This document shows, in pieces, positions 1-37,508 of a stretch of 37,508 bases of DNA. Both the position numbers and the translations under genes were made by a program. The notes beneath the pieces are model-generated. The model searched no databases and had not been told where the DNA came from. It saw only the letters and a program-made list of their open reading frames with translations. Source of the DNA: a candidate division WOR-3 bacterium (GTDB lineage: Bacteria; Hydrothermota; Tepidihabitantia; SM23-42). Position 1 is the first letter of the stretch, and the number at the start of each line of letters is the position of its first letter. The stretch spans positions 1 through 37,508 of the forward strand of contig JAOUFJ010000025.1 of assembly GCA_029858255.1 (NCBI GenBank), given 5' to 3'.

Positions 1-56
1 TCCATCTCCGTGATGAATGAGTAATTCTTGTGAAAATCAATGCCAACATATAACAT
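1..56 (-). mobile_element. IS110-family transposase, N-terminal 18 codons only (cut by window edge)
   Basis: Reading the minus strand from the ATG at 56 gives MLYVGIDFHKNYSFITEM and then the window ends. The VGIDFHK segment is the typical start of DEDD-type transposases of the IS110 family, where the Asp is the first catalytic acidic residue. A strong ribosome binding site (GGAGGTG) lies about 5 nt before the ATG. Only the first 18 residues are visible, so completeness, subgroup (IS110 or IS1111) and activity cannot be judged. The element extends to the left of the window. Confidence 0.8.
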
Positions 57-200
57 AATTGCACCTCCATTAAATCATAGTATATACCATGATCACAGAG
101 TTGCAATTTTTTCATAACATCAAATCTAAACATTTGACAGGCAAGAAATCTTATTAAACTGTTTCGTCACTACACTCCTCGCAACTAATCGGTCTGATTA
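57..200 (-). other. Non-coding region upstream of the IS110 transposase; possible left end of the element
   Basis: No protein-coding signal is seen between the transposase start and the promoter at 201-228. In the IS110 group the non-coding left end, upstream of the recombinase, encodes the bridge RNA that selects target and donor. This stretch is in the right place for that. I could not fold it reliably or locate the element boundary, so the role is a suggestion only. Confidence 0.25.
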
Positions 201-228
201 TTGACTTCAATCCGATTCAGCTTATAAT
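201..228 (+). promoter_or_regulatory. Sigma70-type promoter before the tRNA-Arg fragment
   Basis: TTGACT at 201-206 and TATAAT at 223-228 are separated by 16 bp. Transcription would start near 235 and run into the tRNA-Arg sequence that begins at 268. The same 16-bp spacing occurs at every other promoter-like site in the window. Confidence 0.65.
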
Positions 229-230
229 GG

Positions 231-268
231 AGTACATACTACATACTTCTTAGTACATACTGAGGAAG
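231..268 (+). repeat. 10-bp direct repeat and small hairpin ahead of the tRNA fragment
   Basis: AGTACATACT occurs at 231-240 and again at 252-261. The second copy lies in an imperfect hairpin (246-254 pairing with 259-268, loop 255-258). It may belong to the 5' leader of the tRNA transcript or to the end of the neighbouring insertion element. Function unknown. Confidence 0.35.
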
Positions 269-311
269 CGCCTGTAGCTCAACTGGATAGAGCGACGGAC
301 TTCGGAACCGT
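268..311 (+). pseudogene. tRNA-Arg(TCG), 5' fragment only
   Basis: The sequence has the 5' acceptor strand (268-274), a D arm (GCTC at 277-280, GAGC at 290-293) with the usual loop, and an anticodon arm (295-299 with 307-311) whose loop shows the anticodon TCG at 302-304. The last anticodon-stem pair is an A-A mismatch. After 311 there is no variable loop, T arm (no GTTCGA-type sequence) or 3' acceptor strand, and the NuoI-like gene ends at 334. The gene is therefore cut at its 3' half, although it still has a good promoter at 201-228. It could be the scar of a recombination or insertion event, or an assembly junction. Confidence 0.75.
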
Positions 312-333
312 CAACCGGCAAACGATCTTTTCT

Positions 334-939
334 TCAGTATCCCCAGATCTCGTGTAGGTAGACAGACCTCCGGCATTGCGGGCATAAATACCGCAGGTGT
401 TCGCTGCGATAGGGCGGGACGTCCGCACTCTTCGGTATTGATTCTTCCCCGTACTCTTGAGACAAAACCAGAAACAAATTGGGGTTAGCATATGCCAGTT
501 CACCAACGCGTTTTGCAATCCAGAGTAGATGGGATCTCGTCGTGATGACTTCACCACATCGTTCACAGAATACCAGTTCTTTCTCGATTGCCTCTTCATA
601 GTTTTCTCTGGTGATGTCAGCAAGATCATATTCCTGCGTATGCTTTATGCCTTCTTTGGTAATACAGTAAGAAACACACTGGCCACAATAAATGCATTTC
701 TCAGGGTGGTAAATTTCGCGTCGGATACCTTTCGTTAAATCATCTTCCTGTGCACGGGCGTTTGCTGGACAAACCTCAACACACGCGCCGCAGAGTACGC
801 ACTTATCAAGATTGAATTCGATCTTGCCACGGAAGGCAGGTGCTGCAGGGGAAGGTTTGAACGGAAATTTCGAAGTATAAGGACCCTTGAATATCGCTCT
901 TATTGCCTCACCGAGTTCTCTCAACTTTGGTTTGCGCAT
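334..939 (-). CDS. mbhN: NuoI/MbhN-like ferredoxin subunit of the membrane hydrogenase
   Basis: A 201-aa protein with two [4Fe-4S] motifs, C47-x2-C50-x2-C53-x3-C57 and C82-x2-C85-x2-C88-x3-C92, as in NuoI, HycF and HyfH. These subunits carry electrons between the peripheral arm and the NuoB-like cluster. A C-terminal extension holds two more CxxC pairs (C125/C128 and C186/C189), probably a metal-binding ribbon like the one in HycF-type proteins. It is the last gene of the 18-gene unit and starts directly after the mrpG stop. This peripheral-arm subunit sits at the far end from the other Fe-S genes, with all the Mrp genes between, which suggests that the Mrp genes belong to the same complex. 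The family call is firm; the exact electron path is inferred. Confidence 0.9.
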   Translation of the reverse strand: MRKPKLRELGEAIRAIFKGPYTSKFPFKPSPAAPAFRGKIEFNLDKCVLCGACVEVCPANARAQEDDLTKGIRREIYHPEKCIYCGQCVSYCITKEGIKHTQEYDLADITRENYEEAIEKELVFCERCGEVITTRSHLLWIAKRVGELAYANPNLFLVLSQEYGEESIPKSADVPPYRSEHLRYLCPQCRRSVYLHEIWGY

Positions 940-1296
940 TTAGTTTTCCTCCCGTTCGATCTGTTCACCGCCAAGTTTGTCTTTTCCATACTGGTCGAGA
1001 ATAGTGCCTTTCCACATTTTTGTACCGAAATGCAGCGAACCCTTCATTAGAGCATGTGCAGCCACCGGACTCGTAAGCAGAAGCACCGCACCGCATATCA
1101 ATGCCTTTATACCCATTGGGCTGAATCCTTTTATAAGGAAAATACCGATCATGATACCGAACGTGCCAAGTGTTACGCATTTTGTCGATGCCTGGAGGCG
1201 GTTGTAAACGTCGGGAAAACGAATGAGGCCTATCGCACCCAAAAGATCGAATAATACGCCGACCCAGATGACGATCCATCCAATTGTGCTAATCAT
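940..1296 (-). CDS. mrpG: Mrp antiporter subunit G (MbhC-like)
   Basis: A 118-aa protein starting MISTIGWIV, with three predicted membrane helices and the family signature around FPDVYNRLQAS and TLGTFG. MrpG/MnhG/MbhC is a small subunit of Mrp-type Na+/H+ antiporters and of Mbh-type hydrogenases. I chose the ATG at 1296 over an in-frame ATG at 1377 because AAAAGGAG lies just upstream, the start then overlaps the mrpF stop by 8 bp, and the 27 extra residues would not match the family. The next gene follows without any gap. Confidence 0.9.
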   Translation of the reverse strand: MISTIGWIVIWVGVLFDLLGAIGLIRFPDVYNRLQASTKCVTLGTFGIMIGIFLIKGFSPMGIKALICGAVLLLTSPVAAHALMKGSLHFGTKMWKGTILDQYGKDKLGGEQIEREEN

Positions 1297-1543
1297 CGAG
1301 ACTCCTTTTCTCCAAATACTTAGCGAGAGCGATGGTGCCGATAAAACTAAACAGAGCAAGAGAGATAGAAAGATCAATCAAATAAGGAAGGTCATAGAAC
1401 AAGGCGCTCAATCCGGTGATCCCCACGAAAAGAATACCCATGATGTCCACGCCAACTGCCCGGTCTGAAATCGAAGGACCCTGGTAGATTCTGAAAAGAC
1501 AAAGAAATCCACCAATTGCAAGAATACTCACCAACGCGCTCAT
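1289..1543 (-). CDS. mrpF: Mrp antiporter subunit F (MbhB-like)
   Basis: An 84-aa hydrophobic protein with about three membrane helices and the MrpF signature RIYQGPSISDRAVGVD. It is a small membrane subunit of the Mrp module, which couples proton and sodium movement in Mbh-type complexes. It overlaps mrpE by 4 bp at its start and mrpG by 8 bp at its end, so translational coupling is likely. Confidence 0.9.
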   Translation of the reverse strand: MSALVSILAIGGFLCLFRIYQGPSISDRAVGVDIMGILFVGITGLSALFYDLPYLIDLSISLALFSFIGTIALAKYLEKRSLDD

Positions 1544-2025
1544 TCGAATATCCTCCTTAGAAATCTCTCAAAATGTGAAGCGATGATTTTCGAAGCTTGC
1601 TCTAATTCCGGCGATTGTATCCATATCCAATGAATATACAAATAATCACCATCTATGTCGCACGTCATGGTGCCGGGTGTCAATGTAATAGAATTGGCTA
1701 GAAACACTTTTGCGATATCAGTCTTCAGTACAGTCTTTATCTTCACGATGCCAGGTTTGATCGGTCTCTCTGGATGTAGTACACGATACGCGACATCCAC
1801 ATTTGCCTTGACCATGTACCAAAGGAAGATGGGTATGTATATGACAAACCACAATATTCTGTGGATTTGTAGAAACTTAACCGGCCTGTCTGTGAAATAC
1901 CCCCCGAAGACGATGGTCGCGAGCAAAACAACGATAACTCCGGCGATCAAATGATCAATATTAACACTCAGGGTTAGAAGAAGCCAAAAACAGAAAGCAA
2001 TGATAAAATAGATCACGTATCTCAT
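1540..2025 (-). CDS. mrpE: Mrp antiporter subunit E (MbhA-like)
   Basis: A 161-aa protein with N-terminal membrane helices and a soluble C-terminal part that contains the conserved stretch SITLTPGTMTCDIDGDYLYIHW, typical of MrpE/MnhE. It is thought to help assemble or stabilise the Mrp module. It lies 9 bp after mrpD and overlaps mrpF by 4 bp. As in archaeal Mbh, the order E-F-G is kept; here the trio follows mrpD. Confidence 0.9.
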   Translation of the reverse strand: MRYVIYFIIAFCFWLLLTLSVNIDHLIAGVIVVLLATIVFGGYFTDRPVKFLQIHRILWFVIYIPIFLWYMVKANVDVAYRVLHPERPIKPGIVKIKTVLKTDIAKVFLANSITLTPGTMTCDIDGDYLYIHWIWIQSPELEQASKIIASHFERFLRRIFE

Positions 2026-2034
2026 TCGACCTCC

Positions 2035-3537
2035 TTAAAAACTCATACCTACAGAACCAAAGACGAGATTTGCATATTCGACGCCTCTGAGCAATGCGTT
2101 TGCAGCAGGACCGACAAGAAAATCAATGACCTGTTGAAAGCCGATACCGAACAAGACAATTAAGACCACAAGGAAAACCATCGCAATACGCATCGTAAAA
2201 GGTGCTTTGTTCGCTTGCGTCCGTCCCTTTTTCATAAAGACATTGTTCTCAATCTTCAAAAGATAGCCCAGAGTCAAGACGCTAAATGCGATAGCGACAA
2301 TTGCCAACCACCAAAAGCCCGCCTTCAGGGCACCTAACACAATCAAGTATTTGGCAAAGAAACCAACCAGAGGCGGCAGGCCGATCAATGACATGCTGCC
2401 GAAGCGAAAACTCCATGCCGTTGTTGGCATGTGCTCGCCCAAACCTGCGAGTTTCGTAATATCACGCGTTCCTGTAGCGTTGACGACGGAACCCGATGTC
2501 AAGAACAACAAACCCTTGCCGAGTGCGTGGGCGAGTATGTAGAAAATCGCACCCGCCACACCGTAGTAGTTGCCAATGCCGAATCCTAACATGATATAAC
2601 CAACCTGAGAAACACTGGAATAACCTAATAACCTCTTATAATCCTTCTGACTGAGTGCGGTTATGCCAGCAAAGGCAATCGACAACAAACCCATTCCAAT
2701 CAGGACATTGAAGAAAACCGGAGCGTTCGCACGGTTCAGCCCGAAGATATTGAAGACCAAACGGGCCGTCGTATACATCCCGAGCACCTTAATGAAAATC
2801 CCGGAAAGCAAGCTTGATATAGGAGCTGGCGCTGCAGGATGCGCGTCAGGCAACCAGGAATGAAATGGTACAAAGGCAGCCTTGATAGAGAAAGCAAGAA
2901 GCATCATACCCAGAACCAGCCAGAAGAACGGGGTCTGTCCAACAACTTGGAGCACATTAGCCATATCAGCAAGATTGAGTGTCGAGGTCTTCGCATACAG
3001 TAATGCGATGGAAAGCAAGAAGGTCAAACCGCCGACCTCACCCATCACCATGTACTTGAACGAAGCCTCCAGCTCTTCAGCATCCACCCCGAATGCTACA
3101 AGCGCATATGATGATATCGCTGCGATCTCAAGAAATACGAACATGTTGAAGAGATCGCCCGTGATTGAGACACCCATCATCCCGGCGGTTATCAGCATGT
3201 ACAGTGTGTAGAACTTCCACTGTCCAGTGTAGTGAGACATATACCGCAAGGAAAAAATACTTCCGGCAAACACCAGTATCGATATAACAAGAACCATGAA
3301 AGCCGACAGTGAATCGAACGCCATTACGATCCCGAGTGGAGGCGGCCAATTGCCCATTTCGTAAACGATCATTGGAAACTGCTGGGTAACCGCGGCACCA
3401 TATAGCGCGAGGATGAAAAGAGCGAATGACACGAGAGTAACGAAAATCCATATTACGGACTTGGCGATCTTGCCCAAAATAGGAATAATGAAAGCAGCAG
3501 CCAAAGGTATGGCAAAAAATAACGGAATAAATGTCAC
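2035..3537 (-). CDS. mrpD: Mrp antiporter subunit D / MbhH-like ion-pumping subunit
   Basis: A 500-aa polytopic membrane protein of the NuoL/M/N-MrpA/D superfamily, of normal length. It keeps the residues expected in the ion channel: E137 in MFVFLEIAAISSY (TM5 region), the Lys in SIKAAFVPFHSWLPDAHPA (TM7 region), and His and Lys in ILAHALGKGLLF. The SWLPDAHPAAPAPISSLLSG block is diagnostic for functional antiporter-like subunits. It is preceded by mrpC (10 bp) and followed by mrpE (9 bp). It is probably one of three ion-translocating modules of the complex. Confidence 0.93.
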   Translation of the reverse strand: MTFIPLFFAIPLAAAFIIPILGKIAKSVIWIFVTLVSFALFILALYGAAVTQQFPMIVYEMGNWPPPLGIVMAFDSLSAFMVLVISILVFAGSIFSLRYMSHYTGQWKFYTLYMLITAGMMGVSITGDLFNMFVFLEIAAISSYALVAFGVDAEELEASFKYMVMGEVGGLTFLLSIALLYAKTSTLNLADMANVLQVVGQTPFFWLVLGMMLLAFSIKAAFVPFHSWLPDAHPAAPAPISSLLSGIFIKVLGMYTTARLVFNIFGLNRANAPVFFNVLIGMGLLSIAFAGITALSQKDYKRLLGYSSVSQVGYIMLGFGIGNYYGVAGAIFYILAHALGKGLLFLTSGSVVNATGTRDITKLAGLGEHMPTTAWSFRFGSMSLIGLPPLVGFFAKYLIVLGALKAGFWWLAIVAIAFSVLTLGYLLKIENNVFMKKGRTQANKAPFTMRIAMVFLVVLIVLFGIGFQQVIDFLVGPAANALLRGVEYANLVFGSVGMSF

Positions 3538-3547
3538 ACTCGCCTCC

Positions 3548-3886
3548 TTATCCTTTCAATTTTCTGATCTCTGCAATATCGAAAGTCTTATACCGGCTGT
3601 AGATACGCAGGACAACGGTCAACATTAGGGCTGTCGTTCCAAGAGCGATTACGATTGCGGTCAGTACGAGTGCCTGAGGAATCGGATCAACAAACTTGTG
3701 CGCCATATCGACCTTGGTGATTATCGGCGCCAACATTCCAGTCCGGAAACCAATCAACGCGAAGAGAAGGTTGATCGCATACTCAATAAGGGCGAAACCG
3801 ATGACGATTTTTATCATGTTGCGTTTGGTAACAATTGCATACAAACCTATCAAGAATAGAATGATACAGCTCAGGAAAATAATCAT
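3548..3886 (-). CDS. mrpC: Mrp antiporter subunit C / NuoK-like (MbhG)
   Basis: A 112-aa protein with three predicted helices, of the NuoK/MrpC family. An acidic residue lies in the second helix region (FALIEYAINLLFALIG), and the segment GFRTGMLAPI matches the MrpC loop. NuoK/MrpC subunits link the antiporter modules to the NuoH/MrpB region. It lies 13 bp after mrpB and 10 bp before mrpD, the usual B-C-D order. Confidence 0.9.
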   Translation of the reverse strand: MIIFLSCIILFLIGLYAIVTKRNMIKIVIGFALIEYAINLLFALIGFRTGMLAPIITKVDMAHKFVDPIPQALVLTAIVIALGTTALMLTVVLRIYSRYKTFDIAEIRKLKG

Positions 3887-3899
3887 ATAATACCTCTCC

Positions 3900-4334
3900 T
3901 CAGTCCTTCACCACATACTTGACAGCCGCGAGGGCAAGGAAAATGGAGAAAAGTCCCGCGCCAACCTTAATCCCGATTGCGATGTTACAGAATGGAATGA
4001 TCCCAGCGCTCCATAGGTTCAAGGCAATTCCCTTAGGTAGAAAATTGAGGAAGAATGTTCCGGCGATTATCATCCCGGCAAGAGCAATGCCGATGAATAA
4101 CAACGCACCGACACTCTCGAAAACCGAAGTCCTGGTCTCCGACTTCTTTTCATCGGCGGGTTCGCTCCCGAAAGCCAGTATTCTCAGGATCAAAGCACCC
4201 GCTACGATCACGCCACCGGCAAAACCACCTCCAGGTGTCAGGTGCCCGTGCAGGATAATATATACCCCATAGATGAAAATGAAACCGATTATGATCGTGG
4301 TAACCGTTCTGACTATCAGACTCATACCTTTCAT
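3900..4334 (-). CDS. mrpB: Mrp antiporter subunit B (MnhB domain, MbhF-like)
   Basis: A 144-aa membrane protein with the MnhB-domain signature GHLTPGGGFAGGVIVAGAL near residue 30-48 and four predicted helices. It starts by a 4-bp overlap with the preceding MbhD/E-like gene, as is common for mrpA/mrpB pairs. It is part of the Mrp module of the hydrogenase complex. Confidence 0.92.
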   Translation of the reverse strand: MKGMSLIVRTVTTIIIGFIFIYGVYIILHGHLTPGGGFAGGVIVAGALILRILAFGSEPADEKKSETRTSVFESVGALLFIGIALAGMIIAGTFFLNFLPKGIALNLWSAGIIPFCNIAIGIKVGAGLFSIFLALAAVKYVVKD

Positions 4335-4864
4335 TTCTTCCTCCCAACGCTACGAATAAGAGCAGCCACACCTATCACTGACGTAAAGAGAACTGTCGCC
4401 TCGCCAAGTGTATCAAGCGCCCGGAAATCCAAAATCACATCCGCAACGAGATTAGCACCGCCCGTTCCAGGTAGTCCAAGTCGGATATACTCACTAGCCA
4501 CCCTCATCGTCGCATTGCCAAATGCAGGTAATTCCTGCAGAGCATTTATGATCGCTATAAAAAAGAGCAGTGCGAAGAAAGAAAAGCTGACGATCGAAAA
4601 GACGTGGGGACCCGTCATTTTCTTACCGATAGTCTCATCGATGTGCGTGGTTTGGAAAATAACCGCTACGAAAATAACGATCGTCACAACCTCGACAACG
4701 ATCTGCACAATCGCAAGATCTGGAGCTTGAACGAGTATGAACATGATAGCAACTGAGAAACCAACCGCGCCAAGTGATATCACTGCAGCCAGCAGATCCT
4801 TGATCTCAGTGGCGATAAAGGCTGCTATTATCATGAAAACAAGAAAAAGATAGAGTTCAATCAT
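4331..4864 (-). CDS. MbhD/MbhE-like subunit (MrpA C-terminal-type, DUF4040)
   Basis: A 177-aa membrane protein. The N-terminal half, with LVQAPDLAIVQIVVEVV, matches the DUF4040/MbhD region, which corresponds to a C-terminal part of MrpA and to NuoJ. The C-terminal half, with FRALDTLGEATVLFTSVIGV, matches MbhE, another fragment of MrpA. In Pyrococcus these are two genes; here they are one. No full-length MrpA is present, so its roles appear divided between this protein and the antiporter-like subunits. Confidence 0.85.
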   Translation of the reverse strand: MIELYLFLVFMIIAAFIATEIKDLLAAVISLGAVGFSVAIMFILVQAPDLAIVQIVVEVVTIVIFVAVIFQTTHIDETIGKKMTGPHVFSIVSFSFFALLFFIAIINALQELPAFGNATMRVASEYIRLGLPGTGGANLVADVILDFRALDTLGEATVLFTSVIGVAALIRSVGRKK

Positions 4865-4876
4865 TCACGCCTCCCC

Positions 4877-6772
4877 TCAAAAAACCAAAATGAGTAGAAT
4901 TACAATACCACCGAGAAAAATCCAACCGACGTACGTGTATAACTCACCAGTGTGAAGCAAAGAAGTCAGATTCCCGATCATCCCTGCGATGCGCCCGACT
5001 ATTTTGTACATAGAGGTAATAATGCGGTCGATCACGTCTTTCGAGAGTATGGCGGCACCGTCTGCTGCACCACGCAGGTAGTTATAGAAATCAAACGCTC
5101 CGCCTTCACCGAAATCATAGGTCTTCTTGAGCATCTCCATGCTATTCAGGGAAGAATAGAAATTCGGTCCGGTCATCCTTGCTGCTTCTTCCTCCATGAT
5201 CTCGCCGCCGACGAATATACGGGTCCTTCTCGGTTTCATCGCCGTACCAATCAGATACACAATGAGACCCACAATAATACCCACGATGATAAGGACAGTT
5301 GCGAGGGTAGGCGACCAGAAACCCACTTCACTTATATCATATCCCAGGCTGGGCAAAACTAGATGCTTAAGAGGCAAAGCCTGTGCAAAAACACCAAAGG
5401 CGATACACCCGAGGGCAAGAAACAGTGCGGGTACGACCATCTCAAAACGTGCCTCACGAACTTTATTCAACTCTTTCGGTCTTTCCCCAAGGAAGATTGA
5501 ATGTATCAATTTAAGGCTATAGGCGAGGGTCAGAATACTACCGAACATTGCGCAAATGAGAAAAATGAACCAAATATTGATTTTATCACTCATCTCGATT
5601 ATGCCCTGATAAATCATCCACTTCGAGTAAAAGCCGTTCAATGGCGGAACTCCAGACAAGGCAAGTGCAGCCACCACAAAGGTGAATAGCGTATAAGGCA
5701 TTTTGACACCCAACCCACCAAGAGCATCCAGGTCCGTTGTTTTCGCTCGATAATCAACAGAACCCGTACTGAGGAATAGAGCGGATTTGTAGAGTACGTT
5801 GTTCAACATGTGAAACAAAGCACCGGCAATTGCGATCGGTATGCCCGTGCCGACTCCCAATACCATATATCCTGCCTGCGATACAGTAGAGAAAGCCAAC
5901 AGCCTTTGTGCATCCTTCTGCCATAATGCCATCAGCGCCATGAAGATGATGGTTATCGAACCGATTATCATCAATGTCAACTGCAAGGGAACATACTTTG
6001 TGATGTCGAAAATGTTGTATGAGATCCTCATCAGAAGATAGAAGCCAAGCAGTTTATCCAGACTACCTGGTATGAACGCCATGGTCGATGCAGGAACGAC
6101 TTTCGATGCCTCGGGTATCCATGTGTGCAGAGGAACCGTACCGAGCTTGGCCAGCACGCCGACCAGGATCATTACATATGACACCACCAGCCAGACATCG
6201 GTGAAACGAAGCGTATTCTCGAGAGGAAAATTGAGATTACCGGTCCTCACAAGAAATATGACGATACCAAGCATCATCAAGTAATCCGAGACGCCAATAA
6301 TAGTTATCGCCTTGCGTGCCGCTGGCGAACTATATACCTTGCCTACCTGCAGAATACCGTAGAGCGAGAAAACGAGCACATTCCAGAAGAGCAAGAGGAA
6401 TATCAGATTACCACTTAGAACAACACCATTAGCGGCAGAAAGAGTGAGAGCAACGTATAAGTAGTATACTCTCTCACGCGGCATCTTCGACATTGCCCTT
6501 AAGGAATAGAGCCATATGAGAATGGCGAAGATGGCGTTAAAAAGAACAATAAACCCGGCCAGGCTATCGGCGTAGAATCTAAAGTCAATGCCAATGATTG
6601 ACGCAACGTTGTAGGATATTATCTGGGTTCTCGTAGCAATGAAGATTCGTATCGCATACCACAGCGTCAATATGAACGCCACAAGGTCAAATTCGGTCCG
6701 AAGACGATTGATGACAAAACCGAGCAGGCCGAAAAATATTGGCGCAACTATGACATAATATATCTCATTCAT
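4877..6772 (-). CDS. NuoL/HycC/EchA-like antiporter subunit (631 aa)
   Basis: A large polytopic protein of the proton-antiporter superfamily with a C-terminal extension, as in HycC, HyfB and EchA: an RIFVGGE motif, then a soluble loop and a last helix. The TM7 region keeps its Lys (KLGTVPLHTWIPEA), and HMLNNVLYKSALF keeps His and Lys. The TM5 position that normally carries the essential Glu (WE) reads FWNVLV, with Asn131. This may alter or stop ion translocation through this module while leaving its structural role. It lies 2 bp after the 402-aa antiporter-like gene and 12 bp before the MbhD/E-like gene. Confidence 0.9.
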   Translation of the reverse strand: MNEIYYVIVAPIFFGLLGFVINRLRTEFDLVAFILTLWYAIRIFIATRTQIISYNVASIIGIDFRFYADSLAGFIVLFNAIFAILIWLYSLRAMSKMPRERVYYLYVALTLSAANGVVLSGNLIFLLLFWNVLVFSLYGILQVGKVYSSPAARKAITIIGVSDYLMMLGIVIFLVRTGNLNFPLENTLRFTDVWLVVSYVMILVGVLAKLGTVPLHTWIPEASKVVPASTMAFIPGSLDKLLGFYLLMRISYNIFDITKYVPLQLTLMIIGSITIIFMALMALWQKDAQRLLAFSTVSQAGYMVLGVGTGIPIAIAGALFHMLNNVLYKSALFLSTGSVDYRAKTTDLDALGGLGVKMPYTLFTFVVAALALSGVPPLNGFYSKWMIYQGIIEMSDKINIWFIFLICAMFGSILTLAYSLKLIHSIFLGERPKELNKVREARFEMVVPALFLALGCIAFGVFAQALPLKHLVLPSLGYDISEVGFWSPTLATVLIIVGIIVGLIVYLIGTAMKPRRTRIFVGGEIMEEEAARMTGPNFYSSLNSMEMLKKTYDFGEGGAFDFYNYLRGAADGAAILSKDVIDRIITSMYKIVGRIAGMIGNLTSLLHTGELYTYVGWIFLGGIVILLILVF

Positions 6773-6774
6773 TT

Positions 6775-7983
6775 CTACAATCCCCCTGTGGTCAGATAAT
6801 GCACTGGTTGATAGAAGAATATTCCGAGCAGCAGTGAAACCATCGCGAGGATAAACACCACTGCCACGCCCGTGTAACTCGGCCGTTTGGCGCGCAGTTT
6901 GTAGACATCACATCTCTCTCCAAAGAAGAGTTCATGGTAAAATCTGGTGTTGTATAGTAGCGTAAAAATCGCCGCCACTATTGCTCCGATTCCGAAATAG
7001 GCAGTCTTTTCAACCGCTCCAATCACCACCGTCAATTTCGAAAAGAACCCAAGCATTGGGAAGAATCCGACAATTGAACCGACCAGCATCGCCATGGAGA
7101 CTGCGAGAACGGGTGACAATCTGAGCAAACAGGCAACATTCCTCATATCATCTTCGCCTGTGGCATCCTCGATGACACCCACACCGTAGAACAATCCCGA
7201 TTTAGCCAAAGCATGCGCCGCGATGTACAGAACGCCTCCGAGTATTCCATAGGTACCTCCCACTGCGAAGGCGAGTATCACAAAACCCAGCTGGCTAATA
7301 GTCGAGAAAGCTAGCAGGCTCCGGAGTTTATACACTCTCAGTGCGACACCGCCTCCGATGATGCTGGAAATGATAGCAATCCACGCCACAGTGTTGAAGA
7401 ATACAGGAGCAGCATAATTACCCATAGTAAAGAGACGGAGGAAGAGGATTGCACCAAGATTCTCTGCTATGCCTGCCAGACTGGCGCCTATCGCCGAGGG
7501 GATGGCGTTATAGGCAGGTGCCAGCCAGATATGGAGAGGGATCGTAACCGACTTGGTGAGTATCCCGATCAAGATCAATATCGCTGCCGTGTCATTTATT
7601 ACGATGATCCCCGGTAAATTGAATGTCCCATTATCCATGTACAGTATCGAAAATCCGATCAGCATCAGGGTCGCAGCCGCAAAATTGACCAGGAAGGTGA
7701 GCGTACCGGCAGATATCTCACCGTCCCCACGGTAATAGGCAACTGCCCTCCACACCGCAAATGTTGAGATTTCCCAGAGTATGTACATCAACAATAGATT
7801 ATATGTCAACGCGACGCCCACACCAGATCCGACGATCAGAAAGAGCATGATGTAGAATTCCAGGCGATGTCCCTTTTCTCGATTTGTAGCCAGACCGTAT
7901 ATCAGAGACATAAGACCAATAAAAACAAATATTGCACTGAGGAAAATCCCATAATGGTCAACGAAAAAATCTAATCCAATCAT
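6775..7983 (-). CDS. NuoN/NuoM-like antiporter subunit, short form (402 aa)
   Basis: A polytopic protein of the NuoL/M/N superfamily. It keeps the TM5 Glu (E71 in LWEISTF), a TM7-type Lys (TKSVTIPLHIWLAPA) and His/Lys in IAAHALAKSGLF, so it looks able to move ions. E71 lies about 65 residues earlier than in typical 480-510 aa homologues, so one or two N-terminal helices appear to be missing. The start overlaps the large-subunit gene by 4 bp, which supports the chosen ATG and argues against a longer product. Confidence 0.88.
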   Translation of the reverse strand: MIGLDFFVDHYGIFLSAIFVFIGLMSLIYGLATNREKGHRLEFYIMLFLIVGSGVGVALTYNLLLMYILWEISTFAVWRAVAYYRGDGEISAGTLTFLVNFAAATLMLIGFSILYMDNGTFNLPGIIVINDTAAILILIGILTKSVTIPLHIWLAPAYNAIPSAIGASLAGIAENLGAILFLRLFTMGNYAAPVFFNTVAWIAIISSIIGGGVALRVYKLRSLLAFSTISQLGFVILAFAVGGTYGILGGVLYIAAHALAKSGLFYGVGVIEDATGEDDMRNVACLLRLSPVLAVSMAMLVGSIVGFFPMLGFFSKLTVVIGAVEKTAYFGIGAIVAAIFTLLYNTRFYHELFFGERCDVYKLRAKRPSYTGVAVVFILAMVSLLLGIFFYQPVHYLTTGGL

Positions 7984-9155
7984 CGCCGATATCTCCTTCT
8001 TAGTTTTTCGGTCTTTTGTCGCGAAAGTTGTAGTAAATCATGTCCCGTGAATTTTTTCTTTCCATCTTCGAAAACAACTGTACGTTCGGTGCAACAGTAG
8101 CACGGGTCGACAGCAGCAAGAACCAGCGCAGCATCAGCAATTGAATAACCCCTGACAGCGACAACGTTCGATGGTATATTCATATAACTGGGCGCCCGTA
8201 TCTTGTGTCTCGCCGGCATGTTTGAACCGTCAGAGCGCACATAGTGGAACACCTCACCGCGGGGAGCTTCGTGCCTGCCTATACCTTCACCCGGTGGGAT
8301 TTCATCGACCCTGGCCTCGATCGGACCATCTGGCATATCTCTCAAGCATTGTCTTACGATTTTTATCGACTCGTAGCACTCAAGCAGTCGCACCTTTGCC
8401 TTCGCTAAAATGTCTCCTTCTTCGAAGACAATCATATCCCAATCAACCTTGCCATAAGCGTCGTATGGATCATCCTTACGAACATCGATTGCGTACCCAG
8501 AGCCCCGGGCAGTCGGACCCAAAACCCCATAGGCAATCGCGTCCTCTTTGGACAAGATACCGACGTTCTCGAGCCTGGCTCGGATGACCGGGTCGTCGAG
8601 CACGGCTTTGGTGAACATGGTCGTTTTTTCTTCAACAAGATCCAAATACTCCTCGATCTTACCGTAATATTCGGGCGGTATATCGCGACGCGCGCCTCCG
8701 ACCTTGTTGACAGCGTAATGATTGCGGTTACCCATTATCAACTCAAAAATATCAAGCAACGGCTCGCGATAACGCCAGACCCACATCCACACCGTGTTAT
8801 AGCCAATGAAATGCCCGGCAAGGCCAACCCATAGATAGTGAGAATGTATGCGCTCCAACTCACCGATAATCGTCCTTATGTACTGCGCACGCGGCGGTGG
8901 TTCAATACGCGCCGCATCCTCAACTGCCAGGACATATGCATACGGGTGCGAGTCGGAACAGATACCGCATATTCTCTCCACCAGGAAGGGAATTTGGTCG
9001 TAAGTCATTTTCTGAGCAATGAATTCGTGTCCGCGGTGGTTGTAGCCGATATTTATCTCAAGATCCACGACCTTTTCCCCTTCGACGATAAGCTTGAAGA
9101 ACTCAGGTTCCTCCTGAAGCGGATGGTAAGGACCAATCGGTACTATTCTCTTCAC
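7980..9155 (-). CDS. mbhL: Group 4 [NiFe] hydrogenase large (catalytic) subunit, NuoD-like
   Basis: A 391-aa protein with both Ni-binding motifs intact: RICGICSDSH (C63, C66) near the N terminus and DPCYCCTER (C352, C355) near the C terminus. These four cysteines hold the Ni-Fe(CN)2CO site and are lost in complex I NuoD, so this is a hydrogenase. After Arg358 a basic tail of 33 residues remains, close in length to the tail HycI removes from E. coli HycE; it is probably cut by the protease encoded at 14973-15449. C354 is an unusual extra cysteine inside the second motif. The gene overlaps both neighbours by 4 bp. Confidence 0.95.
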   Translation of the reverse strand: MKRIVPIGPYHPLQEEPEFFKLIVEGEKVVDLEINIGYNHRGHEFIAQKMTYDQIPFLVERICGICSDSHPYAYVLAVEDAARIEPPPRAQYIRTIIGELERIHSHYLWVGLAGHFIGYNTVWMWVWRYREPLLDIFELIMGNRNHYAVNKVGGARRDIPPEYYGKIEEYLDLVEEKTTMFTKAVLDDPVIRARLENVGILSKEDAIAYGVLGPTARGSGYAIDVRKDDPYDAYGKVDWDMIVFEEGDILAKAKVRLLECYESIKIVRQCLRDMPDGPIEARVDEIPPGEGIGRHEAPRGEVFHYVRSDGSNMPARHKIRAPSYMNIPSNVVAVRGYSIADAALVLAAVDPCYCCTERTVVFEDGKKKFTGHDLLQLSRQKTEKLRRRYRR

Positions 9156-9640
9156 TGGTCCTCCTTGGTTTTCTCGATTTTGAACTCCTTATGTTCATCG
9201 GCATAGTCACGCCTTAATGGATGCAGATCAGCCGGCCACGTTTCTGCCGTAAGGAGCGGTACCAGGTTCGGGTGACCCGTGAAGTCAACACCTAATAACT
9301 CATGGATCTCCCGTTCAATCCAATTAGCAGCCGGCAGGAAATCGGCCAGACTTTTTACCTTCGGGTCATCCTTCGGCACGAGTGTTTTGATGCTGTAGTA
9401 AGTTCCACTCGGGTCATGCGAGAAATGATAGAGTATCTCAATGCCGTCACGTTTGTCAATGCCGGTCGCAATGGATAAACGGCATTTTTTTTCTTCGAAT
9501 AGGAATTTGGCAAATTCGTATACATCGTCCCTGGATATGCTGATGTAAGTGCGGCGCGGTGCGTGAATCTTCACCGATGCATGCGGGAATTTTGCGCCGA
9601 TCTCATCCAGTATTTCCTGTGAATATTCTTTTTTCATCAT
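9152..9640 (-). CDS. mbhK: NuoC-like subunit of the membrane hydrogenase (MbhK)
   Basis: A 162-aa protein of the 30-kDa complex I subunit family. It shows the family's C-terminal block: WIEREIHELLGVDFTGHPN, then HPLRRDY. It binds the large subunit and helps form the hydrogenase core. It is separate from the NuoD-like gene, unlike HycE, where the two are fused. It overlaps the genes on both sides by 4 bp. Confidence 0.92.
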   Translation of the reverse strand: MMKKEYSQEILDEIGAKFPHASVKIHAPRRTYISISRDDVYEFAKFLFEEKKCRLSIATGIDKRDGIEILYHFSHDPSGTYYSIKTLVPKDDPKVKSLADFLPAANWIEREIHELLGVDFTGHPNLVPLLTAETWPADLHPLRRDYADEHKEFKIEKTKEDQ

Positions 9641-10053
9641 AACCTCTTTAGTGCCTTCACTACACCGCTGATTATCGCCTCCGGCTTCGGAGGACAGCCT
9701 GGAATATAGACATCCACTGGAATATACTTGTCATAGGGGCCCACTACGTTATATGATGGCTCGAACATATGATTGTCACAAGTACAGGTCCCGACGCCGA
9801 TAACAAGACACGGTTTGGACGTTTGTTCGTATACACGCAGCACACGGGGTAGCGATTTACGGTTTAGCACGCCGGTTATCAACAGTGCATCGGCGTGCCT
9901 CGGTGAACCCACCAGGACAATGCCGAAACGCTCAACATCCCACCGCGGCGTCAGAATATCCAATATCTCGATATCGCAATTATTGCATGAAGCTGCGGCC
10001 ACGTGAAATACCCAGGGAGATTTTTTCAGTCCCCAAAGTTTAGCATTCGCCAT
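9637..10053 (-). CDS. mbhJ: [NiFe] hydrogenase small subunit, NuoB-like (MbhJ)
   Basis: A 138-aa protein with cysteines C23, C26, C90 and C120 placed as in NuoB, HycG and EchC; they bind the single proximal [4Fe-4S] cluster next to the Ni-Fe site. The blocks SCNNCDIEILD, LTPRWDVERFGI and PGCPPKPEAI are typical of group 4 hydrogenases. C92, two residues after a ligand (GTCTC), is an extra cysteine. It lies 11 bp after the NuoH-like gene. Confidence 0.95.
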   Translation of the reverse strand: MANAKLWGLKKSPWVFHVAAASCNNCDIEILDILTPRWDVERFGIVLVGSPRHADALLITGVLNRKSLPRVLRVYEQTSKPCLVIGVGTCTCDNHMFEPSYNVVGPYDKYIPVDVYIPGCPPKPEAIISGVVKALKRL

Positions 10054-10064
10054 ATCATTCTCCT

Positions 10065-10985
10065 TTATAAACCGTAAACAGCAAGAACCAACCCGATCAC
10101 AGACAAGACGCCAATTCCCAGCCAGAAAAATCTAAGGGATTGGTCTATTCGGATCCTGGGATTGGTATTCTTTATGAGTATTATAAGAACGACAATTAAC
10201 AGGAATTTCAGAATTGCCCACCAAGTACCGAAACCTCCCCACAGTACCGATATGAGAAAAAGCGGCAGAAGAAAAAACATCATCGCACGCACAACACGGA
10301 ACGTGGCAAGAGCCACGCCTGAATATTCAATATAGGGACCGGCCATAATCTCCTGTTCAGCCTCGGGAATATCGAACGGTACGAAACCAAGTTTCGCCTG
10401 CGTCGATAGTAGAATAACGACAGCTCCTATGACACCAGAAATGGAATACAAAAAAGGCCCCTGGGCCTGCTGTGCCAAGATGATATCGCCGAACCTGATG
10501 CTCCCACCGGCCTTAAGGATGATGGTGGCAATAGTGATCAAGAAGGGCAGTTCATACGCAAAATACTGGGTCATCTCACGAGATACCCCAACACTCGCCA
10601 GCGGATTCTTGGAAGCGGAACCACCGATCATGAGACCCAACGGCGGTATAGCTAGAAGGTAGACCATTACGATTAGATCACCGACAAAAGTGCCGCCTGG
10701 GTTCATGTTCATTGAAAAAATCATCACTGCAAAGATAGTCATCGCCACGAGGCCGATAATCGGGCCCATCAGGAACAAGATCTTCGAACTTCCTTCAGGA
10801 ATTATCGTCTCTTTGAGGAGCAGTTTAAGAAAGTCAGCATATGGCTGATACCATGGTGGACCCACGCGCCAATGGATACGCGCCGTTACTTTACGATCAA
10901 TCCACGTAAGAAAAAGACCGACCACCGCAGTAAAGATAAAACCCGGGAATATAAGATATGAAAAAAGAACTCTGACTACACTCAT
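10065..10985 (-). CDS. mbhM: NuoH-like membrane subunit (MbhM/HycD/EchB)
   Basis: A 306-aa protein with about eight membrane helices that anchors the hydrogenase core in the membrane and forms the entrance of the coupling channel. Conserved blocks include TWIDRKVTARIHWRVGP, ASKNPLASVGVSREMTQYF and VPFDIPEAEQEIMAGPYIEYSG, with the Glu-rich loop found in NuoH. The start overlaps the stop of the ferredoxin-like gene by 4 bp. Confidence 0.94.
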   Translation of the reverse strand: MSVVRVLFSYLIFPGFIFTAVVGLFLTWIDRKVTARIHWRVGPPWYQPYADFLKLLLKETIIPEGSSKILFLMGPIIGLVAMTIFAVMIFSMNMNPGGTFVGDLIVMVYLLAIPPLGLMIGGSASKNPLASVGVSREMTQYFAYELPFLITIATIILKAGGSIRFGDIILAQQAQGPFLYSISGVIGAVVILLSTQAKLGFVPFDIPEAEQEIMAGPYIEYSGVALATFRVVRAMMFFLLPLFLISVLWGGFGTWWAILKFLLIVVLIILIKNTNPRIRIDQSLRFFWLGIGVLSVIGLVLAVYGL

Positions 10986-11452
10986 GACTTTCTCCTGAAA
11001 AATAAATCCTTCGACACCATTCTCATGCCAATCTCATGCTGCTCGATTTCCTCATCAGATAGCCATTGAAGTGCACCAGATGAACAAGCACTAACACATC
11101 TCGGCCCTTCTTCGCGATCAGCACACAAACTGCATTTTTGCGAAATGTGTCTGACCAGAGGCGCATCGATGACGCCAAAGGGACAGGCGAATGCACAGCC
11201 TTTGCATCCTATGCAGACCATGGCCGAGCGAATAACATAGCCGGTACTGTCATCCCTCGTAATCGCCTCTACAGGGCACGATGCGAGACAGAGCGGCTGT
11301 TTACAGTGCTTACAGGCAAGCGGCAGGTATGCTATCCCGGCGATATCTCCGTGTCGAATACGCGCTTCACCTTTGAATGCTGCCTTACAGGCCGCCTCAC
11401 AGGACCGACAACCACAACATAAATCAAGGTCCAGCACTATTCTTTTCTGCAT
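10982..11452 (-). CDS. HycB/HydN-like polyferredoxin with four [4Fe-4S] motifs
   Basis: A 156-aa protein of the DMSO-reductase beta / HycB family. Cysteines lie in four groups: C12 or C13/C15/C18/C22, C47/C50/C55/C59, C80/C83/C86/C90 and C107/C110/C119/C123. In formate hydrogenlyase the HycB protein carries electrons from the formate dehydrogenase subunit to the hydrogenase. Here its partner is the NuoG/FdhA-like gene just upstream, which it overlaps by 16 bp. I infer that it links the NAD(P)H module to the hydrogenase core. Confidence 0.9.
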   Translation of the reverse strand: MQKRIVLDLDLCCGCRSCEAACKAAFKGEARIRHGDIAGIAYLPLACKHCKQPLCLASCPVEAITRDDSTGYVIRSAMVCIGCKGCAFACPFGVIDAPLVRHISQKCSLCADREEGPRCVSACSSGALQWLSDEEIEQHEIGMRMVSKDLFFRRKS

Positions 11453-13011
11453 ATTTTCACCTCGGTTGGAATAAAATTGACTGTTTGGAGTTCGTTATCG
11501 ATCTCGTATTCAAAAAGACCACGCACACTGGGAGTTTCTGCTGCCACCGCTACTACTCCCTGACCAACATCCTCAGTGATTTTCACTGGCAGGTCTGCAC
11601 TGCTTTGCTTCGATGTAATCGACGCCGTATCATGAGCCCCGATGCCCAGTTCGGCAGCATCAAAGGGATTGATCTTCAGCGCCTCTCCTTCAAGAAACCC
11701 GAGAAAATTGTAGGCAACTTTCTCGCCGACTAACTTGAATGACTTCTTCTTTGTCCCAGTTATCTCAGTAATTCTGCGTGCCCGTTCCTTAACATCTATT
11801 TTCTTCTCAACGGAATTCGGCACTTTACCTTTACTGGATTCGCTGGACAGCATCGACAATATTGCTTCTATAGATTTTACACCACTGGGAGGGTCGATAT
11901 TGCCGGTCAATTTCCTTTTTCCGAATGTTGTGACGACGGTACCTTCTTTTTCAATATTGAGTGGTACGGGAAGCAGAGTTTGGTCCTTGTGCTTCAACGT
12001 TGAGGTCGCATAGATATTCGCGCCTTTCAATTTATCGACCAGCTGAGGATAGTAGAATGGGAAGAGTTCACCAAAATTGATCAGGTTCTTAATTTTCTTT
12101 TTCTTGACCATCTCGATGATTGCAGGAAAACTCTGATTGCCATCATACCCCGCAAACTCAACGAACGGCACAACCTTCATATCGCTGAATTCATGCATTC
12201 GATTAAGACCTTCCGCACACAACGCCGGATCGTAGGTGTGTCCAAACGGCAGAGAAGCATAAATAAGACCTTTACCACTGTTCTTGATGGCATTGGATAA
12301 CCGTTTGACTATACCGCCATCGATCCCCGTTGCTGTGGCGATATCCATACCACCAATATTTTCCTGCGCGAGACCTAAAAGCAGCAGGGGTTCGGTACCT
12401 ATATTAACCTTCAAAAACTGACTTGCAAATCCGGCCGTGTGTGTGTTCAACGAATCAATGACGACAAGTTCATTTCTCTTATCCTTCATCTTCCATTCGA
12501 TAATAGCGCGCGATGACATTGGTGCTTGATTGAATAAATCGCCCAGCACAAATACGATATTTGCCTTGTCAAGATCGGCTGGAGCAAAAGGCTGTTCCAA
12601 GAAGGGACGTAGGATATGTTCGGGTTCAAAATATGTTGATGCAGTATATTGGATACCCACACTGTCGCAGAAGCCAAGGATCGCAGCGTACTCCTCAGGT
12701 GTGACATTGCGGTCAAACGTTACCGCGGCGCTCTTCGGACTGCCAACTACCTTGCCCAGTTCCTTGGCCATTTTTGACCAAACAACAGCTTTGCCACTCT
12801 TCAGAGGTATTGTTGATCGCCGAGGATGGTCCAGATATATCGCTGCAGCACTTCCCCTGGGACAGAGTCTTCCATTGTTGTTTCCATCCTTAACGTACTC
12901 GACACCCTTTATTCCAAAATCGTTGAATACTATGCCGAATTCACAGCCAAAACTACAGAATGGACAAAGTGCCCGCTTGACAGTTATCGTCTTAGGATCG
13001 ATATTCTTCAT
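11437..13011 (-). CDS. Shortened molybdopterin-oxidoreductase-family protein, NuoG/FdhA-like, probably non-catalytic
   Basis: A 524-aa protein. The N terminus has the [4Fe-4S] motif of this family, C16-x2-C19-x3-C23-x26-C50, followed by PRG. The middle is shorter than in formate dehydrogenases (about 700 aa). The C terminus (about residues 440-500) resembles the dinucleotide-binding domain, with KINPFDAAELGIG and VGQGVVAV. Where FdhA carries its catalytic Cys or Sec, with a following His, I see no such residue and no in-frame TGA. It therefore looks like NuoG: an Fe-S scaffold rather than a formate dehydrogenase. Formate use cannot be excluded from sequence alone. It overlaps its neighbours by 4 bp (upstream) and 16 bp (downstream). 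Confidence 0.78.
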   Translation of the reverse strand: MKNIDPKTITVKRALCPFCSFGCEFGIVFNDFGIKGVEYVKDGNNNGRLCPRGSAAAIYLDHPRRSTIPLKSGKAVVWSKMAKELGKVVGSPKSAAVTFDRNVTPEEYAAILGFCDSVGIQYTASTYFEPEHILRPFLEQPFAPADLDKANIVFVLGDLFNQAPMSSRAIIEWKMKDKRNELVVIDSLNTHTAGFASQFLKVNIGTEPLLLLGLAQENIGGMDIATATGIDGGIVKRLSNAIKNSGKGLIYASLPFGHTYDPALCAEGLNRMHEFSDMKVVPFVEFAGYDGNQSFPAIIEMVKKKKIKNLINFGELFPFYYPQLVDKLKGANIYATSTLKHKDQTLLPVPLNIEKEGTVVTTFGKRKLTGNIDPPSGVKSIEAILSMLSSESSKGKVPNSVEKKIDVKERARRITEITGTKKKSFKLVGEKVAYNFLGFLEGEALKINPFDAAELGIGAHDTASITSKQSSADLPVKITEDVGQGVVAVAAETPSVRGLFEYEIDNELQTVNFIPTEVKICRKE

Positions 13012-13823
13012 AGAAACGGCTCCTCGATATCCTTAACTTCTTCCCATGTAAGAACCGGACCGTCCTTACAAACATAGAATTTCCCGACGCGACAGTGATT
13101 GCACTTGCCCAAGCCACAGGACATATTCTTCTCCATCGATAGATATATATTCTCGTGTTTAAAACCAACTTCCACCAGCCTCTGGGTCGAGAATTTCATC
13201 ATGAGCGGCGGTCCGCAGACTACGGTAGGCGAAGTTTTGACATCCACAGGAACCTTGTCAAGAATGACAGTCACAACGCCGACTCGACCCTTCCAAGATT
13301 CATCACCAACATCCACTGTCATCAACAGATCAACCCGGTCAATTTTCTGCCACTCGGGAATAAGACGTTTGTAGACTATATCCTGTGGTGTCCTGGCACC
13401 GTATCGTACATAGATTTTTTTGTAGCTCTTCAAATCGTGCAGCAATGCCAGGAACAGCGATCGCAGTGGAGCAAAACCCACGCCGCCACCGACGATGAAC
13501 ACTTCCTTACCCTTAAAATTCTGTAATGGATACGGTTTTCCGAAAGGCCCCCTGACACCAACAAGATCACCCTCCTTCATATTGAACAGCGCGTCGGTAA
13601 CGCGCCCAACCTTCATGATCGTGAATTCCATATCGTCGTCGTATGGTGATGAGGAAGGTGTGAACGGCGCCTCGCCCATGCTGGGTATGGTCAATTCGGC
13701 AAACTGCCCTGCTTCGAAATCGAAAGGTTTACCGTCCAGTATGAAAGTTGTGATATTTGGCGTCTCGGGGATTATTTTCTTGATCTTAATCGGAATTGGA
13801 TAATAGGGATTTATATGTTCCAT
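13008..13823 (-). CDS. NAD(P)H/FAD/[2Fe-2S] oxidoreductase, sulfhydrogenase gamma (HydG) / AsrB-like
   Basis: A 271-aa protein of the ferredoxin-NADP reductase type. An FAD-binding beta barrel comes first (about 1-95), then a nucleotide-binding domain with IVGGGVGFAPLRSLF and CGPPLMMKF, then a C-terminal [2Fe-2S] motif C236-x4-C241-x2-C244-x7-C252. Family members (sulfhydrogenase gamma, anaerobic sulfite reductase B, dihydroorotate dehydrogenase electron-transfer subunit) exchange electrons with NAD(P)H. It overlaps the HydB-like gene by 13 bp and the NuoG-like gene by 4 bp, so I infer that it is the NAD(P)H-reacting module of the membrane hydrogenase. Confidence 0.9.
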   Translation of the reverse strand: MEHINPYYPIPIKIKKIIPETPNITTFILDGKPFDFEAGQFAELTIPSMGEAPFTPSSSPYDDDMEFTIMKVGRVTDALFNMKEGDLVGVRGPFGKPYPLQNFKGKEVFIVGGGVGFAPLRSLFLALLHDLKSYKKIYVRYGARTPQDIVYKRLIPEWQKIDRVDLLMTVDVGDESWKGRVGVVTVILDKVPVDVKTSPTVVCGPPLMMKFSTQRLVEVGFKHENIYLSMEKNMSCGLGKCNHCRVGKFYVCKDGPVLTWEEVKDIEEPFL

Positions 13824-14815
13824 AGAATCTCCCTTATATCTATTTTAGCCGAACAACCCAATAGACATCTCCCGCAGCCTGAGCAGGCAAGGATGTTCTC
13901 ATATTTCATGAAAAAGTCAAACTTGCACTGGAAGCGGTTCCAGAATCGTTCGTCAATTCGGCTGCGCGGATTTGCACCACCACCTACGCGAGCATAAGCA
14001 GCATAATAACATGTATCCCATATCCTGACGCGCTCAATATCCTTTCCTTTCTTGTAGTCACTCAAGAGAAAGCAGTAGCATGTCGGGCACGCATGCAAAC
14101 AAGCGTGACATTCCACGCATTCATCACGTGCGTTACGAATCCTCGCTTTATCCGCTGCCTCCACGCGCGCTGGTAGATCTTTCCTAAACGGTTTGCTGTT
14201 TATTTTGTTGAGTTCCCTGATCGCTTTTTCCCGCATCGACTTACGCTCTTTCTCATCGTCATCCTTTGCTTCCGTAAATATGCTCTTGTATGCATCGATG
14301 ATTTCCTCTCCTCTTTTTGTGTAAGCCTCGAACAGCAAACCAGCAGGCAATTCTGTGAAGTTCAGGTCACAAGTGGCATCACCGTACGGATTGAGACCTA
14401 ACAGATTGCAGAAACAGGAATCTTCAGGTTCCGGGCAATCGGCTGAGATTACAATTGTCTTATCCCTACGCTCTTTGTAAAATGGGTCAACTGGTTCCCA
14501 CCCCATGAAAACGCGGTCGTAGATATCAACGCCTCTCAGGTCACAGTTCTTTACACCAAAGAGATATCGCTTCTCGACCTGTCTTGCCTCATCCTTGGGG
14601 AACTTAGCCACTGTATCCCGGCTCGGGAAAAAGAATTGTTTGATGTTCTCCGCGGTTCTTATCTTCGCGAAGTCAGGTTTGAATTCGTGAGCGTCATCAA
14701 ACCTCACGAGATGCGTCCTGCCCTCCTCGAACATCGGATAATACAGCGACCCATCCCTTGATAGTTCTCTTACAAAAGTCAATATTTTATCTGGGGATAG
14801 TAGATAGCATTTCAT
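13811..14815 (-). CDS. Sulfhydrogenase beta (HydB) / AsrA-like Fe-S protein
   Basis: A 334-aa protein with two C-terminal [4Fe-4S] motifs, C233-x2-C236-x2-C239-x3-C243 and C311-x2-C314-x2-C317-x3-C321, and more cysteines in the N-terminal part (C91 in VKNCDLRG, C127, C134, C136). This matches sulfhydrogenase beta and anaerobic sulfite reductase A, which pair with a gamma/AsrB flavoprotein as here. It is the first gene of the 18-gene unit. A consensus promoter ends 8 nt before the ATG and no ribosome binding site fits in between, so a leaderless mRNA is likely. Confidence 0.9.
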   Translation of the reverse strand: MKCYLLSPDKILTFVRELSRDGSLYYPMFEEGRTHLVRFDDAHEFKPDFAKIRTAENIKQFFFPSRDTVAKFPKDEARQVEKRYLFGVKNCDLRGVDIYDRVFMGWEPVDPFYKERRDKTIVISADCPEPEDSCFCNLLGLNPYGDATCDLNFTELPAGLLFEAYTKRGEEIIDAYKSIFTEAKDDDEKERKSMREKAIRELNKINSKPFRKDLPARVEAADKARIRNARDECVECHACLHACPTCYCFLLSDYKKGKDIERVRIWDTCYYAAYARVGGGANPRSRIDERFWNRFQCKFDFFMKYENILACSGCGRCLLGCSAKIDIREILWNI

Positions 14816-14823
14816 AGAAGCTT

Positions 14824-14851
14824 ATTATATTAATTTTGTATACCCTGTCAA
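14824..14851 (-). promoter_or_regulatory. Promoter of the hydrogenase operon, probably leaderless
   Basis: On the minus strand TTGACA (14851-14846) and TATAAT (14829-14824) are separated by 16 bp. Both boxes match the sigma70 consensus exactly. Only 8 nt lie between the -10 box and the ATG at 14815, so the transcript should begin at, or 1-2 nt before, the start codon. Confidence 0.8.
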
Positions 14852-14863
14852 CACTTTGCAGGG
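14843..14863. promoter_or_regulatory. Inverted repeat over the -35 box of the hydrogenase promoter
   Basis: CCCTG (14843-14847) and CAGGG (14859-14863) form a 5-bp dyad around the -35 hexamer. The position would suit a repressor or activator site. The arms are short and no known operator is recognised. Confidence 0.3.
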
Positions 14864-14910
14864 ACAAAAGTATTGACCATCATAATTGAATAGCCCGGAG
14901 GATTCACAAT

Positions 14911-14926
14911 ATGAATTAACATTCAT
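14911..14926. repeat. Short inverted repeat ATGAAT-TAAC-ATTCAT
   Basis: Two 6-bp arms around a 4-nt spacer, about 60 bp upstream of the hydrogenase promoter's -35 box and in the gap behind the maturation protease gene. It is a possible regulator site or chance; no known consensus is matched. Confidence 0.25.
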
Positions 14927-14971
14927 GCAGATAGCTGAATTCAGGGTGGTTATGTAGCTGGATTTAGGAAG

Positions 14972-14994
14972 ATTATCTGATTTGTTCAGATAAT
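14972..14994 (-). terminator. Perfect 9-bp inverted repeat over the stop codon of the protease gene
   Basis: ATTATCTGA (14972-14980) and TCAGATAAT (14986-14994) flank a 5-nt loop and include the TAA stop of the protease gene (14973-14975). A stem-loop here could end or stabilise the transcript. It is not followed by a clear T run on the minus strand, so a standard intrinsic terminator is uncertain. Confidence 0.4.
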
Positions 14995-15449
14995 GCCTCA
15001 TAGATGTCTATTATACAAACGCGGTGACCGATGTCAATATTGTTCAGAACACCAATGATCCGATCAGCAGTCTCCTTCACGGGCGTCGTGATGCATTCAT
15101 AAGAAAACGCAGGCATTCCAAGAAAGAATATGTCCTTCACTCCGCCATCGATCAGGAATTCGCACATCGCGCCGAGAGACAGGTTATGCGTTGATACGGA
15201 CACCGTGCTCAGTCTAAAAATCTCTTGACTTCTCAAGAGAACGCAATTTCGCGACTCTTTGTCAATTGTATCCACGAGAATAACCAAATCGGGGGATAAT
15301 GAGATTATTCTATTCAGGTAGTTCTCAGGATACAGACCGCAGTCGAGTTTCTTAAGCATATCACTCTCCTGGAGGTGTTCAACAACATAAGGGCCAAACG
15401 CATCGTCTCCGCGTTCGGTATTGCCTATTCCACATACTACAATACGCAT
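14973..15449 (-). CDS. hycI: Hydrogenase maturation protease, HycI-type (peptidase M52)
   Basis: A 158-aa protein that starts MRIVVCGIGN and then ERGDDAFGPYV, the nickel-sensing motif of M52 proteases. D16, an Asp in LVDTID (D60 or D63) and H88 in STHNLSL correspond to the three metal ligands of HycI. These enzymes cut the C-terminal tail of the large subunit after Ni insertion; the large subunit encoded at 7980-9155 has a fitting tail. The gene lies upstream of the hydrogenase operon on the same strand, with its own promoter. Confidence 0.9.
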   Translation of the reverse strand: MRIVVCGIGNTERGDDAFGPYVVEHLQESDMLKKLDCGLYPENYLNRIISLSPDLVILVDTIDKESRNCVLLRSQEIFRLSTVSVSTHNLSLGAMCEFLIDGGVKDIFFLGMPAFSYECITTPVKETADRIIGVLNNIDIGHRVCIIDIYEALSEQIR

Positions 15450-15455
15450 TCGAGT

Positions 15456-15483
15456 ATTATAGCTCTCACAAACCCGATGTCAA
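15456..15483 (-). promoter_or_regulatory. Promoter of the maturation protease gene, probably leaderless
   Basis: Minus-strand TTGACA (15483-15478) and TATAAT (15461-15456) with a 16-bp spacer. Only 6 nt separate the -10 box from the ATG at 15449, so transcription should start at the start codon. It faces away from the cupin promoter at 15519-15546. Confidence 0.8.
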
Positions 15484-15518
15484 TCAAATATGAACGTTAG
15501 TTCTATACCCGCCAGATA

Positions 15519-15546
15519 TTGACACTTTGTGCGAAATAGCTATATT
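15519..15546 (+). promoter_or_regulatory. Promoter of the cupin gene, probably leaderless
   Basis: TTGACA at 15519-15524 and TATATT at 15541-15546 with a 16-bp spacer. The ATG at 15554 is 7 nt after the -10 box. This fits a start of transcription at the start codon and supports that ATG over the out-of-frame ATGs at 15550 and 15558. Confidence 0.75.
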
Positions 15547-15553
15547 TGAATGA

Positions 15554-15922
15554 ATGTATGTCAAAAAGCTAAGAGAATGCATGCCTTTCATCGGGGGCGA
15601 CGGTTCACTGTTGAGAGAGATTCTGCATCCGGGCAAAGAAGAAGTCGATATCCGCTACAGCCTCGCCTGGGCACGTTTGGCGCCAAAAAAAAAGACCACA
15701 GCGCACGTATTGGATCACGCTGAAGTCTACCATGTTCTCAGGGGAAAAGGTCGAATGCACATAAATAAGGAAGTTACTAAAGTTACAAGGAACGATACGG
15801 TGTACATACCATCTGGCGCGGTTCAATTCATCGAGAATACTGCTGACGAAGATCTGGAATTCCTGTGCATCGTTGACCCAGCCTGGCGACCTGAGATCGA
15901 ACGAGACGCAGAAGAGATCTGA
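15554..15922 (+). CDS. Small single-domain cupin protein
   Basis: A 122-aa protein with one cupin barrel. The first cupin motif is seen in HVLDHAEVYHVLRGKGRMHI, with His and Glu residues suited to bind a metal. The second lies near VYIPSGAVQFIENT. Such proteins can be sugar-phosphate isomerases, dioxygenases or small-molecule binding proteins; the substrate cannot be told from sequence. It is transcribed away from the hycI gene from a back-to-back promoter, so the two may share regulation. A gap of about 130 bp without recognisable features follows. Confidence 0.8.
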   Translation: MYVKKLRECMPFIGGDGSLLREILHPGKEEVDIRYSLAWARLAPKKKTTAHVLDHAEVYHVLRGKGRMHINKEVTKVTRNDTVYIPSGAVQFIENTADEDLEFLCIVDPAWRPEIERDAEEI

Positions 15923-16053
15923 CATTCAGGTGTCCAAACGGCTCTACCTCGTGAAAGTCCTGCAACTGTTTCTCATTCTATCGAATGCAATAAGAAAAAG
16001 AAATTCCACTACAACAGAGTCAATTTATTAAAACAGAATAAGGTCGATCGCTC

Positions 16054-16791
16054 ATGCAAATAGTACTGCTCTGCATATTGCTTTCAACGGGCACAGAACC
16101 GGCCGATTCCATGATATTCAGCCGAGGTTTTGACCGAATCGAGTACTACCATAATGCACTATATGCTGCTCCTCTTATTGGCAAAAGCATATTCCGGGTA
16201 TACGATAGTGACAGTTTACAGGCATTCTCTTTCACGGATGAAGTTAATTACCGGATAAGGGATTTCAGACTGACACCGTTTACCATCTACATCAACCGGG
16301 GTAGCATGTTGGAGAAATACTACATCACTTCAGGCATAAGAGAAGCCGTGTTCATATCAAGTGACATTTCATCATTCGACCTCTCAGCCGCCGAGGAAAT
16401 AGTTCTTGCAGACCGCAAACGACATGAACTCCTGTTCCTTGATTTTACCTATCAGGTTAAGTTCAAAATAGAGAACATCCTGATCGAAGATCTGAGGTGG
16501 CATGACGACCTGCTCTATGTGCTTACGAAGAACGGCGTCCACATCTATGACGAATACGGCAATCTCATCGAAAAGAAACCCACACCCGAAATCTGCAATA
16601 GAATCAACGTAGTGAATCACAAGATAGCGGTTTTTAACGAGAAAGCGGATTACATTTATCTTGCCGACGCGGTATGGGTGAAGAAAGAATTCCCTTACAC
16701 GATCCTGGATATCTGCGAAAGCAGAGAATCGCTTATCATACTCGATGGAAATGGTACTATTGTACATGTTCTTGACCGGAACAATTTCTGA
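16054..16791 (+). CDS. Secreted protein of unknown function, possibly beta-propeller-like
   Basis: A 245-aa protein with a short hydrophobic N terminus (MQIVLLCILLSTGTEP) that looks like a signal peptide. The rest is rich in short beta-strand-like stretches with alternating aromatic residues, such as DLLYVLTKNGVHIYDEYGN, which recall NHL/propeller-type blades. No catalytic motif is seen. It overlaps the next gene (905-aa surface protein) by 47 bp in another frame, so the two are probably made together. No clear promoter was found in the 130 bp before it. Confidence 0.65.
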   Translation: MQIVLLCILLSTGTEPADSMIFSRGFDRIEYYHNALYAAPLIGKSIFRVYDSDSLQAFSFTDEVNYRIRDFRLTPFTIYINRGSMLEKYYITSGIREAVFISSDISSFDLSAAEEIVLADRKRHELLFLDFTYQVKFKIENILIEDLRWHDDLLYVLTKNGVHIYDEYGNLIEKKPTPEICNRINVVNHKIAVFNEKADYIYLADAVWVKKEFPYTILDICESRESLIILDGNGTIVHVLDRNNF

Positions 16792-19462
16792 CACGGTTCC
16801 GATCGATCTCGATTCAGCATACTACAGGTATGAGGTAGTTGACTATGATACAACTATCGAAAAAACAAGCGAGGTAGTAAGGTTCGACACCATCGGAGAA
16901 GACATGAGCAACCTCAGAATAAGCGGAGCGAAGGATTTTTCCTTCGATGCAAAACAGGGTTTTGACCAAGGCCTAAAAGTTGACATAGTCGGTGATGTTG
17001 AAGGCGTTGGCATCGAAGGAAACCTCTCGGATAAGGCAACGCCTTCGTCGACCGTAAGGTTATCAGAAATCGAAAGAATCAGTCTGAAGGTATTCACCAA
17101 GAATTTCTCCGGGGGTGTTGGTAATCTAACACTTGACTTGCCATTCGGCATTAGGGACGAAATCCGCGGTGCCCGGGTGGGTGTACATACGGAAGATTAT
17201 GGACGGCAAATGAATGCCTCCTATGCTGTCAATCGAGGAATTTACGCACGAACACAATTCGCCGGCGAAGAAGGCAAACAGAGTCCCTATTTTCTGGAGG
17301 GTGCTGTAATCGCAGGAAGCGAACGGGTGTTTATTGCCCAGGGGATTTCACCACCAGTATTGCTTTCTCGTGACACCGATTATGATATCGATTACGAGAC
17401 TGGCATAATATCGTTTACCAATAACCATGTCATAACGAGCCATACTAGGATCGAAGTCGAATATCAAAAAGCTATCGAAGATTACCTTAACACCTATCAA
17501 CAGGCAGACGGCCAGTACAGCATCGGTGGAGTAGATATCCGCGGATTGTATCGCGCAAGCATTGACGATAAGAACGACCCGTTAACTTTCGTTCTAAGCC
17601 AGGAGGAAATAGACAGCCTGGCCTTGACCGGGGATAGCGCCCGTATACTACACACATATGCCGACACTTCGTCGGAAGGAAGTTATATCCTGGAGAACGA
17701 CCGTTTTGTATATGTAGGTCAAGGCAGCGGCGACTATGATGTTACATTCTTCTATGTCGGCGAAGGGAACGGTGATTACATTTATGATCCGGCACTGAGC
17801 GCCTTCTCCTACCAGGGCCCCGGACTCGGCAACTACTCCCCGACCAAGAATCTACCACTGCCCCGCCGCGAGGAATTCTATGCATTCAGTACCGAATTTT
17901 ATGATGCGCTTAAGCTACAAGTTTACGGGTCGAGGTTAGATAAAAACACTTTTTCAGGACTCGATGATGAAAATAACGATGGAACAGGATTCTCTGCACA
18001 TCTCAATAAAACACTGGGTTTTATGACGATAGGAGGCAATTACAGCCGATACGGAGATGATTTCTTCTCTCCAAGAAGCCGTGAGGACATTGATTATAAC
18101 TACGTTTGGAATACGAACGAAACTCTCGAGGAACTGGCTGATTTCTCGTTGGGCCTGGCACCGAAGGCTTTCCTCAAGATAGATGCAGGCTATGGGGTAC
18201 TTAACAGGAAACACAAACGGCGGTTTGTCAATTTCCGACCATTCTTCTTTGTCTTTGGCTACGAAAGCATTGACAGTCTGAATAAGTACTCTGCTGGTTT
18301 TACCAAGCGCTTTGCCAGACTGCTTCTAATGAGCCGCTACGAAAAATATGGATCCGTGCAACTCGTTAACTATGGCACGCAGTATGAAATCACCAAGGAT
18401 ATCGCAATTGGTCTGAATGGCCTATTCGACAAAGACAGTACCTCTTCTGGTCTGGCAAACACCTTCAATCTCAACACACAACCTTTCAGATTGTCACTCG
18501 GGCATAGATCACTCAACGATACAACTTTCTATTTCGGCAATGCCGGTATCAACTATACCTACCGGGGATTCTCGTTGTTCAGTGATCTTCAGCAGACCCA
18601 GAGATATTCGCAGAAGCGTGACGAAACATACATTAAAGTCGATGAGGGTGAGGGCGATTATGTATACGATCCGGTCACCGACACCTACATTGAGAAAGAG
18701 GGTGGCGACTACGTCCGCAGAATCTTCCTTTTACCTGATTTCACACGTGTGATTACCCGAAATTTCGGTGTGGAGGTGGCATATAACAGGGAATTCTATG
18801 ATGCCAACGGTCGCTTCTACTACATAGACGAGGAGAATTTCCGCAGCCACAGCGAGGACATAATCCTGCATCTTGCCTTGACAAGTTATGACATTTCATT
18901 ACAGCTGCGCCAGGATATACAAGATGATTCAAGGTATGTCCTTGCCACGAATTCAAGTTATGAACGAGCGGTGATCCTCTCACCATCGATCAACGCTGCG
19001 GCAGGCCGATTTGAATTCCAGACAACAACCGATTTGATCGGCGAGAACGAAAAAGAACACAGGAATACCTATCGAGGGGAAATATCCTATGATGTTATCC
19101 AGCGACCGCTCGTGCGCCCAAAAGCTGGCTACACATACAGCACAATGCGCTCCCAGTACTTTTCTGAGCTTGACGTCAGACAGCACGCGCCCAAGTCGGG
19201 TCTTCTGCTCAGCTTTCCACTTCGGAGATTACGCGGCAAATTCGAGACCACCGCGGAATTTGTCTATCGCTTATATAATATGGGTGATATTCCTTTCTTC
19301 TTTGCAGCGAATGAACCTGAGGGGCTGACCACGATCTTGAGCGCGCTCGCGAGTTTCGGAGTCGGTGCAAACACAGTATTCAACCTGATCTACCGTGTCG
19401 AATTCCGCCCCGGCGAAAGACCGAACCAGAATCTGAGATTGCAGTCGAGGATAAGATTCTGA
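16745..19462 (+). CDS. Large outer-membrane beta-barrel-like surface protein (905 aa)
   Basis: A 905-aa protein with a short hydrophobic leader (MEMVLLYMFLTGT). A domain follows with the pattern VEGVGIEGNLSDKATPSST and then LSEIERISLKVFTKNFSGG, seen in large surface proteins of FCB bacteria and distantly like SprA. Glycine-rich repeats of the type G-x-G-x-GDY-x-YDP occur near residues 325-370 and 635-660. The long C-terminal half alternates hydrophobic and polar residues like barrel strands, and the protein ends in Phe (LQSRIRF), as expected for insertion by the BAM machinery. The start overlaps the previous gene; ATG 16751 is an alternative. Precise role unknown. Confidence 0.7.
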   Translation: MEMVLLYMFLTGTISDTVPIDLDSAYYRYEVVDYDTTIEKTSEVVRFDTIGEDMSNLRISGAKDFSFDAKQGFDQGLKVDIVGDVEGVGIEGNLSDKATPSSTVRLSEIERISLKVFTKNFSGGVGNLTLDLPFGIRDEIRGARVGVHTEDYGRQMNASYAVNRGIYARTQFAGEEGKQSPYFLEGAVIAGSERVFIAQGISPPVLLSRDTDYDIDYETGIISFTNNHVITSHTRIEVEYQKAIEDYLNTYQQADGQYSIGGVDIRGLYRASIDDKNDPLTFVLSQEEIDSLALTGDSARILHTYADTSSEGSYILENDRFVYVGQGSGDYDVTFFYVGEGNGDYIYDPALSAFSYQGPGLGNYSPTKNLPLPRREEFYAFSTEFYDALKLQVYGSRLDKNTFSGLDDENNDGTGFSAHLNKTLGFMTIGGNYSRYGDDFFSPRSREDIDYNYVWNTNETLEELADFSLGLAPKAFLKIDAGYGVLNRKHKRRFVNFRPFFFVFGYESIDSLNKYSAGFTKRFARLLLMSRYEKYGSVQLVNYGTQYEITKDIAIGLNGLFDKDSTSSGLANTFNLNTQPFRLSLGHRSLNDTTFYFGNAGINYTYRGFSLFSDLQQTQRYSQKRDETYIKVDEGEGDYVYDPVTDTYIEKEGGDYVRRIFLLPDFTRVITRNFGVEVAYNREFYDANGRFYYIDEENFRSHSEDIILHLALTSYDISLQLRQDIQDDSRYVLATNSSYERAVILSPSINAAAGRFEFQTTTDLIGENEKEHRNTYRGEISYDVIQRPLVRPKAGYTYSTMRSQYFSELDVRQHAPKSGLLLSFPLRRLRGKFETTAEFVYRLYNMGDIPFFFAANEPEGLTTILSALASFGVGANTVFNLIYRVEFRPGERPNQNLRLQSRIRF

Positions 19463-20280
19463 TGGATGACCAGTATCGAAAATTCTACGAATCAGTAGCC
19501 GAGAAATACCCTGAAGATTCAATCGTCTATAGAACACTGAGCGGATACCTGCGGAAAAAATGGATAATGAATAAATTGCGTGACTTTCCACAAGGTAGTC
19601 TCCTTGACTGCGGATGCAACGTGGGAACACTATCGAGGAACTGGCAAAAGGGGATTGTATTCGGAGTCGACATCGCCCATGCAGTCCTCAAAAAAGGAAA
19701 AGCATTATCACCTCAAACCAATTTTGTGCAAGCCGATCTATGCGATATGAGAATGTTCAAAACAGAATCCGTAGACAGCGCGATGGTGTGCGAGGTCGTC
19801 GAACACCTGGTCACAGCGGATCGATTCTTCGAAAACCTCTACCGCACAATGAAAAAGGGCGGCCTCGTTCTCGTCACTTCACCGAACTTCACTTCGTCCA
19901 GGCCGCACAGAATCCCGCTCGGGATTTTGCGCAGCTTCGGCGTCAATCAGGGAACCGAAGGGAAACACTACCTGCACACCGCATATAAACCCGCTGAACT
20001 TGCAGCAATGGCACAGAGGGCCGGCTATACAGTCCTCGAGCAAGGCAGTTTTGAAATTGAGCTGCGCGGATGGCTGAAACCAATTACTATTTTAAGGCAG
20101 TTTCTTAACAAGGTCAGCATGCATCTTGCGCCGGCATCACGAATGCCCCAGCTGCTCGAACACGGTTTTAACAGGATCGAGCTCAACATCTTCTATGCTC
20201 TTGACACGTTCAATTTTGGTTTGTTGTTGAGAAAAATATTCAGCGAAGGACGTCGGTCGTATATCGTTGCGAAGAAATGA
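19462..20280 (+). CDS. Class I SAM-dependent methyltransferase
   Basis: A 272-aa protein with the SAM-binding fold: motif I LLDCGCNVGTLS (about residues 46-57), the acidic motif II FGVDIAHAVLKKG, and motif III-like MVCEVVEHLV. It belongs to the UbiE/type 11 methyltransferases; the substrate is unknown. Its start shares one base with the stop of the surface-protein gene (TGATG), and its end overlaps queA by 4 bp (ATGA), so all are probably co-transcribed. Confidence 0.85.
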   Translation: MDDQYRKFYESVAEKYPEDSIVYRTLSGYLRKKWIMNKLRDFPQGSLLDCGCNVGTLSRNWQKGIVFGVDIAHAVLKKGKALSPQTNFVQADLCDMRMFKTESVDSAMVCEVVEHLVTADRFFENLYRTMKKGGLVLVTSPNFTSSRPHRIPLGILRSFGVNQGTEGKHYLHTAYKPAELAAMAQRAGYTVLEQGSFEIELRGWLKPITILRQFLNKVSMHLAPASRMPQLLEHGFNRIELNIFYALDTFNFGLLLRKIFSEGRRSYIVAKK

Positions 20281-21272
20281 AACTGAGCGATTTCGACTAT
20301 TCTTTGCCAAAGGAACTGATCGCTCAACATCCTCTTGAGGAACGCAGTTCCGCACGTCTCCTGGTTCTCAATCGTAGAACCGGTGAGACCATACATTCCC
20401 GATTCGATCGCATCGCTGATTTTATCCATGCAGACGATACAATCGTCCTCAATAACACCAGGGTGTTCAAAGCACGCATCATAGGTTCGAAAAAAACCGG
20501 CGGCAAGGTCGAAATCCTCCTCATCAGAGATGAAGGAGCAGGGCAATGGGAAGCAATGATATCACACACTCGGCGGCTGCGCGAAGGAATGGCCATTCAT
20601 TTTGATGAAAGAACCCATGCCACGGTTAAAAGATTAACGACGGGTTCCAGGGGCATTCTTGAATTCAATGATGATGCAATGAAGATCGCTGAACAACATG
20701 GCAAGGTACCTCTGCCCCACTACATAAGACGTGAGGCGGTTCAAGAAGATGTTGATGACTATCAAACGGTATTTGCGAGAAACACCGGTTCCATCGCCGC
20801 GCCGACCGCCGGACTGCACTTTACGGAGAAACTGCTCGATGAAATTCGAACGAAAGGCACTACAGTTTCAGAGATAACCCTGCACATCGGTCCAGGAACG
20901 TTCAAACCGATAAGAAGCGAGCAAATCGAAAAGCACTGCATGGATGCGGAATTCTTCGAAATATCCGAAACCGCGCTTGCAGCAATGAGAGGTGCCAAAA
21001 AAGTCTTTGCCGTGGGAACCTCGGTGTGCCGCGCCCTCGAAACCTATGCCAGGACCGATGAGAAGAGCGCGTGGGCAGACCTATTCATCTATCCGGAATT
21101 CAAATTTCAACTGGTGAATAGCCTGATCACTAACTTCCACTTACCGCGTTCGACACCGCTGTTATTGGTCTGCGCCTTTGCAGGCAGAGATTCGGTGTTT
21201 AAGGCGTATCGTGAAGCCATAAGGCAGAAATACCGTTTCCTATCCTACGGCGATGCGATGTTGATTTTGTGA
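20277..21272 (+). CDS. queA: S-adenosylmethionine:tRNA ribosyltransferase-isomerase (queuosine synthesis)
   Basis: A 331-aa protein of normal QueA length. QueA moves the ribosyl part of SAM onto preQ1 in the tRNA anticodon to give epoxyqueuosine. Diagnostic blocks are DFDYSLPKELIAQHPLEERS at the N terminus, NNTRVFKARI, APTAGLHFTEKLL, HIGPGTFKPI, LITNFHLPRSTPLLLV and the C-terminal YRFLSYGDAMLI. It overlaps the methyltransferase gene by 4 bp. No other queuosine gene is seen in the window. Confidence 0.97.
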   Translation: MKLSDFDYSLPKELIAQHPLEERSSARLLVLNRRTGETIHSRFDRIADFIHADDTIVLNNTRVFKARIIGSKKTGGKVEILLIRDEGAGQWEAMISHTRRLREGMAIHFDERTHATVKRLTTGSRGILEFNDDAMKIAEQHGKVPLPHYIRREAVQEDVDDYQTVFARNTGSIAAPTAGLHFTEKLLDEIRTKGTTVSEITLHIGPGTFKPIRSEQIEKHCMDAEFFEISETALAAMRGAKKVFAVGTSVCRALETYARTDEKSAWADLFIYPEFKFQLVNSLITNFHLPRSTPLLLVCAFAGRDSVFKAYREAIRQKYRFLSYGDAMLIL

Positions 21273-21347
21273 AACGAATTCAAGACTAACCACATCCGGA
21301 GTTTTAATTCTTTGGGGGTAAAAAACCAGATAATCTAAGGAATTTTT

Positions 21348-21370
21348 GTCAACCTATTGTCAACCTATTG
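21348..21370. repeat. Tandem 11-bp repeat in the gap after queA
   Basis: GTCAACCTATT occurs at 21348-21358 and 21359-21369, directly joined. The 222-bp gap between queA and the glycosyltransferase gene holds no gene that I can see; apart from this repeat it contains the promoter at 21460-21487. Confidence 0.6.
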
Positions 21371-21459
21371 ATGCTAACTCAAACCCGTATCTAAGCAACC
21401 GACACGGGAAGCCTTGAAGGATTTTTCAATATGAATCTATCACGGATGCCAACTAGCGA

Positions 21460-21487
21460 TTGACAATATTTCATCCATATGTATAAT
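21460..21487 (+). promoter_or_regulatory. Promoter of the GT2 gene, probably leaderless
   Basis: TTGACA at 21460-21465 and TATAAT at 21482-21487 with a 16-bp spacer, both exact consensus. The ATG at 21495 follows the -10 box by 7 nt, so the transcript should start at the start codon. The ATG at 21491 is in another frame. Confidence 0.8.
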
Positions 21488-21494
21488 AATATGT

Positions 21495-22226
21495 ATGCAG
21501 AAGGGGCTGGTTATTATCCCGACCTACAATGAATCGGCAAATATAAAAAAGATAATCAACATCATCCTGGCCGTCTCGCAGAAGCTTGAAGTCCTCGTGA
21601 TCGACGACAATTCACCCGATAATACAGCGAAAATAATCAGAGAAATAAGAAAGAAGAACAAGCGTGTACACCTGGAGACCAGGACCAGAAAACTTGGACT
21701 GGGCACGGCATATGTAAAGGGCTTTGACTATGCACTCAAAAAAGGATATGATTTTGCCTTTGAAATGGACGCCGATTTTTCACATGACCCGATCGAGCTC
21801 CCAAACTTCATCAACCTGTTGGGCGACTACGACCTCATCATTGGCTCGCGCTACATTCAGGGTATAAGCGTGGTGAACTGGCCGATGAAACGACTATTAC
21901 TGTCCTATTTTGCCTGCGCCTTTGCACGTGTCGTGACAGGAATTCCGGTGCGGGATTTGACGAGCGGTTTCAAATGCTATTCGAGAAATGCCCTGGCGCG
22001 AATCGACTGGAGGAAGTTCAAGGTCGATGGTTACGGGTTTCAGATACAGAGCGTATACTCAGTATACAAAGCTGGATTACGCCTGAAGGAAATCCCGATT
22101 ATTTTCGTTGAGCGCCGGGCCGGAGAATCAAAGATGTCCAAAAAAATAATATGGGAAGCCTGGTGGCTTGTCTGGAAACTCCGGCTTCTTTCAATATTTA
22201 ACGGCAAACGATACGTGAAATTATAA
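21495..22226 (+). CDS. Polyprenol-phosphate-mannose synthase-like glycosyltransferase (GT2, DPM1 type)
   Basis: A 243-aa soluble-type GT2 enzyme. It shows the nucleotide-sugar site IIPTYNESANIKKII and VIDDNSPDNTA, the metal-binding EMDADFSHDP (DxD type), and the DPM1-like block PVRDLTSGFKCYSR. DPM1-type enzymes make polyprenyl-phosphate mannose or a related lipid-linked sugar at the membrane. The product could serve the GT-C-like protein encoded at 27795-29210, which would use such a donor. No membrane helices are present. It is first in a unit that continues into the propeller protein 15 bp later. Confidence 0.87.
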   Translation: MQKGLVIIPTYNESANIKKIINIILAVSQKLEVLVIDDNSPDNTAKIIREIRKKNKRVHLETRTRKLGLGTAYVKGFDYALKKGYDFAFEMDADFSHDPIELPNFINLLGDYDLIIGSRYIQGISVVNWPMKRLLLSYFACAFARVVTGIPVRDLTSGFKCYSRNALARIDWRKFKVDGYGFQIQSVYSVYKAGLRLKEIPIIFVERRAGESKMSKKIIWEAWWLVWKLRLLSIFNGKRYVKL

Positions 22227-22241
22227 TCTGGAGGTTATTCC

Positions 22242-24410
22242 TTGATACAAATCATCCTCTTGGTGTTGGCGATAGATATACAGCCCGAATACTACACCAA
22301 TACCAATATTATATATGATTTTACAGGGCGCGATAGCATGATTTACTGCGCCACAAATGGCGGCTTCGTCGCTTTCAACAAACTGACGGATGTTTTCAGT
22401 GTTCTAACCAACACCGACGGACTCCAAAAGAACGAACAAAGCTGCGTGGGTCTGGATAGTTCGGGACATATTTGGACAGGTAATACGCTTGGGCTGGTAC
22501 TGGTAGAGAATGACTTGAGCAGCATACTTACCTATCCGATTGAATGTCTCACATGCACCAGAATACAGGTTATCGCCTGTCTCAGGGATAGCGTCTATGT
22601 CGGCTCATCGAACGGGATTCTGTTCATCGACACGAAGGGAACACCCCTCGATTTCTCCGACGACACCCAGACCAAAATATTCGACATCGACGTTCGCTCC
22701 ATCGCCATTGATGACACTTCGATCTGGGTAGGCACGGCGACCAACGGTATCATACGCTACTCAAAGGACGGTCTGCAGCACCAAGTGACATATACGGTCA
22801 ACGATGGGCTACTGGACAACGAGATCAACGCACTGGCATTGATCGACAGTCAATTGTATGCGGGAACGAATTCGGGTTTGAACCGTCTCGTTTCCGGCTA
22901 TTTCGATACGTTGCTCATCAACTATCAAATAAATAATATGAGTCACCTGGGTGACTCAATCATACTCGGACTCGACCAGGATCAGAAGGTCGCCTTCTTC
23001 TTTGAAGGTAATGTCACCACAATAAACAGCGGGCTTCCCTGGTACACGACAGTGCATTGTTTGCTGAATCTCCAGGATGAATTGTTCTGTGGACTCGGTA
23101 ACCGCTACACTCATAACTATTTCAGCGAAGGGATCGGCCGCTACGATGCAGAAAACGGAATATGGGACATTAAGAAGAACAGATGTTTGCCGTCGAACCA
23201 TATTGCGGAGATAACGGCGAACGAAAACGGGATCTTCGTGGCTTGCGGTCAACGTGAGCAAAGTGTAGCATCAAGAGGATTCGGCTGGCTGAACAACCAT
23301 CATGAATGGCTCAGTTTCTCAACAGATTCCATCCTACCCTCGAATTTTGTCCACAGGTGTTCAACTGCGCCCGATGGCAGGATCTGGCTCGGTTACAACA
23401 CATTTCCGGACAGCTACACGTCCGTAATGTTGTCTTGTTTTGATCCGCAAGAAGAAACCTGGTTTGATATATTCAATCGCTACAACGGGATGGAAGGGAC
23501 CGAAGCAGTATGGGATATCGCTTTCGACAATGACAATACCATGTATCTCGCTCTCGGACGTCCTACTGACAAGCTGTGGCTTATTGACTCATCACTCACG
23601 ACTGTCTACTATCTGGGCCCACAAACGACTGATTTCAGAATTGAGATCGCTTTGAGCTCTTCAGGCATTATCTGGCAGACGCACACCGACGCCGGGCTCT
23701 CCATGACCGATACAAAGAATACCTTGTTTGACCGCACCGATGATGAGTATCGCAACTACACAAAATCTGACGGGATTGCGTCTAACTACATGCGTGGCTG
23801 TCTGGTCGCACCGAACAACGTGCTATACGCGTGCACTGACACCGGTTTGGTCGTATTTGACAGCGCCGGGTTCATTAACAGAGATGATATCACCAATGCC
23901 GAATTGCTCGATGTCGAACTCGATTCGCAAGGGCGATTGTGGATTCTGGCGCGGGACGGCATTCACAGTCTCGATTTGTCAACCAACGTAATAAGCAGCT
24001 GGAGATTCTCAGACCTCGGCGTCGATATTAACTTTCTTGAATCAATCGCGGCGATGACACAGGTACAAGGATTCGAATTCGACCCGATAAGACGCTGCTT
24101 CTGGGTTGGCGGTGAGAACGGCCTGCTCAAACTGGCTGTCCATTACGATCCAGAAGTCGAAATCGGAGCCGCATCTGTCTACCCCAATCCGGCGACCGGT
24201 AACGCGGTTCGTATCAAGGATATACCTCAGGACGCTCGCGTCGATATATACACAATATCAGGCCGGCGCGTCGCCCAGGACCTTGTGCTTGATCTTGTCT
24301 TCGGCGAGGTCGTATGGCAAATCCCGGAAGACATTGCCAGCGGCATGTATTTCGCACTGGTGAAATCCGAACAAGGTGATCAGACCTACAAATTTGCGAT
24401 CGCCCGGTAG
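22242..24410 (+). CDS. Secreted beta-propeller protein with C-terminal sorting domain
   Basis: A 722-aa protein starting with TTG after a strong GGAGG site. A short hydrophobic leader (MIQIILLVLAIDIQP) is followed by many two-component-regulator-type propeller blades, for example VNDGLLDNEINALALI plus AGTNSGLNRL, and WVGTATNGIIRYSKDGL. The last 80 residues (VYPNPATGNAV, then VDIYTISGRRV and SGMYFALV) form a T9SS/FlgD-like sorting domain. There is no kinase part, so it is probably a secreted or surface-bound binding protein. Substrate unknown. Confidence 0.85.
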   Translation: MIQIILLVLAIDIQPEYYTNTNIIYDFTGRDSMIYCATNGGFVAFNKLTDVFSVLTNTDGLQKNEQSCVGLDSSGHIWTGNTLGLVLVENDLSSILTYPIECLTCTRIQVIACLRDSVYVGSSNGILFIDTKGTPLDFSDDTQTKIFDIDVRSIAIDDTSIWVGTATNGIIRYSKDGLQHQVTYTVNDGLLDNEINALALIDSQLYAGTNSGLNRLVSGYFDTLLINYQINNMSHLGDSIILGLDQDQKVAFFFEGNVTTINSGLPWYTTVHCLLNLQDELFCGLGNRYTHNYFSEGIGRYDAENGIWDIKKNRCLPSNHIAEITANENGIFVACGQREQSVASRGFGWLNNHHEWLSFSTDSILPSNFVHRCSTAPDGRIWLGYNTFPDSYTSVMLSCFDPQEETWFDIFNRYNGMEGTEAVWDIAFDNDNTMYLALGRPTDKLWLIDSSLTTVYYLGPQTTDFRIEIALSSSGIIWQTHTDAGLSMTDTKNTLFDRTDDEYRNYTKSDGIASNYMRGCLVAPNNVLYACTDTGLVVFDSAGFINRDDITNAELLDVELDSQGRLWILARDGIHSLDLSTNVISSWRFSDLGVDINFLESIAAMTQVQGFEFDPIRRCFWVGGENGLLKLAVHYDPEVEIGAASVYPNPATGNAVRIKDIPQDARVDIYTISGRRVAQDLVLDLVFGEVVWQIPEDIASGMYFALVKSEQGDQTYKFAIAR

Positions 24411-24458
24411 TAGCATCTTCGCTCATCCCGCATGTAATCTGCTGAAAAGAACATCCTT

Positions 24459-24800
24459 ATGCATGAATTCGGCGTAACCAAATCACTGGTCGACCTCTGC
24501 AATCAGGAGGCCGCAAACAATGGAATCAAGAAAGTGCATAGAATTCACTTGAAGGTTGGTAGATTCACCGGATTCTCACCAGACTCCATTCAGTTTTATT
24601 TCGAACACTTGAAGGTCAATACAAGATGTAGTTCCGCATCCATCGTATTCGAAGAAATCCCAATCAAGATCAGCTGCGGCAAGTGTCACAAGCGCAGCGT
24701 AATTGACGAGCCTGTGCTGCTGTGTCCGAATTGTGGTAGCGATAAGATCGACCTCATATCTGGCAGGGAATTTTCTGTGGCATCGATCGAAGGAGAGTGA
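24459..24800 (+). CDS. hypA: Hydrogenase nickel-incorporation protein HypA
   Basis: A 113-aa protein with the HypA start MHE (His2 and Glu3 help bind Ni) and a zinc site made of CGKC and CPNC in the C-terminal half. HypA passes nickel to the hydrogenase large subunit together with HypB, encoded next. It matches the family length. It lies about 10 kb from the hydrogenase operon on the other strand, so it must act in trans. Confidence 0.95.
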   Translation: MHEFGVTKSLVDLCNQEAANNGIKKVHRIHLKVGRFTGFSPDSIQFYFEHLKVNTRCSSASIVFEEIPIKISCGKCHKRSVIDEPVLLCPNCGSDKIDLISGREFSVASIEGE

Positions 24801-24913
24801 TTGCCAAAATTCTTGTCACTCAATGCCCTTTTAAACACGATATATTCAGAAACCGAGCATCATCCCAAACCAAATACTTGGGTGGTATGAGATGTATGAA
24901 AGGAGCAGAATTA

Positions 24914-25582
24914 ATGAAAAAAATTAAAGTGCTGAAACCCGTGCTCGTTTCGAACCAACAACGAGCAAGGGAAAATCGTAACATCTTTGATCGTATAAAT
25001 TGCCTCGTAATAAACATAATCGCATCGCCGGGAGCAGGGAAAACTTCGTTTATCAAGAATCTCGTAACCGGGATGAAAAAGACCTACAAGATACTGGTGA
25101 TCGAGGGTGATATCAAGGGACAGATCGACAGCGAGAGCATTTCACGCCTTGGCGTCGATGTAATTCAAATCAACACGGCTACCGAGTGCCACCTCGATGC
25201 TTTTATGACCGCCCAGGTTCTGCCGAAGATCAAAAAGAACTACGATCTCATCCTGGTCGAGAATATCGGCAATCTGGTGTGCCCGGCCGAGTTTGACATC
25301 GGCGAGGATTTCAAGCTGGCAATACTATCGACTCCCGAGGGTGATGATAAGCCCCTGAAGTATCCCTTGCTCTTCCACCTTGCCAGGGTAGTCGTGATTA
25401 ATAAATGCGACCTTCTGCCCTATGTAGACTTCCGCCCCGAGGTGGCAAAAAGGAACGTCCGGAAAGAAAATCCAAGGGCAGTGATATTCGAAGTTTCATC
25501 AAAAACAGAACAAGGCTTCGAAAAAGTGTTTAAGTATGTAAGCAAAGAAATAAATGCCAGGAAGAAAAAAAATAAGCATTAG
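24914..25582 (+). CDS. hypB: Hydrogenase maturation GTPase HypB
   Basis: A 222-aa P-loop GTPase: Walker A SPGAGKTSFI, then EGDIKGQID, a metal-binding VENIGNLVCPAEFD, and the guanine-specific NKCD. HypB uses GTP to deliver nickel with HypA. I chose the ATG at 24914 because AAAGGAG lies about 8 nt upstream and MKKIKVLKPV starts where the family does; the frame is open back to a GTG at 24797, but that adds 39 residues unlike HypB. No N-terminal His-rich nickel store is present. It overlaps hypF by 29 bp. Confidence 0.94.
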   Translation: MKKIKVLKPVLVSNQQRARENRNIFDRINCLVINIIASPGAGKTSFIKNLVTGMKKTYKILVIEGDIKGQIDSESISRLGVDVIQINTATECHLDAFMTAQVLPKIKKNYDLILVENIGNLVCPAEFDIGEDFKLAILSTPEGDDKPLKYPLLFHLARVVVINKCDLLPYVDFRPEVAKRNVRKENPRAVIFEVSSKTEQGFEKVFKYVSKEINARKKKNKH

Positions 25583-27788
25583 GGGCATTGTCCAGGGTGT
25601 CGGCTTTCGCCCATATGTGTACCGTCTGGCGACCGAACTCGGACTCTGCGGATTCGTCCGTAACACCACCGACGGTGTTGACATGGAAATTGAAGGCGGA
25701 GAAGAAAATCTCCGCCGATTCGCTGAGATCCTGCCAAACGATAAGCCGCCGGCCGCAAGGATCGACAGCATGACAAGCACTGACCTCAAGACTACGGGGT
25801 ACGACAACTTCTCCATCATAGAGAGCAAGGTCACTAGTGGCTTCACCCAGATAAGCCCGGACATAGCAACATGCGTCGAATGCCTCAATGAAATGCGCGA
25901 TCCGCAAAATCGGCGCCACGCGTTTCCTTTCATAAACTGTACGAATTGCGGACCACGTTATTCAATCATCATCAATACACCCTATGACCGGGGGCGAACT
26001 TCGATGCATGGATTCAAGATGTGTACCGAATGCAGCACTGAATTCAAACAAATCACAGACCGGCGATTCCATGCTCAGCCGGATTGCTGCCAGGCGTGCG
26101 GACCGCACTACAAATTATTTTCGGTGTCTGCAAGACAGATCATAACTGATGATCCCATCTCTGCCACGGTGGAATTGCTGAAGAAAGGCAAGATCGTCGC
26201 GGTCAAAGGTATCGGTGGCTTCCACATCGCATGTGACGCTCAGATTTGTAACAGCGTTAGAAGACTCCGGCAGCGCAAGCACCGACCGACAAAACCCTTT
26301 GCCTTGATGATCAGACCTTCGCTGGTACATGATGTCGTTCATATAACGGACGAAGAACAAGAGATGTTGAATTCTCCAGCAGCACCGATCCTTTTGCTAA
26401 AGAAAAAAGAAAGCAGTATCTGCGACGAGGTAGCCCCGAAGAATCCATACCTTGGAATCATGTTCCCATACGCACCCATTCACCATATGATCGTAGAACA
26501 AATACCCTATCTTATCATGACCAGCGCCAATATTCAGGACGAACCGATCGTTAGAGATGCCAACGAAGTCAGACACAAATTGAAGTCCCTGGTTTCGTTC
26601 TACGCTGACCATGACCGTAACATTGAAAACCGCTGCGACGATTCGGTCGGCTATTTTCTCGCAGACCGGGGTTTTTCGATCATTCGGCGCTCACGCGGCT
26701 ACATACCCGTGCCGATCGAATTGCCAAATCCAGTGAAGCCTACCCTGGCCGTGGGGCCTTACCTGAAAAATACCTTTGCGCTGGCAAGCGGCCGGGAAGC
26801 ATACCTTTCACCTCACATCGGAGACCTCGACAACTTGGAGACGCTCCAATTCTTCAATGAAATGCTCGCAAAATATGAGCGCTGGTTCAGGATCAATCCG
26901 GAGTTGATAGTACATGACCTGCATCCTGATTATCTTTCGACGAAGATCGCACAAAGATTGCCCGGGATCAAGAGGAGTGTACAGCATCACGTGGCACATT
27001 TTGTGTCATGCCTTGGAGAAAACCGGGTGGCAGAAAAATGCATTGGCATCGCCTTCGATGGTACCGGCTACGGGCTTGACGGCAAGATCTGGGGGTGTGA
27101 GTTCTTCATCGGGGACATACAAAGCCAGCAAAGAGCAGCACATCTGCAGTACCTTCCCCTCCCCGGGGGTGAATCGAGTATCAAGAAGCCGTATCGCATT
27201 GCGGTTGCCTACGCTTATTCGCTGCTTAATGAAGAACTGCAGATCACCGGTGATGCCGAAATGAAAATAATCCACAGGATGATCGACGAAGACAGTAACG
27301 TTGTATACACTTCAAGCATGGGACGACTCTTTGATTGCGTATCCGCGGTGCTTGGAATAACCAAAGAAATAACGTATGAAGCCGAAGCCGCAATAAACCT
27401 GGAGTACATGGCTTCGCATACTACAAAAGATTACTACCCGTTCACGATCAAAGATGGCACACCCATGGTAATCGTAGTAAAGAAAACCCTGAGGGCGATA
27501 CTCCGTGACATGAAGCAACGGATCCCCCAAGCGTTAATATCAACGAAATTTCACAATACAATAGCAGAGTTCTCCTTCGATGTCGCCGATAAAATAAGGA
27601 AAATCCATGGGCTGAAAAGCGTTTGCCTTTCTGGCGGTGTTTTTCAGAACCGGTTTCTCTTGAACCTGATGATCAACCGCATGGAAAAAGGTGGATTCAG
27701 AGTGTACACGCACAGGCAGTTGCCGAACAACGACGGTTGCATATCTTACGGACAGGTAATTTCCGCGAATGCGGAAAAGTGCACATAA
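25554..27788 (+). CDS. hypF: Carbamoyltransferase HypF (hydrogenase cyanide-ligand synthesis)
   Basis: A 744-aa protein of normal HypF length with all parts in order: an acylphosphatase domain (GIVQGVGFRPYVYR near residue 10-25), two zinc-finger-like motifs (CVECLNEM, CTNCGPRYS, CTECSTEF, CCQACGPHY, about 105-185), a YrdC-like domain (about 190-380) and a Kae1-like domain with HHVAH, AFDGTGYGLDG and LSGGVFQN. HypF makes carbamoyl-AMP and transfers the carbamoyl group to HypE, which turns it into the CN ligand of the Ni-Fe site. HypE is not in the window. Confidence 0.96.
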   Translation: MPGRKKISIRGIVQGVGFRPYVYRLATELGLCGFVRNTTDGVDMEIEGGEENLRRFAEILPNDKPPAARIDSMTSTDLKTTGYDNFSIIESKVTSGFTQISPDIATCVECLNEMRDPQNRRHAFPFINCTNCGPRYSIIINTPYDRGRTSMHGFKMCTECSTEFKQITDRRFHAQPDCCQACGPHYKLFSVSARQIITDDPISATVELLKKGKIVAVKGIGGFHIACDAQICNSVRRLRQRKHRPTKPFALMIRPSLVHDVVHITDEEQEMLNSPAAPILLLKKKESSICDEVAPKNPYLGIMFPYAPIHHMIVEQIPYLIMTSANIQDEPIVRDANEVRHKLKSLVSFYADHDRNIENRCDDSVGYFLADRGFSIIRRSRGYIPVPIELPNPVKPTLAVGPYLKNTFALASGREAYLSPHIGDLDNLETLQFFNEMLAKYERWFRINPELIVHDLHPDYLSTKIAQRLPGIKRSVQHHVAHFVSCLGENRVAEKCIGIAFDGTGYGLDGKIWGCEFFIGDIQSQQRAAHLQYLPLPGGESSIKKPYRIAVAYAYSLLNEELQITGDAEMKIIHRMIDEDSNVVYTSSMGRLFDCVSAVLGITKEITYEAEAAINLEYMASHTTKDYYPFTIKDGTPMVIVVKKTLRAILRDMKQRIPQALISTKFHNTIAEFSFDVADKIRKIHGLKSVCLSGGVFQNRFLLNLMINRMEKGGFRVYTHRQLPNNDGCISYGQVISANAEKCT

Positions 27789-27794
27789 ACGTAT

Positions 27795-29210
27795 ATGTCA
27801 CAAGTTTGCTGGGCGGAGAGATTTTTGGAACTAGACTGGCTCAAACGTCCGAATATTTTCTTTCTCATCTTTTTGTTCATCTTCGTGCGTGTTCCAATGC
27901 TCTTTCTGGGTTTCGGCCTGGATCCCGATGCCTGGCGTGTCGCGAATTCAGCCTTTGACTTACGCTACCACTTCGTATACCACACATCCCGGTTTCCGGG
28001 TTACCCGCTGCCTGAATTCATTGACTCGCTGCTCATCAATTTTGGGTGGACGGCAACGAACAGCCTGACCATGCTGCTTTCTCTATTGTCCGTTCTCACC
28101 TTCGCATATTTACTGAAAGAGAACAAAACAAGCAATAAGGGATTACTCACGGTAACTTACGCATTCACGCCGCTGCTCTTGATAAACAGCACCAACAGCA
28201 TGGATTATATGTGGGGTCTTTCATTTGTTATATTCTCTTGGTATTTTATCGTACGCAGGAGATTCATCATTGGCGGGATAATGATGGGCCTGGCGGTGAG
28301 CGCAAGACCACAGGTGACGTTATTCCTGATACCTTTCGTGTTTCTGCTGGGCAGGAGCGATGTCCGAAAACGGCATATTATCCAATTCGTCCTGGCATCA
28401 CTAGTTATATCAATCATTGCATTCATGCCAGTGTATATGACCTATGGATTTGGCTTTATTCACCATTATCCGCCGCGAACAACTTGGCTTCAAACAGGAT
28501 ACGGAGCCATAAAGCACTTCGGACTTCCAGGTCTGGTGGTGCTGATCTTGATAGGTGTTACATCTCTGAAGGGTTTCCGAGTGATGATGTTCAAACCTAC
28601 GAAGAATGACCTTTTCATCTTGTTGTCACTGATAATAGCCTTTCTTTCATTCGCCGTGACTCCATACCATTTCGAATATTTGATTCCAATGATTCCGTTT
28701 GGGCTTGTTTTCATTTCCCGGGTCGCGAAAAAACCGCTGTTAATACTATTCTGTTGCTTCGTGCTATTACATGGATTTTTGACATTCGCCAGTATACAAC
28801 ACGCCGGGGAAGGTCATATCAGTATCCGCGCCGTGGATGACGGAGCGGTAATCAAAAATATCACGGCTCGCAGGAAACAAATTGCCGATGCAACAAAAAT
28901 TACGGAAGCTGATGTCGCAGCTCATAGCGTGATATTGGTCGGACCCTGGCTACCGATGATTGCATACCTTGGCAATGATATTTCCTCGACAGAGGGCACG
29001 AAAAAATTGTACGACAGCAACATACAGGAACAAGGTGTGTGGAACTTCCGGCATCAGCTCTGGTATAGATATCTCATTGACCTCGATGAACTGACCCTAC
29101 TGCTAAGTAACAATTTCGGGGCATACTATGTCAATGGAGTACGCGAGTATACCCGCGAAATATACGGTTACGACCTGAACGACCATGGGGCGATACTGCT
29201 TGAACTATAG
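27795..29210 (+). CDS. Polytopic membrane protein, GT-C glycosyltransferase-like
   Basis: A 471-aa protein with about ten membrane helices. An early acidic motif in a loop (GLDPDAWRVANS) and the later layout recall GT-C/PMT-type enzymes, which use a lipid-linked sugar and face the periplasm. A soluble C-terminal part follows the last helix (about residue 330). It starts 6 bp after hypF, so it is probably in the same transcript despite the unrelated role. The DPM1-like synthase encoded at 21495-22226 could supply its donor. Substrate and exact family uncertain. Confidence 0.65.
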   Translation: MSQVCWAERFLELDWLKRPNIFFLIFLFIFVRVPMLFLGFGLDPDAWRVANSAFDLRYHFVYHTSRFPGYPLPEFIDSLLINFGWTATNSLTMLLSLLSVLTFAYLLKENKTSNKGLLTVTYAFTPLLLINSTNSMDYMWGLSFVIFSWYFIVRRRFIIGGIMMGLAVSARPQVTLFLIPFVFLLGRSDVRKRHIIQFVLASLVISIIAFMPVYMTYGFGFIHHYPPRTTWLQTGYGAIKHFGLPGLVVLILIGVTSLKGFRVMMFKPTKNDLFILLSLIIAFLSFAVTPYHFEYLIPMIPFGLVFISRVAKKPLLILFCCFVLLHGFLTFASIQHAGEGHISIRAVDDGAVIKNITARRKQIADATKITEADVAAHSVILVGPWLPMIAYLGNDISSTEGTKKLYDSNIQEQGVWNFRHQLWYRYLIDLDELTLLLSNNFGAYYVNGVREYTREIYGYDLNDHGAILLEL

Positions 29211-29439
29211 ATGGTTGAATGTAGTACGTTATGGTAGCTGGTGTGGACAATTGTTTTGCTTTTAGGCGTCTTTCACCTATTACACATAATCATACCCAAA
29301 CGTACGGCAACACCATATAACATAAACCTTCGACATTCGAAATACAGAACGAACACCGGGCAAATCATCATTCGTTTGGCGGTAACGAAAGACGAAACGG
29401 TATCGTAATCGTATTTCGTTGGTCGTATTCGTAATCTAC
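29211..29439. other. Non-coding gap before hypC with short repeats
   Basis: This stretch between the GT-C-like gene and the hypC promoter has no open frame with coding character. It contains short related words: TCGTAATC at 29403-29410 and 29429-29436, with CGTATT copies between them, and several ACGAA/TTCGT words. They may be the remains of a degenerate repeat array. No terminator or RNA gene is recognised. Confidence 0.4.
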
Positions 29440-29467
29440 TTGATTTACGGCTGTTCTTGGATATAAT
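29440..29467 (+). promoter_or_regulatory. Promoter of hypC
   Basis: TTGATT at 29440-29445 and TATAAT at 29462-29467 with a 16-bp spacer. Transcription would start near 29474, about 20 nt before the hypC ATG, leaving room for a purine-rich ribosome binding region. It gives hypC its own promoter, apart from hypA, hypB and hypF. Confidence 0.65.
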
Positions 29468-29494
29468 ATATGAAGAAAGGATGGAAACTGAGAC

Positions 29495-29713
29495 ATGTGT
29501 TTAGGGGTAGTTGGACGCATAGACGAGATAAAAGGCGAGACGGCAATCGCCGAAATACTGGGGGTGCGTCGTGAGATTTCTGTCGTCTTGGTCCCCGAGG
29601 CAAAAATCGGTGATTACGTTATGATACATGCCGGTTTCGCTATCAATTTGATGGACGAGAAAGACGCCCGCGAAACCGAAGAAATGATCATTGAAGTACT
29701 AAAACACTCATGA
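29495..29713 (+). CDS. hypC: Hydrogenase assembly chaperone HypC
   Basis: A 72-aa protein starting MCLGVVGRI; Cys2 directly after the start Met is the essential residue by which HypC holds the Fe(CN)2CO unit and the immature large subunit. GDYVMIHAGFAINLMDE is the usual second block. The length is normal for the HypC/HybG/HupF family. HypD, its normal partner and usual neighbour, is not found in the window. Confidence 0.95.
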   Translation: MCLGVVGRIDEIKGETAIAEILGVRREISVVLVPEAKIGDYVMIHAGFAINLMDEKDARETEEMIIEVLKHS

Positions 29714-29744
29714 TGCGCGCATACTTCTTGACATTATTGAGTGC

Positions 29745-31025
29745 GTGAATACCATGCTAATCGCAATTTTGTTTCTGCTTGGCAGTGACTTCCCGGTATC
29801 TGTAGAGATCGAATCGCAACACCGTCCAGTAGTGGAATTCACCAATAACCAGTTCTACACCTTTTGGCAAGACCTCCGATTCTATCCATCTGACCGCTCA
29901 ACTTTTGCGGCAAGAGTTACTGAGGAGGGACTTGTCCTCGACACGAACGGTGTGCTCCTGATGCGTGACCGTACAATAAGTGTTGATGCCGCATACGACG
30001 GAACAAACTTCTTGGTTGTCGTCCAGGACAGTTGTTGAAACATGTCCGATATCTTCGGCGTGCGTGTCACGGCCGACTTGGATATCATCGATTCCTTGAT
30101 AATCATCTGTAACGATGCCGGCGGTCAGACAGAACCATCCGTAACTTGGGCCGGGCAAAATTACTTCGTCACCTATCTGGATGATGTTTTTGACACGCGT
30201 GCCGGAATAATAAAAGTGCAGCGCGTAAGCCCTCAGGGAGTTATTTTGGACAATGGCAATACCGTGGGAACAGGCGACTACAATCCAGAGATAGCGTATG
30301 ACGGAAATCGCTGCCTCATCGTCTGGTCCGAGGAATTCCAGGGTGTCGTTGGAAGGTTCATTGACGCGGGCGGACAACCTGAAGGTCCCAGTTTCTACAT
30401 TGGGATGACCCAGGGCGTATCGACGCTACCCGCCATCAAATTCGGCAGTCAATACTACCTCATCGCATGGGCTGATTTCTGCCCTACCGGTACCGATCAG
30501 GATATCTATGGTCAACTCATATCCGTTGACGGAAATCTCATCGGCGATAGGATACTGATCGCAGAAGGGGCGGCTAACCAGAATTCCCCGTCGGTCACTT
30601 TCGACGGGAGCGACTTTCTGGTGGTGTGGGTCGAGAATCTCAACGGTATTTGCGGGCGATTCTTAACAGAGAACGGCATGCCTGTCGGCTCTGAGTTTCT
30701 CATATCAGACAATAGCGCCTATGAACGACAGTATCCGTCAGTAGAGGCTGGGACTGAATATTTCCTAACGATCTGGAACGAATTTCACACCGATTTCGAC
30801 ATCTATGGTAATACCGATATCAACGTTGGCATCATCGAGAATCAGGTGAGTACACCGGTGGTAGGTGTGCCGATAACAAGCGGCCAGATCAAAAAATATA
30901 TTAGCAAGGACGTAAGATTGTACGACATACTCGGGAGAAATGTATCCAGAGACCGTATCAGTCCAGGTATTTACTTTTTTGAAAACGAACTCAGGGAACT
31001 CGAGAAAATAATAGTCATACGATAA
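29745..31025 (+). pseudogene. Secreted repeat protein with a C-terminal sorting-like end, broken by an in-frame TGA
   Basis: Two open stretches, 29745-30038 (97 aa) and 30042-31025 (327 aa), lie in the same frame with one TGA (30036-30038) between them. A leader (MLIAILFLLGSDFP; ATG at 29754 or GTG at 29745) begins the first. Repeats of about 45-50 aa cross the break: YDGTNFLVVVQD lies before it and YDGNRCLIVWSE, FGSQYYLIAWAD and FDGSDFLVVWVE after it. The end (VRLYDILGR, then SPGIYFFENE) resembles a T9SS/FlgD sorting domain. The TGA lies in a linker just before DIFGVRVT, so it looks like a recent nonsense change or a sequencing error. ATG 30042 could restart translation, but without an export signal. 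Confidence 0.75.
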
Positions 31026-31037
31026 CTTCGCCGTTCG

Positions 31038-31790
31038 TTACTCCGCAGCCGAGAGAGCATTAACGATTCGCGGCAACGTCTCACCTGCTCTTGTCATTAT
31101 CGAAACGTCGACAGTACGGCTGAAAGGTGTCGGTTCGAGGTTTATCTCTATCGTTCTGATACGGAGCTCTTTCGCAAGCCCGGGGATTGCAGCTGCAGGC
31201 CAGACAACACCGGAAGTTCCACAGAACACCGCCACCTGGGCTGTATTCAGATAGTCCAGCGATTCAGCCCAAACCCTTGAAGGGATAGCCTCACCAAACC
31301 AAACAACGTCTGGCCGCAACAGCCCCCCGCAATCGCATCTGGGTAACTCATGAATAGATTCGTCAATGCAGGTGAACGGATTCTCTTTTCCGCATTCAGA
31401 GCAGCGAACCCGGAAGATGTTGCCGTGGATCTCCAGCACCTTGCGTGAACCTGCCCGATAGTGCAGGTTGTCCACGTTCTGGGTCAAAAGAAGAAAACGT
31501 TCAAACATCCTCTCCAACTCAACGATCGCGTAATGCGCAGGATTGGGCTGCGCCTTAAGAATGATGTTCTGCCGCCATCGATACCAATCCCATACAAGAC
31601 CCGGATCCCTCTTGAACGCATGAGGGGTGGCCAGGTCTTGCACTGAGTAGTTCTTCCACAAACCATCTGTACCCCGAAATGTCGGTATGCCGCTTTCCGC
31701 AGACACGCCGGCACCGGTCATCACGAAGACAGAAGTTGCGCCTCTCAGGATCTCAACCGCGCGTTGGCAGAGTTCTTCCTTTGGATTCAA
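31038..31790 (-). CDS. cobB: NAD-dependent protein deacylase, sirtuin class III (CobB-like)
   Basis: A 250-aa sirtuin with the NAD-binding blocks TGAGVSAESGIPTFRG, TQNVDNLHYRAGS and LEIHGN (catalytic His), and a zinc site from CSECG and CDCGG. The segment WDWYRWR holds the Tyr-x2-Arg pair that, in class III sirtuins such as E. coli CobB, binds succinyl- or malonyl-lysine, so desuccinylase activity is likely. Translation seems to start at TTG 31790, since no ATG or GTG lies upstream in frame before the preceding gene. It converges on the repeat-protein pseudogene with a 12-bp gap. Confidence 0.93.
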   Translation of the reverse strand: MNPKEELCQRAVEILRGATSVFVMTGAGVSAESGIPTFRGTDGLWKNYSVQDLATPHAFKRDPGLVWDWYRWRQNIILKAQPNPAHYAIVELERMFERFLLLTQNVDNLHYRAGSRKVLEIHGNIFRVRCSECGKENPFTCIDESIHELPRCDCGGLLRPDVVWFGEAIPSRVWAESLDYLNTAQVAVFCGTSGVVWPAAAIPGLAKELRIRTIEINLEPTPFSRTVDVSIMTRAGETLPRIVNALSAAE

Positions 31791-31855
31791 GTTTGGATTT
31801 CGACTCGCGGGTTTATGGATTTGTCCAGCGCCGATCCGCCGGGCACGAACCGGTA

Positions 31856-32449
31856 TTAGAATCTGTAATAGAAACCGATCCGCCCGTCATCAGTATCAAG
31901 CCCGAATTTCTTCTGCTTGCTGAAAAGCAAAACATCAACCATAGATACGATGCGGTTGATGATGGCGAATCCGGGCATAAAAGAAGCACGACGCCGGTTC
32001 TCGCGTGACCGTCTTCTCTGCTCCCAGTAGTAACTCCGGCTGCCAATACTATCCCATGCCCATTCATCTTCACCGAAATAGGCGTTGGCATCGATGTACT
32101 GCTGCTGAAGTTCTGGGTCGTTTGGAAAGTACAAACTCGCATACCGTTCCACCATTAAATTGTGATCGGCCGATGTGAGAAAATCCTCCACGGCGTCGTA
32201 ATACGCATCGTCGCTACGCAAAGGATTAGCGTCGGCGTGGTCAATTGCAAACGCACGCGCGGAACCATCGATTCGCTTTCCCCAATAATTGAAACCGAAA
32301 TAGGATAGCCAAATCGCACCTTCGACGATGAAGAACGTCTGGGCTTTTGTCTTGTCGCCCTGGATCATTTGTCCCAAGCCCGGAACCATGATCGACGCCA
32401 TTACCGGATTTAAAGCCTGGACCAATATGAGTGAAATACCTAAAACCAC
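31856..32449 (-). CDS. Small membrane protein of unknown function, DUF5683-like
   Basis: A 197-aa protein with a hydrophobic N terminus and the segment SIMVPGLGQMIQGDKTKA, followed by a second hydrophobic stretch (FFIVEGAIWLSYFGFNYWG). This arrangement resembles DUF5683-type proteins of FCB bacteria. The middle is polar and rich in Tyr, Asp and Arg, and the protein ends in Phe (GFYYRF), as many outer-membrane proteins do. It lies 8 bp after the M6 protease gene, so they are co-transcribed. Function unknown. Confidence 0.65.
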   Translation of the reverse strand: MVLGISLILVQALNPVMASIMVPGLGQMIQGDKTKAQTFFIVEGAIWLSYFGFNYWGKRIDGSARAFAIDHADANPLRSDDAYYDAVEDFLTSADHNLMVERYASLYFPNDPELQQQYIDANAYFGEDEWAWDSIGSRSYYWEQRRRSRENRRRASFMPGFAIINRIVSMVDVLLFSKQKKFGLDTDDGRIGFYYRF

Positions 32450-32457
32450 AAAACCTC

Positions 32458-35400
32458 CTACCTCAGGACAGCAAACTTCTTGAATTTAACTTCACTCCTG
32501 CTCGCATTTTGCGCTTTGACGCGTAGTATGTATAACCCATTTGACTGTCTCGTAAAATCAAATTCTACTTCATTGTACTCATTCTGGGTTGCGCTTGACA
32601 GCACTGCCTCGCCTATCGTACGTCCGGTAATATCAAGTATCTCAACGGTAACATCCGCAGCTTCGCTCAGGAAAAAACGCGCGCGTCCAAGATTCTGTAC
32701 CGGTGAAGGATACATATAGAGATTACCAAGCAACGACGCGGACACCTGAACATCCGACAACTGGCCGGTGAAATACCCTGCATTATTCGGTGCATTCATG
32801 TAACCCTGCCATGAAACCCGCGCACCGGGGAAATCCCAGACGTATAATCTTCCGTAATCACTACCGCAGGCAAGTTCGATATCTCCGTCACCATCCAAGT
32901 CGAGTATCACACCAGGACTGGAGAAACCACCTTCACCAAACAACGGAGAGAAATCGAATTCCATCTTGCGGTCGTTGATAATCTTGAGATATCCGGTTCC
33001 AAGCGAATCCGACGTCGCGAGGCCAAAGGCTATCTCCTCACTACCACTGCCATCAAGATCGGCAATGACCAGGGGATTGAGCAAAAAATCATCATAATGG
33101 ATCGGAAAATTCTCAACTGACGTCCCATTTCTGTTCGCGACATATAGCGTCTTGCTGCTATTGGGCATTATGATTTCGAGAAATCCATCATGGTCGACAT
33201 CTGCAAGTGCCGGCGTGTAGTAGAATATTGTATCAATCAGAATATCGAACTTCGTCTCCAGAGTATCCTTATTGTATATGTATATCGTACCGTATCCATT
33301 AATGGTCACGGCTTCGTTTTCACCATCGCGATCGAGATCACCCACAACCGGGGACGCGTAGGTGAGCATGTTATGAATTGATTCGGTGAACTCGCGAACG
33401 ACACCTTCGCTGTTGAGTATCCAAAATCTGCCGTCCGAACCGAGCACACCCAATTGACGTTCCGCCTGGTCAAACACACAAGGCGTCGATATGAGTTCCG
33501 TATTCAGGTAAATCGGATATTGACTGATATTCTGCCCCCCGCTTGTGAGACAATATAGCATGCGGTCCTTGCTTCCGAATATTATCTCGTGGTCAGAATC
33601 TCCATCGATATCAAAAATCAACGGGGCGCCCACTATAACATCACCCGTAGCAAAGGGAAAATTGGGAATCGTACTCAGATCGTTGCCGTCCAGACAGACC
33701 ATGTTGAAACCGGAACCGAAGGCGATATCATCCGCGCCGTCACCATTGATGTCACCCACCGCGAGAAAAGTACTGATCTGTCCAACGAGGCTGCTTGCAT
33801 AGGCGCTGCCATCATGATTAAAAACATAGATACGCCCGCCATCGGTGGCGACAATAATTTCCCAATCGCCGTTGCCGTCCAGATCGCCATAACTGACTTC
33901 CTTCACGCCGACTCCGAGTTGTGCCGATACTGGAAAACCAGCCTGGTATAGATTGAAGTCCACCGAAATACCCATCACCGTATCAAGCGGCGAAAGGATT
34001 TCTATATCAACAAGTGATTTACCGTAATACGCATCGGAGTTCGGATTCGTAGAAGGGCCGAAATGATAATTCGCCTTGCCGCTATCGTCAACAAAAAACA
34101 AATCATACCTGGAGCCGTAATATTCCAAGGAATCACCAAAGTAGTATGCATCAAAATGCTGAATACCGTCTGCCTCTTCGAGATCAACACCCTTGTGCTG
34201 GGGATCAATCTGCATTGTATTACTCGCGAAGTACGCATTCACTATGTTGTCGTCGACGTGCCATATGGCAATACCGCTCGCCGGTAAGAAAAAATCAAAT
34301 TCTCCATTATCCACATATACGGGCACTCCATCCTCGGCGTCAATAATGATCGTGTCTTTCTGCACTATGTCCTGCTGGCGGTTTTCGATCAGGAAGAATT
34401 CAGTTTCCGAAATAGGCACTTTGAGCATCGTCTGATCTGCCACGCTATATTGTGTGGTATCAATGGCCGAAGCCCGAATTGTCAACAGGCTTTCGGCGGA
34501 AGTGATGACGGTCGGGGTCACCCAGCCCAATACGTATCGGGGCCATGCCCCCATATTCGCAGGTATCGAGCCTTCAGGCGCACCGGCAGCGGGACTACCT
34601 ACCCAACCACCTGTGCCCATCAGATCGAATGCGCCCACGCCATTAGACCAACCCGTGATATCGTACAGATCAGGCAAATTGAGGATGTGTCCGAACTCGT
34701 GAACGACGGTACCCACAGCGCCGAGCATATACTCACCCACTCGTGCCATCTCGGCGTTCACGCTGACCGGGAAATCAATGGTATCGCTTCCACCGTTCGC
34801 AAGAATGTGCGGGACACCGAGATAGAACTCAAGTGCACCGGGTGGAATCGTCGCCGAAGGTATATCACAGAATCTGAAGAAATTGATGCTCGTCTGCCAC
34901 TGAGTACCAGCATGAAAGATTATGATCGCGTCATAGTCAGAAAAATCAACCGTCTCATCGAGATCTGCAGCAGCAACTGCATCAGCCAGGATGCGGACAA
35001 GCCCCATCTCCATAGCATATGTGTTGTAGTATACAAAACCATTATCGGCATCGTATTCGACGAAACCACTGTAGTATCTCATCTGATGTGGCAACTGGTA
35101 GCTGGCAAGATTATGATCGGGCTTAACGGTGTAAGTCACATTACAGTTGCCAAAAGAATTAACTTTGTAGTAATTGGTTAAGAATTCCATAGTGCGCGAA
35201 AAATAGATACCGCTGTGTGGCGGGTCGTAAAACAAACCATCATCCGGTATACCAAAACCCGTCAGATCCATTTTTCCATCGCCGGTCGTGCACACCTCGT
35301 CATCTTCAACAAACTCAACCTTCAAGACAAGAATGTTTAGATCCTGTCTGCCTTCCAGCGGTAATGGAGCCCGGAATCCCCGGAACAATCTTAGATTCGT

Positions 35401-35583
35401 AAACCGCCTGACCGGTATCCTCTGACTACCCATATCAGAAGCCAACTCGACCGTAAGTTCTGCGGCAAGAGGCGTTGGCTGGGGCATCTGAATTACCCGG
35501 TCCCTAACGAGTGTAATCTGCTCAGCACGGCTCAATAATGCGAGCACAACTAAAGCAAATATCCTATTCAAATTAACCTCCAT
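32458..35583 (-). CDS. Secreted M6-family metalloprotease with FG-GAP repeats and sorting domain
   Basis: A 1041-aa protein. A signal-peptide-like start (NRIFALVVLALLSRAEQ) precedes an M6 (immune inhibitor A-type) peptidase domain of about residues 80-500, with the zinc motif HEFGH at 295-299 and the following LNLPDLYD. From about 555 to 950 there are at least seven calcium-binding FG-GAP/VCBS-type repeats (for example GDLDGNGDWEII, GDINGDGADDIAFG, DLDGDGDIELACG), likely a beta-propeller. The last 85 residues (YPSPVQN, then TVEILDITGRTI and SNGLYILRV) form a T9SS/FlgD-like sorting domain. It probably acts outside the cell on proteins. A promoter lies 116 bp upstream. Confidence 0.93.
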   Translation of the reverse strand: MEVNLNRIFALVVLALLSRAEQITLVRDRVIQMPQPTPLAAELTVELASDMGSQRIPVRRFTNLRLFRGFRAPLPLEGRQDLNILVLKVEFVEDDEVCTTGDGKMDLTGFGIPDDGLFYDPPHSGIYFSRTMEFLTNYYKVNSFGNCNVTYTVKPDHNLASYQLPHQMRYYSGFVEYDADNGFVYYNTYAMEMGLVRILADAVAAADLDETVDFSDYDAIIIFHAGTQWQTSINFFRFCDIPSATIPPGALEFYLGVPHILANGGSDTIDFPVSVNAEMARVGEYMLGAVGTVVHEFGHILNLPDLYDITGWSNGVGAFDLMGTGGWVGSPAAGAPEGSIPANMGAWPRYVLGWVTPTVITSAESLLTIRASAIDTTQYSVADQTMLKVPISETEFFLIENRQQDIVQKDTIIIDAEDGVPVYVDNGEFDFFLPASGIAIWHVDDNIVNAYFASNTMQIDPQHKGVDLEEADGIQHFDAYYFGDSLEYYGSRYDLFFVDDSGKANYHFGPSTNPNSDAYYGKSLVDIEILSPLDTVMGISVDFNLYQAGFPVSAQLGVGVKEVSYGDLDGNGDWEIIVATDGGRIYVFNHDGSAYASSLVGQISTFLAVGDINGDGADDIAFGSGFNMVCLDGNDLSTIPNFPFATGDVIVGAPLIFDIDGDSDHEIIFGSKDRMLYCLTSGGQNISQYPIYLNTELISTPCVFDQAERQLGVLGSDGRFWILNSEGVVREFTESIHNMLTYASPVVGDLDRDGENEAVTINGYGTIYIYNKDTLETKFDILIDTIFYYTPALADVDHDGFLEIIMPNSSKTLYVANRNGTSVENFPIHYDDFLLNPLVIADLDGSGSEEIAFGLATSDSLGTGYLKIINDRKMEFDFSPLFGEGGFSSPGVILDLDGDGDIELACGSDYGRLYVWDFPGARVSWQGYMNAPNNAGYFTGQLSDVQVSASLLGNLYMYPSPVQNLGRARFFLSEAADVTVEILDITGRTIGEAVLSSATQNEYNEVEFDFTRQSNGLYILRVKAQNASRSEVKFKKFAVLR

Positions 35584-35698
35584 CTTTTACCTAAGAATAT
35601 CACTGAAAAATTCTTTCTTCCGATGATGTCGTCACGTCATCCCCGGCATTCGCACAACGACAGCACATCTGTTTCTTTTCGCTGCCATTTAACTGATT

Positions 35699-35726
35699 AT
35701 TATAACAACAAACACCATAGTGTCAA
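35699..35726 (-). promoter_or_regulatory. Promoter of the M6 protease operon
   Basis: Minus-strand TTGACA (35726-35721) and TATAAT (35704-35699), both exact consensus, with a 16-bp spacer. Transcription would begin near 35692, giving a leader of about 110 nt before the ATG at 35583. This leader sets it apart from the leaderless promoters. The 164-bp gap between the tamB stop and this gene holds no other feature that I can see. Confidence 0.78.
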
Positions 35727-35747
35727 CATCGATAACTCTGACAATGT

Positions 35748-37508
35748 TCAAAATCTGAGCCGGTATTGATATTGAAGACTGTACTCGCCAGTGTCGTCAC
35801 GCTCGACATGGATCTTATTTTTATCATCAATGAAATATTCCACGTTGAATTCGTTTGAAAAAGTTGTTATATCGTATGTGTAGGTGACGAAAAGATTACG
35901 CGAAATGTACTTTCCGACCGTTAGCTTTGTCTTTTCATTTGCCTCGAAGAAAGGTGTTTCGATTCGGAAATAATCGAGCCCCGTATATTGTTTGATTGCA
36001 CGCGATACGTCGCCCTCCAACCAGGAGAGCAGACTATGGGGAATGACTTTGCTCATGTATTCGCCACGCTTGATCTGTTCAAGTTCCTGCCATGTGATAT
36101 TAAGATTCAAATATGTCACGATATCCTGTTCGGTGTATTCACCGGGCGGGTCAGTAAAGAACTCGAATATCGGTTCTGAGATATGTCCGTAAAGATGCAA
36201 GATGATCTTGACACCCTCCCTCGTATCCATCTCGGCCCAGAAATCAACGTCCGGATCGATTACATCCTCGGGAATGAAAGTAACCTTGCCCTGGGTTATT
36301 GAGAGTATGTGATTCAACCAATAATAATTCCCTCGAGCGGTTTCCAGAACACCGGAAAGGTGAACTGGACCGCTCTCCTTGACGATGGAAAGTTCTCCGC
36401 CAAACTCAATATCTGCATCGCGATTCCTGAGCCATATATCTCTTTCTCCTCTAAGTCTTACATTCAACCGCCAATTATCATCGGGCGTCTCCTGCTCCTC
36501 ATCGATCTTCATCCCGAATTCCAGGGGCACAACAGCTTCCTTGACTGAAATGTTCCCGTTATAATACATTACGCGATCACGCATATTCAGCGAGAAATTG
36601 CCGCTGCCTATACCGTAGGCAAAAGGAGGAAATTGAATTGGCGCATCAACGAAACTAAAATCAAAATTGAGATCTTTCACGCCAAACCGTTTCTCGAGTT
36701 TCACTACTCCACCGCCGGATATCGATTGTCCCGACAATTCCCGCCCGTTCGCCGGCGACATGAGCCCTTTGCCGGAGACAAAAACGATCCGATTGCCTTC
36801 AAACACTACGTCTGTAGTAACCGAGTCAAACTGGGATGCAATGACGCCAACACCAAATGATCCACCGTGTATCTTACCACCACCGCCAAATGAAAACTGC
36901 TGCAGGTTACCTTGAAAGCTGACTTGTCCGGTCATGAGTCCGGTCGGATTCTTTAAGAATCTCTTCAAGAAAACCAGCACCCAAACACCAACATCCTGAA
37001 ATTTTGCCGAGAGATCCGAATGCTCAAGCGAGACAACGCCCCTTGCATCAAACACTTGAGCGTTATCATCATGAATGTGAAGAGAATCCACCAAGATACT
37101 CCCATTCTCGTGACGCCCGGACATTTCCAGATGCCCGTTCTTTAAACCCATAAAATCGATATTACGTGCACTGATCACTACACTGTCCTGTACAAACTCC
37201 AGATCGAGTACACCACGCATCTCTTCTCTCAGGCCCAGAAGTCTGCTGAATTTGTATAAATCAACCTCGGTGAGTTTGATCATGAAAGGCGCACTCGAGA
37301 ATTCAAAATTGCCGTCGGCCAACGCCATTCGCACTTCACTGATTACGCCTTCCGTCACATCGAATTCTATCGTTTTCGTATTCCTGGTCAGAACCCGATT
37401 GTAATTGACAACCAGAGAGCAGATAGTACCTTGCAATCCCTCGCGTAATACACCTTCGACAAAGATCGTGTCTACCTTATCTGATGCAATGAATCTGAAT
37501 GAACTGTC
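35748..37508 (-). CDS. tamB: TamB-like translocation/assembly protein, C-terminal part (N terminus beyond the window)
   Basis: The frame stays open to the right window edge, so the 587 visible residues are the C-terminal part of a longer protein; the TTG at 37436 is not needed as a start. The conserved TamB/DUF490 domain covers about the last 250 residues: GNYYWLNHILSITQGKVTFI, DPDVDFWAEMDT, FFTDPPGEYTEQDIVTYL, and LTVGKYISRNLFVTYTYD. The protein ends YQYRLRF. TamB spans the periplasm and takes part in moving lipids or outer-membrane proteins outward. Its presence supports a two-membrane cell. Confidence 0.92.
   Translation of the reverse strand, partial: DSSFRFIASDKVDTIFVEGVLREGLQGTICSLVVNYNRVLTRNTKTIEFDVTEGVISEVRMALADGNFEFSSAPFMIKLTEVDLYKFSRLLGLREEMRGVLDLEFVQDSVVISARNIDFMGLKNGHLEMSGRHENGSILVDSLHIHDDNAQVFDARGVVSLEHSDLSAKFQDVGVWVLVFLKRFLKNPTGLMTGQVSFQGNLQQFSFGGGGKIHGGSFGVGVIASQFDSVTTDVVFEGNRIVFVSGKGLMSPANGRELSGQSISGGGVVKLEKRFGVKDLNFDFSFVDAPIQFPPFAYGIGSGNFSLNMRDRVMYYNGNISVKEAVVPLEFGMKIDEEQETPDDNWRLNVRLRGERDIWLRNRDADIEFGGELSIVKESGPVHLSGVLETARGNYYWLNHILSITQGKVTFIPEDVIDPDVDFWAEMDTREGVKIILHLYGHISEPIFEFFTDPPGEYTEQDIVTYLNLNITWQELEQIKRGEYMSKVIPHSLLSWLEGDVSRAIKQYTGLDYFRIETPFFEANEKTKLTVGKYISRNLFVTYTYDITTFSNEFNVEYFIDDKNKIHVERDDTGEYSLQYQYRLRF

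Follow-up and report, generated by a model that had tools for sequence, protein, structure and literature searches.

A candidate NAD(P)H-linked, ion-translocating [NiFe] hydrogenase of the group 4g type with a molybdenum-free NuoG-like protein in a WOR-3 bacterium

From which donor would electrons reach a membrane-bound [NiFe] hydrogenase whose operon also encodes a sulfhydrogenase-type flavoprotein pair, a NuoG-like protein and an Mrp arm? In the window, the whole 37,508-nucleotide stretch of WOR-3 DNA analysed here, 18 contiguous open reading frames run on the minus strand from 14815 to 334, with neighbours overlapping or at most 13 bp apart (all coordinates below refer to this strand). An earlier reading made from the letters alone, the sequence-only reading, had delimited the same unit, and Pfam and NCBIfam scans of the 18 frames bore out its gene identities; the gene order is conserved in relatives. 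The single promoter it had proposed is present as a perfect TTGACA-N16-TATAAT box (14824..14851) ending 8 nt ahead of the first ATG. The box recurs at the same position in nine family genomes and so is no mere coincidence, and the placing of its −10 element 8 nt before the ATG implies a leaderless mRNA. Just upstream, and in relatives also adjoining HydB, lies the gene for a HycI-type hydrogenase maturation protease (14973..15449; TIGR00072 above cut-off), which has a promoter of its own. A 58-aa frame between hycI and HydB with its own promoter-like box was dismissed as chance, because its amino-acid sequence is not conserved beyond the hycI overlap.

The centre of the operon encodes an intact hydrogenase core. 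The large subunit (NuoD-like, 7980..9155; PF00346, PF00374) contains the Ni-Fe ligand motifs RICGIC and DPCYCC, and both matching motifs were found in 100 of 100 sequences checked. Its nearest solved relative is MbhL (6cfw_L, 1.8e-83), with 42.7% identity, compared with 34.7% to HycE. The two CxxC Ni-Fe pairs occur together with the partners found in group 4 membrane-bound [NiFe] hydrogenases, namely a NuoB-like small subunit with the proximal [4Fe-4S] cluster (9637..10053; PF01058, 3e-27), a NuoC-like subunit (9152..9640; PF00329, 8e-28), a NuoH/MbhM-like membrane anchor (10065..10985; PF00146, 3.8e-64) and a HycF/NuoI-like 2x[4Fe-4S] subunit (334..939), which has CxxC pairs at its C-terminus and whose best PDB match is HycF (7z0s_F, 3.6e-18). 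The presence of the ligands excludes the Ehr/Mbx proteins, in which the Ni-Fe cysteines are lost.

The antiporter arm comprises two Proton_antipo_M subunits of 402 aa (6775..7983; PF00361, 4e-47) and 631 aa (4877..6772; PF00361, 4e-49), an MbhD-MbhE fusion (4331..4864; PF13244, PF20501), MnhB/MrpB (3900..4334; PF04039), the NuoK-like MnhC/MrpC (3548..3886; PF00420), MnhD/MrpD as the third antiporter-like subunit (500 aa, 2035..3537; PF00361, 1.6e-65), MnhE/MrpE (1540..2025; PF01899), MnhF/MrpF (1289..1543; PF04066) and MnhG/MrpG (940..1377; PF03334), the last of which probably starts near 1296 rather than at the TTG at 1377. A group 4 hydrogenase joined to Mrp, as read from the sequence, is thus what the operon encodes, but the arm is not the fixed element it had been taken for, as there are relatives with a single antiporter and without Mrp subunits; the simplest variant consists of ten genes with one antiporter. 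Core and Mrp arm resemble archaeal Mbh (group 4d), which uses ferredoxin as donor and has one MrpD-type subunit, whereas in the window operon four input genes are added and the antiporter-like subunits number three.

Two of these input genes encode a module with the beta and gamma subunit folds and the Fe-S and FAD/NAD(P) motifs of sulfhydrogenase HydB/HydG. HydB (334 aa, 13811..14815), an Fe-S subunit also resembling AsrA, scores 156 bits against the NCBIfam ShyB model and 142 bits against HydB. Its AF2 model, of low confidence near the cysteines, matches the beta subunit of Pyrococcus furiosus sulfhydrogenase I (SHI; 9nf0_B) with a TM of 0.80 (E 3e-26), phmmer matches it to 9nez_B (1.8e-36), and 16 Cys positions are invariant (13 homologues). 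HydG, the FAD-NAD(P)-[2Fe-2S] subunit (AsrB-like, 271 aa, 13008..13823; Pfam NAD_binding_1, DHODB_Fe-S_bind), has the gamma subunit of SHI as its best PDB match by sequence (9nez_C, 8.7e-48), and GGGVG, CGPP and Cys 236/241/244/252 are invariant. Both subunits are therefore kin to a structurally solved NADPH oxidoreductase of group 3b, sharing its fold, cysteines and FAD/NAD(P)/[2Fe-2S] motifs. SHI, however, is soluble and has a group 3 large subunit, whereas the window pair is proposed to feed a membrane group 4 core. Because the NCBIfam equivalog cut-offs for SHI are missed, the pair is a related module and not SHI itself. Nor does it belong to AsrABC: AsrA scores 80.6 against a cut-off of 323 bits and AsrB 222 against 289 bits, and there is no AsrC among the 18 genes. 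Flx-Hdr and Asr (AsrAB) systems use an NAD(P)H pair of the same kind, but there it feeds heterodisulfide-reductase-like or sulfite-reductase partners. The window genome itself has two Flx-Hdr-like clusters with HydB/HydG-type pairs. In the tree, HydG from the hydrogenase clusters groups in a clade (SH-aLRT 99) separate from the gamma subunit of SHI, one group 3b HydG and the host's Flx-Hdr-type paralogues. Its binding loop, YGAR, is closer to that of the NADH-using NqrF than to NTAR of the SHI gamma subunit, a likeness too weak to count; as cofactor, NADH would be slightly preferred over NADPH.

Is the pair a regular partner of the hydrogenase? With the large subunit as the sole query, HydB-HydG was found upstream in 45 of the 46 loci with at least 6.5 kb of upstream sequence among the matches listed, and in the sole exception it lies elsewhere in the same genome. 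Among the same matches, the pair stands beside the hydrogenase across about ten bacterial phyla. This co-occurrence, a check that the sequence-only reading had called for, together with the matches in structure and sequence, upholds its claim of an NAD(P)H-type hydrogenase input, and supports the view that HydB/HydG would be constitutive for the hydrogenase clade. Mbh of group 4d, which has no dedicated flavoprotein input, does not describe such loci. Furthermore, a gene for Rex, the NADH/NAD+ sensor, is the immediate upstream neighbour of HydB at seven loci from phyla other than WOR-3. Rex is absent from the WOR-3 genomes, including the window genome, and is thereby ruled out as a regulator there.

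The class of the hydrogenase follows, by proxy, from a published member. The enzyme of Ca. Saelkia tenebricola (Omnitrophota) was described as HydDB group 4g (PMC8542988), and its large subunit (locus L079) shares a clade with that of the window at 63.7% identity, so that the window hydrogenase is putatively of the 4g type. Both are Mrp-linked with intact Ni-Fe ligands, and HydB-HydG-HycB lies upstream in L079. Unlike the window operon, L079 is without a NuoG-like gene, and the HydB/HydG input is not mentioned in PMC8542988. Contrary to the sequence-only reading, the gene set had already been described. The "enigmatic" group 4 cluster of Saganbacteria RX5A, reported in 2019, comprises hydrogenase, Mrp, an unclassified molybdopterin-type protein, cooF, asrA and asrB, has relatives in Zixibacteria and Omnitrophica, and was hypothesised to function like Mbh (PMC6349859). 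By this reported description the set is the same as ours; the main text of that paper does not take up how widely the set is distributed, a path from NAD(P)H, the connection with Rex or the lost molybdenum chemistry. What is new here is that HydBG is universal, that molybdenum chemistry has been lost, and that there are links to Rex and to group 4g.

Together, the linkage of HydB/HydG and the intact Ni-Fe core support the main idea of the sequence-only reading, a complex coupling NAD(P)H to H2 with ion pumping. We infer that the products of the operon probably assemble into a single membrane complex, in which a Mrp-linked group 4 [NiFe] hydrogenase of the 4g type forms the basis of an ion-translocating NAD(P)H:H+ oxidoreductase. 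Electrons from NAD(P)H would enter at the FAD and [2Fe-2S] cluster of HydG, pass through the [4Fe-4S] clusters of HydB to the single cluster of the NuoG-like protein, acting as an FDH-fold, molybdenum-free relay or scaffold, and then to the four clusters of a HycB/CooF-like polyferredoxin (10982..11452; Pfam Fer4_11; 16 Cys, four [4Fe-4S] sites). The path would continue through the HycF/NuoI-like subunit and NuoB to the Ni-Fe site, where protons and H2 would be interconverted, while NuoH, the three antiporter-like subunits and the Mrp subunits would move Na+ or H+. Except at very low H2, the reduction of protons by NADH is roughly thermoneutral or uphill, and the three antiporters therefore call for explanation. 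Most likely the complex would work near equilibrium, with ion influx pushing electrons from NADH to H2 in fermentation and reversal at plentiful H2. Either the HycF/NuoI-like or the HycB-like subunit could also accept electrons from ferredoxin.

An unlikely alternative takes ferredoxin as donor, entering at one of these two subunits of an Mbh-type pump, with HydB/HydG as a side exit, so that mixed ferredoxin and NAD(P)H electrons would reach H2 with ion export. Electrons falling from ferredoxin to H2 release enough energy for pumping (established bioelectrochemistry), MbhL is the nearest solved relative, and group 4g carries the label "ferredoxin-coupled (putative)", role undetermined, in HydDB and in the study of Omnitrophota (PMC8542988). 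However, HydB/HydG is never missing where visible among the matches listed, the pair has a single flavin and no known bifurcating site, and a HycB-like subunit sits over the NuoI-type one, an arrangement shared with formate hydrogenlyase (FHL), which admits no ferredoxin. Still less probable is an H2-uptake machine, an ion-pumping relative of the soluble 3b/3d enzymes that in H2-rich habitats would oxidise H2, reduce NAD(P)+ for biosynthesis and export ions. In its favour, reversibility is common among group 4 enzymes, the window genome also has H2-linked Mvh-Hdr and Rnf, and a published description of the WOR-3 phylum calls it hydrogenotrophic (PMC12542636). Against it, H2 and NAD+ lie close in potential unless H2 is high, so that ion export would be weak, and no genomic mark fixes the direction.

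The NuoG-like protein (524 aa, one [4Fe-4S] cluster, 11437..13011; AF2 pLDDT 90.8) has the fold of a formate dehydrogenase (FDH): Foldseek matches it to Nap and to FdhF of FHL (7z0t_A, TMq 0.78), and to NuoG at 0.64-0.70. The HycB-like subunit in turn matches HycB3 of HDCR and HycB of FHL, the subunit that carries FdhF. That the protein is an FDH feeding H2 production or formate respiration, as in 4a/4b clusters, is hardly credible and was ruled out: the fold, best HMM matches to FDH alpha, the neighbouring HycB gene and reported formate oxidation by FDH in WOR-3 genomes (PMC12542636) speak for it, but in a MAFFT alignment that included E. coli FdhF and a second FDH as positive controls all 19 homologues have lost the catalytic Sec/Cys-His-Arg set (Tyr in place of Sec140, Phe, Leu or Val in place of His141, and no Arg333) while keeping the four Fe-S cysteines. 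The protein also falls about 190 aa short of FdhF in length, and a search for molybdenum-cofactor genes (MoaA C-domain, MoeA), positive in 11 of 14 control genomes, found none in any of 41 genomes. The NuoG-like protein is non-catalytic and, with no molybdenum chemistry of its own, probably acts as a relay with one cluster or as a scaffold. E. coli FHL (4a) and Thermococcus fdh-mfh-mnh (4b) likewise combine an FDH-fold protein with HycB and a HycF-type relay, but in the window operon that protein is catalytically dead. In complex I, a flavoprotein (in the NuoEFG module) is followed by a NuoG relay and NuoI/NuoB, with three antiporters; the window operon differs in having no NuoE/NuoF among its genes, the Ni-Fe ligands kept and no evidence of quinone.

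Genome papers draw group 4g hydrogenases as ferredoxin-fed pumps, after the donor guessed in HydDB, and the HydBG pairs in about ten phyla suggest what feeds this class instead. If the constitutive HydB/HydG is the true entry point, the redox balance would have to be redrawn for many fermenters not yet in culture (Omnitrophota, WOR-3, Elusimicrobiota and others), with NADH, and not only ferredoxin, disposable as H2 while an ion gradient is spent or gained. The chances are about even that a sulfhydrogenase diaphorase on a Mrp-linked [NiFe] hydrogenase forms a widespread bacterial ion-coupled NAD(P)H:proton oxidoreductase, that this is the function of much of group 4g, and that the WOR-3 lineage adds the molybdenum-free relay, resembling an H2-making complex I with three antiporters. 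Such a natural hybrid of FHL, Mbh and complex I, in which an inactive FDH fold serves as relay, would bear on the origin of the NuoG position in complex I. It is also a warning against inferring formate oxidation in WOR-3 genomes from the NuoG-like gene. The sequence-only reading had placed the NuoG-like gene in the general layout; instead, it is an addition of single origin, nearly confined to the WOR-3 lineage and absent outside one clade. Between the groups with and without it, in a comparison that is suggestive only, HycB and NuoB show the largest drop in identity.

The operon, promoter and gene labels proposed in the sequence-only reading stand, and its interpretation, that of a complex linking NAD(P)H to H2 with ion pumping, is supported in part. 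The operon consists of eighteen consecutive minus-strand ORFs (14815-334), overlapping or at most 13 bp apart, behind one promoter (TTGACA-N16-TATAAT, 8 nt ahead of the HydB ATG), and the gene labels were borne out by domain scans. The large subunit of the window retains both Ni-Fe ligand pairs, as do 100/100 large subunits checked; its nearest solved relative is MbhL of archaeal Mbh (1.8e-83; 42.7% identity), followed by HycE (34.7%). The membrane arm comprises MbhDE, MnhB/C/E/F/G and three antiporter-like proteins. The antiporter arm varies among relatives, and loci L048 and L051 join the input module and hydrogenase core to three antiporters and one, respectively, without Mrp subunits, in a natural series of membrane-arm sizes.

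Significant PDB matches to the AF2 model of HydB (mean pLDDT 80.6, weak near two cysteine segments) number just two, and each is the beta chain of P. furiosus sulfhydrogenase I (SHI; TM 0.80, E 3e-26). That chain is also the best PDB match of HydB by sequence. SHI gamma is the best PDB sequence match of HydG (8.7e-48), whose NAD-binding GGGVG, CGPP motif and four [2Fe-2S] cysteines are present in 12/12 aligned homologues. The HycB-like protein, with 16 cysteines, is nearest to HycB of HDCR and of E. coli formate hydrogenlyase (FHL), and the last gene of the operon to HycF of FHL.

Among class relatives collected by search with the NuoG-like protein, HydG-NuoG-HycB-NuoH-B-C-D is unbroken in 20/20 loci and preceded by HydB in 19, the contig of the twentieth starting within HydG; of 61 genomes, 58 carry a NuoG-like homologue. 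An unbiased scan, with the large subunit as the only query, gave 474 relatives, and the 80 kept come from WOR-3/Stahlbacteria/TA06, Omnitrophota, Elusimicrobiota, Latescibacterota, Nitrospirota, Planctomycetota, Fibrobacterota, Kiritimatiellota and Aerophobetes, and from records labelled Clostridia. In 45 of the 46 loci whose upstream sequence extends to 6.5 kb or more, HydB and HydG stand upstream on the same strand (the sole exception, L096, has them elsewhere in its genome); 14 of these 45 have the NuoG-like gene placed between HydG and HycB. The predicted layout of beta/gamma, NuoG-like, HycB-like and core therefore holds for HydB/HydG but not for the NuoG-like protein as a general part.

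The two trees built are quick ones, and their outgroup branches are long. Loci with the NuoG-like gene fall into a single group requiring one change in the large-subunit tree (SH-aLRT 94), recovered in the HydG tree (100). All 4g-type HydG stand apart from SHI gamma, a group 3b HydG and the Flx-type paralogues of the host (99), so the input module has been inherited together with the hydrogenase core. One Latescibacterota MAG (L062) falls inside the NuoG-containing group in the large-subunit tree, by transfer or mis-binning. A dispersed version, with NuoC-NuoD-NuoI in one place and HydB-HydG in another of the same genome, was seen in L096, L091 and L154. HydB of genome G010 is split into overlapping pieces at two distant sites of a single-contig assembly (L145:8584-9835 and L041:14827-15582, both minus strand), likely an assembly or scaffolding artefact. 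In a Planctomycetales MAG, a group 3b-like cluster of HydB, HydG, small and large subunit and protease (L109:410-4958, plus strand) immediately precedes the 4g cluster.

The NuoG-like model (pLDDT 90.8) has a molybdopterin-oxidoreductase fold, matching nitrate reductase, FDH-H, FdhF of FHL (TMq 0.78) and NuoG (TMq 0.64-0.70). Aligned with E. coli FdhF and an FDH of L067 as positive controls, NuoG-like proteins match all four Fe-S cysteines of FdhF; Sec140 is Tyr in 19/19, His141 is replaced by Phe, Leu or Val, and Arg333 is lost. The MoaA C-domain and MoeA of Moco synthesis were without a match in 41/41 genomes, control genomes being positive in 11/14. Together, the lost catalytic residues and missing Moco genes rule out a formate dehydrogenase; the plain reading is a one-cluster relay or scaffold, as in NuoG. 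Since Moco synthesis is absent in the 41 genomes searched, some of the formate dehydrogenase calls that a survey reports for the WOR-3 phylum (PMC12542636) may represent this dead FDH-fold protein.

Electrons would pass from NAD(P)H through HydG, HydB, the NuoG-like, HycB-like and HycF-like proteins and NuoB to Ni-Fe, coupled to ion movement. The potential of NADH is about -290 mV and that of H2 about -270 mV (1 Pa) to -355 mV (1 kPa). NADH to H2 being nearly thermoneutral or uphill, inward ion flow would probably drive H2 evolution, strong pumping being the less likely mode. Seven loci of other phyla have a Rex-like gene (phmmer) whose end is at most 187 bp from HydB and, in L078, overlaps it; the three scanned carry Put_DNA-bind_N and CoA_binding domains. 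Rex senses NADH/NAD+, which makes it probable that these operons are tuned to NADH. Of the 41 WOR-3 relatives searched, just 1 gave a Rex match, and the genome of the window gave none.

In HydDB, group 4g carries the entry 'ferredoxin-coupled (putative), undetermined role' (PMC5037454). Ca. Saelkia tenebricola, typed 4g and drawn with an Mrp-linked Mbh (PMC8542988), belongs to this large-subunit clade (L079), with HydB-HydG-HycB upstream. The complete set of genes has been reported from Saganbacteria RX5A, where it was called enigmatic and Mbh-like (PMC6349859). The 2025 WOR-3 survey (PMC12542636) treats Mvh-Hdr, Rnf and hydABDG; among the passages found in it, none concerns this complex. In the partial literature covered, no paper was found to put forward NAD(P)H as the input of 4g, and such input is a testable proposal for a class with its role listed as undetermined.

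The host (2.72 Mb) also has Rnf (C7, L144), Mvh-Hdr and [FeFe] hydrogenase, making exchange between redox carriers possible. The group 3c Mvh-type hydrogenase adjoins HdrA/B/C-like genes (L004:1234-7851, plus strand), with the [FeFe] hydrogenase on the same contig (G000:C13:51185-51880). Two further HydB/HydG-type pairs (L141:14700-16579 and L142:7644-9504, plus strand) close Hdr-like clusters, which have the appearance of NADH-linked Flx-Hdr complexes. At L143:5888-12538 (plus strand), PyrK-like and GltD-like genes come after a NuoE-NuoF-NuoG-like trio, an arrangement reminiscent of bifurcating complexes of the Nfn-ABC type; the 752-aa NuoG-like protein encoded there comes from a lineage where Moco genes were not found.

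A genome of the same genus, G007, carries the operon as well (L036, the locus in record CP070802.1 of a WOR-3 bacterium). Immediately upstream of the operon in the window is a HycI-type maturation protease gene under a promoter of its own; hypB and hypF, named from sequence alone, are at 24797-27788. The operon promoter is kept in nine genomes of the family, 7-8 nt from the ATG, a distance that implies a leaderless transcript. TTGACA/TATAAT boxes stand in the window at 14851-14824 (minus), 15483-15456 (minus) and 15519-15546 (plus). Across the window and L035, L036, L038, L039, L043, L142 and L144, the first ATG lies just 5-8 nt downstream of 18/25 TTGACA-N15/18-TATAAT boxes, about 6 of the 18 being a repeat within hycI that may be coding coincidence; this proximity suggests that leaderless transcription is habitual in this WOR-3 genus.
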